Below the pieces are notes generated by a model. It had not been told where the DNA came from, searched no databases, and was given only the letters and a program-made list of their open reading frames with translations. From Isoetes taiwanensis (Eukaryota; Streptophyta; Lycopodiopsida; Isoetales; Isoetaceae): DNA of 64,000 nt. Position 1 is the first letter of the stretch. Each line of letters begins with the position of its first letter. The DNA lies in the NCBI GenBank assembly GCA_021234155.1, contig JAJEKV010000023.1:4857945-4921944 (forward strand). Direction: 5' to 3'. A program made the position numbers and the translations under genes. Shown one piece after another: positions 1 through 64,000 of the stretch.

Positions 1-885
1 CCTCAAAGTACAGGGTGATCACACAACTGTACCCAGGGAGTGTCAGACCCATACCCGGCCTGGTTCACTGGCTAGCTATCAGGCCTAGCTCACTGAAGGA
101 GTCCCCGTAGCCTTTTATGCTCAGGCGAGACCCCACTCCACACCTCATCACTACGGCCCCTTTTCTGGTGCTTCAATCATGCCATAGATTCCACAGCTCG
201 ATGGGATCTTGTGCACAGGCCGCACTTAGCGGTTATTATAGGAGATACTAGGAGCATACTAATGAACATAGGTCACAGAGGTCTCTACCCCCCTTAATCC
301 CTGCTTTCTGGAAGAACTAACAGAGATTCTACCAAAGATACATCCATCCATCCATCACAGAGCATAATCAATAGTTGAGTACAGTTCTAACTATCAAACA
401 AGGGTTAACCCTAATCAAAGACAAGCAGAGAAGACTGACAGAGGCGTGGCCCTAGGAATGTCAAGCTAATCTATCCACTAACCCGAATTCTTGCTGGATC
501 CATTGTCATGTGGCATCTCCATCTTCAAGCAATCTGGGCGCCCAGCAGCTCCTCTCCTTAGGATCGATTTGGGGCCAAAATGGGATAGGGATCCAATTTG
601 ATGCCCCAAGTTAGCATTCTCCTACTGGCCAATCGAATTTGGCCAGGTGCCCCCTTCCTAATTAATCAATTATCCTAACTTAATTAGTTTAATTGAGTTA
701 ATTACATAATGATTCCTTAATTATAGGTAATTAACCTTTAATTAACCCTTTATTAATTTAGCATAGCTAAATTAATCCCTTTTAGGTCAACCCCCTAGGT
801 TAAAATACCCCATGGTAGCGTATCCTTACCGCGTGACGTGTCAATATATTTATATGTATACCGTATAAATACGTGGAACTTCACA
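1..885 (-). mobile_element. LTR fragment, same or related family as the LTRs at 19209 and 31866
   Basis: The segment shares ordered landmarks with the solo LTR at 19209-20853 and, in reverse, with the LTR at 31866-33423. These are the block reading gtgtcagacccatacccggcc, the ggtctctacccccctt block, and an AT-rich stretch ending in a TCACA terminus at 881-885. In this orientation the right end is the LTR 5' end. The rest lies outside the window, so I cannot tell whether it is a solo LTR or part of a whole element. No protein-coding potential is visible. Confidence 0.6.
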
Positions 886-1989
886 GACGCAGTAGCCTAA
901 GCTGCATAATGTGCAACAAGACATTATCTTTGGATTTCACACCTTGACTGGAGAACCATATTGATTATCCATACTAAGAGGCAAAGGTAGAACAAAGCTT
1001 GCAACAGTACATACCTGTTCTCATAAAGCGCATCCTGTGTGATGCGCCTGTATAAGCTTAGGCTCTCTAAATTTGCATAATATGAATTTTCGGCAGCTTT
1101 TGATTGACGAATTAGTAGGGTAAGAGGAGTTAAACACGATGAAATTGGACATGCTAGATTTCAAGCTGATTCTTGGTGCTTCTTGGAATTGTGAGCCGAA
1201 TGTCTATATTGTACATTCAGGCCATTTTCATTTATGAAATTCTGCAAACACCTTTAGCCACTTTCTATTGTCAAATGCAAGAAAGATGTTTGAATCTTGC
1301 AGATAACTGGCAATCAATAAGGGTATATGCGGTATGCTTTGCTGTCCTACAAATGAAAGTATATGCACAACCAAGGGTGCGGCACATACATAAATTTCTA
1401 TCTGCAGAAATCTGATGACGTGGACATGCACAAAAGTGTGCATTTAAAGATAGTGTAGGCATGTCTTGGAGCGTTTTCATTTGCAAATTGCTATATGGAG
1501 GGCTAATTTCATAGCAGGGAACAGAAAAGGCTTCGATAAAATATAATACACAGGTAAAGTGGCAATAAGATGCAGTATTTTTCCTTCTATCATGCTCGAA
1601 ATGATGCATGTGTTTTTGACTTGAAATAATGCTCTGATGTTGTATTGGCTATAATATATTCCTCATATTTTTTTTTGCCATCAATATCCCAATGGGTGAT
1701 CTTGTTGAATGTAAATTGATATTTTGATGCATAAAATTAGGTGTATTGTAGCAAAAACAACTAATAATTTGCCCATGCTTTTGAAACCCATGCTCGGGTA
1801 TAAAAATGCCGCTTAAGATAAATTAGAGTACATTCTTGTCCTCATTGGCAAATAAGTCTCTTAACCAAAAGCCTACAGCTTGGGATCAGGACAGTTGAAG
1901 GCATCCCTTGGCTGCCCATGCAAAATCAATGGTCTTTAGAGGCTGGTATCGAGGTCGATCATTAGGGTTAGGTCTCCATCTCTTCTCTC
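886..1989. other. No recognisable gene
   Basis: AT-rich sequence with only short unrelated reading frames on both strands. I see no splice-bounded exon, transposon terminus or RNA gene here. Confidence 0.5.
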
Positions 1990-2720
1990 AACAATCAACA
2001 TAGCTATTGGGATAAGATATAATCTTCTTATTGATAGGCTCCCACCAAGAGACACATACTTCTATGTAGTGAAGCACACTTGGGTCTTTAATTAGATCTT
2101 CTTCTGCATAAGCTAACCATGTTAAGCAGCTATCAGCTGGCCTCACAAGCAAGAACATACCCTTCTTAATACCTTGATATAGATCAAAGATCTGTATGAG
2201 ATTTTTTGGTCTCTCATTAGCCGGGACTACATATGATGGTGGAACATTACTTTCCTCACATGATTCAACCAAAACATCCTGCCGTGTACGAGGCAAAAAA
2301 TCATGCATATCAGATGAACCAACATCCACATCTCCAAGTACTCATAATGAATCCAGCCAATAGTCAGTAACCTTATTCATGTATGCATTAAATCACGAGT
2401 GCTCACCTTCTTTAGGTATGGTGATCCAATGCCTAATGTACCTTGTATGGAGCTTCTCAAAGCAGTTTCCTTGGAGATATAACTTTTGGAACTCCTTGAA
2501 GAAGCATAGATGCACTCTCTACATCTGCCTTCTATATCTTGATACCCTTCTTTGGCTGCCATGCTCGTGCCCAAGTCTCATCTTATAGAACATGAGAGGC
2601 CAATATCTCTTTTGCAGGACTTAAAAAGAAGCAATTCTAGGATGGCCAACTAAACATTCAGACTTATCAAGAATGTTTCACAAAGGCATTCCAATCGGGG
2701 GTCTCATGCACAATGCAAGG
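1990..2720 (-). pseudogene. Decayed coding sequence of unrecognised family
   Basis: The open stretch at 1988-2329 encodes a coherent protein segment (KKGMFLLVRPAD, then LAYAEEDLIKDP, then VSWWEP). Upstream on the same strand, to about 2720, other frames continue protein-like text broken by several stops and frameshifts. The pattern of a beta-rich segment followed by a WW-containing VSWWEP recalls C-terminal BAH-like modules of plant transposon-related proteins, but this is only an impression. It lies just beyond the RNase H end of the copia element and may be part of that insertion or an older one. No function is claimed. Confidence 0.35.
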
Positions 2721-2924
2721 TACTAAGCATATCCTCAAAATAAGTGCATTAATTCAGAATAAGGAGTTCATCCGACCTCCTCAAAAGAGTAGAGTAATTG
2801 CCAATAGAGCATCTTTATGATCATTCTTATGCCCGACCATCATTGAACCCCAATTGTACCTCAATAAATACACCTAGCTATACACAGTAAGAAAAGTATG
2901 AAAACCCATATCTATTCAGAGCAA

Positions 2925-4419
2925 TTATCAAACTACAACTAAAGCCTCCTTGGTAGCTTTTTCGGTTGTAATATTTATGATGGTATACTTTGCCTGAGGT
3001 ATTTGTTACTTTAGTTTTTAGTGCTTGACACTGTATCATGCAAGTGCCCCAGTTATCTTATATTGAATCTTCTAGTGCCTTCAATATATGATTGAGCGAC
3101 CTGATGTGAAAGTCATAGTCATCTAGCTAAAGTTCAATCGAGAAATGTCCTAATGCTTCTAACCCATGCTGACTTGGCTAACTTTCCAAGCCTAGATACC
3201 ATAGTTTTATTTTGATCCATTTTATCATGAATGATTGTAAGAGCTGGATTGGGTGCACAATGAAGCATACTTTCATTAAATATGGACTTTCTGCAAGTCC
3301 ATAAATATCTCAAATAGTGGCTACTGGTTAGAATACACGATTTTTTGGATGAAAATGTATAATAAGCAACCAATCAATGATCTGTAAGACCTGGCTTTCA
3401 TTTCCTTAGTTTCCTTCGATGTCTTGGGACACATATCTTCGCAAATTTTCACTCCCAAATCCATAGGCATTTTCGTTGGGTTCACTGAATCTTGCCAATA
3501 CCCTTTTAATATTTTGCTCCTGCGTAAGGTAGAGCAATCCCCGCTCTTTATCCCTTCGAACTTCCATTCCTAGCAATTTCTCCAAATCTCCTAAGTCCCT
3601 CATCTGGAATCTACCATTCAGCAATGTTTTGCAATTTCTTAATAAACTTGTGTCATTGCTTACAATGACGCAGAGCGATAATCAGACAGTTGTCCCTATT
3701 CCTTTTTCATGTACAAATTCCCCTCAGTTTTTAACTTTGTAAATCCTGCAGAAATCAAGAATCTGTTCATGCATAAATACCTTGCTTGACTGCTTGCCTA
3801 AGCCCATAAACTGCCTTTTTCAATTTGCATACCATGTTCTGACCTTCTTCATAGCCATGCGGCTGCTCCATGTATATTTTTTCGTCTCAATCTCCATTCA
3901 AGAATGCAGTCTTAATATCCATATGGTTTTCTCCATGTCATTCTGCACTGCAACTGCAAGGAGTGTCCTCAGACTGGTTACTTTGACTATAGGTGAGAAT
4001 GCATCTTTATAATCCACGCCTTCTTCCTGGGTATATCCTTTTGCAACCAACCTTGCCTTATACCGCTCTATCGATCCATTTGCTTTTCTTTTAATTTTAA
4101 AAATCCATTTGCTTCCTACAACGTTCTTATCCTTTGGTCGTGACGCGAGTTCATATGTGCCTGTCCTTTTAAATGAATCTAATTCACTCTGCATGGCCTC
4201 TTTCCATCAATCTGCATCCTTTCTTTCCAAGGCTTGTTCCACTATTTTTTGTTCTACTATACAAGACAAGACTTTAGGTTTCCTTAGTCTAGTTGTCTTC
4301 CCACTTTCTTCCCTGCTGTATAATCTTGTATCAAATGGAACTTCGGCTTTTAGACGTTCTGCATCACTACGTCGAGTTCTCCTACTACCTTCTCCCACCT
4401 GAGCACTATTGGTATACAT
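2925..4419 (-). pseudogene. Ty1/copia reverse transcriptase and RNase H (decayed)
   Basis: Minus-strand copia RT begins with GSKWIFKIKRKANG, then ARLVAKGYTQ and DYKDAFSPIVK (3898-4194). It continues in another frame through YMEQPHGYEEGQ and LKKAVYGLRQA (about 3780-3890), and then RFQMRDLGDLEKLLGMEV (3406-3624). RNase H is recognisable only piecemeal: YRSLIGCLLYIF near 3370, FTSGRSII near 3090, TTEKATKEAL near 2960. The catalytic YVDD box is not intact; its position (about 3660-3710) is frameshifted. Many stops and shifts show a dead copy. The upstream pol and gag of the same element lie at 4431-5696 and, beyond nested insertions, at 20854-21940. Confidence 0.85.
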
Positions 4420-4430
4420 GCATCAATTGT

Positions 4431-5100
4431 CTACCTGAGCACAACCTCATGCACCTCCTCTGGCTCGATTTCCGGTTCATGAGATGCACTATCGGACTCG
4501 ACGACCTCATACACCTCATCTGGTCCTACGTCTGCTTCTTCGATTGCAGCACTGGTCTCTGTATCCTCTTCACTCTCGGATTCCACGTCGACTTCATCGC
4601 CCTTTAGAATTGTGGTCTTTGTCTCTTCCTCATCATCTGCTTGGTCAGTCTCCAAATATTCTGCTGGTACCCACTCATTTGCTTCATGCTGGCTTAGACC
4701 TTTCCTGTCCTTGTATAAAACATTTTCATTAAACACAACATCCCTACTAACATATACTTTATATTTGACTAGTTCATATAACCTGTAATTTTGTCTGCTC
4801 ATCATAACCCACTAGGATGGTACATATGCTTCGATCATCCAGTTTTCTCCTTAACTCTTCCGGTACCATCATATAGGCAAGACATCCATAGACTTTAAAT
4901 CGTTGCACAAATTGTTTTCTACCTGTCCAATACTCTTCTGGTACTCCATTTTTCACGGCAACTTTTGGTAGCCTATTCTGAATGTAGCAGGCAGCTGCAA
5001 CAGCTTCTACCCACAAATCGTTTGGAAAACCTGCATGCTTAAGCATGGATCTAGCTGCATCCACGATGGTGCAATTTTTGCGCTCTGCTACTCTATTCTA
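4431..5100 (-). pseudogene. Ty1/copia integrase C-terminal part and pol linker
   Basis: Minus-strand text from about 5095 reads NRVAERKNCTIVDAARSML, then WVEAVAAACYIQNRLP and KVYGCLAYMMVPEELRRKLD. This is the typical copia integrase end followed by the GYD segment. The next frame (4431-4805) covers the DVVFNEN motif and the acidic, low-complexity spacer that precedes copia RT. The DDE integrase core expected before NRVAERKN is largely missing: the GAG-pre-integrase block at 5101-5696 runs almost directly into it, so an internal deletion has removed most of the catalytic core. Confidence 0.8.
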
Positions 5101-5696
5101 TTGCGGTGTGTATCTGCATGTATATTGTCTCCGTATTCCTCGTGCTTGATAGTACCTACAAAATTTAGATGATCTATACTCCCCGCCAAGGCCAGACCTT
5201 CAATAGATGTAGTGAAGTAAGATTTTGCTCCTCTACTCTCAACTTGCATAAGTCTGCAAACATCCGAATGCATTAGTTCAAGTAATTTATGCGCCCTTCT
5301 TCTTTTATTTCTAAATGCCACTCTATTTTGTTCTCCCAACATGCAAGCTTCACACATGTCATCAATCTTACTATCATCATAATCAAGCTCATCCAAAAGA
5401 TTGTGGCTTTTGGCTATTTTAATGTTGTTATAATTGACATGCGCTAACCTCAAATGCCAAAGCCTTATGCTATCGAGGGGAGATACCTTATTGTTGGTAT
5501 CATTGACATCCAATTCAAACAGATTTCCTCTTCTTTGAGCTTCAAACAATTTAATGCTGCCTCTAATGAATTTGCACCCATACTCATGAAAAAATAAATC
5601 ATATCCATTATCTTCCAAATTGCCGATTGAAATTAAATTAAACAGCATTCCTGGCACAAACAATGTATCTTGAGTTGCTGCAGTCTTCTCAAATGG
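5101..5696 (-). pseudogene. Ty1/copia GAG-pre-integrase domain
   Basis: The open frame contains TLFVPGMLFNLISIGNL, then LWHLRLAHVNYNN and CEACMLGEQNRVAF, the classic copia pre-integrase zinc region (H...H...C..C), followed by ELMHSDVC, the start of the integrase core. The copia text stops abruptly near 5696, where plus-strand LINE coding begins. It resumes on the far side of the LINE at 19179, which dates the LINE insertion as later than the copia element. Confidence 0.8.
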
Positions 5697-7030
5697 ATAG
5701 GATCTTGAATACCGCATGCATTTCCTTGATTCCTAAGGTTAAGCAACCTTCTACTATTAATGATTGGAGGCCTATCTCCTTGTTGTCCTCTGTGTATAAG
5801 ATTATTGCGAAAGCCCTGGCAGAGAAGTTGAAGCCGGTGTTGACTTCTTCCATTAGTAAGGTGCAGTCTGGGTTTGTCCCTGGGAGGAACATTTTGACTA
5901 ATGTTGCCGCAGCTTATGAGGGCCTTTATTGGGCCAGAAGAACAGGTCAAGGTATTGCCTATCTTAAGCTTGACTTTGCCAAAGCTTATGATAGTGTCCG
6001 TTGGGAGTTCTTGTCTGCCATGATGTTAGCGTTGGGCCGTGGTCCACGCTTTACAGAGACAGTCACGAAGCTGCATAGGTCAGCACGAGCTACAGTGGTG
6101 TGCCAGGGTGAACCCTCCGCCTTTTTCTCCTTAGGCAGAGGGGTGCGTCAGGGGTGCCCTTTGGCGCCGTTTTTGTTTATGATTGTGGCGGAGGCACTGT
6201 CTCAGTTGTTTTTGGTTGCAGTGGAGGAGGGAGTGGTGGATGGGCTTCGGATGCAGGATGGTAGCCATCAGATTATTAACCAGTTTGCCGATGACACTTT
6301 CCTCTTCTTGGTGGCAGAAGAGAGGAATTTGCGGAATGTGAAGGGTTTGTTGGATACTTTCTCCTTGGCCTCGGGCATTCTTCTGAATTGGGGTAAGTGC
6401 TCCGCATTATGGGCCCAGCTAACTCCGCCTCCCCCTTGTTTGGCTCTATTCCCTTGGAAGGTGCTTCCAGGTAATGTGTGTACTAAGCTGTCGGGTATTC
6501 CATTTGGAGGGGATGTTTCCATGGGGAGGGTGTGGGATGAGATTTTGCAGGGGTTGCAGAAACACCTCAATTGGTGGAAGGGTAGCAAGTTGTCCATGGC
6601 AGGTGGGATCACTATTGCCAAGTCAGTACTTTGTAGCCCTCATGTGTATACAGCATCTGCGATGCTAGCTCCTGAGGGTAAGATACAAGCTTTGGATAAG
6701 ATTGTTCGAAATTTTGTGTGGGGCGGGGATGATGAAGGGGCAGTTGTTAAAGTGGCTTGGTGGAAGTGTCTCCGCCCCCGGGAGGATGGGGGCTTGGCCA
6801 TTCTGGATTTGGCACTACATAGTAAGGTGTTGGTCTCCAAGTTTGTTTGAAGCATTCTGCAGGACGAAGCATCTTCTCCTGGTGCAGCGCTGTTGTTGCA
6901 GTCTCTTCGCCATTGTGTGGCGTTTGGGAAGCCGTCTGTGCATGTGGAGTTGCCCTGGGCACTGTTGTATGGTCTCTGTTTGGGGTCTGGGTTCGGGAAC
7001 TCCTGGAAGACAGCCCTCTGTGAGGACCCG
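5697..7030 (+). mobile_element. L1-type LINE, 5'-truncated, reverse transcriptase part
   Basis: Plus-strand non-LTR reverse transcriptase: ACISLIPKV, NDWRPISLLSSVYKI, SGFVPGRNI, LDFAKAYDSVRWEFL, RQGCPLAPFLF and the catalytic FADD box in INQFADDTFLF near 6275-6310. These motifs are RT blocks in their normal order, and the sequence then runs into the thumb region (KLSMAGGITIAKSVL). A stop at 6848-6850 breaks the frame, but the same frame continues afterwards to GNSWKTALCEDPW. The LINE begins mid-RT inside the copia element, as expected for 5' truncation. It is interrupted at 7030 by a gypsy LTR and continues at 18004. Confidence 0.88.
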
Positions 7031-7551
7031 TGGATCTAACAGGAGAGTCCGGGGGACTATGTCACGCGGGATTTGCAAGAAGAGAAGAAGAAGAAAACAG
7101 AACAAATGAGAGGAAAATGATAAGCTTCCTTGATATCAATGATGAACATACATGAGCTCTCGCAATAGAGAGAAGAACTGAAAGGAGACAAGACTCAAAA
7201 CTCATCTAGAACTCATGTGCGAGCTCTAGTCATATATATAGTACAATGGCCTTGGGCCCAATATAGACACTCGGTGATCTCTGGTCCGACTCTCTGGAAG
7301 GAGGCCTGATTTCTGAGGAATGTGGGGGTGCCTCTTGAAGTGCCTAGAATCATGCCGACGCCGACGCTGGCGGTGGCGGGCCGTCACTTGTCTCGCGGGC
7401 GCCTCTTGATAGGCTTTGGATGCGTGGTCTGGCCGCTTGGTCTTCTCACGAGCCTTTGATGGCTGACCCGCGGTCGACCGAGGATCCTTGAGCTTGACCT
7501 GGTTCTGTCAGATGCATGAATAGTCCTGTACCGGTGAGGCACAGACTAACA
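7031..7551 (-). mobile_element. Gypsy LTR (left copy, 3' LTR of the minus-strand element)
   Basis: This segment is repeated at 17511-18003. On the minus strand it starts TGTTAGTCTG directly after a polypurine tract and ends at about 7031 inside LINE coding sequence, giving TG...CA ends in the plus direction. A purine tract (7075-7100) lies close to the minus-strand 3' end. The exact left boundary is uncertain, because similarity to the right copy extends a further 54 bp into what looks like LINE coding sequence (see 17455-17510). Confidence 0.72.
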
Positions 7552-7565
7552 CTCCCCACCAAACC
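7552..7565 (-). promoter_or_regulatory. Polypurine tract of the gypsy element
   Basis: The minus strand reads GGTTTGGTGGGGAG immediately before the LTR start TGTTAG. This is the expected plus-strand priming site and fixes the minus orientation of the element. Confidence 0.7.
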
Positions 7566-9158
7566 ACACCTCGAAAGTGAAGAAAAAGGAGGAAGGGTTT
7601 CGAGGGCGGGAAGCCATCTGCTCGAAAGTGATCCTCACGGGAGTGAGGACGGGCACCATTATGGTATCGCCAATGAGATCCCCGGGCGTGTGAAGAGCGG
7701 GAGGAGTGTTGTGGCCAAAAGGGCGGGATCTCGTGATCAATAAGAAAGTTTAGATCGCACATACCATGTCTTCAAGGGCAGCATGGGCGCCTCAAGAAAT
7801 GTACCGACATTCCATGAGGAGGCAGTGTCCGGAGGCCAAAGGCACCGACATCGCATTCGGATTGCAAATGAAAAATGGGACGCCGCCATTTAAGGAGAAT
7901 TTGAGCAAAATGCATTTGAGAGCAGCACAAAAACCTGCTTGAAGATGGATCAAGGATCGTGAGGTGGTGGCATTCGCAAGAAGGTGTCAAGACCATGAAG
8001 CGCATCCGGCCGCCGTTTGCCAACCACGCCATTAGCAATATAGATCCAATTGGTGGTGGTATCCGAGTGGCACCTTCTTCCCAATGTGAGCGGCGAACAA
8101 AACGTGGATCCCACCGGAGATCCGCCGAGATCCGAGGTGGAGTCCATCCCAAGCATGACCATCCATGACCTTGGTCCAAAAGGGGAGGCGCCAATCGAAG
8201 TCGGGAAACTGGGGGGTGGAGGTACGCCTGAGGGAAGCATAGGGAGAAGGAACCATGCCCGTGGGCGTGGGTTCTTGGCAGTCTCCCCTGAATTGACTAA
8301 CAAGATCCGGATCAAGAGCTTGACACCAACGATCCCAAAGAGAAGCAGAGAGTTGAGAGTTGCGGGAGGGCTATCCCATCCCGCGGGGACCGCCTTGCTA
8401 TCCAACGAGCCCGTAATTGATTATACCTGCGAGGTGTCTGCATATAAATTTGTGCATAGGGAAGATCCCGGGATGTCCTAGATACTTCCTTATTCTGTTG
8501 CGGCGGCCCGCTTGCCGAGAGATAAATGATTGGCAAGCTCGAGGGCATGTACTCTCGATGAAAGTGTGGGTCCGAGCATGATCAGCAAGATATGGATTGT
8601 TATCCCGAAGCAACCATTGCACAGTGGAGTCACCCCGAAAGAGTCGGGCGTGGCCCATCTCGGAAGTGTTCCGTGTATCACCCGGATAGAAATCATGAAA
8701 TATGTAAGCCATGGGCTGAACAACTCAAGGTGATAAAGTCGGATCGGCACGTTGTATGAGATCAAAGACCAAAAGGGCACAAAGATAACCCTTTGTCTTC
8801 AATGGAGAGTTACGGCCAATCAAGAAGAAAATCTGCGGTTTTTCGGGGAATATCCACGAGTCCATCGCGCATGCCACTTCGAAAAGGAAGAGGTGGCGGC
8901 GAAAGCAACCACATAATCGTGATAGGGGAAGGAACCGGGAAGTCAAAAGGCATTCCTCGTTAATAATGGCGGTATGGTCATCAAGTTTTGCTTGAGCCTC
9001 ATCGCCCAGATCAATAGCTTCTTCGCGGTTGTTGTTCAAGATCACGGATCCGGTTGTCCTTTTCTAGCAGAAGGCGTGATTGGTCATGGACGGATTTTCG
9101 AGAAGTGTTGACTGGGAGGAGGATTGCCCCAGTATTGAGACGGCACCAATCTCCGTCA
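7566..9158 (-). pseudogene. Decayed 3' part of the gypsy accessory coding region
   Basis: Minus-strand frames between the coiled-coil ORF and the polypurine tract contain protein-like text broken by stops and shifts. Examples are CAMDSWIFPEKPQIFFLIGR (8725-9045), MAYIFHDFYPGDTRN (8398-8712) and DWRLPFWTKVMDGHAWDG (8032-8256). I do not recognise a domain. Position and strand suggest it extends the accessory ORF at 9159-10532. It could also be a second gene captured between pol and the LTR. Confidence 0.4.
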
Positions 9159-10532
9159 TCAAGAATCTTCGTTTACGCACCTCCGTAAGGCGATCTTGAA
9201 GAGAGGTGAGGTGAGAGGTGTGGTAGAAAGCCGAGCCGTCAAGGAGGCAATTCGAGCGTCCCGCTCTGTAAGGTTTTGAACTTGAGTGCTGAAATTTTCA
9301 CAAAGTTCGGAGTACAAGGCGTTGAGCTTGGCAATATCTGCGTCCTTGGTACCCAGGAGAGCTTCTGTGGACTTGTTGTGCTCCAATAAATTCTGAATTT
9401 CTGATTGAGCTGAGCTTCGTTGATCCGCAAGTTGGGTGACTTGATCCTGTGCACTTTTGAGATCTGTATGAGCCTGTAAGAGAGCTCCATGCTTGTCTTG
9501 AAGTTTGGCCTCCAAAGTTGCAACTTGGGCAGTGGCAGCTTGAAGGTCCCGGTGTACCGCATCAGAGGCCTCTAGTGCCATTTGAACCCCGTTCATAAGA
9601 GCGTCTTGGGATTCTTGTAACTTGAGAACAGCAGCTTGAGCATCCTGCTGATACTGATACAACAACTGACGAGGGTGTTGTGGTGGTGGAGCCGGGCCGG
9701 CCGTTGCACCGGTTTGTGATGTTTGGGAAAGATGGTGTGAACTGGATGGTGTAGCTGAGGAGGAGACAGTGACATGGGTGTGCGGATTTTGGACATGACC
9801 AGTGGAAGAAGGGCGTGAAGTGCCAACTCGGTTAGTCTGTGGAAGGGACCGCTGAGTGGAATTATGAGAATTTTGTGGTGTGGGAGGGAAGTAATGACGG
9901 ATGAGGGCTTGAAGGTGGCCTCCCACGTAAACTCGAGAAATGGAAGTGGCACCGGGCGGTCCACTTCTTGGAGAAGACGATAGAACATCAATTGGGGCCA
10001 ATCTATGTGGTGGTTGGAGTGTGTAGCAGTGAGTACCATGTTATAGAAAGGCTTATTGATATGGGTGTTCTTGATAGAATACCCAAGGAACTTGCGCCAC
10101 AGAAACTTAACAAAGGTTTCGTGAGGCTTGTCGATATTGGTCGACGCGATGCACATTGGCATGATAAGGAGGTGCACCAAACTCGTGACATCTAGATCCG
10201 TATGGCGTAGACCATGATAAACAAGGGGTTTGCAAGGGAATATGAAATACCTCGTAAATCAAATATTGAGTCAGTTGAAATGGTGGTGCCATCGACCACG
10301 TGGTGTATCCATTCTGGGCCATTAACGATATTGGCGATGAACCGCTTGATTGGTCGATTGGGAGCGGAAGTTCCATTTGAGAGAATTCGTAAAGCTTTTG
10401 TCGTTCAGCGACTTCTTTATTTGGGCCAACAAGGGCTTCACGGAAAGTGGGCGTCAAGAAGGATACAGACTCAAAAAGAGCCGGATCCTTGGGAGCAGTA
10501 GCTTGAAGTGTAGAAAATCTTGGTGCAGCCAT
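9159..10532 (-). pseudogene. Gypsy accessory ORF: globular N-terminal half plus long coiled coil
   Basis: Translation on the minus strand plausibly starts at 10532 (MAAPRFSTLQATAPKD). An N-terminal globular part of about 170 residues spans a frame change: FREALVGPNKEVAERQKLY, later HETFVKFLWRKFLGY and TATHSNHHIDWPQLMFYRLL. Then comes a Ser/Thr/Pro/His-rich linker and, in the open frame 9159-10001, about 150 residues of heptad-like coiled coil (AATAQVATLEAKLQDKHGAL onward). The globular half resembles the putative plant transposon protein domain seen in extra ORFs of some plant gypsy elements; that match is from memory. It lies 3' of pol. Frameshifts show this copy is not intact. Confidence 0.55.
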
Positions 10533-11529
10533 GGTAACGATTTGCAGAAACGAAGAGTGATTCAAAGGCGGAGGACGAAAGCCAAGTACGGAGGACGAAG
10601 GCGCAGAGGAACGAAAAGGTTTTAGGGCGCACAACTGGAGGCGAAGTGGTATGATGAGGGCGAAACTGGAGCCGTTGATGGTGCCAGGTGTCGAAAGATG
10701 CCAAGGAGTGTATTGAGAGGCAAAAATTTGGCTAAGTCCCCGAAAAACGTAAGGGAGAAGCAATGAACGGTGAGGATGAGACGTGAGAGAAGGATCGGAT
10801 GTGACAGGTGGCCAAAGGACACATATTAATTGTTGACGGGTATGAAAAGAAGCAAGGGCATTTAATGCAGGCAACTCGAAGTGGGATATCATGAAAATGA
10901 ATTTGTCAGAGAGTACCCTGGCTAGATTTGCGGCGGGAGAAAAGATTCTCAGTTTAGAAAGAGCCTTGCATTGCAAACACGTTGGCGAATTTCTGATTGG
11001 TCCACGTCGGCTAGCAGTGCCTCGGTTGGCTATATAAGACGAACCGGGAGGGAAGCGAAGACATCCGATGTCGCTGAGCATGGCTGCTGCTGGTTTGAAT
11101 GAAAATTGCACGATGCCCACCAATTGTCAGGAGTGGATTACCTGTAAAATGATGCGGATCGATCGGCGCCGCCACAACCGGTGGCATTGAATGGATGGCT
11201 GGTGCTCGGGATGGCTGAACATCCCGACCCTATGACCAAGCGGGATGGAGGTGGTTTGCACCTTATTTGGGACCCCGAGCAGAACTTCTACCATCTCCCT
11301 CGCATCACCTCGCTCCAAACCCGAGTAGAGGGTTTTTCCTCTTAGGTTTTTAGTAGATAGGGCTCACGAGTCCGTTTTGTATATAGGGCGGTGCCCATAG
11401 CGGAAGTAGGCGGGCAAAGGCATTGCATTTTGTAAAAAAAATTATCCACTATAATATAATATCGCCTTTCTAGTCACTTTTACGTGGTGTTTGCTTCTTG
11501 AGCATGTATCTGTTTGTTGATTGTCGCTT
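10533..11529 (-). other. Spacer between gypsy pol and the accessory ORF
   Basis: One long minus-strand frame crosses this segment (to 11123), but its composition upstream of the Met at 10532 is not convincingly protein-like. The segment could serve as leader or internal promoter for the accessory ORF. No motif supports either role. Confidence 0.35.
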
Positions 11530-14360
11530 TTACGTGTGATGAAATGTTTTGAGGCGAAAACCATTAACCAATGTAGGTAATGGAGTGCCATCTAACTCTG
11601 CCCGGTTGGAAAACTTGGGTCTAACCACTTGAACAATTTGATAAGGGCCAAGCCAAGCGAAACTTGAGTTTACCCGGGAAAATTTTTGTACTGGAATCAT
11701 AAAGAAGAACCAAATCGCCTTCTTTGAATGTTTTGTCTTCAGGCGTTTGTCATGTAAAGATTTTTGCAACCATTTGTCCATGAAGAACACGAATATAAGC
11801 ATCCCTTGAAGTTCATCCAAACTGTTCTAATTGATAGACCCTTTCTTTGAGTGCGGCGGTGGATTATGAGCGTGTAGCGGTTGAAAAGCGAGTGTTGGAA
11901 GGATGTATTCAAGCGGCATGAGAGCTTCGACCATAAACCAATTTAAAAGGAGTGTGACCCGGTAGCAATCTTGAAACAAGTATTGTAGGCCCAAAGAACA
12001 AGAGGGAAGTTTTGTCGCCGGTCTGTGCGGGAAGCGTCACAAATTTTCTTAAGAATGGTGACCGGAGTTTTGTTGGTGCTACGCCAACCCATTACCTTGA
12101 GGATAGTAAGGTGTGCTCTTGTGATGATGTATCGGGAGATAATCCGTCAGCTCCTTGATAGTATGATTGATGAAATGGACACCACGATCTGACCAACTCG
12201 TGGGGCAGCCGAATCGCGTGATAATTTGTTGATAGAGGACCCTAGGCGTGGCTTGCTGCGGTGTTATGCGGAAGTGCACAAGCTTCCGCCCATTTGGTAG
12301 CGTGGTCGGTGAGAACCCGAATGTAGCAGACGCGGGTGTGCCGCGCAGGAGGATCTATAGGTCCCACAAAGTCCATTCCCCATTCTTTGAAGGGGAAGTG
12401 GCGTGGCGACCGGTGTCAAGGGAAGAGCGTCACGGGCGTGGGGCCCCCCACCGGGCAAGCGTCCCACACGTCTTGGCGTGGGCGTGAGCATCTTTGAAGA
12501 GCGTGGGCCAAAAATACCCAGCTAGAAGGATTTTTGCGTGCGTGGTGTCACCATGAAAATGACCACCACCTAGCCCTTGATGAGCTTCTCGAACAATATC
12601 ACGGAACTTCATGAGGTAGAACACGCGTCGAAGGATGGTGTCCTTACCCTTTTGTAGAGATGTCCCGCAACCATGGTGTAGTCCACGGACCTCGCGGAGA
12701 AATTGATGGCGGCAGGATTGTCGCTTGGCGGTGAGAGAGGCGTCTCGTCTTACGGTGGAAGAGCACGTGAGGAGGAATGCTGGCTGAAAATCATGGAACC
12801 AATGTGGTGTTGCCGTGACTAAAAAGAGTTGAGCATCGGGAAAGGCGCCACGAGACTCGGTTGAGGGATCATCGTGTGGATGCGTGAAAGATAATCCGGG
12901 GCGACATGAGATTTTGCGGCCTTATGAACAATTTCAAAAGGAGCAAATTCTTGGAGAAGAAGGACCCAACGAGCAATGCGGCCCGTGGGCGTGGACTTGT
13001 TGATCAAATAAAGGAGTGCTTGGTGGTCCACAAAGAACTTGATTTGACTGCCCAAAAGGTAGTGACGGAGGCGTTGGACACGTAAAATGAGACCCAAAGC
13101 TTCACGCTACGCGGGCGAGAATAGTTGCGCTCGCCAGTAATTGAGTTTTCTGGTGGCGAGCGATTTGGTTTGTCGATTAAGCGCGATCATATTCTTGAGA
13201 AAGAACAGCTCAATAGCAAACGCCGGAGACATCTACATGAACATGAAAGGGCTTGTCCCATTGAGGAGGAACAAGAACGGTGCTTCGAGTAAGCAAAAGC
13301 TTTAGCTGTTGGAAGCGACATCCACACGGGAATTCAAAGCCGGTGGATTCGATCACCCGTGAGTTTATGAATGGGATCTGCAATGGTCGCTAGTCCGGTA
13401 TGAAGGTGGAGTAATAATTGACCTTACCGGGAAAGAGCGTGTCTCCTTGATATTGGCCGGTGCTTGAGCCTTGAGCACACAAGCGATTTTGGCGGGATCG
13501 TGGTGATACCCGCTTTGGCGACAACATGGCCTATGAGAACACCGAGGAGGTGGACGCAAAGGTGCATTTTCGGGATTGAGACTAATCTTGGGACTCATCA
13601 CATTTCGGAAGGCGAGTTCCAATTTATCCAAATGGTCAGCCATGGGCGTAGGGAGAGAAGTCATCTTGAAAAATTTGCAAGAAGGGATTTTCCTTCATGA
13701 AATCATGAAAAGCGAGAGCATGATGCGTTGAAACGTTGATGGAGAGTTTGATAATCCAAAAGGAACCACCTTGTAGGCAAAAAGTGCTTACCGGGGTGGT
13801 GAAAGTAGTCTTGAGTTGATGATTCTTTGATTGAGATCTGATTGTAGCCGAGAAAAACCATCCATGAAGGAGTACATCTCATGTCCAGCCACCTCTTCGA
13901 ACACGGTGCGTGAAGGGAAGTGGAAAAATGATCACGCTCCGTGGCTGATTGAGTTTCCGGTAGTCCACACGGGGGCGGATCTTACCATTGTGTTTGAGGG
14001 CAATGGCGATGGGGCTCACCCATTGAGAATGTTTGACCTCATAGATCAAACTGCGACAAGGAGTTTATCAATTTCCGCCTTGGCGTGATCCGCGGTAATT
14101 AGGGTTGAGCGATGCTTGTCGTTGCTAAAACCGGTCGTGCATCCGATTTGGTAGGAATGGTGAGTTCCCCCAAGCGTTTGTTGATTCCCCGAAGATCTCT
14201 GTAACTCGGCGAAAATGTGTTTGAATTTTTGAACGACAGCGGCCTGATTACGATAAGGGGCGGAAGATTTAAGCAATGCGGACGGGTTGATTGTTGCCCA
14301 CGTCCACGATCTCGACCACGGAGTCCGAATATGGGGTATTACCGGTATCCTGGACAATGT
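11530..14360 (-). pseudogene. Ty3/gypsy pol: reverse transcriptase, RNase H, integrase (decayed)
   Basis: Domains run right to left. RT starts near 14360 with HAKAEIDKLL, then SQWVSPIAIALKHNGKIRP near 14020, and NVMSPKISLNPEN near 13600. RNase H lies at 12819-13097 (RHYLLGSQIKFFVDHQALLY, then SHVAPDYLSRI). The integrase zinc region is at 12430-12624 (REAHQGLGGGHFHGD with a later C). The integrase core is at 12079-12279 (SDRGVHFINHTIKELTDYL, then STPYYPQGNGLAE). The pol end is at 11530-11820 (LGPYQIVQVV, ELDGTPLPTLVNGFRLK). The order RT-RH-IN defines Ty3/gypsy. Frequent stops and shifts show it is inactive. Confidence 0.87.
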
Positions 14361-14461
14361 GTGCGGGAGGTTGGAGCATAACCGGATCGTGGCACTGCGT
14401 GGTAAAAAAGGGGTTGGCCGAGTTTCATCCAGCCAGAGGTTGCTTCATGACGGCGTGTACA

Positions 14462-15421
14462 TCAACGGGGAGTTGCGGGGAGGTTCAAGCATCGAAAAGT
14501 GATCAACACGTTGGATTCGATTGCAAGGAGCGGGTAAGGGTCAAGCAAAGCAGCCACAGCCTGGTCCTGATCAAGAGTCATTTCTCCCCAAGGATCAGCA
14601 TATTCGGGGTAGGATGACAGAGGCGGTTTCGCGGTGGAGCCCGAACTTGATAAATATTCTCGAGCTTCTTGAATGCGGTAATGCGAGAGAGAGGGTTCCG
14701 CATGTTCAACAGAAATGATCCTGCCTGTTTGCAAGTCCATGGTGGCATTGAGATGACCATCAGTGATGACTAACTGGTCCGTGGCCCAGTAATGGATACT
14801 CTTGGCCTGGCGGAGAAAAGGTCTGCCGACCAACATTTCATAGTCACCTGGATCTTCGCCAGCTTTCCAAACTCCAAATTCCATGGGGAAGCGGAGATCA
14901 CCGATGTTGATGTGAAGAAGAGGTGTGACGCCTTGAGGTCGCGTGATATGGCCATTAGCCAACTTGATGTCATATGGGGCACGAAAGAGTTGTGTGATGC
15001 CCATTTGTTTGCAGAGTTTATCCGTGATGAGATTGACTGCGCTACCTCCATCTATTTGAACATGGTTGACTTGCTGATTACCCACCGTGGCATGGACCGT
15101 GGGTGTAGAGGTAGCCACAGCCCCAACTAAAACAGTTGGGAGTGGTAACTGGTCCTTGAGAGCAGGACAGAGTTTCAAAATGGTTGCCAAGCTTAAAGGA
15201 ATTTTGATCTTGGCTAGCTCCTCTTGGAGTTCTAGAGGCACATGAGAAAAAGGATCTGCTGGTTCCACGGGTGCTGGAGTGCGTGGTAGTGAAGCAGCAA
15301 CTTCTTTGAGTAAGTCAACCTCTGCAGCAATATTGGGATACGTCTGAGAGCGTGGAGGTTGAGATGTGGAAGGTGTATCTGGTCTTTGTTGAGCTCTGAT
15401 GGTGGCATGAACATTTGCCAA
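14462..15421 (-). pseudogene. Ty3/gypsy aspartic protease region
   Basis: A 319-codon open frame carries the retropepsin-like motif VQIDGGSAVNLITDKL (DGG in place of DTG/DSG, a form common in plant gypsy elements). This is followed by IKLANGHITRPQGV, then FGVWKAGEDPGDYEMLVGRP, the usual downstream beta-strand and flap segments. Upstream residues form a Pro-rich linker to gag, and downstream residues lead towards RT. It is the best-preserved part of this element. Confidence 0.8.
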
Positions 15422-17245
15422 TGTGCGCCTTGGCTGACTTGCATGAGGTTCAAAATGCTTTGGCGAACTTTTGGCATGACATGTGGCATGAGCTTCTCCA
15501 AGTCAGGTGCAAAGTGAACCTTTTTTTCGTCCTCATGAGGAATGGTGTCAACTGCAAAGGCAGGTTGCGGGCCATTCGGAATAATGGTCAAGGGACGTGA
15601 CGTCCTGGTCTGGCGTGAAACTAAACCAACCCAATTTGACGGCTGGACTGGAGGATTAAGTGCCTGAAAAATTTCCTCCTGTGCTTGTCGATCCGGTGAG
15701 GTTGATTTCTTTGGAGCTGGTTGATAAGCGTGATTGCTTTGAGGCGCCACGGGTGGCTTCTTAAGAACTGGTCTCGGGCCTTGTTTGCCATTAGCAATCC
15801 GAGTTGGTAAGCCGGAGGCGGACCCGATGTGGTCTGATTTGTGCCGGGAAGCCGCACACGAACTTGTGGAAGTTGAGGACACGCCGTGGTGGTATGACCC
15901 CATTCTTGGATGTGATAACACCGAAGCTTTAGAAGGATCAAAAGGAGCGTGGGTTGGGTCCCGTTGTTGCCTCTGTTGTCGATAGAGTTGAGTGGGTTGC
16001 TTTTGAAGTGGTGGCTGGGCCGATAGTGCGATTATTCTTGCCGAGGTGTGGTTTGTACTTGATAAACTATTTTGTTGCTTGAACGGTGTGGGATGAGTGC
16101 GAGTGCACTCTTCCGTGGCATGATTGCACATGTTGCATCGCTTGCAATGAGGCGGGCCATTGGTGGAGTTGCACTCATTTGCCAAATGGCCTTGGTATTT
16201 GCAAATATGGCACCGTGATCCGACCTCGGCCGTGGATTAGCGTGTTGAGGTGAAGCAATCGCCATGCGGGAACCATGATAGGTGGAATGAAGCGGGAGCT
16301 CTTGAAGAGCCACGGGGGGGAAACATTGATCCGAGTGATTGACAAGGTTGATAGCCTGCTCCAAAGTCTTGGGACGCAGTATTGATCATGAGTCGAATAG
16401 CTGGAGGAAGTCCTTGGAGAAACCAGACCAAAAACGGCTCGTGTGGGGTACTCCTTGAGCTTACTTAGCGAAGAATGTGAAGTCGATCCGCAAAATCCCG
16501 GAACTCGTGGGCTCTTGTTGCGATTCATTGAGTTGCTTGAGATGAAGTTGATCATCATCCGTGGTCCCATAATGAGACGAAAAGCGATTCGCATTTCCGG
16601 ACCGGTCTTGTTTCAATGGCTTTTGTTGGACATGAGCCATTGATGAGGAGAGCCACGCAGGGTGGTGGAAAAGATGTGGAATTTCAGTTGAGGTTGCGCA
16701 TGACCATTTAGGACAGCTAGAGCCTCAAATTCTTCCATGTGGGCCTGAGCACTTTGGTCTAAGGGTTTGCCTTTCGTGTTGCCAAAGGTGGGATAAGTCG
16801 GGTTTAGTCCGAAAGGTAGATGTGAAAGTGCTTGGCTGGACAGGAACAGTATAGTGAGGATATTGAGGTTGAGTTGGATGTGGCATGGTGCCTGAAGGAC
16901 CCTGATGAAGGGGTGACTGCGGTTGAGGAACTGAAGTTGCTTGAGCATTGGTTTTGAGATCTGTAAGGTTGTAAAACAGTGAAGGGCGTGGGAAATGTAG
17001 GGAAAGGATATTCTGGGTAGGCTTAAAAAGAGACTTGTGGATATCCTTGCCCACCCGGGAGATGATGGTTGTGAAGGAAGAGGCGTATGGCCCCGAAGAA
17101 TGATGGATGTAGGCATATTCAGGTGTATGAAAGTACTGGTTGAGAAGGTTGAGGCTGATAGGGCTCCCCGATAGTGATGAGGTGGCCCGAGGTTGTGAGC
17201 AATGTTTGCACGCTTGGGGCGGGAACGGGGCCGAGGCAGGGACAC
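15422..17245 (-). pseudogene. Ty3/gypsy gag with zinc knuckles (frameshifted)
   Basis: The capsid-like segment MEEFEALAVLNGHAQ followed by FSTTLRGSPHQWL lies at 16613-16745. A helical continuation in another frame (QLHLKQLNESQQ) lies near 16540. Nucleocapsid zinc knuckles follow: CHICKYQGHLANEC and CNMCNHATEEC at about 16100-16220, and CYHIQEWGHTTTAC at about 15870-15930. The long His/Pro/Ser-rich N-terminal part is spread over several frames. This is gag of the same element as the pol at 11530-14360. The leader 17246-17454 shows no clear primer binding site. Confidence 0.72.
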
Positions 17246-17454
17246 GAGGGGTTGGTGGCGCTGACCGAGCCCTAGACCAGAAGATGGCCTCCCTCTATGT
17301 CATAAGCGAGATCCATACATGTCGCGAGCAGGTTTCCCACGCCGATGGCGCCCAAGCGAGAGGCCGTTCGAGAAAGGAGTTCTTCCGGGCGTGAAATTTC
17401 GGACGAACATGGCTGTAAGAAAGTAGGATGGAATCAGACCGGCGGCGGCGGCGG

Positions 17455-17510
17455 TGTTTGGGGTGCGGGTTGGGGGAACTCTGGAAGACGAGCCCCCCTA
17501 TGAGGACCCG
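17455..17510 (+). repeat. Second copy of LINE coding sequence flanking the right gypsy LTR
   Basis: The 56 bp before the right LTR match 6977-7030, the LINE coding sequence flanking the left LTR (encoding the GNSWKTALCEDPW-type segment). An ordinary LTR element should have its own leader here, not host flank. So either the LTR begins earlier than I place it, or the region was rearranged. Confidence 0.55.
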
Positions 17511-18003
17511 TGGATCTAACAGGGAGAGTCAGGGGGACTATGTCACGTGGGATTTGCAAGAAGAAGAAGAAGAAGAAGAAAACAGAACAAATGAGAGGAA
17601 AATGATAAGCTTCCTTGATATCAATGATGAACATACATGAGCTCGCGAATAGAGAGAAGAACCGAAAGGAGACAAGACTCAAAACTCATCTAGAACTCAT
17701 GTGCGAGCTCTAGTCATATATATAGTACAATGGCCTTGGGCCCAATATAGACACTCACGACGATCTCGGTGCCGACTCACGGAAGGAGGCCCGATTTTGA
17801 GGAATGTGGTGCCTCTTGAAGTGCCTAGAATCATGCCGACGCTTGAGGCGGTGTGGGCCGTCACTTGTCCGAAGCGCGCCTCTTGATAGGCTTTTGACTG
17901 CGTGGTCTGCCGCTTGGTCTTCTGGCTGAGCCTTTGATGGCTGACCGTGGTGGCCCGAGGATCCTTGAGCTTGACCAGTGCATGTCGTATGCATGAATAG
18001 TCA
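17511..18003 (-). mobile_element. Gypsy LTR (right copy, 5' LTR), outer end truncated
   Basis: Repeats 7031-7551, including the purine-rich tract, the TTCCTTGATATCAATGATGA block and the GCATGAATAGTC block. The last 27 bp present at the left copy (7525-7551) are missing, and LINE coding sequence resumes directly. The expected target duplication is therefore not visible. Confidence 0.7.
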
Positions 18004-19178
18004 CATGCGGAAGGCCACGGGACTACGATCTCCGGCCTTTCCAACATGCATCCCCTTTTCTCACAGGGGTATTGCGGGCTTGGGATCATGTGCGTGTGCT
18101 CTTCCAGCTAGATTATGCCTCAATTTATCACCACTCTTCTCCTTTCTTGTGGGTTCCTCTACCCCCCAAGCACTTGCCCTTGGCTGCCACTGCATGCATG
18201 CTCTGGGGCCAGAGCCGTTGGAGGCGAGCTCTTTGTGCTCACCTTGGAGGATTGGTATTGGGATGGTCAGCTAGCCGTGGGAGTTCTTTCGAGCTCACTT
18301 TCGCTGAGGGGCGATGTGTAGGGCTATCCGGGAACACGTGGCGGGGAGTATTCCGCTACACATACCTATAGTCCCTCAGGATGATGTGGTGGTGCAGGTT
18401 TGGAAGGTTTATCCAAATGTTGTGTCTTCTTGCTTTGTGCGGTCTTCTTCTTAGGGTGTTTGGCTATTCATGACACACCGCCCCCCGTGCAAGTGGTCTC
18501 TGCGGCTTAGGGTTTCGATGGCGCTTCGGTTTGGGCGTGGACATGGAGCTCACTTCCCCACCAAAGCTTCGTGGCGGTGGTGCTGCACCGTATCGAGGGT
18601 GAATGCCCTTGTGAGTCGGTTTTTAGGGGTGTGAGCCCTCTCTGTCCTTGTTGTGGCCTTCATCGTGAGACCGTGGAGCATTATGCGGTTTTATGCCCCC
18701 ACTTGCGGGCTGCCACGGGATTGGGTTAGGGCTCGTGTCGGGTGAGATTGACTAGCCGCCATTCTTTGCTTCATATGTATCCTGGTGCTTGGCCGCTCTT
18801 GCGGCAGCAAGCCTTGCATCTGTGCGTGGCTTGGTTGGTGTGGCTGATTTGGAAGCAGCGGCGGTCGTGGATCTTTTAGGGGATTCAGCAGCCTGCAGTC
18901 TCTCTGATTCCTCGACTCAGGTACAAGCTATTTCAAAGCTTTCTGGTGTTCCCCGGATTAGTAGAGCGGAAGTTTGCCATTTGGCGGGACTTATTGGATG
19001 TTGTAGATGGTGATGGTCGATTTGTACAGCAGTAGAGTTGCAGTTTTTCTGTGACTTTGTTGTGGAGTGTCGATGTATCACTATCTCTTTGGGGCAGTTC
19101 TCCTTCCTCCTCACTTGCTTTGTAACATTACCATTCTTTTAATATATTGATGACACAGTTCTTCAAAAAAAAAAAAAA
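18004..19178 (+). mobile_element. L1-type LINE, 3' part with poly-A tail
   Basis: Coding text resumes in phase with L1-type C-termini: DYDLRPFQHASPFLTGVLRA, then WDHVRVLFQLDYASIY. A zinc-finger-like cysteine/histidine cluster near 18630-18720 (CPCCGLHRETVEHYAVLCP) is the zf-RVT module typical of plant LINEs. The 3' untranslated end runs to an A14 tail at 19165-19178, after which minus-strand copia sequence resumes. I could not identify target-site duplications for this LINE. Confidence 0.8.
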
Positions 19179-19208
19179 CGTTCTTGCCTTTAACTAGAAT
19201 ATGCAAAC

Positions 19209-20853
19209 TGTGACGCTCCCTGCTAAATATACGGCGCCCGGTCGTACATTCCGCAGGAAATCCCCCATCCGGTCCTTGACCGCACGGGCCCTCCGTCTAT
19301 CCCGCACTCTGAGATGACCCTAGTGCAGGAAGGGGACACGAAGGTGTCTTGCGTGCCCTTCCCCTATGGGCTCCTATCACAGCGGAAGCATAAACAACGT
19401 CAGAACTAGCAATAACAATACATCATGCTACCTCGAAGGGTAGCCCATCCACATATCCACAATTACAAGGAAGATAATCATATGCCATAAAACATGAGAG
19501 CTCCTACCCATGGCTCCGACTCATAAGGAGGATGACTGACCGGCTAGGCCTCAAGATAGAGCAGACCGAGTCATAACAATGGCGGGGCTGGCTATAGACA
19601 ATGGCTAGGGTTGACCACTCCATCCGCCCCTCCTGTGCATACTTTGCAGAATGAGCTAGATCGGGCCCTGGCATGACTCTAGCCTTCCGGATACGCAATC
19701 CCATGGCATCACCCATCGGGACTACTCCAGGTTGCATCTCCCCGGTCCGATGAGGCGGGAAGTATTGCATCTCCCCTTCCCAGGGTCTAGAGGTTCCACG
19801 GGCGGTTAGAGAATCGTGGCGACACACGATTCGTACCCGACTTAACCCCCCCAAAACAGGAGCCAAGCCGGCACTTGCAACTCCTGAGAGGCAGGGCGAC
19901 ACCATTGCCCCAGGAGGTGTCAGACCCATGCCCGGCCCACACAAGGTGACCGGCCATAAGCCTAGCCCGCTATGGGATCCCTAGTAGCCACGCTCAACAG
20001 GGATCCCCCATCCGTATTGCCTCTAGCCCCGTTGTGTAGTGCTGAGTCACATCATAGCCCCAATAGCCCGGTGGGCTCGTATGCACAGGCCGCAACTAAT
20101 AGGAACTAAGGGATCTAAACTAGAAGCATACCACATATGGCCCTAGGTCTCTACCCCCCTTCCCAATACAAGAGGAGCAAACATGATCAACCAACATCAT
20201 ATAACATCATATCATGATAATCATAATAAGAACATCTTAACCTAATCATACATATCTAACTTACAGTTAGGGTTCCTTGATTAGGGTTCAAGATGTTGAA
20301 TAAGGGTTCTAGGATGGCTCTACTCTAGATACGAAATACTAACCAATCTGGAGTGCTAACTTCCAGATGATCTACCAAGAACACTACTCTACATACCTGC
20401 TCCAGAAGCACTCCCTCCCAATCCTGGCATCTCCATGGTCTTCGAATTGGTCGAAGCTGCACTTGCTCCAAGATCGAATCCACACTCCGGGGGCTGCTGC
20501 ACTAGCCTATGCCACAACAAACGGTGCTCGAAACGGAGTTTCGAGTGCGTAGATGAGTCTCAGGGTGCGAGGGTCAGGAAAAGAGGTCTAGGCTTAGGGT
20601 TTGTGCTAATATAAGATAGGGTCCACATGGGATGCCACGTGGCCCCAATGGGGTGGAGTCGTGTTGCGGTTGCCCAATAGGATAAGTCCATGTGGAAATG
20701 GGCCTTATCCTAAGGTTATCTAAGTTAAGCATTTAACTTAGATGTGCACCCATTGCCACTTCCTAAGGTATACAAGGCTACAATGGTAGACTTGTATAGT
20801 GACGGGTCCAGGAATATACATATTTATGGCGTATATTCCCCTGGAACGTCACA
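19209..20853 (-). mobile_element. Solo LTR with intact 5-bp target duplication
   Basis: The 1645-bp segment begins TGTGACGCTCCC and ends GGAACGTCACA (TGTGAC...GTCACA inverted ends). It is flanked by the direct repeat CAAAC at 19204-19208 and 20854-20858. No internal region is present, so it is a solo LTR left by LTR-LTR recombination. It shares block order and end sequences, in reverse orientation, with the LTRs of the element at 31866-42947. The insertion interrupts the copia protease region. Confidence 0.88.
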
Positions 20854-20969
20854 CAAACTCTCTTTTCCAAGTCTGAATAGCTTTGCAATCCACACTTGGC
20901 TCAATGCATTTTAACATATCAGGCGAGCTCACTATGGAGACTTCAGCTCCAGAATCTACAGTCAAGGTA
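20854..20969 (-). pseudogene. Ty1/copia protease fragment
   Basis: Minus-strand reading gives LTVDSGAEVSIVSSPDML, the DSGA active-site motif of copia aspartic protease, directly downstream of the gag frame. It is cut by the solo LTR. The few codons on the other side (19179-19208) continue the element up to the LINE insertion. Confidence 0.75.
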
Positions 20970-21940
20970 TTAGTTTTGTCCAAATTTTCTTTTCACATTA
21001 ATTTTTGAGATGTAATGCTCGTTTTTGGAAAAAGATTTGCAAGTACTTACTTCTTCTGTAAGAACTCCCACGGTCGGCGCTTTCGTCTCAGATGTCTCTC
21101 CAACTGCTGCCACCACAGTCTGTCCCCTTCCACGACCAAATGAACTATGACCATGTCCTCGGTTCCATTTCCCTCGATTCGGACATTCTACCTTGATGTG
21201 ACCAAATTCCTCACATCTGTAGCACTGTATTCTCCACCTTCCTCTGCCTCTTCCGCGGCCTCGACCTCTCTCTTCGCTTGGTTCTCTTGCATACAAGGTA
21301 ATAGGGTGTTCCTCTGTCTCCATTGCTGCCACGGTTTTTCCCTCGAAAACCCTTCGGGGCGGGGGTTTTTTAATCCGGGCAGTAATCCGCTTGCTGCGTT
21401 TTTGTATTGGGTCCCATAGACCGATTGGTCTCCGTGGACGATAAAAGTAACTTCCTTCCTTCCTTCCTTCCTGGTATTGGTTTCACCAAAACCTCCTGCT
21501 CAAGCTCTGTCCTAATCGCTTCTATTGCTTCATCCAGAGTAGATATAGTCCTTCTGACTAATATAGTAAGATCTTTAAACGAAATTTGAAATGCTCTGGT
21601 TAAGGCCAATACCTCCTGTTGGTCATTATAATGCGCTCCAGCTCCTTCCAAATCATGCAACAACAATCTAAGGTTTCGTATTAAACCTCTCAAATCATCA
21701 CCTTTTTTGAATTGCAGGTTGCACAATTTCATTTCCAGGATATCGATCTGCGTCGACGTCTTTTCCTCATATCTTTTTAAAAGATACTTCCATATTTCCC
21801 TAGCCTGTTTGTGCTGAATTTCAAGCACAATATCACCACCCAGCTTTGCCATGGTTATAGCTTTGGCAATCTCCCCCCTTTCGTCATCTGAAATCCGATC
21901 TTCCTGAGCTTCCTCAGGCTCTGATGCAAGTAACTATCTT
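20970..21940 (-). pseudogene. Ty1/copia gag with CCHC zinc knuckle
   Basis: The capsid part (21370-21852) contains AREIWKYLLKRYEEKTSTQI, then LCNLQFKKGDDLRGLIRNL, typical of the copia gag UBN2-type domain. After a frame change the nucleocapsid part follows: an Arg-Gly repeat and CYRCEEFGHIKVEC, a classical CX2CX4HX4C knuckle (near 21200-21240). The N-terminal end near 21940 is truncated and no copia LTR is recognised. A CCTT microsatellite lies inside the coding region near 21455-21472. Confidence 0.85.
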
Positions 21941-23432
21941 CAAGGATGCACCAAATATAATATCTATGAAAATCAAGTTCTCTGAGACACAATTACGTTG
22001 ATAAAAAATTAAAATGTTATAGAAAAATAAGGCCACACTATGTATATTCACACACACTATATACTACACATACCTAATACCATATTCATATGGCCAAATT
22101 TAATTGCAAACTCTAAGAATCTAACTTTATTTTGCACAAAGAGAATAAAGACAATAATTAATACTACTTATTAATACTGTAAGTCTAATTGCACAAACAC
22201 GGCATACCCTTTTTGGTGCAACAATCTATCAGAACTTGTTTATTGGCTACTTTCAAATTGTTAACAAATGCCTTCTGCCTAGACCACTGCACCATTAACG
22301 ACATATACTATTACTTCAAATCTGAATGCGACAAAATAAATAGCAACAATGAAAACTCTAGGATCTAACTTTATTTTTTCGAAGAGAATAAAGACAATAA
22401 ATACCGCTAACTTATTAATACTGTAAGTCTAATTGCACAAACACGACACATACCCTTTTTCGTGCTGCAACATATCAAAACTTGTTCTATGGCTACCTTC
22501 AAATTGTCAACAAATGCCTTCTGTCCAGACCACTACAATGGGAATGCCATGTACCATCTTCAAATCTAAAAGCAACAAAATAAATAGCATCAAATGCATC
22601 TTTGAATCTGTATGAAATTTCACTTATTTACCAATTACCTTCCATACTTATTTTCCAACCTATTTTTCATCAATTGTGTGATAAGATAGACTTGCCTTGA
22701 ACTATTCTCAAAAAATCTATATATGCAGTTGCCAAGTGATGCGAAAAAAGGTTTTACCCTGCACGGAACATCAAAGCATGCACCGAATTCGCAAGGTGTA
22801 AAGCATGCACTGAATTCGCAAGCTAGATGGTTGTTCTTAAATTAATAACATATGAAGAATGGCATTTAAACTGGAGTACAGGACCTGGCTAGCAAGAGCT
22901 TTTGATATCAATCTGCTTATTGAAGCGCCCATGGCATTAGAAGGGGCAGAAGAAAGACATGTTGCAGCACATGCCATAGAACTTAGAAATACCTGAAAGA
23001 AACAAATATATCAAATTTCTACCTTTGATTTTTGCATCATTGAGCAGCCTAAATGCACAATAAAGGGACCAAATCCAAGGGATCAAAATCAACTTAAACC
23101 CACATCTGCAAGAAACAACATGCATTGTACAAAGAATATAGATTTTACATCTCTTGACAAAATACTGACCTCTTGTGCCATAACAAAAGCATTTTCAAAT
23201 GATCTTCCACTGCTTAAAAATACCTTGCTTACGCATCAAATGCCCAACAGAGTCAAAACCTATCCAAAAATGTCCTTTGCATTATCCAGCGAAGATCACT
23301 TATATTAGGTATAACCCATGTAAAAATCTATCATATCTTCAACATATCCTCAAATGCTCATAAAAAGATTTTGTTCATCCAAAAATGAAATGCATATAAG
23401 TCTAGGAATCGTTGCTGTTAGTACATCTGCTG
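21941..23432. other. No recognisable gene; local imperfect duplication
   Basis: AT-rich sequence. Two similar blocks (about 22120-22330 and 22365-22590) share the run reaching attaatactgtaagtctaa and flanking text, indicating an old local duplication. If the ARID gene at 23433-24506 is intact, this would be intronic. I found no HMG-box or further ARID exon here. Confidence 0.45.
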
Positions 23433-24506
23433 TAGCTATGTCTTTCCACTTCTTCTCTCTGATAACCTAACAAGACAGTTGATATTACAAAAACCAGTCA
23501 TCACATTGTCCCTATGTTTATTAAAGTGTTGATCACTTCATATAGGTATAGTAAGCAAGGGATATAGACCTAACAGTGACAATCATCTTATCAAAATGGC
23601 TATAACCTTCAAATAAACTGACAAACAAAATAATATAAAAGTTCCCATCACCCCTCCACGAGGACAGAAAAATGCCTAATGGAAAGACAGTTGGGTTTGA
23701 CAACATCAAAAGGCCAGGAAATAGTGATATTATTGCGCTGGGTAGAAAATAATACTACACTCTTTTCCACCATCAATCTGTTTGCCTTTTTATTAGTGGT
23801 CAATGCTGGATATTGGCATCCATTAAAACTTGGGAATGCTCAAAAACATTGCCACCCATAAAGTTCACAAGATGAGCAAGATGAGAGTAACAAGACAATG
23901 TATACTCGCTGTAAAACTCTAGAGGTATTCTACTGATACAACTTATTGATATATTGTTTATGAGAGCACCATTTACCTGCTCAAAACCTCCGTGAGCAAT
24001 AACTTCACAATATAGATGATGGACATCAAAGCCATTACCTCCAATCTTCGGTATCCTGCACAGATAAAAATGTTTTATCAATGTTGTCCACTAGAAACTA
24101 TTATGACCTAAGCTACAAAATGGCTTATCATGCTTGCAACACTAACCTAAATAATCATAGAGGCATTGAAAATGTTTCCACGCCACAATCCACCTTCTAA
24201 CTACTCCTCATATAAATGATATCTCACATTTTGGTAGGTTTGTTCTGTTATGCAAGCTTGTAGGTCACATCTTTTATTTAGGCCTACCTTATAATATTAC
24301 AAGCTTGGCATCAAAGAAGGAACTTACAACAACTGACTTCCAATGGCTTCGTGAAACTTAGAGAGAGTATCCAAAAACTTCTCCTTATCGCCAACCACTT
24401 CATGGTGGTCTGCAAGTGCTTCTGGATAGATAGGAGCCTCTCCAGCATTTGAGTCTACCTGTGAAGCATCCTTGCAGTTTTCCAGGACCAGGCCTGCCCA
24501 TAGCAT
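23433..24506 (-). pseudogene. ARID-domain gene fragment (ARID-HMG type), three exons visible
   Basis: Three spliced blocks on the minus strand give a plausible ARID domain. Exon A (24506-24328) encodes YPEALADHHEVVGDKEKFLD and KFHEAIGSQL and ends at a GTAAGT donor. Exon B (24055-23977) encodes IPKIGGNGFDVHHLYCEV then AHGGFEQ, with a gcag acceptor and a gtaaat donor; joining A to B keeps phase. Exon C starts at 23466 after ttag and encodes VIREKKWKDIA; its 3' edge is unclear. This matches the ARID of plant ARID-HMG DNA-binding proteins. The end of the ARID and any HMG box are not found in the next 1.5 kb. The gene is either truncated or continues beyond very long, transposon-filled introns. 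It is divergent from the F-box/kelch gene. Confidence 0.6.
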
Positions 24507-25479
24507 GCCTGGGTTATTCCAGCTACCGGAACCATGGGTACCTACCAGAAGTTACCCCCCAGCTGCCATTTGTGCCCAGCTTTGCAGATCTGTTTGCATC
24601 ACCACATCTCCATCTCCATTGCTTAGGAGGGGCAAGCACCAGTTAAACAGTTTCTAAAGTGGCTGCTCAACAACAGTGGCCACTACCAGTTTACACCCTA
24701 TAGTAAGTTTGGAGCAGTCATTGGCATATTCCTAGCATATACTAGAATATACCTGGAATATGCCATACACCCATATGGACGAGGGCTTGGCCCCCTAAGG
24801 GCAACCCAAAAAAAGATCTACAAAACTTATTCACACTAACGTGCTGGTTGTATCAGTCAAAGCATTCTTATTAGGATATTAAATTACTTTGATAGAGGTT
24901 TGAGCCTCTATATTACATATTTTAAAACCTTATGCAAAGCGGTATAAAAGCTCACATCCCCACATTTCATATTCCAAAATTTCATATTTCAAAATCATAG
25001 GCACCCTCAATCATAAATGACTATAATTGAAACGAGAGGCACCCAAAGGCCCCAACATACAGTATGGGCCATTGGACCAACGAATCCAATAATTGAGACA
25101 GTCCTGGGCACACCTCGTTTAGAATGATATATGATCTTCGAGTGTTTCAATATAAATGATCTATGATCTTCCATGTCTTCATAAATTCTTAAGAAGAGTA
25201 GAGCATGAGGAAAAATTGCTAAAATATTGTTAAAATGCAGAATCGTCGACCGACCTCGATTCCTCGTCGAAGAGAGCGTACACGTGGTGAAACAAGAACC
25301 TTGGACTTGTGTTTTTCTGTGATTTCTTTTGGTTGAAATTGTGCATATTCCAAGGGTACAAGTAAGCTGTACAAGTGTCCGAAATAGGTAGATGATTATT
25401 GGCTAGGACATGACGTTGCTTCTAGTACAAATCATGAGGTCATGGGTCCTTAAGAAGAAGCCAGTATTTTAAAAAGCAA

Positions 25480-27599
25480 ATGCAACGTGGCAGGATAGAA
25501 GGATCATTACGCGGTATGCGTTCAAGGCTGGCCGCAAGTACCGCAAGTCAAGGAAGCACAAAAGACCTAATATGTGGCCTAGAACGACCCGTTCATGAAA
25601 TTCATGGTTTTCTAACTTTTGGGCGTCCACGAGAAAGAATGAACGACCCTCTCCATCGACAAAGCACTAGCAGTTTTGCCGAACCCGCAGAAAGCCGGTA
25701 CCCTAATCATCCTTATTTTTTCATCTTGTTTTATCTGTTTCTGCATTCAGCTTACCTCCATAAATTGCTTTTTCCCATTTGGCACCCTCCACTTGATATT
25801 TTTGACAGGAAACTCTTGTTGTTTATCAAGTTGTATTGGAGCAATATGGCCAGTGCATGTACAGTTTAACTATATAGGCGAATATCTGCTTTATCTTCTC
25901 CTTAATTTTACTTGCTATGTCATGTAATTTTAAAACATCTGATTTATAAACAATGCAGCGGCAATACTAGACTCTTGCGTTTCTTCTTCCTAAGTTGTTT
26001 TGCCCCCATTTCTTTAAATGATCCTTAGTAAAATCGTCTTTCTTTTGAAATTGGATCTTTAAATTCTCCACATGAAAGGAAAATGTAGGCTTTACAACTA
26101 TGAAACTGGCTTTGCCAGCCCCAGCAATTCTCATGGCATTCCCATTAGAATCCCTCTCTGCTACACCTTAGCTGTAATTCTGGCATCTTTAATGAAGTGC
26201 AAATGTTGCATATCAATTAAGATTTGTATCCAAGGACACAAATGTTGTATGTTACATATGCACGTTCTGTTCTATTTTATTCTACTTTCTTTAAACACGT
26301 TAGCTCACTATTGTTCAAAAGTTTGATACAACTGGTGGCAGTTTTGATGCAGGAGAAGAATCAATTATTCCTGGTCTACCTGACGATTTAGCTTTAAAGT
26401 GTTTGGCAAAGATTTCTCATGGATATCATGGAACCTTGCAAGCTGTTTGCAAGAGATGGTGGTCTCTTCTACAAAGTTCAGAATATGGTCGTGTGCAAAC
26501 TTCTGAAGGGCACTGTGGTGACTGGATTTTTGTTCGCACAGAAGAGCCATCTGATGGACATTGGGTAGCATATGATCCAGCTGCCAAAGCCTGGCATCCG
26601 TTGCCTCCTATTCCTGGGATGAATTCTAATCTTCATTGTGGCTTTGGCACTGCTGTTGTTGCAAACAAACTGCTCATAATTGGTGGCTACTATGGAAGCA
26701 TAGAAACACAGCCTTCCAGTTACTTTGCAACAAATGAGGTCTTGCAGTTTGATCCATTTTACAAGAAATGGAGCAAAGCAGCAAGCATGCAGACAGCTAG
26801 ATGCAACTTTGCATGTGCTGTTGTTGGTGGGAAGGTGTATGTAGCAGGTGGATGCCGGTCATCTAGGAGAAGCCCACTTGTCCATGCTGAAGTTTATGAC
26901 CCTTTGAAGGATAGGTAACTGTGCATTTCAAAATGTTAAAAGGCATGGTTTATAATGCTTTATGTTATCTTAATTTTAATTTGTAGGTGGGAAGAAATAG
27001 CTCCCTTGCCGGGTGCCCGCGAAGATTGTGTGGGCATTAGTCTGAGGGGTTACTTTTATGTTATTGCTGGGGCAATTGAAGAGGAATCAGATCCACGGGC
27101 CTTTGAGGTTTATGATCCTGAGAGAGCAAGGTGGTTTTCCTTGCCTGATGTATGGCTTTATCCACGTCACATGCCATGCCCCATTGCTTCAACAAGCCAA
27201 TATATATGTGCTGTAGATGACTGGGATGGCAATAGGATTAAGCTTTATGATCCCTTAGATAGAGTTTGGAGAGTTTTAGCTCCGGGTGTTCCTACTTTAG
27301 ATGTTAATGGTGAGGAGTCGTCCATGGTAAAGGCTTTTGCTTTTGGTGTTATTACTTTGAGAAATGATCTATATATTCTAGGTGGAAAGTTTATGAAGTG
27401 GGAGCGTGCAAGTGGCCAGTGGAGGAAGTTTGATATTGTAAAGTTGAACACGGTATTTGTGGGAAGTATTTCAACCAGAAGTCATGATGTAACATGGACA
27501 AAGGCGACACCAATGTGGAATTCATATGGGGAGGTCATTGGCTGTGCAGTTTTAGAAGACAACAGCGTGAACCCATGTACTCTTAATCAACCTTCTTGA
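25480..27599 (+). CDS. F-box/kelch-repeat protein (three exons)
   Basis: Exons 25480-25697, 26342-26914 and 26987-27599 join in phase to 467 codons plus stop. Introns are 25698-26341 (gtaccc...cag) and 26915-26986 (gtaact...tag). The F-box lies near residues 82-125 (IIPGLPDDLALKCLAKI, then LQAVCKRWWSLL). Kelch repeats follow, with GYYGS, NFACAVVGGKVYVAGG, EVYDP, YFYVIAGA, IKLYDP and DLYILGG. Such proteins are substrate receptors of SCF ubiquitin ligases, the kelch propeller binding the target. Length and layout resemble plant kelch F-box proteins of the At1g67480 kind (from memory). The first exon, ending at a GTACCC donor, is less certain than the other two. A likely poly-A signal (aataaa) lies near 27738. 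Confidence 0.85.
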
Positions 27600-28457
27600 A
27601 TGGGTGTGATCTTACTGTGGGAGATGTCTATACAGAATTTAACCAGGATTCTTCTTGGTGATATTTGTTTCAACATTTACACTTCCTGATTATCGATTAT
27701 TGTTAACAAATTGTTGTTTTCCCACATTCACAATGGAAATAAATGTGAATTTCTATCTTGGCTCTTGCATATTATAACCTTGAATTCTTTGAATTCTTAG
27801 CAGTGCTGTGGCATTTTAAGGACTGCAGAATACTGCAAAACTTTTTTAATTATTAAGTCAACTGGAACTTGTGGCAATGAATATGCAGGGTTATAAGGGG
27901 AGTTGAAGTTATTGCCATTTTATCTGCGTAAAAAAAAGTCAAAAGAACTGTTTCTGTCCTTTGCAAAAGGAACTTATGCGAGTAAGAAAAGCAACAGAAC
28001 GGGCTTGCAAATTGCAAAGGCTATCTTCATAATGCTGAGCACATGTAATCATTGAATAAGCACTATTCCATCCATTTTTAAATTATTTGCTAGCAAGCAT
28101 AAACATTACAATTAAAAATAAAACAAGGTGCTTACCCACTATTGGTTGCCCTGGAGCTACCCGTTAGCTTAGTTGTTATTTATGTGATGTTTAGTTAGTT
28201 TAGCTTAGTTGTTATTTATGTGGTGTATGGAGCTGCCAGTTAATTTAGATGTTATTTATGTGGTGTATGGAGCTGCCAGTTAATTTAGTTGTTATTTATG
28301 TTGTGTATATGTGCTCAAATCAGCATGCAGGCATAAGTACATCAATATGTATCTTGTTCTTTTGTGCTGCCATAGCATGGTAGCACTCGTGAATGCCCTG
28401 TTAAATGCCCAAAGCAGTTGAAAAATTCCAGGGGCCTATCCAAGGAGTCTCCCGACA
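27600..28457. repeat. 3' flank of the kelch gene with short tandem repeats
   Basis: After the kelch 3' untranslated region, about 28155-28310 holds roughly three imperfect tandem copies of a 40-50 bp unit containing gttatttatgtggtgtatgg and agctgccagttaattta. No gene is visible. Confidence 0.6.
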
Positions 28458-30540
28458 ATGGCTGCCATTCCTCAGATTCCTCCACATGTGGTGAAGGGTT
28501 TATTCCCTCTGATAAGGTCAGTAAGGAGTTTCATCTCCATGTTATTGGAGTCAGAGGTGAGCACATTGGAAGCATTGGCGCAACTTGATATTGGTGCAAG
28601 TGCTTGCTTCATGGATAGTTCGTTCGCTTCTAAGCATGTCATTTCTACAAGCAGGGTTTACACTCCAGCTCCTTCGGCGTGATTGATGGACGTGAGGTCT
28701 CCTCGAACGCAGTCACAAAATGTATTGCACCTCTTCAGGTTCTGCTCGAGGGAGTGTCTTTAGCATTTCCTTCAATCTTATCGCTAGCCCGTATGCACCA
28801 GTAGTCTTGGGTCTTCCTTGGCTCGAGTTGCATAACCCACAGATGATTGGTTGGCGCTTTAGATCATTTTGGTTTGCTGACTCTTGCCCCAGTCCTAATC
28901 CATCTGCAGTTCTTGCCTTCGTGTCCGTATCTACTCTAGTATGTAAAGTATCATGGGCTCTTGATACCGCTCTTGTTCATGCTCCAGTTTTTGTTTTTGC
29001 TCCGTGTCCTGATCCTGTTTCTTCACTGCCTCAGTCCATCTTCTAGATGATGTACTCCCAGCTTCTGCCGCTATTTCGGTTCCTCTGTGCCTGTTTGTAT
29101 TTCAGTTCCTGCTCTTATTCCTATTCTTGATCCTGCTCCTGTCCAGACCCCTATTTCGGTGAAGTCTTCTTCACGTCCTCAGTTTCGTATCTTGAAGATC
29201 TCTCTTCACGAATTTATTAAATCTAGAAGATAAGATCCAAACACAGTATTTGTAATCCAATTTCATCTGTCGACTAGCTCAGTTCTAATAAAGTCTGTTC
29301 CAATGATCCCAGATAAATATGACGATCTTTCTGATGTTCTTGACAAAGTCAAGGCCAGAAAGATCCTAGAGCACCGTCCATATGATTGTCCTATTGATCT
29401 ACAACCCGAGATGATGCTGCCGTATAGACCCATATATGGTCTCTCTCCCGCAGAGTTGGAGATTTTGCAGGAATATGTTGAGAAAACTCTGGCTCAATCC
29501 CGCTTCTGGAGCACCTATTTTCTTCGTCAAAAGGAACGATGATTCTCTGTGTCTAGTCATTGATTACCGAATCAGTATCTGCTTCCTCTAATCCTGGAAA
29601 TGTTGGAACGGCTCCAAGGTGCACACTATTCACAAAGATTAATCTTCAGGGTGCCTACAATCTTATCTGGATTCGTGAAGGTGATGAGTGGAAGACATCA
29701 TTTCGTATGCGCTTTACATAGTTTTGTCTTTTCGGCTCATCAATGCTCCAGCAGTATTCTAGCATATGACCTATGTCTTCCAAGAGTTCTTAGATATTTT
29801 TGTTATCATCCATTTATTCAAAGACTCTCGAAAAACACGAGAAGAATGTTCGACGAGTCCTCCAGAAGCTTCGCGAGCATAGGTTGTATGCTAAACTTGA
29901 GAAATGTTAGTTCAGGATACGGTGGAGTTTCTTGGTTATCGTAGCACTCCTCATGAAGCCTCTATGGATCCCGAAAAAATCAGCACTATTTTGGAGTGGC
30001 AAACATCTTCCATCCAAGATATTCAGTATTTTCTAGAATTTGCCAACTTCTATCGACGTTTTATTTGGGATTATTCAGAGATTGCCCTTCGTTTGACATG
30101 CTTCACGTCAAAGGATGTGTCCTTTGAATGGAGTCAAGAAGCAAAAACTACTTTCGTAACCATGAAGCATGCTTTTACTATGACACCAGTTCTTGCCCAT
30201 GCAAATCCTTCCCGTCCATATGGAGTGGAAGCAGATGCGTCTAATTTTGCTCGTGGTGGCATTCTGTCACAACATGGGGATGACTATGAACTGCATCCGA
30301 TCACATATCACTCGTCCAGAAGTACACATATCACTCACTTCACCACCAGTCGAGATTGATGATCATGAAGAATTTGAAGTTCGAGAAGTTTTGGACTCCA
30401 AGTTCTTGCGACATCGTCTTTATTACCTGATTGATTAGAAAAGATATTCTCCAAGTGATGGAACCTAGGAACCAATCAAGAATCTGTCTAATGCTCCTGA
30501 TAAAATTGCGGAATTCCACAGGCATTACCCGGACAAACCC
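28458..30540 (+). pseudogene. Chromovirus (Ty3/gypsy) pol remnant with chromodomain
   Basis: Plus-strand fragments in order. Protease: LAQLDIGASACFMD (28458-28682). RT start: KYDDLSDVLDKVKARKI, then HRPYDCPIDLQP (29303-29542). RT palm pieces: [25 protein letters not shown]/RNase H: TVEFLGYRSTPHEASMDPEK, then NFYRRFIWDYSEIA (29904-30359). Immediately afterwards comes a chromodomain-like segment (EFEVREVLDSKFLRHRLYYL, then EPIKNLSNAPDKIAEFHRHY, 30360-30540). Most of RNase H and the whole integrase catalytic region are absent, so a deletion joins RNase H to the chromodomain. Several stops and shifts show it is dead. Confidence 0.82.
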
Positions 30541-30583
30541 ATTCTCACTACTCTAGTTCCACTTCGGTTGACCGTCACCGCCA

Positions 30584-31010
30584 TAGGAGGGGGATGATGT
30601 GACGACCATTATACTCCTATATACAATATAGTCATCACAAGGTTACTTGAATACATAACATTTGGCATGATCTAGCCCATAGGAATGGCGCAATCCAGAC
30701 CATTTGTCTAGATTATTCTTATCGAACCATTCCGGTTCAACGCCAATCTTGAGCCTTCTAGGTGCCTATCTTGTGTTCCTGCTTGCCTTTGGGCCATTGT
30801 ATTCTTGATTCTCCATTGTATATCAGATTCTTTTGTCGATCTTGGCGTATTCCTTCCATATTTTCTACGCATTTCCTGTGTTTTCTCGTAGGTTCATGAT
30901 AGTATGATCCCAGAATTCGTACTGAAGCTGTGCTTAGTATCTCATATGTAGCAATTGGCCAGATCTGACCAACTCAGTATAGCGTGCCCAGATTTGATTA
31001 TATGCTAGAT
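30584..31010 (+). mobile_element. Probable polypurine tract and start of the chromovirus 3' LTR
   Basis: A purine run AGGAGGGGGATGA directly precedes TGTGACGACC at 30598, right where a 3' LTR should start after the chromodomain. I could not find the other LTR end or a second copy, so the right limit is a guess set by the LINE that follows. Confidence 0.4.
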
Positions 31011-31860
31011 AGCTCTGGAGGTAGCTCTGGAGGGTATGGCATTCATCCTAAAGGGCTCCCATTTGGCAGCATCGACAAAGCTTGTCCTAGCATGGCTCTC
31101 CAATCCATTTGCCTATCTCAATTCGGAGAGGGTGTGCACCTGTGTGAATTGAGGCAATGAGTTTGCGCCTTTTCATATAGGCAAATGGTAAGCATGTAGT
31201 GTTGCCGACCTCGTTCCAATATGGGATTTATGTGGCAGTAATAATGTGCTATCTTGGCCCATTTGAGAGCGCTGGCATCCCAGAGCTTGCTGAGGAAGCA
31301 AGGGTCAAGGTATTGCCTCAAGCTATGACTATCTACCTCTATTTGCACCTGTATGCACCTATGCTCCCGCTCATTCCATCTGGCGAGCCATTGAGCTCGT
31401 TTTTCCTCCAACAGACCTTGAGGCACTATGCCCCCATTGCTACAGTATAAGCCAGGTTAGAGAGATCAGCATTGTCCATAGTGACCACCTTTTGAAAGTA
31501 CACGATGTGGCGATCAAGGGCGGCCCTCTGAACGGGCAAGAAACTTGTCTCGTGCAACATGATTTGATATGGGACCGTAGACTTCACCCCCAGTGCCCAA
31601 GTTAAGAAGGCTTTCTGCACTTGCTTTAAGTCATTCCAGGTCACGAGAGGGGCCCCAGACCCCAACCCCGTATAAAAGAACATGCCCCATCAAGACCCTG
31701 AACAGGTGCGACTGATGGGCCCAATCATACACTCCACTCTATGACTGTTGTTCTACATTGTATATAGAGTCTTCTAGCCTGTTGTCACTGGTAGCCGAAT
31801 GAGAGCGTCCTAATGCATAGTAGAGGGGAACTCCACTCTCAAATATTTGTAGGTGGGTGC
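31011..31860 (-). mobile_element. LINE (non-LTR) 3' part, interrupted by the LTR element
   Basis: Minus-strand frames encode the C-terminal half of a LINE polymerase: TYKYLRVEFPSTM near 31850, then WNDLKQVQKAFLTWALGVKS and VPYQIMLHETSFLPVQRAAL (31426-31683), then a further reading segment to 31118. The preceding part of the same protein is at 42953-43600. Joining the two across the LTR element restores the usual order in which a KYLG-type motif follows the RT palm. The 3' end of the LINE is not clear. Confidence 0.75.
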
Positions 31861-31865
31861 CACTT

Positions 31866-33423
31866 TGTGACGTTCCAGCATAACATATGATATGAATACG
31901 TATATTATACTGACACGTCACTAGTACATGTCGACTCAGACGACATGTACACGGCGACCGTAAAGGGTAGTACCCTAGGGTACGACCTTGTGAACCATTA
32001 TATTGCACATGTTAAAGCAACATGTGAATATAATCCCTTTTTGCCACGTGGCAATGACCCGTTGACCAAAAAGGGACCAGCCCTAAATGCGTGGAGATAA
32101 AGGGGCATAAACCCTAAAAGGGAAACCCTTTCAGTTTTTAGCCCCTGAGTCTCGGATTGAGCGCAGAGGACGATTCCGCTGAGCGAAGCGAAGCAGAAGT
32201 CGGATTTCCTAGGTTGCAGCTCGATCCAAGATCAGCAGACCCGAGATCAGCAGCATGGACGCTTTTAGGGGAGTGGGAATCGGCCAAGATGCGGGTGAGC
32301 AGTTGATTCGATAGGTAGATCCGAGTTATCAGGCCTCTTTCAGTAGGTTTAGCATTCATTCTTAGCTATAGGCGACCCCTACAGCCTAAGAATGATAGAC
32401 ACTAACAAAGGAACCTAACCATGTATGATTAGGTAGATTAGAATAGATGTATTCTATTATTTTCAGTTCTGTTGTGATGATGTTTTGACATTCTATGCGC
32501 CACTCTTGTGTATTGGGAAGGGGGGTAGAGACCCAGAGCCCAAGTAGTTGTATGATCATAGTTTTAGCCCATTAATTCCCACCACGCGGCTCGTGCATAA
32601 GAGCCCTTTGGCCGTGGGTGGCGGAGCTAGACCGGCTGACAAGGAAGGGCTTGTCTGATCACAGTTGATCCCTCTGGTGCGTAGCGACGGCCGGGGAACA
32701 TTGTGGACTAGGCCTAATACCCTGGCACTGCGTGCGGGCAGGGTATGGGCTCGACACCTCTTGGGTGATGCGTCATCTTCTAGGGGTTCAAGTCGTATAC
32801 GAGTAGTGGCTCTCTAGCTCGCCTGTGATTGGCATGAACCTTCTGGGGGAGAGTAATCTTCTCCTGCCTCATCGGGAGCTGGGGAGATGCAACCCAGTAG
32901 TAGCCCCTTTGGCTATGCACCCGGCAGGCTACGGTCAGGCTCCAATACTTTTCAGCCTATCTGCAAAGTATGCACAAGAGGGGTGGATGGAGTGGACTAC
33001 CCAACGACCATGTTTCTATGCCAGCCAAATCCATTTGCCATGAATTCTGTCTGCATTGCTATCCGGAGACCCAAGCCGTCAGTCTTTCCCCAAGAGTCGG
33101 AGCCTGGGTAGGATTTCCCCATGTTATGTTGATGTACTGATGTGTTGTTGCAGCTACTGTGAGATGGTGGACCACCCTTCGAGGTGGGTATGTTATTGTT
33201 GATTGATGTCATGTGCTCATGTGTGTTTACGCTTTCGCAGCTAGATCGATCCCGAGGGAGACGGGATGAATGACACGTCCATTCTTCCCCGTCGGGTTCT
33301 TGGCCACCAACAAGGGCCCGATGTTAGGTGGACGACCTCATGTCAGCAAGCAGATGCTGGTTTGAGGGATGATCTCCAGTTTGTATACGATCGGGGCATC
33401 GTATAGGAGCTGGGGCCGTCACA
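31866..33423 (+). mobile_element. 5' LTR
   Basis: 1558 bp, starting TGTGACGTTCC and ending GGGGCCGTCACA. It matches 40925-42947 along its length except near the 3' end. It holds conserved blocks seen reversed in the LTRs at 1-885 and 19209-20853. It should contain the element's promoter and poly-A signals, but I cannot place a transcription start with confidence. Confidence 0.92.
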
Positions 33424-33424
33424 A

Positions 33425-33437
33425 TGGTATCAGAGCC
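33425..33437 (+). promoter_or_regulatory. Primer binding site, complementary to initiator tRNA-Met
   Basis: TGGTATCAGAGCC begins two bases after the 5' LTR end. TGGTATCAGAGC is the common plant LTR-retrotransposon site complementary to the 3' end of initiator methionine tRNA. Confidence 0.9.
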
Positions 33438-33680
33438 TTGATCTTGGCAGACCAAGATCGAGCACCCGTATTCCTATAGGAACTAACTAATCTAGACATT
33501 TAGTCTTGGAGATAAAAGCCCAAGCACGAACCTCGAGTAGTGGGAATTTTTTTTTTCTCCCCACGAATAGAGTTAATAACTATCTAGAATTAGGATAATT
33601 AGAGAACATAATTTAGATGAAGTAGATTGAAGAAAAGTCACCTAAGAAAGTCTAGCAAATTTTAGACACTTTTTGGCTGA

Positions 33681-34168
33681 CACCTCCAAGGATGCGCCAG
33701 GAGCATGTTAGGTCCAGACCTAACTGGTCTCTCGCGCATGCTTAGAGGGGTCACCCCATATGAACCCTAGAACTCGGCCTTAGGAGCCCCAAATTGTAAA
33801 ATATAAGATGAAATCCCGCTTAAAAAGCTCGAATTGGCTAGATTTGTATGATAAAACATTCAAAAACATTAAGTAAAAGTCATTTTGGAGCAACACCTCT
33901 AAGGATGCGCCAGACACTAGTTAGGTCATGACCTAACACCCTTCTCGCGCATGCTTAGAGGGGTCCCTCAAAAGTAACCTCGGAATTTGATCGAAACTTA
34001 CTCAAAGTGAAAAAGTAATGATAGAATCTGGCTTAGAATGCTTCAATTAGTTGGAAATGCATGTTCATTTATTTAAGTTGGATAAGTTTAAAGCAAGAAG
34101 GGGCAACACCTCTAAGGATGCGCCAGGGCATAGTTAGGTCCGGACCTAATGCGCATGCTTAGAGGGGT
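33681..34168 (+). repeat. Three nested-hairpin repeats upstream of the histone ORF
   Basis: Copies lie at 33681-33751, 33894-33964 and 34107-34168, with starts exactly 213 bp apart. Each begins CACCTCTAAGGATGCGCC (or CACCTCCAAGG) and ends GCGCATGCTTAGAGGGGT. These arms pair over about 18 positions with two mismatches. Inside, TTAGGT and ACCTAA form a second stem. The third copy lacks a few bases in the 3' arm spacer. The sequence between copies is also loosely similar, so these are degenerate tandem units of about 213 bp with a well-kept hairpin core. Confidence 0.88.
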
Positions 34169-34390
34169 TCGAGCGAAAATGGTTGAAGAAGACCTAGCTT
34201 CGATTCGAGATATGGAGGATTTCATCAACAAACCAAGAAAATAAGCAACTAGGCCAAACCCTAAAATTTTAACCCTATAAATTAGTGGACTTAGACCTCA
34301 TTTTTAGGTTTTTTTTTCAAATGATTTTTTTCGAGCTCGTCCCAATAGGCGATCTTCGGGCGCCCTGATCCAAATCAATCTCTGTCAAAT

Positions 34391-35433
34391 ATGGCTAGAA
34401 CGAAGCAGACCGCTCGTATGGTAAGGAACGACGATAGGCACAGCGCCCAGGTCCTCGCCGCCGAGCAGAAACTCAAAGATGCCGAAGAGAGATTGAAGGC
34501 CGACATGGAGAGGCGACCTAGATACTACCGAAATCTAGAGAAGAGGCGGAAGAAAGAGGAGAAGGCAAAGAAGAAAGCACAGAAAGCAGCCGAGGAGGCC
34601 GAAGAAAACCAATGGCGGGAACAAAGGTCGAAGAACAGGGAAGAAAAAGACAGGAAGGGCAAGGGAGTGATGACGGAAGAGCCACCAAAGAAGAAGAAGA
34701 AGAGATCGGTCGGCATCGTCATCGGCGAATGACCCGAAGACGACCAACCCTCATCGTCATCAGAAGATTCAGGTGATACGCGGAACTTCTTGGATAAGGT
34801 ATTTGACGGAATTGGAGAATCCTCGAAAAAGAAGCAGAAGCGTCATCCCGAGCCCGAGGAACCCCAAGAAGAGAGAGGGACCCCAGCCCAGGACCCGACA
34901 GAACCACCGGTTGAACAACCCCCACCGTTTCCACAATGGCAATAGACGAAGAAGTCAGGGGGAGGCAAAGCAGCCGCGAAGAAGTCGGGAGGAGGCAAAA
35001 CGGCGAGGGACTCGTATATAGTGCGTATTACGAGGCGTACAAGGTGAAATACATTGAAGGAGGGCGGCCAACACGGGAGATATTTCAGCTGAAACCTCCA
35101 CCAGAGCTTCCGAACCCCCCACAGAAGCCCGCGAGAAGATCCCAAGATTCAGTATTTGGGAAAGCCTTGCGAGAAATCCGACACTTCCAATGGAGTCACG
35201 GATTTCTTATACCCAGAGCTGCATTCCAGAGACTTGTCCGGGAGATTTTGTGGGATTACGGCCCCGGCAAGTGAGTAACCAACGACATGTTACTCGCTTT
35301 GCAAGAAGCGGCAGAGATGGAGGTCGTGCAACACTTTGAAGACTCGTTGGCATGCACACTCCACGCAAAAAGAGTCACTATGACACCGAAAGACATGAGA
35401 CTGGCGAAGTACATCAAGAGAATAGACAAATAG
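34391..35433 (+). pseudogene. Histone H3-like protein with a very long tail, encoded by the LTR element (decayed)
   Basis: The first codons read MARTKQTARMVRNDD. Residues 2-9 are identical to histone H3 positions 1-8; the next residue, H3 Lys9, is Met. A tail of about 250 residues follows, Lys/Glu/Arg-rich with a PPKKKKKR nuclear-localisation-like run. After a frameshift near 35015, frame 1 (35164-35433) aligns without gaps to the H3 core from Ala47 to the end: ALREIR, FQRLVREI, ALQEA, HFEDSLAC and HAKRVTMTPKDMRLA. By hand I count about 42 of 89 positions identical to canonical H3. Loop 1 has canonical length, which argues against CENH3. Breaks are TGA at 34730, TAG at 34943 and TGA at 35272 (aligned to H3 Arg83), plus the shift. 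If translated from an intact relative, it could enter nucleosomes or compete for H3 readers. That is inference. Confidence 0.88.
34946..35014 (+). repeat. Duplicated KKSGGGKAA-type segment in the H3-like tail
   Basis: In the reading frame of the H3-like N-terminus this segment encodes KKSGGGKAAAKK followed by SGGGKTARDS. It is an imperfect duplication of a 36-bp unit, with local resemblance to the KSTGGKAPRK and ATKAARKS parts of the H3 tail. It lies just upstream of the frameshift. Confidence 0.5.
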
Positions 35434-35572
35434 GACAGAAAATACTTTTTGTAACTAAGGAACTTATATGTAAAGTGTGAAAATTTTGAATAATAAGGAT
35501 GTATAGTTGGTTAAAATGTGCATGAGATCAAGTGTAGTAGCAATTAAGGAGCAAATGGGAAAATTTGGTCAA

Positions 35573-35857
35573 CACCTCCAAGGATGCGCCAGACACCAGT
35601 TAGGTTCCAACCTAACTATGCTCTCGCGCATGCTTAGAGGGGTCCAACCAACTGGACCATTGATCAGCCACTTCCCTGCTCCAAATGAAGTAAATAAGCA
35701 CACAAACTTGTAGTTCAGAAGAAAATAAGTAGGAATTCACCTCTTACAACTTGTTTGGCATCATTTGGACACAAAAAAAGGACCAACACCTCCAAGGATG
35801 CGCCAGAGGCCACTTAGGTCCCAATCTAACTATGCTCTCGCGCATGCTTAGAGGGGT
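35573..35857 (+). repeat. Two nested-hairpin repeats downstream of the histone ORF
   Basis: Copies at 35573-35643 and 35787-35857, starts 214 bp apart, with the same outer arms (CACCTCCAAGGATGCGCC and CGCGCATGCTTAGAGGGGT) and inner TTAGGT/ACCTAA-type stem as the three upstream copies. In the fifth copy the inner arm has one change (CTTAGGT with TCTAA). Confidence 0.88.
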
Positions 35858-36157
35858 CCGAGTTTTCAAAACCCCATAACTTGTGATAGACATATCCAAA
35901 TCAGCCAAAAATTGTTGCATTAGAACCCTGAAACTCTATGGAATCCATTTTTATCTCTCAATTAACTTAGAAACATCAACCTTCACCTCAAAATGTCAAA
36001 AGTTTGAGGAACCCTAAAATTTTAGGTTAGAAAACTCTTATAAATACCCTCATACACCCCAAGCAATACCTATAAACTTGCTCCTGCTCCCAAGGCGATT
36101 TTCCAGTCTCCTTAAGCACTTCCAGCTCCGTTCGATATCAACATTACGCTCGTCCTC

Positions 36158-37346
36158 ATGGCTATGTCATCATTCATCAACTGGTACAGCGCCCCTCCCC
36201 AGGTTGCTCAGGTAAGATGTTGGCTTAGTATTCCAAGTTTTCCAGAAAGAATTAGACTTGCCTGCAACTCTGAATTCAAACCCATCCTACCAACAAGTTC
36301 TGCAAGAATTCCAAGAGAAAGTAGCTCCCAGCTTGCAAGAAATACCCCCATGCATAGGGTACTTTGTACCAAAGACAGTGTTGCAAACAGCCCTAGGTCA
36401 TATACCCAACATTGCTAAATTGCTGCAGAATAGGACCGAGCGCCTACCCAATTACATGACCCTGAGCAATAATAGAAAGAGATTCTCCTCTTACAACGCG
36501 GCCTTAGCACTATACTTATTCTATAGGGCCCAAACCGTGGTAGGAGAGCCGTCAATCCAGCCACTAGAGATTACACCCTTGGACTCGGCAGCAGACGAGC
36601 AACTAATGCTTGAGTATGAGCAGTCCAAAGCGGAATCATCCAAAGCAAGAGAGGACTTAGAGGATGAAAGTGAAGATGAAATGGAAGTGGACCCAGAGGA
36701 AGAACGCCGGGAAGCAGAACAAGATGTTGGCCGTTTCGAAGCTGACAGGGGCACACCTAGGATAGCACAACCAATCGGGTTGGGAATAACAAGCCTAGCG
36801 CCGATCATAGTTGAAGGGCAGGAATATTTGATCCTAAACGATATAAAAAACCTTCCCGAATGTAGGGACAGAGGCTATCGCATCGACGAACTTCTCCACC
36901 TCCTGCGGCAGCAGGCAGACTTGGATGACTTCATCGACCAAGAAATCGATGAATTTCCTGTGGAGGTAAGGGAAACAGCCACTTACACAGGACACACGAT
37001 CTCCGATATCGAAGCCTATAGCACCATCGGAGGCATGATGAATGAAGAGCAGCTGCCGACAGAAGAAGAGTTTGTGGCACTCCAAGAACGGATGGGAATA
37101 AGAGGGAAGACAACAAGAGCACTTCAAGCTGACAGGAGCATTTCGGCAAAAAGAGAGTTCAAGATAATAGCCAGGCTATTCAACGTCAAGAGTATACCTA
37201 AGGCAGGTACTTCTTCAACTCAAGGGTCAAGCTGCGCAGATATAAGGATCCATCATCCCGACAACATAGCCAGCAAGGAAGAGAGCCATGATGCTTTACT
37301 TGCCAGAGAGACCGACATGCATAGAGGGACAAAGGTCAGGAACTGA
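36158..37346 (+). CDS. Second ORF of the H3-carrying element: unrecognised protein with acidic stretch
   Basis: The uninterrupted frame 36258-37346 gives 362 codons. An earlier in-context start at 36158 (MAMSSFINWYSAPPQVAQ) is in another frame, so a small intron beginning at GTAAGA (36212) or a frameshift may link them. The N-terminal part looks helical (FVPKTVLQTALGHIPNIAKL, then SYNAALALYLFYRAQ). The centre is strongly acidic (EDLEDESEDEMEVDPEEE). The C-terminal half is mixed, with NDIKNLPECRDRGYRIDELL. I do not recognise a gag, protease or polymerase motif. It may be a gag substitute. Acidic stretches also occur in histone chaperones, but that link is speculative. After the stop, another frame stays protein-like to about 37460. 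Confidence 0.55.
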
Positions 37347-37463
37347 AAGCTGGAGAGGTGCTAGCAACCGACTTCTTCCATGAGCTCCCTAGAGGCAACA
37401 GGAGGATCAAAACTGACGAGCACAATCAAAGCCACCAGAAGGTACCTCAAAACAAGAAGATGG

Positions 37464-40400
37464 CATAGCACTATGGAACGTGACAACGTCCAACGGATCG
37501 AGGGGATCAAACAAGTAAGATTGGGAGCCCGATGGAGAAGCAACTAGGCGAGCCGAGCCGATGACTTGCATGCAACTTGGTGAACCCAAGGATCGACGAT
37601 TCAAAGAACAACTACAGAAGAGAACAACTCCAGATGAGTATAGCCAAAGGAATCGCGCACAACCTCAAGAGACGCCTCCAAAAAGCTTCAAGTATCATGA
37701 AGGAAGAACAATTACCGCCCAAGAACAGGATCAGGAAGCAGACCGAAATGTCGAGGCGTCAACGACCAGCACACCTTTAGTTAGAATGTGATGCAAAGCG
37801 TGTTGTGCCATAGCCGACAAACACCAGCGGGCCCAAGTATATCAACAAGTTACCCCGGAGTACGAGCTGACGTACAAATAGGAGGATATATATCGTCAAC
37901 ACCATTGCATCGGGAGGAACACCGATGACATTGCCAAGGAGTAGGTGTGCAACTCGAAGGGAGGCACAAGGGGGACCTAATAGCTCTAGTAGTAATTGTA
38001 ATTATGTAAGCTATATGCTTTGCATATATAGTTCCCTTGTTATTCCTTCCCTCCCATAGCATAACAGATCAAAGGAAGAGATATCAGGCAATTTGCAGGG
38101 GTGAAGCAATCAACATCCTCAACACTCTTCGGGCAACAAGAGGACTCGACGTATGAGACGCCGATGGAGTCGAAGAAACAATATCGGATACAGAGTCGTC
38201 CTTTAGCTGCCAAGACAAAGAATTTAAGATGAAAGATTTTTTTTCCGTCGCCACCTTCAGGCTTTTGAAAAGCGGCATGGAAGATTTCAAGTGATCAACT
38301 ACACCATCAAAGCCACCAGCAATGAGAGGCTTCTAACGAACAAAGTCAACCTCTACATAAAGAGGAGCCACCGTCAAGGAGACTGAAGTATGGAGCGACT
38401 CGGAAGAACGTCACCTTGCTACTTCAAGCAGGCAACGAGTGGATAAGCTTCTAGCAAGCTCAAGGATCTAAGGCCATGGGGCCTAGTAGATTAAATGTAT
38501 AGACGGTAACATCCATATTGGGATTAGAAGGCAATTCCAGATATTCTCGCTGAAAGGATTGCCCCAATATTGAGCTAAGCGTCAAGGATTGGGAAGGAAA
38601 TGCATAGGAGTAACTATAATTATACATGATTGTTAACAGACGTCCAACATATTGAAACCACTTGGTGAGATTGATCACCTCGCTAAGAAGGAATCATTAC
38701 TAGAATAATTGTTGACCATGTATAAATCTAGTACCTCCAAAAGAATAATCCAACCAAAAGAAAAGAAGTAATCTAACAAGTCCGGCCAACTTGTTACGAT
38801 GGCATCAATTCGATTGGTAGGAATATTCCAAGAGTTTAAATAGCTAAGAAAGGGGGAATCTCTAGAATATAAAAGGATAGTACATGCAAGGTACATCTAA
38901 AATAAGAATTATAGTAATCAAATAGTCTTTTGAGACAAAAGGAATTGTCATGATGATAATTCCTTGTGGTTTAGAATCGTTCTAACTAAGTAGGTAACCC
39001 ATAACTATATTGAAATAAATGATAACATAATATGTGCATCCATCTTAGATGGTTATATATGTCAGCTAAGGCTAGTAAATTAATGCGCTAAGTAAGAAGC
39101 GTATAACCTCTTAAGGGGAGAGAATAGATATGACGTTATGTACAACATCATTGAAGGGGTGCAGGACCATTTTCTTTTCAAAGAAAGTGGGAGGGCTCAA
39201 TCTTATGATTGAATGTACTTGCATCGAATTGACCGACCAGTAGAATAGAGTTCACTTCGGCAATGGCCGAAGCGAACAGAGCGTAAGATAGATGGATACC
39301 TTAGTGCTCAGGAGGCCTTCAACGTGCGAGACTGACGTAGTAGCTAACTACACCAATGAAGTGGAGCAAAACTATGGGAGCAATTTAACGACCAAGTCAT
39401 CTCCAAATTACTCGACGCCGGCTCACTGGGTGGATGCGTTCTAGCCTTAGGTAAGGTGTGCGCATGTATTATAAGCTTTAATGTGTCTTATTGATAAGTT
39501 AAATATAGACCCTAATAACTGCATAGAAATTGTTGTATGTATATATATCATAGGGAAATGAGTTAAATAACAACGGTAATATGAGGTAGCATATTAATTA
39601 ATCCTTCGCAAGGATGCAATTCCTTCCAAGGATAGCTATATGACCTCGGGTCCTTATAAATATAAATAGAAAATAGAATTCAGATATACTTAGGTGCATC
39701 TTAGGGATATACTTCCAAGGGTAATGCAGGACCCAAGGAAGAGAATAAGAAGCACATCTAATTCTTGTGTATGATAATTAAAACCTTGTCTATGTAACAA
39801 TAAATCTAAATCAGGGTTATTATTTAAATAATCACGATCTAAAAGTCGTTAAATATTGCAAAGCTTAGAGTGAATATAATTGTACTATCGGAAGTAATGT
39901 ATCCGATACTATGATAATGTTAATTCATAAATATTACCTTAGGGTAATTATGCTAATCGCATGCATTAAAGGAGCCAGCAGAGATCATGCAGGTTTCAAG
40001 TTAATCTACGCATGCAGCCTATGCTAGGTATGGGTTGCATGCGTATTTACCGATGATGGGACCACCACGGGGATCTCTAGGACGTGGTGTAATGTCAATG
40101 TAGGCATGACCGCGGTTCCGCTTGGATGAGTGGAAGGTAGATTAAAAAGTCTACTTCCGTCCCACGGAAGTAGACGACCTCGAGAGATAAGAGGTCATTC
40201 AGGAATGCATTGATAGGAAAGCACCTCTAGTCAATGCCTACGGGAAGGGCCATATCCTTCACGTCTCAGGCAACTAAGGGTGTAGGCATAAGTGGCACAT
40301 AGGCATTATAGGGCGCTGTCTCCACGACCACGATGGAAGAAGCATCCTCTTCCTACGCCGGGAGATTAGTCATGCATTCATGTAGATAGATGGGGTGGTT

Positions 40401-40911
40401 CCCTTATAACCAACTTTACATTAATATTCTAGCGTGGTGTGAATCCAGGAGGCCAATGAGAACGAAGAACTGGCGGGGAGTCGCATCACGAGCACTTGTA
40501 TAGATAGTTCTAGAGTAGTTATGATTTCTACCATTTAAACTAATCGCTTAAATCTTGTGTGAGATACTAAGTATGTAATTATAGATATTGTAAAATTAAT
40601 GCAGGATTTCAAGGTGCAAAGACTTGCAACACAAATTTTGTTATAACGTGTTGCAAGGGATGAAGAGTACCTTGGAAGTGTAAATTTTGTATGAAATTGA
40701 TAAACTTTGATAAACTTAAATGTTGTATTAAGTAAGGTTAGTAATTACCTTGCGTTGATTAAGTAATGAAGTACGGTAATGTCTTAAACATTACCTTAGA
40801 GTAATTCTAATAATTGTGTAACTATAATAATAATTGCATGCATCAAGTTGGTTGCAGGACAGGAAGATCCCAAGGTGGGGAGAACCTCGATGCTGCGGAC
40901 AGCATCATTTT
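37464..40911 (+). other. Long interior region of the LTR element without convincing coding
   Basis: Scattered short protein-like runs occur, such as SIAKGIAHNLKRRLQKASS near 37640 and DKEFKMKDFFSVATFRLLKS near 38215-38275, but no domain or long frame. From about 38400 the sequence is AT-rich and non-coding. This resembles the conserved non-coding interiors of large retrotransposon derivatives. A PPT-like AAGGTGGGGAGAA also occurs at 40872, about 40 bp before the real one. Confidence 0.5.
40149..40196 (+). repeat. Two adjacent hairpins in the element interior
   Basis: GTCTACTTCCGT and ACGGAAGTAGAC form a perfect 12-bp stem with a CCC loop at 40149-40175. Sharing its last base, GACCTC and GAGGTC form a second 6-bp stem at 40175-40196. 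Such structures could serve packaging or dimerisation of the RNA, but no function is shown. Confidence 0.55.
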
Positions 40912-40924
40912 AAGGTGGGGAGAA
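40912..40924 (+). promoter_or_regulatory. Polypurine tract of the H3-carrying element
   Basis: AAGGTGGGGAGAA immediately precedes the 3' LTR start TGTGAC, as expected for the plus-strand primer. Confidence 0.85.
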
Positions 40925-42947
40925 TGTGACATTACAGCATAACGTACGATATGAATACGTATATTATACTGACACGTCACTAGTACATGTCGACTCAGAC
41001 GACATGTACACGGCGACCGTAAAGGGTAGTACCCTAGGGTACGACCTTGTGAACCATTATATTGCACATGTTAAAGCAACATGTGAATATAATCCCTTTT
41101 TGCCACGTGGCAATGACCCATTGACCAAAAAGGGACCAGCCCTAAATGCGTGGAGATAAAGGGGCATAAACCCTAAAAGGGAAACCCTTTCAGTTTTTAG
41201 CCCCTGAGTCTCGGATTGGAGCAGCAGAGGATGCATTTCCGCCTGAACGGAAGCAGAGAAGTCGGATTTCCTAGGTTGCAGCTCGATCCAAGATCAGCAG
41301 ACCCGAGATCAGCAGCATGGACACTTTTAGGGGAGTGGGAACCGGCCAAGATGCGGGTGAGCAGTTGATTCGATAGGTAGATCCGAGTTATCAGGCCTCT
41401 TTCAGTAGGTTTAGCATTCATTCTTAGCTATAGGCGACCCCTACAGCCTAAGAATGATAGACACTAACAAAGGAACCTAACCATGTATGATTAGGTAGAT
41501 TAGAATAGATGTATTCTATTATTTTCAGTTCTGTTGTGATGATGTTTTGACATTCTATGCCACTCTTGTGTATTGGGAAGGGGGTAGAGACCCGAGCCCA
41601 AGTAGTTGTATGATCATAGTTTTAGCCCATTAATTCCCATTAATGCGGCACGGCATAAGAGCCCGCTCGGGCGGGTGGGTGGCGGAGCTAGACCGGGTGA
41701 CAAGGAAGGGCTTGTCCGATCACGTTGATCCTTCCGTGCGTAGCGGACGGCCGGGAACATTGTGGGCTAGGCCTAATACCGCACCGCGTATGGGGCGGGG
41801 TATGGGCTCGACACCTCTTGGGTGATCGCGCCAAGAACCGGCCAAGATGCGGGTGAGCAGATTGATTCGATAGGTAGATCCGAAGTTATCGGGCCTCTTT
41901 CAATGGAGGTTTAGCATTCATTCTTAGCTATAGGCGCACCCCCCTGACCCTAAGAATGATAGACACTAACAAAGGAACCTAACCATGTATGATTAGGTAG
42001 ATTAGAATAGATGTATTCTATTATTTTCAGTTCTATTGTGATGATGTTTTGACATTCTATCGCCACTCTTGTGTATTGGAAAGGGGGTAGAGACCCGTGA
42101 GCCCAAGTAGTTGTATGATCATAGTTTTAGCCCATTAATTCCCAATTAACGCGGCTCAGGCATAAGAGCTCGCTTTGGTCGGGGGTGGGTGGGAGCTAGA
42201 CCGGCCGACAAGGAAGGGCTTGTCCGATCACAGATTGATCCCTCTCAGTGCGTAGCGGCGGCGGGGAACATTGTGGGCTAGGCCTAATACCCCCGCACCT
42301 TTGCGTGCGGCGGGTGGTATGGGCTCGGCAACTCTTGGGTGATGCGTCATCTTCTAGGGGTTCAAGTCGTATACGAGCAGTGGCTCTCTAGCTCGCCTGT
42401 GATTGGCATGAACCTTCTGGGGGAGAGTAATCTCCTCCTGCCTCATCGGGAGCTGGGGAGATGCAACCCAATAGTAGCCCCTTTGGCTATGCACCCGGCA
42501 GGCTACGATCAGGCTCCAATACTTTTCAGCCTATCTGCAAAGTATGCACAGGAGGGGCGGATGGAGTGGACTACCCAAGGACCATGTTTCTATGCCAGCC
42601 AAATCCATTTGCCATGAATTCTGTCTGCATTGCTATCTGGAGACCCAAGCCGTCAGTCTTTCCCCAAGAGTCGGAGCCTGGGTAGGATTTCCCCATGTTA
42701 TGTTGATGTACTGATGTGTTGTTGCAGCTACTGTGAGATGGTGGACCACCCTTCGAGGTGGGTATGTTATTGTTGATTGATGTCATGTGTGTTTACGCTT
42801 CCGCAGCTAGATCGATCCCGAGGGAGACGGGATGAATGACACGTCCATTCTTCCCCGTCGGGTTCTTGGCCACCAAGAAGGGCCCGATGTTAGGTGGACG
42901 GCCTCATGTCAGCAAGCAGATGCTGGTTTGAGGGATGATGAGTCACA
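40925..42947 (+). mobile_element. 3' LTR with internal tandem duplication and small deletion
   Basis: Matches the 5' LTR but is 2023 bp long. A segment starting at 41339 is repeated in tandem from 41835 (offset 496 bp). Near the end, 44 bp present in the 5' LTR (after GGGATGAT) are replaced by GA, but the terminal GTCACA and the CACTT target duplication remain. Differences from the 5' LTR cluster in GC-rich blocks around 41640-41830 and 42140-42330. Confidence 0.88.
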
Positions 42948-42952
42948 CACTT

Positions 42953-43600
42953 CCACATTTTGCCCTCGGTAACTGAAGGAGGGGGCTCTTGGTTGATGTG
43001 AAGATGATATGAGGACTACCTTAGTCTTTGCCAGGTTGATGCGCATGTCAGTTGCTTGGTAGAGTGTGTCCAGGGCATCAAGATGGCACTGCATGTCTGC
43101 CACAATGTAGGCTAGGAGGTCTACATCATTAGCATATATTAGCTACCAAGTAATCTAATGCAGGAGGTGAGCTTCGTCGCCCCCATTTTCAGCAAGCCAA
43201 CTCTCCAACTGATCAATGTACATCCCAAACAATATAGGAGAGAGGGGGCGGGCCCCGATACTGCTATCAGATGGCTGGCTTGTCAGCTGCAACTGGCCTG
43301 AGCATGTCTCACAACCTGTACATTGCATTCTGCAAATCTACTGGGACCCCAGCTGTTGCAATCTTGCCCACAGCTTTTTCTAAGACACAGTGTCAAAAGC
43401 CTTGGCAAAGTTCACAAAGCAGCAATACAAGTCTTGCCGACAGTTTCTGCTGTCTTCAACCAGGGTCTGTAGTGTGAAGATGTGATCAATGGTTGAAATG
43501 TTATCCCTGACCTTCCTATTATACACCTTAAAAGGCTTAAAGATGAATTGTGCAGACTTTATTGCTATCTTTATATTTTGACACACTTCTTGGAATTAGA
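42953..43600 (-). mobile_element. LINE (non-LTR) reverse transcriptase part
   Basis: Minus-strand text in order: STIDHIFTLQTLVEDSRN, CCFVNFAKAFDTVS, SIGARPLSPILFGMYIDQLE, LIYANDVDLLAYI and TDMRINLAKTKVVL. These are RT palm motifs with YAND in place of the catalytic YADD. The polymerase C-terminus continues at 31860 on the far side of the inserted LTR element. It shares near-identical motifs with the plus-strand LINE at 56125-57946. Confidence 0.82.
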
Positions 43601-44651
43601 TCACATTACTTGCATATAAAAGATTCCCTTTTTTCAAATCTATCATTACATGTTTCTACCCTAGGTGCGTATTTTTTTTTCTTAATGGCCGTGAAGTAAC
43701 ATATATTCGATTCCTAGGGGCCTTTAACCATTATATATCTTGTAAGATATATATTTCTTTAATATGCCTTCCCAAGGCCCCAAAGAGGCAATTTTTTTTT
43801 TGGAAAAAATAAACCATTAGCCCAAGTATATTTAACGAAATCCCCCCTTCCATAACCCCCATTTGTTTAGATGCATATTCATACGAGAGGTCACGTAGCG
43901 AACGCCCCCCCTCTAAAGATACAACACATGTATCGAACTAATACTATTTGGTAAATTTGGTTCAAATATCTCACCGATCATCATGTTATGCAGCATACCC
44001 CAACTTGTGGGGACATATCCCACAACCGAGGATCATTATCTACGGCCCAAAACGAGGCACAACTCGTGAATATGCCCATCCAACAGCTCTTGATGCAGGC
44101 ACCTGAGGTGTGAATATGCACCTAAATAATGCATCTATGATTGGATTTAATGCTGGAAGTTTAGGCAATAGCCATTTCCCATGATTGCAACTATGTGTAT
44201 GCTTAGTAATTCAGCTAATCCAACCTCACATCTCAACAAATATCTATCTCAAATATTTGGTGCCATTTATCGAGCACTCTATATCTTGGAACTCCATCTT
44301 TGGACTAAGGTTCGAAAAGTAGCTCCTAAAATTCTAGTTGAAGCAAAAATTCCAATTTTGATATTTGTATGTTGGTAAAAACTCTACTAAAAACAGAGTT
44401 TACGTGTAAAATCTGGCATATATGATTTAGTATATGCAAAATGCTATACAATGGCAAATTTGCTAGTTAGCTAATGAGGATTTCGAACACCACCTTTTGG
44501 GCCACCAGAAAAGAAAGTTTCTGAGTGACCATGGCGAAAATCCATTATTCCATAGATACAACCTGTAGAATACCCAAACCAGATCGTATTCCAACCCACA
44601 AAACTCGCTTCTGAACAACTAGGAAAAGCTTAAAGCATCATGGAATGAACA
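43601..44651. other. Intergenic, nothing recognised
   Basis: AT-rich sequence between the LINE and the PPR gene, with homopolymer T runs near 43670 and 43790. It should include the PPR promoter, but I cannot single out a TATA box. Confidence 0.45.
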
Positions 44652-44918
44652 TTGCAGCTTGTTAGTCCGAGCGCTGCGATGGGGCATCTTCCGGCCGGAA
44701 TGCTCCATTTGTGCATTACATCTCGACGCTGGAGCTTTCACCACAATTTAAGATGGCCGCCGGATTTGAATCTTCTTTTCCGGCGCTTCTTTTGCAATGT
44801 AAGAGCCTCCTCTTCCTCAGTTCATTCTCTTTCCTCCCTCGAACTTGCTTCAATTCGATGTTTTTTAGATAATTTTTGTAGAGCCTCATTCAGGCGAAGA
44901 AGACAGGAAATGGGTTGA
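44652..44918 (+). CDS. Possible organelle-targeting leader of the PPR protein (different frame)
   Basis: An 88-codon frame rich in Arg, Ser and hydrophobic residues and poor in acidic ones (HLCITSRRWSFHHNLRW, then RRFFCNVRASSSSVHSL). It ends in FRRRRQEMG just before the PPR frame. This is the composition of a mitochondrial or plastid transit peptide. The PPR frame itself opens only at about 44868, after a stop. A one-base shift, a tiny intron or a sequence error would fuse the two. Confidence 0.4.
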   Translation: MQLVSPSAAMGHLPAGMLHLCITSRRWSFHHNLRWPPDLNLLFRRFFCNVRASSSSVHSLSSLELASIRCFLDNFCRASFRRRRQEMG

Positions 44919-44946
44919 GTATGCTTCCTGTGATGACAAGAGAAGT

Positions 44947-47343
44947 ATGCTCAACTTCCGTGGCGATGGACGTATAATGGAAGCACTTGGGATTCTTGAA
45001 AAAGGGAAGATTGAAATGTCGAGAAACGATGCCTATTGCTTATTGCAGGAGTGCATCAGATGTAGGGACCTTGTGTCTGGCAGGCGAGTGCAGTTGCTTA
45101 TGATCCAGAAGGGGTTTCATTCTGTTTCCATTTTGAGTGCCCATCTAATTCGCTTGTTTTGTGTTTGCCAGTGCTTGGATGAAGCAAACCAAGCATTTCA
45201 AAGTGTATTACAGCCAAACACTCATCCATGGAGTGCAGTTATTTCTGCTCATATCAACCTGGGAAGTTCTGGGATAGCATTGGAATTATATTTTAGAATT
45301 CCTGCATCAGACGTGCTAAGCAAGGAGCATGTTTATGTTGGTGGCCTGAAAGCATCCTCTTTGTCCTTGGCCCTTGTTCATGGAAGACTGATTCATGAGG
45401 AAGTTATCCAAAACCGTGATCAATGTGATATCTTTGTGGAAAACGCTTTAGTGGACATGTACATGAAATGTGGGACATTAAAAGAGGCAGAAAAGGTCTT
45501 TGATAAAATGTCCAATCGGGATGTGATATCATGGAGCACAATGATTGCTGGATATGTCCAACATGGCCTAGGACTTCTAGCTCTAGAATGTTTCAGCAAC
45601 ATGCAATTCGATAATGTTAAGCCAAGTATTTTTACGTTTTCAAGTATTTTGAAAGCATGTGGTACCATTGGGGCCATAGAGCATGGCAGATACATTCATA
45701 TGCAAATCGATAGAAGTGGCCTTCATGTGGATGCTGTTATAGAGATTGCCCTTCTTGATATGTATGCCAAATGTAAAAGCTTTAAAGAAGCATGCCAAAT
45801 CTTCAATAGATTGCCAAATCAACCTCAAAATTCTTGGAGCGCACTAATTTCTGGATATTCTGAGTGTGATGAAGGTGTCCTTGCTATAGAATGTTTTTGT
45901 GATATGCAGGCTAAGGGTGTTAAGGCAGATACGGTCACGTTTTCAAGCGTGTTAAAAGCTTGTGGCAATACTGGTGCAGCAGAATATGGGAGACTGTTTC
46001 ATGAGCAGATAATTGGAAGCGGGCTCTATTGGGATGTTGTCTTGTGGGATGCCATTCTTGATATGTATATGAAATGTAAGTGCTTCAAGGAGGCACGTCA
46101 AATATTTGACAACTTGCCAAATCCAGATGAGATGTCTTGGGGTATAATGATTTCTGGTTACGCCAAGCATGGTGAAGGCCTTAATGCCCTAGAATGTTTT
46201 GATGAAATGCAACTCAAAGGAATAGAACCAAATAAAGGCACATTTCAGGGTATGTTAAAAGCATGTGGCATTGTTGGAGCAGTAAAGCAAGGCAAGAAAA
46301 TTCATGAGCAAATAATCAAACATGGGTTCCACATGGATCCGGGTGTGGGGATCACCATTGTTGATATGTATGCAAAATGTGGGTGCTTTGATGACGCAGT
46401 TAAAGTGTTTAATGAGTTGCCAGATCAAAATGTAGTGGCATGGGGATCACTTATAGCAGGTTATGCTCAATGTGCAAACTCCAAGCTAGCACTGCAGTGG
46501 TTTGACAGCATGTTACAAAAGGGCATCAAGCCAAATGAAATCATATTTTCAAGTTTATTTGCTGCTTGCAGTCATGCAGGTCTAGTAAATGAAGGTCGTG
46601 AATACTTCAAATCGATGAAAGAAGACCATGGAATTGTACCTGATATTTGCCACTACTCGGGCATGGTTGATCTCCTTAGTCGTGCGGGGTGCTTGAACGA
46701 GGCAAAGAATTTGCTGACTTTGCAGCCTGATGTTTGTGGTTGGACATCTTTGCTTACTGCCTGCAGGACATATGGCAATGTGGAGCTAGGAAATCATTGC
46801 TTTAATCAGGTCATTCAATTAGATCCAGTTACTGCTACAGGGCACATGCTAATGTTGGGCATTTATGCCAATGCCGGGATGTGGGAGGATGCTAAAAAAC
46901 TAGAAGAAGAAAGAAAATGTGGATCTATATGGAAAAAGCCTGCCAAGGCATGGACTGAGGTAAACGACAAGGTGCATGAGTTTATTGTTGGGGACAGGCT
47001 CCATCCACAAAGTAATGAGATTTTTCTAACCTTAAAAGATTTCCAGGAAAGAATGAAGATTGAAGGATACATACCACAGGAAAACATATTGCACCAAATG
47101 TTGAACCAAGATTGGGAACAGGCCTTCTCTAGGCATTGTGAAAGACTGGCCATAGCTTTTAACATTATCAGTACATCTCCAGGTGCAACTATTCGTGTCA
47201 CAAAGAACCTCCGTGTATGCATGGAGTGCCATGCTGTGACAAAATTCATTTCCAAATTTGAAAAGAGAGAAATCATAATAAGGGATCCATGCCGCATTCA
47301 TCACTTTAAGGATGGTTTTTGTTCTTGTGGAGACTACCACTGA
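44947..47343 (+). CDS. PLS-class pentatricopeptide repeat protein with DYW:KP domain
   Basis: An intronless frame of 798 codons. Residues of about 30-600 form PPR repeats with phrases such as VDMYMKCGTLKEAEKVF, DVISWSTMIAGYVQ and LLDMYAKC. E-type motifs follow. The PG box is replaced by KKPAKAW (663-669). The deaminase-like DYW domain carries HCE (730-732) as HxE, C758 and C761 as CxxC with H762 next, and a final CSCGDYH. Canonical DYW proteins read EPGCSW, HSE and DYW at these places. Such proteins act in mitochondria or plastids, binding one RNA site by the PPR code and editing it. The KP variant is associated with U-to-C editing. The frame is open 26 codons upstream of this Met, so a longer N-terminus is likely (see 44652-44918). 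Confidence 0.93.
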   Translation: MLNFRGDGRIMEALGILEKGKIEMSRNDAYCLLQECIRCRDLVSGRRVQLLMIQKGFHSVSILSAHLIRLFCVCQCLDEANQAFQSVLQPNTHPWSAVISAHINLGSSGIALELYFRIPASDVLSKEHVYVGGLKASSLSLALVHGRLIHEEVIQNRDQCDIFVENALVDMYMKCGTLKEAEKVFDKMSNRDVISWSTMIAGYVQHGLGLLALECFSNMQFDNVKPSIFTFSSILKACGTIGAIEHGRYIHMQIDRSGLHVDAVIEIALLDMYAKCKSFKEACQIFNRLPNQPQNSWSALISGYSECDEGVLAIECFCDMQAKGVKADTVTFSSVLKACGNTGAAEYGRLFHEQIIGSGLYWDVVLWDAILDMYMKCKCFKEARQIFDNLPNPDEMSWGIMISGYAKHGEGLNALECFDEMQLKGIEPNKGTFQGMLKACGIVGAVKQGKKIHEQIIKHGFHMDPGVGITIVDMYAKCGCFDDAVKVFNELPDQNVVAWGSLIAGYAQCANSKLALQWFDSMLQKGIKPNEIIFSSLFAACSHAGLVNEGREYFKSMKEDHGIVPDICHYSGMVDLLSRAGCLNEAKNLLTLQPDVCGWTSLLTACRTYGNVELGNHCFNQVIQLDPVTATGHMLMLGIYANAGMWEDAKKLEEERKCGSIWKKPAKAWTEVNDKVHEFIVGDRLHPQSNEIFLTLKDFQERMKIEGYIPQENILHQMLNQDWEQAFSRHCERLAIAFNIISTSPGATIRVTKNLRVCMECHAVTKFISKFEKREIIIRDPCRIHHFKDGFCSCGDYH

Positions 47344-48162
47344 GTTAAAAAAAAAAAGGTGCTGCTTATCGATGTGTCCAAATGAAATTGGAGTAGTGAG
47401 ATAAATTCGGAGAAAAAGTAGTACGAAACAAAGAAGGAAAGAAACTTATACATACAAGAACATTTCTTTCATTCAAAACTAACCTGTGCAGTTGGATCCC
47501 ACTTAATGTCCAACATTTAATAATGCAATACCCAATCGATTCTAGATTGATGTGAAGCAATTTAGTAGTATCTTGTAGTCCTGAATTAGTTACAGAGTAC
47601 AATATTTAGTCTAGTCTTTTAAAGGTTGGTCAATACTTTTTGTTATTCAAGGTTCATGGTAGTCCTGAATTAGTTACAGAGTAATATTTAGTCTAGTCTT
47701 TTAAAGGTTGGTCAATACTTTTTGTTATTCAAGGTTCACAACAAATCAAACATCAATTAGAATTATCAATTACAGTTAATAATTAATTACATCATCTATA
47801 ACTGAAAATGCCTCATCATCACCAGAATAATATTTCTGCGAATATTTTAAATTACGAAACAAATCCAAGCTGAGCTCTAATACGTAAAAACGGGTTAGGT
47901 TAAATTTTGCTTTGTTCTCCAATCTGCGACTGCCACGTGGCCAACTTTCAAAACCTGAATGTGACAAAACTTTAGGTTTCTTGGCGGGTGCGTTTCTTGG
48001 CGGCACCAAACAACATCGAAGATCAGATTTACCTTCGATTACTCTCGATTCTAAAAGTTCACCCAGCATTCCGAGCAATTTACCCACCATTCCGACCAGT
48101 TTACCCAACATTCTGAACAAATTTACTGCCCACAGTATTTAACCTAACTTGTTTTCTTGTTT
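47344..48162. repeat. PPR 3' flank with an 85-bp tandem duplication
   Basis: 47574-47657 and 47662-47739 are near-identical direct copies, beginning gtagtcctgaattagttaca and ending ttattcaaggttca, separated by a few bases. No gene is visible in the rest of this stretch. Confidence 0.65.
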
Positions 48163-48267
48163 CAAGAAAGGCCATTTAGCTTGCATTCCGGCATGTCAGC
48201 AACGCCTCCGCGCTTCGCGCGTCGGCATTGCTTCCATGCCAGAATGCAAGCTAAATGGCCTTTCTTG
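48163..48267. ncRNA. Near-perfect 33-bp hairpin, candidate small-RNA precursor or foldback element
   Basis: The arms at 48163-48195 and 48235-48267 are reverse complements over 33 bp with one mismatch (C/A, or G-T on the other strand). The loop is 39 nt and itself contains the GC-rich palindrome CGCGCTTCGCGCG. The stem is longer and more perfect than most plant pre-miRNA stems, so a young miRNA-like locus or a tiny foldback transposon are both possible. Strand and expression are unknown. Confidence 0.5.
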
Positions 48268-48324
48268 TATACATCATCTCTTGACACAAAGGCTGCTGGG
48301 TAACAAAGGTTCTCATCCATGATC

Positions 48325-49082
48325 AATAAACGGGAGGTTGAAATTACTGTCAGATTTTGTTTGTTTTATAACCCATAAAATGTCTCCGACATTTGAGGAG
48401 CGGCGCCGCTAAATTGTCCCATGTTCTATCACAAAACATTGGGGCGCCATAGCTGCGGCTCCTGGCAGTGGCGATTTGTGGCCTATTCCGTCTTGTCTGC
48501 ATATCTTTGCAATTTTTTTCCTTGTACTTAATCGAGTTTGCCTTTTGCCATTCTTCTGTTTGCCTGGACCGATTTGGGCAGGGCATCTGGCCGTTTTGCG
48601 GGCTCTTCTAAGCCTCCTATCTAGGACAGACCTTCTGCTCCTACCATCTATTTTAAGGGGATTTGGAGCTCCGATTCTGAAGATCCCTCCACTGAAGTTT
48701 TTTGCCTTTGAAGTCAGAGTAGTCTCTTGGTCTGCTTATAGATTCAAGCTCAAGCAACCCTGCCGAAGTTGCCTATGCAATCCAAAACATGGGGCATTCA
48801 TGTTGTGGGGCAGAAACGCAGATCCAAGAGAATTTTTTTGGTCTTGGTTTGGTTTTGACGCAGATCCAAGAGAATTCTTTTTTTGTCGTTTCCTTCATAT
48901 AAAGGGCTTTACAACAGGGTTTCTGTGCCTTAAATCCGGCAAACATTCCATGGCCATATATACCTAAATTTCAAGCTGACATGCAAATGTTCAAAGAAAA
49001 GAATGCTCCATAGCCACATCCGGTAAGGAAGCTCTCTCTGCCATAGCTGCTTCAAGGACGTAATTTCAACCTCCCGTTTATT
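48325..49082. mobile_element. Inverted-repeat-bounded segment, possible non-autonomous DNA transposon
   Basis: Perfect 23-bp inverted repeats (48325-48347 and 49060-49082, starting AATAAACGGGAGGTTGAAAT) bound 758 bp with no transposase. Inside, cgcagatccaagagaattt occurs twice (near 48818 and 48860). No clear target duplication flanks the repeats, so they may be subterminal. Confidence 0.4.
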
Positions 49083-50442
49083 ACGTAAGGGAATCAATTT
49101 TTCTCGGATTCTCCACCTCGGAATATTCCTCGGCGGCACTGCCAAGCCTCAGGGGTGCACTCGCGGTTCGGCCCGTTCGTGCGCCACCTCGGCTAGCAGC
49201 CCTGCCTCAGAAATTCCTCGGTGGAAAATCCTCGAACCATTGATTCCATAATATATAAAAGTCGCCTAGATCAATAATGTAGTCTTCTTTCATCTGTACT
49301 ATCTCTACAAACATCAAAACATAATTGCAAATCAGATGCTAGTTATAATATCACATAATGAATCCATAGAAGCATCGTGCCAAGATTAAGGGACATTGGT
49401 ATTTAAATAATAAAGAAGCAAATATGGTTTATAGATAACCTATTTGCAGAACGTTGTGTAAATATTTAACCTATTTGCATAACGTTGTGTAAATATTTTA
49501 CATTTATCTATGCATATAAACTGAGTTAAAGAACATTCGTGTCGTTTGATCTAGTAATACTATTTAATCTGTTCGAGCAGTCTATGCATTTGAATGTATG
49601 ACAACTTTATTTTATTAGGTCGTGTGCATAATCTATATGAAGCAATGCCTAGCCAGCCTTATTAATGGTTAGTCATTTTTATTATTTTTATTATATACAA
49701 GCATTTGTCGCGGTGGCAGTCGCCGCCATTAGTTTGTTCTTTTTATAGTTTGATCTTTTTAGCGGGTGCTTATGTGTGTAAGAGATTTAAGATGATTTGA
49801 AATTTTGAATAAGCTCTTTGAATTCACTACGGTGGCACCTAACTAGATTTATTGAGAGGCTCAAGTATACACTTTTCTAAGTTGTTTGTGAATATAAAGC
49901 TGGGCGTTGTGACCGGCATATTTGATGGGTCAGTTTTAACCACGACATGGTTTCCAAGAAACAATAAGAGGGAGAGAGATGAAAACTGCCAAGGCATGGT
50001 TTCGTAGAAACAATAAGAGGGGAATTCTCTTACATGGCGCGTTGCGCTCAAAAAGATCCTTTTTCTTACAGGTTAGCTAGGCAATTTTTCTTGCAGGTTA
50101 GCTGGGCGAAGTGCTCATAGTCTCTTTGTATGTCTATTTGAAAGGGTCCTTCATTAATGCAACAATCAAGCATGTACAATTTGGCATGAAGAATAACGAG
50201 TAGTTTAGCATGTTGGAACATTAAACTTCTAGATTTGTAACCATATTAGAACATATAAACTTGGATAAGATCGTAATTAAGGTTGGCTCTTGCTTTGTTG
50301 CAAGATGATAATTGATACCGTAGGAACAAAATGCTATCCAATTTACTATGATAAAAGTTTTTCTGAAATATGTGTGTTTTCATTCTAAAATTTTTGTGAC
50401 TGAATAAATGTTTCTTGCAATTTAAGCCTATTTATGTTGCAG
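49083..50442. other. No gene recognised; short duplications and a CACTA-like end motif
   Basis: Small local direct repeats occur, such as aacctatttgcataacgttgtgtaaatatt (twice near 49435-49500). The motif TACAAGCATTTGTCGCGGTGGC (49696-49717) resembles the one at 60548. No convincing coding sequence. Confidence 0.4.
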
Positions 50443-53094
50443 CCATTTGATGTGGAATGGCAAGAGGGATGCCATGCCATGTACGTTGGAATTTTGTTAC
50501 CATATATTTGCCAAAATGTCTCTAATTTATCACTTCGTTGTCCTTTTCTAATATCAACATATATTTCATGTACTTTCATTATTTAGAACACGTCCAGCCT
50601 TATTTCAGTCTCCATCATGAAAGTTTCAACTTACCATTGTGGGCTGAGGATTATGGTTTGGTATCAATATATATATATCAAGAATTGAAGGACGAAGATG
50701 TTGAATTCAATGTTCTCAAATGAATAATATGCTAAATTCAATTTTTGAAATCAATAATACCCGCTACTTTATCATAGGTAAAGCTAACATGGGCAATCTT
50801 TAGATGCAGGCTTTACAAAACCTAAGAATAAACACTTCTGCCCTTCACAGAGAAAAAAAGGGCCAGCCCGACTTTAATGCTGCCATGACTGAGTATTTGC
50901 TTGGATGTGATGGTGCAAGTGACCCACAGAGGCTATTTAGATATGTAGATCTTAGCGAGTATATTTATACAGTTAAAAGCTTTACTTGCACAATTTGAGT
51001 TCATGAACTGAGAGTCAGATGAGAAGCATACACTAAACGTAGCAAAAGAAGGAGCTGTTTATGAGAAGAAGCAAGAAGAATAGCTTTTTCCGAGATGACG
51101 GCACAGTAATATACTGGTAATGATGCAGGAATCCAGGCCTTAACAAAACTATTGGCAACACAATGAAATTGTCGGACAGCTTAAATTGTTGGGATGAGCG
51201 AAAAAAAAGGGGGACAAAAAGGCAACATAAGTTGAGACGGCAGATCTGTGCTAAAGCCCGATCTGACATCCCGTTCTCTGTTCTGGAACCTTCTGCATCT
51301 CCAATCAAAAGCAATCACCTCAACAATTTCGATTGCCTAAGAATTACCTGACAGATCTATGAAAAACAAAAAACCCAGAGCAGGGGAAAATCGGCTCTAT
51401 ACCATGGCAAAAATGAACCGATCAAGTCAAATCGACGCGGTTCTGCGCAATTCGACCTCTGACAGGCCAAAACTTGCCAGTTTGTGGAGATTTATCCAAG
51501 CCAAGGTTTGAATTGAAGCAGTTAGGATCCGAGTTGGACGATCTGTTAACGGATTGAAGATTTTCCCAGATGATCTATAGAAAGCTTGGATCAGAGGGAA
51601 GGTGCCCAATATTGTGTTACTAATAATTTCGCCATCTCGCCAATATGGGCTCGAACTCTTCGCCTCCCCCTCTTTTATCCGATGCCGGACAATCTGGAAA
51701 CTTCTCGAACAATAGGCCTAGGACCTTCCGGAACCAAGCTTCAATCTCGAGCTTTCCAGAAACTTCTCAAAATACTATTAGGCTTAGATGTCAATCTCTG
51801 GAACGCTTAACCTCCTTAATATTTTAAAAAGCTTACATGTGTCCAACTCTAAGCAAAAAATATAACGTCCTATAACAATATCACATACCTCCAAGCTGCC
51901 CTCTTATCCTCCATATTACAATTATATATTAGAGATATATTTGAATTTCCAAATTGTTTCCAATGGTTTAGAGTCTTATAATTATGGATTCGCACCATTT
52001 TGCACCCAGGTGTCGGATTGGGATGATTCTTCGACCCATTTTGGGAGAAATTTAATGCTCATGCATAATTTCCACTCCAATTTTACTAGACTATTCATTT
52101 GACTCATTCTTTTTCCCTGAATCTATAATTTAGTCAGAAGCACTCTTTATCTTTAACAGATTTCTTCTCGTTGCCAGATGAGCGCCATAGCCATCCTCTG
52201 CTTGGAATTGCTATTAGAGCCTGAGATGGTTTTGTTTAGTTCAAGATTTTGTGTTTTGTTTGTGCTATTAGAGCCAAAATGGACCACCATAGCCAGGCTC
52301 TTGCCTGGTCGAATAGATAATGCTATAAAAAATCAGATGTACATGTATGCTTGAAAAGAGCAAAGCCCAGGACCATTCTTCTGTAGGCTGCCAACCGTTT
52401 GACTCCCAGCTATTATATGACAGTTATACAATTACATATAACCAAGTTAATGCTTAAAAAGGACAAAACCCAGGACCATTCTTCTCTTAGATGCCAAAAA
52501 GAAGAAATTTGTTAGACCAGCCTCTGCTTTCAATTGTGTTTATGGACTAAAACATGTGCGGAGCACTCCAAGGCAGAAAGCATATTGAAGCTAAACAATA
52601 TAGTTGGAGGTAAATTCTTTTGTGCTTTTTGTACCTTTATGCTCTTATGCTCTTGGATCTAAACCTTGGTCTTTCTTTTGCTGAGTTTATCAATCTAGGC
52701 ATCAACCCTGCATCATCGCCCTCTGTTGAGTACAGTGATCCAAAAACAGTCTATAGAAATCCAACAAATACAGCATAAGGTAGCCTATTATTGTGCATAT
52801 TTTAAAACACACAATTTCTGGAAGGCTTTTAAGTGGTCTGTGTGTCTATTCTTTTTTACATATAGCTGAGTCTTGCATGAGAAGAAGTGCTTGCAATTTA
52901 GGAGAGGTTGGATCTTAAGAACACTGTCATTTGCATGTACATTTCAGCAACATTTCTAAGGTAAAATCGTTACCCCTTATGGTTGGTAAAATAACTGATG
53001 CTTTGTTGATGCTCTTTCTTTGTATAACTTTCAGATTGATGGGTTTGACACCACACACTATCAAAAGCTTTTCACATCAAATCAGATAGAGGAG
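50443..53094 (+). other. Possible scattered exons of an unrecognised host gene
   Basis: Several open segments are framed by plausible splice sites on the plus strand. 50443-50480 (tgttgcag acceptor, gtacgt donor) encodes PFDVEWQEGCHA. 50807-50990 encodes QPDFNAAMTEYLLGCDGASD. 52699-52779 lies between ctag and gtagcc. 53035-53094 lies between ttcag and gtaatt and encodes IDGFDTTHYQKLFTSNQIEE. I cannot name the family, and phases between all pieces are not verified. It may be a real multi-exon gene, a pseudogene, or coincidence. Confidence 0.25.
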
Positions 53095-53434
53095 GTAATT
53101 TTTTTTCTAAACCAATTGATAACCACATAGATGATCTGTATCACGCTGCTATAGCATCTATAATATGCCAAACATGTTCATGTACAACACCATATCATGT
53201 TCTATAAGAGACTAATTGCTAGTAGTTGTAGAAATCTTATATAGGTGGGGAAGCATGTGACATTTGTGATATGATCAACCTAGAGGCATGCTACAATTTG
53301 TACAGACGAGGCAAGTAAAGCTATAGAATTTTTCTTCGATAATGGTGACATATATATGAACGATTTTGCAAAATGCTTCACGAAAGACACACAAGAGGGA
53401 GTTTGAGCTAGAGGGTATATATAGTTCAAAGTTA

Positions 53435-54001
53435 TTAATGACCATTACCACGCCAAGAACCATAGCCACCATATCCACCTCCAAATCCATTGCCATTACC
53501 ATAGCCACCACCATAACCATATCCATTGTCACCAGGTCTGAACCCTCCCCATGCTCCAAACCCTTGGCCCCAACCAGGTCCGAGTCCTCCAGCATTGCCA
53601 TAGCCATAACCCCAGTCTGGAATCCCACGACCATAACCAAACATCGGCACGACGCCACCATATCCCATACCATACCCAACACCATTACCATTGCCTCCCC
53701 CATATCCAGCCCCATAACCATAGCCACCTTGACCATAACCCCCTCCATAGCCATAGCCATACCCATTGCCACTTCCCATGCCATATCCTCCACCACCTAC
53801 AAGTGGTTTTCCTTGCCCCTTTAATGAACTATCGAGGGCATTTTTGTTGGATTCAAAAACCTGGGTATTTGATCCCTGACCTAATTTCATGGTTTCTGCT
53901 TCTGGGATGAAAGGCGCTGATATTGGCCTCGATGCTGCAAAACCTAACGCGAGCAACAACATCAACACTGTAAGTAAGATCGCCTTTTTCATCTCCATCA
54001 T
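53435..54001 (-). CDS. Secreted glycine-rich protein
   Basis: 188 codons. An N-terminal signal peptide (MKKAILLTVLMLLLALGF, cleavage expected near AAS/RP) is followed by a non-repetitive 55-residue segment. Then come about 115 residues of Gly/Tyr repeats of the GYGYGGGYG type with some Asn and Met, ending SWRGNGH. The layout fits class I glycine-rich proteins secreted to the plant cell wall, which are structural or defence-related. No cysteines suggest disulfide-linked domains. The start Met lies about 50 bp downstream of a TATAAAA box on the minus strand. Repeat regions of this kind often vary in length between alleles. Confidence 0.85.
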   Translation of the reverse strand: MMEMKKAILLTVLMLLLALGFAASRPISAPFIPEAETMKLGQGSNTQVFESNKNALDSSLKGQGKPLVGGGGYGMGSGNGYGYGYGGGYGQGGYGYGAGYGGGNGNGVGYGMGYGGVVPMFGYGRGIPDWGYGYGNAGGLGPGWGQGFGAWGGFRPGDNGYGYGGGYGNGNGFGGGYGGYGSWRGNGH

Positions 54002-54048
54002 TTTTTCTTCTTCCTCTTCCGGTATGTGATCAAACTGCTAGATTTAGA

Positions 54049-54056
54049 TTTTATAA
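54049..54056 (-). promoter_or_regulatory. TATA box of the glycine-rich protein gene
   Basis: The minus strand reads CTTATAAAATC, centred about 50 bp upstream of the start codon at 54001, leaving a short purine-rich leader (GAAGAGGAAGAAGAAAAA). Confidence 0.6.
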
Positions 54057-55260
54057 GCGCGCTGCACATCCGCATGATACAGAAAACATCATTCCTTTTG
54101 TATCATCATCTCCCCAGGCATGTGAGCTCCACTGGATGAGAATAACCCAAAGTGGCGCATGATCGGAGTATCTAAGCAAACAGCAGCCTTTCTGTTGCCA
54201 GATTTTGGTTGTCTTTTCAGAGGAATTAGACGGCTTTGGACATGATTATCATAGCAGTTGGACCATTTTGAATCATTTCAGTTTGAAGAGACATCACAGC
54301 ATATCTGCCACCTTAGAAATGGTGGAATAAGGGTCCCATTGCTCTCGATCAGCCCTATCACTGCATGGTCAGCTACGTAGATGTGAAACATATAGCCTCT
54401 CTTTTTAGCTCCTCTTATTTTCTGCATTGACCTAACAGTTCCTTTTTCTTTTTAGCTTATTCTGTCAAGTTGGGTTCTGATAATAAACTATTGTTTGATT
54501 ATTCTTGTCCTTTTTTAAGTTTATTCTGTCAGTTGGGTTACAGTAATGACTATGGTTTGAATAGTCTTGTACTAGATACCTTCCTCAGAGTCAGAACAAG
54601 CATCACATCTATTGTCTTTACAACTGCACATTTCTTGCTAGATTCCTCTTTCACGATCTTTAGATTAACACCCCAGACATTACGTATAGTTACAATGGGG
54701 ATGAATGGGATGGATGTTGCTTTTTGTTCTCCTTTTTGATGATCTAAAACTTTGCCTTAACCAGCAATCATCAAATCGGGCAGCTTCTGGCCCTTGCATA
54801 AGTATTTTTGCTTCCCCAAATAAACCTGTAAGCTGCCCAATTATGAACCTTGCAATATTGATAATCAGCTTACATGCTGATTAGGCTGGGACTTATGAAT
54901 TATGCCATAGCTTCGCCCGACCTTCAACCTCACCATTATATGGCATAAATCCCCCACTTTAATTGTGTCCACATTCTAAATATACATCATGTGCGCGATG
55001 AAAGTACTTCATGCTTCTGGGCTCTTCAAAGAATACTGAAGCATGAACAACTTTCCAGGCACATACAATGAATCAAAATGGGCTCTTTGAGCAAGACCTT
55101 GCTTGTTTGCATGTAACTTAAAGAGTGCTGGTTGCCTCCAAAAACCATGATTTTTCTAACAGCTTTTTGGTGTTTGGGGATACACTTTGTTTTACGCCTC
55201 CTGCAAAACTTTATATTGGATTGGAATGTGAATACATCTAATCCATAGAGATATGTTGTT
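54057..55260. other. Upstream region of the glycine-rich protein gene; no further gene
   Basis: Only short unrelated frames. An imperfect local repeat (tattctgtca-gttgggtt) occurs near 54460-54540. Regulatory sites cannot be assigned from sequence alone. Confidence 0.45.
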
Positions 55261-55716
55261 GGGAAAAACTCTGAAATACCCTTATGTTTTGCTAAAATTA
55301 ATAAAACGCCCCTAGTTTTGGGGGTATTTTAATGGAAATGATCATAAAGTTTTTGTGATGATCCAAATGAGAATGAGCCTTTCAGAACTATTGTAAAGGA
55401 GAATAAGATCTTTCCATCAAAGGTAAGATCATATAAATCGGAGTCTTAAATCACAAGTTATGCTATTTTTAATACACAAGAAAATTGTAGAAATTTCAGA
55501 GGGATTTACGAGACCATAACTTGAGATTTCGGAATCCGATTCAGGAGATGTTAACTTTCATGGAAAGATCTCAAATTCTTCTACAATATATCTGAAAGAC
55601 TCATTCTCATTTGGATCATCACAAAAAAGTTATAATCATTTCCATAAAAATACCCCCAAATCTAGGGGCGTTTTGTTAATTTTAGCAAAACATAAGGGTA
55701 TTTCAGAGTTTTTCCC
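55261..55716. mobile_element. Foldback MITE with long terminal inverted repeats
   Basis: The left end GGGAAAAACTCTGAAATACC is matched by the reverse complement of the right end. Pairing with few mismatches continues for about 165 bp inward, through the GGGGGTATTTTAATGG and TGATGATCCAAATGAGAATG blocks. Flanks read TATGTTGTT and TATGTTTAA, compatible with a degraded 9-bp target duplication as made by Mutator-like elements. No coding capacity. Confidence 0.78.
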
Positions 55717-56124
55717 TATGTTTAATCCCATCCAATTAATCTTCAAATAGACTGTAACTTAGGATACGATTTAAGGATTCTTTTCCTAAGAAGTTAAATT
55801 AAAACGTGCATGTTGCATAGACTTTCGGGAGTTGATCAAGGGCAATGGAATGAGCCAAAGGATTAGAAACAAGTCAAATTCTTGGAGCGCATTGGCTCCT
55901 ACTTTCTAGAACTTGGTGGGACAACAAAATTGGCTAATAATATGTTCGTTGCATACAATCTATAGGTACCAAAATTCATAAAAGACACAATTGCAAACCT
56001 TCTGATGGGATCCCAGCTCCAGTGGCCACACCTGTCACTACCGCTATGCCATATGCTGCCACCACGTCTCCCGCCACCCCTTGTGCCGCCACCACCGCAT
56101 CTGTAACTGCAGCTCCTGCCAGCA

Positions 56125-57946
56125 AATAGAGATTGTGCCTGCGCGTGATCTCTTGGAATTATGGGGGCTTCCCATGGCAGAAGGGTGGAATTGCCACTGA
56201 TATGGACCTCATCTTTCTCATGGAAACATGGGCAGGCTACCCGACTTGCTGGGATACCAGCGCTACTCCCTCCTCAAGGAATGCACAGGAAAGCAGGGAC
56301 ATAGAGGGGTCGTTTGCTACTACCACACAACCTTGGCACAGTTAGCTTCCTTGTGCAAGACGGACAAGCACAATAGATACCTATGGGTGCGCGTGCAGAA
56401 CTGCGGTGGCAGCCCCCTCTTTGTGGCGGCCTGCTACTTCTCACATGCTGAGAGAAACTTTTACCACACCCACTCGGATGTGGACAGGTTGCAGCCCTAT
56501 GTCGATCTATATGATGACATACAACAACACAAACAATTGGGCAAGCTTATGTTGCTTGGAGACTTTAATGCACGCACACGGGCCGAGCAGATCCCGAAAT
56601 TTGAACTCCTCGCAGAGAATGTGTTGCAACTGGACCCCACAGAGGTGGCTTGGCCAAGGACATTAGATGACAGCCAGGTGACACGCTATGGTAGGCAGTT
56701 GTTGTTGCTAGGCAATATCTTTGACTTGGTCATTTGCAATAAGCTAACACAGTGGTTGTCTTCCAGCCGCTGCACTTATAGACCAGTGTGGTGGATTACG
56801 TACTGGCAGATGAGCAAGATCTGCACCTGATTACCCATTTCAGCATTGGAACAGACAGTTGGGACGAGGAAATAGACTCAAACCATCAGACCTGCATATA
56901 GACTGGCAGGCCACCCGCGCGATCATTGCCTCAGCATCCCATGTGCCCCGGCTGCGCCTGGTTTATGATCGCGCAGAGAACTATGCCCGGATGCTTGAGC
57001 ATGACCTGGAGGGAACACTGCAGCTTCCCACACTTTAGCAGCAGACTGTCCAGCTGACTCAGCTCCTTCTGACGGCCGGTGACAGATGCTTTGGGAGAGG
57101 CCGCTCACAGAGGCCCTCGGAGCTACCACTTTCTCCCGCAACCGCTGGTTTGATGACGAATGTAGGGAGATGAAACGCTAGCTTCGGCAAGTCATTGACC
57201 CCACCATCTGGCCACATGCCATCAGTCAATACCGCTCTTTCCTTAAGACCAGGAAAGCCAGATACCTCGCAGAACACCAGCAACAGATGTTCGGTCTCCT
57301 GGATCGTCACCCCAGGACATTCTGGAGAAGGGTATTAAGCAAACCTACACAGCCCACAGGAAATATCACCTTGGAGCAATGGGTACAATACTTACAGCAG
57401 TTTTATGAACCCTTCGGAGGTCAGGTAGCAAGGTAGCAATACCTCCGCAGATGGGCTTAGCACTTCTCATTATAGAGGGGGATGTCATAATGGGCCTACA
57501 ATGCCTCGCTGATGGGAAGGCAACATATCTGGATGGCATGCAGACAGAACTTCTCAAGTGGGCTGGGCCCCCAATTGTGCCTGCTCTCATGGCACTATTC
57601 GATAAGGCATTGCAAGAAGACTTCCCCCAGCAGTGGACTACTAGTAGAGTTGTGCCCATATACAAGGCAGGTAACCCTCATTGCCCAGCCAACTATCGCA
57701 CCATCATGGTCAGCTCCCTGTTTGCAAAATTGTTGGCTGGCATCCTCGAGCTGCGGTTGACGATATGGGCAGAGGATGCAGAGGTGCGGGCTCTGATACA
57801 GGCAGGCTTCCGACCCAGACATTCCACCATTGACCATATCTTCACTCTGCGAACACTAATTGAGGATAGCAGGAATCGCCGACAAAACATGTACTGTTGT
57901 TTCGTGGATTTCACAAAGGCTTTCGACACTATACCTTGGACAAGTT
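56125..57946 (+). mobile_element. LINE: endonuclease and N-terminal RT, 3' truncated
   Basis: An APE-type endonuclease starts at 56133 with LRVISWNYGG. It continues after a frameshift (56228-56830) with LFVAACYFSHAE, LMLLGDFNARTRAEQ and TRYGRQLLLLGNIFDLVICN. The final box, which should give S-D-H, is degraded. RT follows at 57451-57946 (WTTSRVVPIYKAGNPHCPAN, then STIDHIFTLRTLIEDSRN and CCFVDFTKAFDTIPW). The copy stops in mid-RT, where the repeat at 57950 begins. It is the same family as the LINE split at 31860/42953. Confidence 0.82.
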
Positions 57947-57949
57947 GTG

Positions 57950-58654
57950 GGTTATAACTTTGTATACAAATAAAAATAAGTTCACAAATTATTGATTGTG
58001 GCATGCAAAAAGGATAATTTTAATCTTGTCCCAACACGAATTTAAACTCTTGACCTCTAGTTTATAAGCAAGCATCCTATCCAATATGCTTATACTTCAC
58101 ATGTAATATTAATTGAGTTTATTTCTTTGATAACCATTTCTTCTTTCATTATAAAAGGATGACTTGGCATCACCCGATAGGGTGGGTCATCAAGAACCTC
58201 CATTGCTTCTGTTTAGCGTAGGCAGTAGCCCGATGGCTTGCCTTGCACATCATGATGATCCCCAGAGGGATCTATAAGACCTGAAGATGGATTAAATGGC
58301 CATTTCGGCCTTTGGGCTCCAAGGAGAACCCACTATTTCGTGATTTACAGCAGTATTTAAGGACCCAAATTTCCCCAAGCCTGATACTGCTTTTTTATAT
58401 GCAACAGCTTCGGAATTAACCCTATCTTGATTGCAATCATTATCTTAGTTCAGAAGCTCTGAATATAAAATGAAATCCGACCACAGATACAAGAGAATCA
58501 AGCAGAGGAAAGCATTATTCAGCATGTTCTTGGTTCTTTCCTCCTCTTCTACATCTTGTATCAGATAGATTATTTACTCTTTTAAAAAAAAAAAAAACAT
58601 CAAGTATAGTCTTACCTCCATCGCTTCTTCAATCTCTACTTATCTCTCTTTTCT

Positions 58655-58691
<37 letters not shown>

Positions 58692-58998
58692 CGAGATCTC
58701 TTCCTTCCTTCCTCTTTCTCATGTTTCCTTCTCTAATTCTAACTTCCTTGAATTATTTCATTGCCACGTCATCCTGATGCCACATCATCCCCCTTAATAT
58801 TGTTTAATATAGTGATTGAAATCGATATTACAAAAGGTCATAATGGGCTAGAATCCTAAACCAATAACTAAAAATAACTTAATTATATCTTGCAACATCA
58901 GCTAGAATGATGTGCAAAAGAATAATTCAAAGCACATCCATGAACGAATTTGAACCATCAACATTAGCTTTGGAAATAAGTGTTCTAATCTTAATATT
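57950..58998. repeat. Unclassified repeat, copy 1 of a tandem pair (internally deleted)
   Basis: Starts ataactttgtatacaaata and contains the blocks gcatgcaaaaaggataattt, gacttggcatcacccgat and gaaatccgaccacagatac, followed by A-rich and T-rich tracts (poly-T near 58657-58687). It ends with the block attgaaatcgatattac through ctaatcttaatatta. Copy 2 follows directly. Copy 1 lacks about 540 bp found in copy 2. No proteins. It may be an LTR or a non-autonomous DNA element. Confidence 0.6.
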
Positions 58999-60549
58999 AT
59001 AACTTTGTATACAAATTGTATACAAATAGGAATAAGTTCACAAATTATTAATTGTGGCATGCAAAAAGGATAATTTTAATCTTGTTCCAACACAAATTTG
59101 AACTCTTGACCTCTAGTTTATAAGCAAGCATCCAATCCAATATGCTAATACTTCACATGCAATTTTAATTAAGTCTTTGATAATCATTTCTTCTTTTATT
59201 ATAACTCCTTTAAAAGGGATGACTTGGCATCACCCGATTGGGTGGGTCATCAAGAACCTCCATTGGTTCTGTTTAGCGCAGGCAGCAGCCAGATGGCTTG
59301 CCTTGCACATCAAGATGATCCCCAGAGGGATCTATAAGACCTGAAGATGGATTAAATGGCCATTTTGGCCTTTGGGCTCCAAGGAGAAACCCACTAAGTC
59401 CTGATTTACAGCAGTATTTAAGGATCCAAATTTCCCCAAGCCTGATACTGTTTTTTTTATGCAACAGCTTCGGAATTAACCCTATCTTGATTGCAATCAT
59501 TATCTCAGTTCAGAAGCTCTGAATATAAAACGAAATCCGACCGCAGATACAAGAGAATCAAGCAGATACAAGCAGTATCAGATAAATTATTTACTCTTTA
59601 AAAAAAAAAAAAAAAAACCATCAAGTATAGTCTTACCTTCATCGCTTTTTCAATCTCTACTTATCTCTCTTTTTTTTTTTTTTAATTCCGAGATCTCTTC
59701 CTTTCTTCCTCTTTCTCACGTTTCCTTCTCTAATTCTAACTTCCTTGAATTATTTCATTGCCACGTCATCCTTATGCCACATCATCCCCCTTAATTATTT
59801 AATATGGTTTAGATATGCAACCACAATAAAATTCACATCACGTTCTTATCCCCTTTAAGATTCGACGTCCTCGTCGAATAAAATTCATTGCAAGATATAC
59901 TCCACAACTTCATGTATTGTTTATATTTAACAAGTTTGATACATCTTTTAGATAGTCTTATTCCATGGCACGATACAGATTGAAAAAGGTATACCAATTT
60001 TGTGACGGTCCTTCGCCGGACACTTGCTGTTACTGAAATACTTCACACAAAGCCTAAGATCTCACGGGTGCAGAACCTACACGTCGTTCCCAAATCTCAA
60101 ATAATATGTTGCAATCCCCCTAAGCTACGGGTCTCTAGCTCAGGGAAATAACCTTCACCTAGAAGCAACTCGACGTGACCAGCATCGAGTCCGCACTAAT
60201 GAGCTTCATCAGTGCCCACTCACTAGTGCTGAGTGCTTAACACTCGTGGCCTCGGTTTCTGCTTATTCTCCCCGGAGAGTTGTGGGCAGACCAAGGTGCA
60301 ATCTAGGCTAGCAACATGATAACATCCTGTCAAAAATATCTATACGTAAATAGTCAAAACTAAGATTGAAATCGATATTATGAAAGGTCATAATGGGCTA
60401 GAATCCTAAACCAATAACTAAAAATAACTTAATTAGATCTTGCAACATCAACTAGAATGACATGCAAAAGAATAATTCAAAGCATGTCCATTAACGAATT
60501 TGAACCATCAACATTAGCTTTGCAAATAAGTGTTCTAATCTTAATATTA
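58999..60549. repeat. Unclassified repeat, copy 2 (longer form)
   Basis: Same start and internal blocks as copy 1. An extra segment at about 59805-60365, including tgtgacggtccttcgccgga, precedes the shared terminal block attgaaatcgatattatg through ctaatcttaatatta (60366-60549). Confidence 0.6.
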
Positions 60550-60960
60550 CAAGAAATTTATCGCGGCGGCCAAGGCCGCCGCAAACATTTCTCTTCTCCG
60601 ACTTATTCGCAAGGGGGGATTTGGACATTTTTAGAATAGAGCGAAAGATGTTCTTGAAATGTGGACTTGACCGTAATGAATTTGTGTAAGGACTTTCTTT
60701 TTTATATTGATTTATGCATGTCCTATTGTGTGGGTATGAATTTAAGAACGTACAGGACTTGAACACGTCTTGCTACCTCATGTTTTTTGGGCCCATAAGG
60801 TAGTCATATATTCAGGAGTCAATCTAAGGTACACTGAGGAATATTTGTAAGTACGTTACCATGGTTGGCCATTGTTCGTATTTAGCCTAGCATTCTTAGG
60901 GCTTTCAAAATCCCCTAACAGTAATATTTCAATAATAAAAAACTATGGAACAATTAAATA
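60547..60960. other. CACTA-like end motif followed by unremarkable sequence
   Basis: TTACAAGAAATTTATCGCGG leads into a GCGGCGGCC-AA-GGCCGCCGC hairpin (60563-60582). A similar motif lies at 49696. The rest is AT-rich, with no gene seen. Confidence 0.35.
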
Positions 60961-60974
60961 TGGATAGCCCTTGT

Positions 60975-61260
60975 GTTAAATCCAGGGTGGATATGTGGGG
61001 CACGTCTTTACCTTGAACGGAGCTGCATCTACTGAGAATGAGCAATATAATGCTTTGATTTGGGTTGAGCAAGATATGGCTTTGACCATAAAGAAGAAAG
61101 CAAGGTCTCTATGGGTTATTTTCAAATCCAATGATTATTTTAAATGGGGTTCATGAAATTTAAATGATAAGCATTTTGGATTTTGAAGCTTATATTGGTG
61201 GTGGTAATAGGATGATTGATCTTTTTAAGGCTTTTAAGGTACGTAATCTGAATATTTAAT
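60975..61260 (+). pseudogene. RNase H-like fragment of a retroelement
   Basis: The plus frame reads GYVGHVFTLNGAASTENEQY, then NALIWVEQDMALT. This matches the plant RVT_3-type RNase H signature (LTLNGA-S-TNNEAEYNALIWGLEMAL). Stops follow after about 50 codons. It is interrupted downstream by the LINE insertion at 61352. Confidence 0.55.
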
Positions 61261-61351
61261 GGTTTGCTACTGTCCTTTGAGAAACTTTGGAATACGTGTG
61301 TGTGTATATTTGTAATATTGCCATTATGGACCAATGCATTTATGGTGATAA

Positions 61352-62543
61352 CACACTTATAATATTGCTCTATCCACGATCTTTTCGATGGTATATGGTA
61401 TGCCCATCTTTGGCTACGTTTTCTGTGTCATGGGCAAGCAAATTCCAGTGTAATAATGGATTTGCCATCTTTTCTTTTTGGTCTCCAGCGGCCTCTTCAT
61501 ATCGGCACAACCAGGCCTGGTACATTTACCTTCCAGGATCGGGAGGATCTTCAAAGTGCTCTAGACCTGCAAGTTCAGTGTTTGCCGCCTACACTTCGTG
61601 ACCAGGTACGCCTCATTCATTCTGAGGGAGGAATGACGGCCACATCTCTGATCGTGTCCATTGAGAGATGGACACACTTATTACAGTTAATACATGCCTT
61701 CATTCCAGACCCTTAAAGCCCCACGTGGGCACAAGTGATGCCCCTCATGCGGACACTAGATACGTAATTACACCCACGGAAGAAACATTGTGTTGAAGCG
61801 GAAGTGCGGATACATTGGAAAGGGAACATGTTGAGGTGGGCGCATGGACATCTCCACAATCCCAAGGGGACCAGGAGTCGCAGATCTTGGAGCTAGCAGA
61901 CAGAGGCAGGCTGCCTCGGTATCTTACGTTACTAGGAGCCCTGAACTTGCGCGTATTATAGGGGTTGCAGAGGCGTAAGATGATGCCCTTTCGATATGGA
62001 TCTTTGCTTTGGTTTTCAGCGATATCATGCATGTGAAGGCTGGTGGAGTTGTCTCTGCTACTATGGTGGGAGCGGCAAGACCTGATCGTCCTCGCCATCT
62101 TTTGGTTCGGTTTCAAGACACTCTTAGCCGCTTACATATTCTTCAGCATGGAAACCATCTCAGAGGGACTAGTTTCACCGATGGGGAGGACCTCTCCCCT
62201 CTTCAATTGTGTAACCGCATGCGGAGGAGCTCTGCGCAAGGTGAGGGCAGCCCTTTTGCAAAAAGAAATGGGCATTAAGCTGGGGGAGGCGCAGCAATTA
62301 TTCTAGATCAATGGCCTTCCAATCCTTGGATTGGCTATGTCTAGATAATTTTAGAAGCATAAATTTACCACTAGCATTAGCCTTATCTTATCTTATTATT
62401 GGTAGCCTTTTAATGTTTGGTTATTATGTTTGGTGCTGGGGCCTAGTCCCCAGGTTTTAGATGGGCTGTTGCCCTTGCATGTGCCGTCCCATAACCCGTT
62501 GGGTTCCCGTGGACGTAAAAATTCATCTTATCTTATCTTATCC
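61352..62543 (+). mobile_element. LINE-derived insertion: ORF1 remnant joined to a LINE 3' tail
   Basis: A 28-bp direct repeat with one mismatch flanks the segment (61324-61351 and 62544-62571, containing GACCAATGCATTTATGGTGA), a target duplication typical of LINE integration. Inside are ORF1-like pieces (SALDLQVQCLPPTLRDQVRL; then ARPDRPRHLLVRFQDTLSRL and FTDGEDLSPLQLCNRM, the usual LINE ORF1 C-terminal signature). A 3' tail containing gggttcccgtggacgtaaaa follows and ends in repeated TTATC units. No endonuclease or RT is present, so it is a non-autonomous derivative. Confidence 0.78.
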
Positions 62544-62571
62544 TTATAGACCAATGCATTTATGGTGATAA

Positions 62572-63718
62572 GGCTAAAATCTATGGTACTGTGGTTGTAG
62601 TGTGAGATATGGAATTAATAGTGGGTATTTATTACCATGGCCTTGGGAAAGGTATAAGTTGGGTCTTCATATTAATTGTTGGGGGCATTAGAAATTGTCA
62701 CTTGGACTTAAAGTCCAAGCAAAGGGCTTGGAAGAAACCGATTGCTTTATAGGTAGACCATGTAAATAGATATTTTCTATAAAAGGCTTTGCCCTAAATC
62801 GCTTTACTGTAAATGCATTTGTGCTTGGCCGAAAGGTTGCTGTATGCTCTAGAACGGTTTCCACCACTTTTGTTACTGCGTTTATTCTGGTGATCAGATG
62901 CCCTGCTTCCAATCATAGGCCATGCTTTCAGCCACAGTTCCGGCAAACAGCCCCTGCTTCCTGCCACAGGCCCTTCTGCCGGCCATAAGATTAATCCAGT
63001 GGCATTCTGCAAGGTTGGGGCTTCAGGCTTCTTCAAGCGACCCTGCAAGAAAACGAAACGAAGACTCTGCAAAGTTAATCCGGCGGCATTCTGCAAAGCA
63101 TCATTCTGCAAAACTCTTCTTCATTCCATGACCCTGCTTTAGGATGACGCCCGAGCCAAAACTCAGAAACCAAATGTCTCTCTGTTCATCACGAAAGCTA
63201 TCCACTGGATAAAAACTTGCCTTGAACCGCAAGCAATAGAAGCTGGATCCTATCAGTAAACACAGTTCTCATCTAGGGCAGGCCAGAACTGTGTTTTCAA
63301 AACATGCCGACATGAGCAGGCAAGGCGCCGCTTGCCATAGCTGGAGCTCGCAACCCCTGTTCCAAAAATGATATGGTCGCAGAGCTTCGGGTGTCACCAT
63401 GGCTATGGTGTCAAAAGTAAAAATTAAAGGAATGTACCTGAGTAGCCTAAGGTTTGAACCAGTGAGCTGCTCTCAGCCGCAGACTTTGCTTGAAAGAAAA
63501 GCAACAGTTTCACCTCACCAGTAGTAGTTCTGGCAGCCAAGAACGCCATGGCCGATTGCTAGACTGAACACTCCGCGTTGAGCATTCTTACCAGAAGCAG
63601 AAGAAGGTATGGCGGCGGACTTCAACAAAATATCATATTCGTTTGATTGACGACGGGGAGAAAATATAAATTTTAATTTAGGCGGATGAAAAAAAGGGAA
63701 CTGCTTTATATATGTTTA
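62572..63718. other. No gene recognised
   Basis: Several short direct repeats with the core ggcattctgcaa occur between 62990 and 63115. Reading frames here are not convincing. Confidence 0.45.
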
Positions 63719-64000
63719 GATAACTTTGTATACAAATAAAAATGAGTTCACAGATTATTAATTGTGGCATGCAAAAATGATAATTTTAATCTTGTACCAA
63801 CACAAATTTGAACTCTTGACCTCTAGTTTATAGAGCAAGCATCCTATCCAATATGCTAATACTTCAAATGTAATATTTATTGAATTTGTTTTTTTGATAA
63901 CCATTTCTTGTTTTATTATAACTCCTTTAAAAAGGATGACTTGGCATCACCCGATTGGGTGGGTCATCAAGAACCTCCATTGGTTCTGTTTAGCACAAGC
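63719..64000. repeat. Unclassified repeat, copy 3 (runs off the window)
   Basis: Starts gataactttgtatacaaata and follows copies 1 and 2 block for block up to gggtgggtcatcaagaacct, where the window ends. Confidence 0.7.

What the first reader, a model, noticed from the sequence alone, without database searches (positions are those of the whole stretch)
34391..35433. A histone H3 captured by an LTR retrotransposon
Seen directly: inside a complete LTR element, one coding region starts with MARTKQTAR and ends with an H3 histone fold that aligns without gaps from H3 Ala47 to the C-terminus (about 42 of 89 identical by hand count). About 250 extra residues replace the usual 38 between tail start and core. 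Position between the primer binding site and polypurine tract shows it belongs to the element, not to a passing host gene. I know of no described plant retrotransposon that encodes a histone. Inference: an intact relative could use it to enter nucleosomes, mark its integration sites, pack its DNA, or weaken silencing.
Basis: partly seen in the sequence, partly recalled or inferred. Interest (0 to 1): 0.93.

Follow-up and report, generated by a model that had tools for sequence, protein, structure and literature searches.

The report
Plant retrotransposons carrying histone H3
A large family of jumping genes in this land-plant genome carries its own version of histone H3, a DNA-packaging protein, and selection has kept that histone in working order, which suggests the elements use it to deal with the plant's chromatin.

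Summary
Window 34391-35433 is a broken copy of a real gene: it starts MARTKQTAR and ends in an H3 fold (Pfam Histone 5.6e-19), between primer binding site and 3' LTR. The same genome holds a large family with open copies. Relatives read PBS - ORF1 (H3 at its C-terminus) - ORF2 (unknown) - gag-PR-RT; L013, the one whose 3' part is in hand, lacks ORF2 and runs on to integrase and chromodomain. When elements were drawn by gag instead of histone, 12 of 14 had the H3 ORF upstream. The H3 core has median dN/dS 0.036 (type A) and 0.072 (type B), gag-pol 0.064-0.099. Type B also keeps the free H3 tail ARTKQTARK (0.071), its linker less (0.195). Protein searches (capped lists) and six answered paper searches showed no such retrotransposon. 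The window's own element is a decayed member without detectable gag-pol. Function is inferred: most likely ORF1 pairs with host H4 and acts in or on nucleosomes, marking element chromatin or tethering the integration machinery.

The parts
31866..33423 (+). 5' LTR (TGTGAC...GTCACA)
   Evidence: Matches 3' LTR at about 94% in BLAST up to 33373; ends read
33425..33442 (+). Primer binding site beginning TGGTATCAGAGCC, one base after the LTR
   Evidence: Sequence; a TGGTATC site stands upstream of ORF1 in 18 of 20 loci fetched by H3, 15 of them with TGGTATCAGAG
34391..35433 (+). ORF1, type B H3-fusion gene, broken here (stops at 34730, 34943, 35272; frame change near 35.02 kb)
   Evidence: open relatives L029-L044
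34391..34420 (+). H3-tail start MARTKQTAR, here followed by M
   Evidence: Kept in open type B relatives: K4 in 15 of 16, K9 in 14 of 16
35125..35415 (+). H3 histone-fold core (stop at 35272 inside)
   Evidence: Pfam Histone 5.6e-19
36216..37343 (+). ORF2 of unknown function (stop-to-stop frame); the same place holds ORF2 in type A and B relatives
   Evidence: no Pfam match for this frame, none significant for six ORF2 relatives, no PDB match
33675..33768 (+). Strong hairpin, unit 1 of 5 (three before ORF1, two after)
   Evidence: Folding -43.7 kcal/mol; the units repeat in L048
33888..33968 (+). Hairpin unit 2
   Evidence: -37.0 kcal/mol
34100..34172 (+). Hairpin unit 3
   Evidence: -31.3 kcal/mol
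35565..35648 (+). Hairpin unit 4
   Evidence: -36.5 kcal/mol
35779..35862 (+). Hairpin unit 5
   Evidence: -37.4 kcal/mol
40912..40924 (+). Polypurine tract AAGGTGGGGAGAA
   Evidence: Sequence directly before the 3' LTR
40925..42939 (+). 3' LTR with internal ~0.5-kb tandem duplication (41339-41830 / 41835-42346), last ~50 bp missing

Best explanation
SHOWN: The window holds a decayed member, without detectable gag-pol, of a large lineage of Ty3/Gypsy retrotransposons whose first gene, ORF1, is a fusion ending in a histone H3 fold. One relative was followed to a chromodomain. The H3 gene is a regular part of the lineage as sampled, far from host H3 at synonymous sites, and under strong purifying selection. 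INFERRED: ORF1 is a chromatin protein. Its core, whose H3-H3' residues are intact and which in type A keeps the nucleosomal DNA contacts too, pairs with host H4. It is placed in, or docked on, nucleosomes of the element's own DNA or of target sites. Type A lacks the ARKS contexts of K9 and K27 at the tail positions, so such nucleosomes could not take the usual silencing marks. Type B offers only the K4/K9 segment at a free N-terminus, joined to the core by a long charged arm. The element would thereby resist silencing and/or bring its integration machinery to suitable chromatin.
For: Pfam Histone 2e-43 in type A, 3.3e-42 and 1.2e-41 in A2 and A3 (one copy each), 5.5e-21 to 1.6e-23 in five type B/B2 copies. 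L013 encodes ORF1-H3, gag, PR, RT, RH, integrase and a chromodomain in order. 12 of 14 gag-drawn elements have the H3 ORF upstream; by the alignment the core is free of stop and frame break in 7 of those 12. Median dN/dS of the core is 0.036 (A) and 0.072 (B), of the B tail 0.071, against linkers 0.224 and 0.195 and gag-pol 0.064-0.099; pooled pN/pS is higher but keeps the order (cores 0.059 and 0.106, tail 0.111, linkers 0.401 and 0.301). C110, H113, A114, K115, R116, T118, K122, L126 and I130 are kept in 16 of 16 A and 16 of 16 B; D123 in 16 and 15. Median pS to host H3 is 0.87-0.93; among host H3 genes it is 0.66. The best solved match of a B2 copy and of the window piece is H3.3. ARKS is absent from 19 of 20 A/A2/A3 copies; the one in L028 lies in the linker.
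Against: No expression, localisation or nucleosome data exist here. Type B has replaced R40, Y41, R42, K56, R63, K79, F84 and R129 in 14 to 16 of 16 copies, so it may not make an ordinary nucleosome. The chromodomain of L013 appears to lack two of the three cage aromatics (my reading by eye against the residues named), so a link between it and the H3 tail is not supported. 2 of 14 gag-drawn elements showed no ORF1 in the kilobase looked at, and 5 of the other 12 have a broken core. The structure models were too weak to use (mean pLDDT 46.5 and 33.9). The tree does not settle whether A and B come from one capture or two. Copies for dN/dS were chosen for long open frames, and the gag sample comes from the 150 copies nearest to L013.
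Confidence: 0.5

Rival explanations
1. Tether only: the H3 core and charged arm bind H4, histone chaperones or chromatin so that the preintegration complex enters the nucleus and finds chromatin; no stable nucleosome is made.
For: Type B keeps H3-H3' residues but replaced DNA-contact residues; its whole ORF1 has net charge +12 to +32 in 16 of 16 copies. ORF1 is the first gene after the PBS.
Against: Type A keeps R40, R42, T45, R49, K56, R69, R72, K79, R83 and F84 in 16 of 16 copies at dN/dS 0.036, more than a tether would need.
Confidence: 0.27
2. Tail decoy: the free ARTKQTARK end of type B occupies readers, writers or erasers of H3K4 or H3K9 near the element and so weakens silencing.
For: The first ten codons vary at synonymous sites but hardly in protein.
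Against: Type A proteins start otherwise and have no free H3 tail, so this cannot be the shared function. S10 is replaced in 16 of 16 type B copies, by V or P.
Confidence: 0.1
3. Packaging: ORF1 condenses element cDNA inside the virus-like particle, as histones encoded by some DNA viruses are thought to do (recalled).
For: ORF1 has a net positive charge in each of the 39 element copies scanned and is conserved together with gag.
Against: Only an H3; no other core histone was found in the frames scanned, and the particle forms in the cytoplasm (recalled).
Confidence: 0.08
4. Passenger: a captured host gene that rides along without use.
For: The window's copy and 5 of 12 gag-drawn copies are broken in the core.
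Against: Purifying selection on the core of the same order as on gag-pol, over large synonymous distances; presence in 12 of 14 gag-drawn elements.
Confidence: 0.03
5. A one-off insertion of a host H3 gene into this single element.
For: None beyond the window itself.
Against: Relatives with the same ORF at the same place.
Confidence: 0.01

Closest known systems
Chromoviruses (Ty3/Gypsy LTR retrotransposons with an integrase chromodomain; PMC2864245 and PMC3350952, passages read)
   Same: PBS, gag (Ty3_capsid), PR, RT, RH, integrase with Chromo domain in L013
   Different: An H3-fusion ORF1 precedes gag and, in 19 of 20 loci fetched by H3, an unknown ORF2 too; neither is mentioned in the passages read
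hAT DNA transposon with a histone H3-like gene (H3L) in the fungus Pyrenophora tritici-repentis (PMC3538342, passages read)
   Same: A mobile element carrying an H3-type gene in many copies
   Different: A DNA transposon in a fungus, 26 very similar and recently spread H3L genes; here LTR retrotransposons in a plant, diversified, with an H3 fusion under measured purifying selection
Orchid Gypsy elements with a captured AlkB RNA demethylase (PMC9289625, passages read, parts of the abstract among them)
   Same: A plant Gypsy lineage that gained and kept a host-type gene as an added ORF
   Different: Another gene and function. For that paper's screen of angiosperm elements the passages read name CHROMO, PMD, AIR1, G-patch, KOW, ArgoL2, B3 and AlkB; no histone
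Viral histones (bracovirus H4, giant-virus histones; recalled, no call)
   Same: A mobile or viral genome that encodes a core histone
   Different: DNA viruses of other hosts; no sequence link was tested

Membership tests
LTR retrotransposon | Two LTRs, PBS, PPT | tested here: met
   Window. L048 also shows both LTRs. For the type A loci the pair of LTRs was not shown; LTR-end and PBS were
Ty3/Gypsy chromovirus | gag-PR-RT-RH-INT order with a chromodomain after integrase | tested here: met
   Met by one element, L013, type A. For type B, pieces of gag-PR-RT were seen in L049; its integrase end was not fetched. The window's element has none detected
Histone H3 | H3 histone fold, closest to H3 among core histones | tested here: met
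Histone H3 | H3-H3' four-helix-bundle residues (C110, H113, R116, D123, L126; roles recalled) | tested here: met
   16 of 16 in A; 16 of 16 in B except D123, 15 of 16
Histone H3 | Full tail with K4, K9, K14, K27, K36 directly before the core | tested here: not met
   B keeps only residues 1-9, then about 270-290 other residues; A keeps an internal TGGK remnant in 14 of 16
Histone H3 | Incorporation into nucleosomes | not testable with these tools
   Needs biochemistry or CUT&Tag
CENH3/CENP-A | Closer to CENP-A than to H3; longer loop 1 | tested here: inconclusive
   No insertion in loop 1, and the 60 solved matches shown in each are named H3 types, one an H3.1/CENP-A chimera. But the tree joins B's long branch to P0012 and P0021 (the latter called CENH3 by me only) with support 58; host CENH3 was not compared

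The most novel reading that the evidence does not exclude
A retrotransposon lineage that supplies its own histone variant so that its DNA is wrapped in nucleosomes the host cannot silence. Type A H3 carries no K9/K27 methylation context at the tail, and residues 86-87, in the patch by which chaperones tell H3 variants apart (role recalled), are changed in each group. The element would thus build private chromatin.
Probability: 0.3. Interest if true: 0.97.

Novelty: new variant of a known kind. Interest (0 to 1): 0.9.

Why it matters
LTR retrotransposons are held down largely through marks on histone H3 (established knowledge, recalled). A lineage that encodes an H3 of its own, kept by selection across several subfamilies, would be a direct case of a mobile element using the host's silencing substrate against it, or steering integration with it. 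It also gives many natural experiments in what a histone H3 can lose and keep. For annotation it warns that many H3-domain open frames in such a genome are transposon genes.

Tried and rejected
One-off host gene insertion: rejected. CENH3 origin of type B: considered because of residues such as LIPRAAF; not supported by solved-structure matches, not settled by the tree. The Rhododendron protein that came first is two H3s in tandem, not a relative. Several long-tailed H3-like proteins listed share the loose layout (long extension, H3 core last); blastp of six ORF1s against all 25 proteins aligned the core and at most about 60 residues before it, in none the rest of the extension. Structure of ORF1 type A and of ORF2: models too weak; one fold search on the ORF1 model gave nothing at E <= 0.001, and none was run for ORF2. 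Phage records and viral contigs: no match. Pfam on ORF2: best E 0.071 in 6 members. The copy number could not be measured: the first look counts 8705 and 8779 loose candidates, and only 150 are scored per search. A further ORF1 search in the genome did not complete, nor a plant-family check. Species and fern status were not identified.

Full report
WHAT IS IN THE WINDOW. The region 34391-35433 opens with ATG and reads MARTKQTAR, then a long charged stretch; its 3' part, in another frame, reads as the H3 core. The two open pieces of that core match Pfam Histone on their own (9.4e-5, 1e-9) and together, with X for the stop between them, at 5.6e-19. Histone H3.3 is the best solved match (1.7e-19). 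The copy is not functional: stops at 34730, 34943 and 35272 and a frame change near 35.02 kb. It sits between an LTR pair (31866-33423; 40925-42939), 1 kb after a TGGTATCAGAGC primer site. Distance between the LTR copies is 0.064 in one part and 0.019 in another; the parts disagree, so I give no single age. With type A gag-pol as query, no gag or pol was found inside the element.

THE FAMILY. The window lies in an unnamed 1.66-Gb assembly. A Pfam Histone search there scored 150 places out of 8705 loose first-look candidates. The first 15 cover the profile from position 2, and the eight of these fetched are ordinary H3. The other 135 start later in the profile (4 to 25), many in open frames of 300 to 494 codons. 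I fetched 20 of these 135, chosen for long frames: all 20 are fusions with the H3 core at or near the C-terminus. A search with the window's own H3 piece gave 150 scored places, one of them the window, the last still at E 3e-51 and 66% identity. I fetched 19 of them, again chosen for long frames: 16 I call type B and 3 type B2.

ARCHITECTURE. Of 20 loci fetched by H3, 19 show ORF2 downstream and 17 a match to gag-PR-RT within the 10 kb held (in L010 and L020 only a part). A TGGTATC site stands upstream of ORF1 in 18 of 20, with TGGTATCAGAG in 15. L013 is the one whose 3' part lies in the fetched stretch: Histone 2e-43 in ORF1, then Ty3_capsid, protease and RT, then, after one stop codon in the same frame, RNase H, integrase and Chromo (6.3e-8). 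L013 itself lacks ORF2, and the chromodomain was seen in no other element because none was fetched that far. Both LTRs were seen for the window and L048 only. Type B has the same plan: L049 shows an open ORF1, an ORF2 that aligns with type A ORF2 (23% identity), and pieces of gag-PR-RT. L048 is a near relative of the window's element, 92-97% identical in its main aligned blocks, with an open ORF1 and no gag-pol detected. So the window's element belongs to a reduced type B group that kept ORF1 and ORF2.

IS THE H3 GENE A REGULAR PART? In 12 of 14 the ORF1-H3 sequence is there, on the right strand; in 2 (L050, L062) nothing was found in that kilobase. By the alignment the core reads without stop or frame break in 7 of the 12 (L052, L056, L058, L059, L060, L061, L063), is split in L055 and broken in L051, L053, L054 and L057. 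These 150 are the copies nearest to L013 (93-100% in gag), so other branches were not sampled this way.

SELECTION. Pairwise dN/dS (Nei-Gojobori, medians, pairs with dS 0.05-1.5 kept), type B, 16 copies, 120 possible pairs: first ten codons 0.071 (82 pairs), linker 0.195 (110), pre-core 0.157 (106), H3 core 0.072 (120). Type A, 16 copies, three of them with an incomplete N-terminus, 120 possible pairs: N-terminal domain 0.160 (70), linker 0.224 (54), tail-like part 0.126 (103), H3 core 0.036 (115). gag-pol yardstick, 6 pairs of 4 elements, partly overlapping stretches: 0.064-0.099. Pooled over all pairs, pN/pS is 0.106 (B core), 0.111 (B tail), 0.301 (B linker), 0.059 (A core) and 0.401 (A linker). 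The pairs are not independent and the copies were chosen for open frames, so these are not tests with a P value; but missense changes are not filtered by that choice. In the first ten codons of type B the codons for R2, T3, K4, Q5, A7 and R8 vary silently while the residues mostly hold; K4 is kept in 15 of 16 and K9 in 14 of 16. The exact ten MARTKQTARK occur in 9 of 16.

WHICH RESIDUES. Type A cores are 81-84% identical to host H3, A2 84-85%, A3 87%, B 43-47%, B2 44-50%. In A, A2, B and B2, C110, H113, A114, K115, R116, T118, K122, L126 and I130 are kept in each copy tallied. Type A keeps R40, R42, T45, R49, K56, R69, R72, K79, R83 and F84 in 16 of 16; B has replaced R40, Y41, R42, K56, R63, K79, F84 and R129 in 14 to 16 of 16. 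Residues 86 and 87 differ from host H3 in each group. The three A2 copies carry Y41, H87 and L90, which I recall as part of the plant H3.3 set; host H3s fetched here have Y41, S or T at 87, and L90. ARKS, the context of K9 and K27, is absent in 19 of 20 A/A2/A3 copies and in L028 lies in the linker.

AGE AND ORIGIN. Median synonymous difference (pS, uncorrected) between element and host H3 cores is 0.87-0.93, and 0.81 between A and A2; among the eight host H3 genes it is already 0.66. So the capture looks old, older than the split of these host genes, but the sites are near saturation and no date follows. A/A2/A3 form one group (support 89) and B/B2 another (100). Where B joins is unsettled, since its branch is long. 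The shared ORF2 and the shared place of ORF1 speak for one capture before A and B parted; this is inference.

LITERATURE AND RELATIVES. Three protein searches listed histone-domain proteins. The 25 were compared with six ORF1s: alignments cover the core and at most about 60 residues before it. In some searches only the best 120 of 4377 and of 1474 are listed, with 22-52% of the query covered. Transposon genes are often left out of protein sets, so this does not show absence from other plants. Of six answered paper searches (one search found no paper), the listings show by title or abstract start no histone-bearing LTR element; I read passages of four papers. The nearest precedent is a hAT DNA transposon with an H3-like gene in a fungus (PMC3538342, passages). 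Plant Gypsy elements with captured genes are known (PMC9289625, passages).

HOW IT MIGHT WORK. Shown: presence through the lineage as sampled, fold, selection, tail in B. Inferred: pairing with H4 and a role in or on nucleosomes. For type A the preserved DNA contacts favour true nucleosomes lacking silencing sites; for type B the lost contacts and long charged arm favour docking or tethering with a display of the K4/K9 segment. I put nucleosome-level action at 0.5, pure tethering at 0.27, tail decoy at 0.1, packaging at 0.08. The chromodomain of L013 seems to lack Y24 and Y48 of the cage named in PMC3350952 (my reading by eye), so I do not claim that it reads the element's own H3.

Noticed in passing
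33675-34172 and 35565-35862: Five copies of an ~80-nt strong hairpin (-31 to -44 kcal/mol), three before and two after ORF1; a set of five also in L048. Possible RNA signal or translation/insulator element.
   Followed up: partly
33424-34390: The leader between LTR end and ORF1 holds 21 ATGs, so ORF1 may be expressed from a spliced RNA or by unusual initiation.
   Followed up: no
36216-37343; L017:5075-6520: ORF2, alignable between type A and B elements, without significant Pfam or PDB match.
   Followed up: partly
L011:3484-4100 and other type A loci: An N-terminal domain of about 200 residues shared by A, A2 and A3 ORF1 (41-46% identity across groups over the whole protein), no significant Pfam match there in the three copies scanned.
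   Followed up: partly
41339-42346: Tandem duplication of ~0.5 kb inside the 3' LTR only, about 90% alike.
   Followed up: no
44869-47340: Open PPR-DYW frame of 824 codons, a land-plant-type RNA editing factor.
   Followed up: no
26304-26915: F-box/kelch gene piece.
   Followed up: no
5642-6847; 14465-15502; 21373-21933; 29357-30278: Remains of other retroelements: RVT_1, weak gag-protease, copia gag, Gypsy RT/RNase H.
   Followed up: no
55261-55716: Long inverted repeat with 226-nt arms, 84% complementary, 4 nt apart.
   Followed up: no
57954-64000: Repeated blocks spaced by about 1 kb and more, 84-95% alike, running to the window end.
   Followed up: no
P0015, P0016, P0018, P0023: Similar H3-like proteins with long N-terminal extensions on separate contigs, source given as ENA only; perhaps another mobile H3 family in an unknown organism. 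Their extensions do not align with ORF1 beyond about 60 residues before the core.
   Followed up: partly
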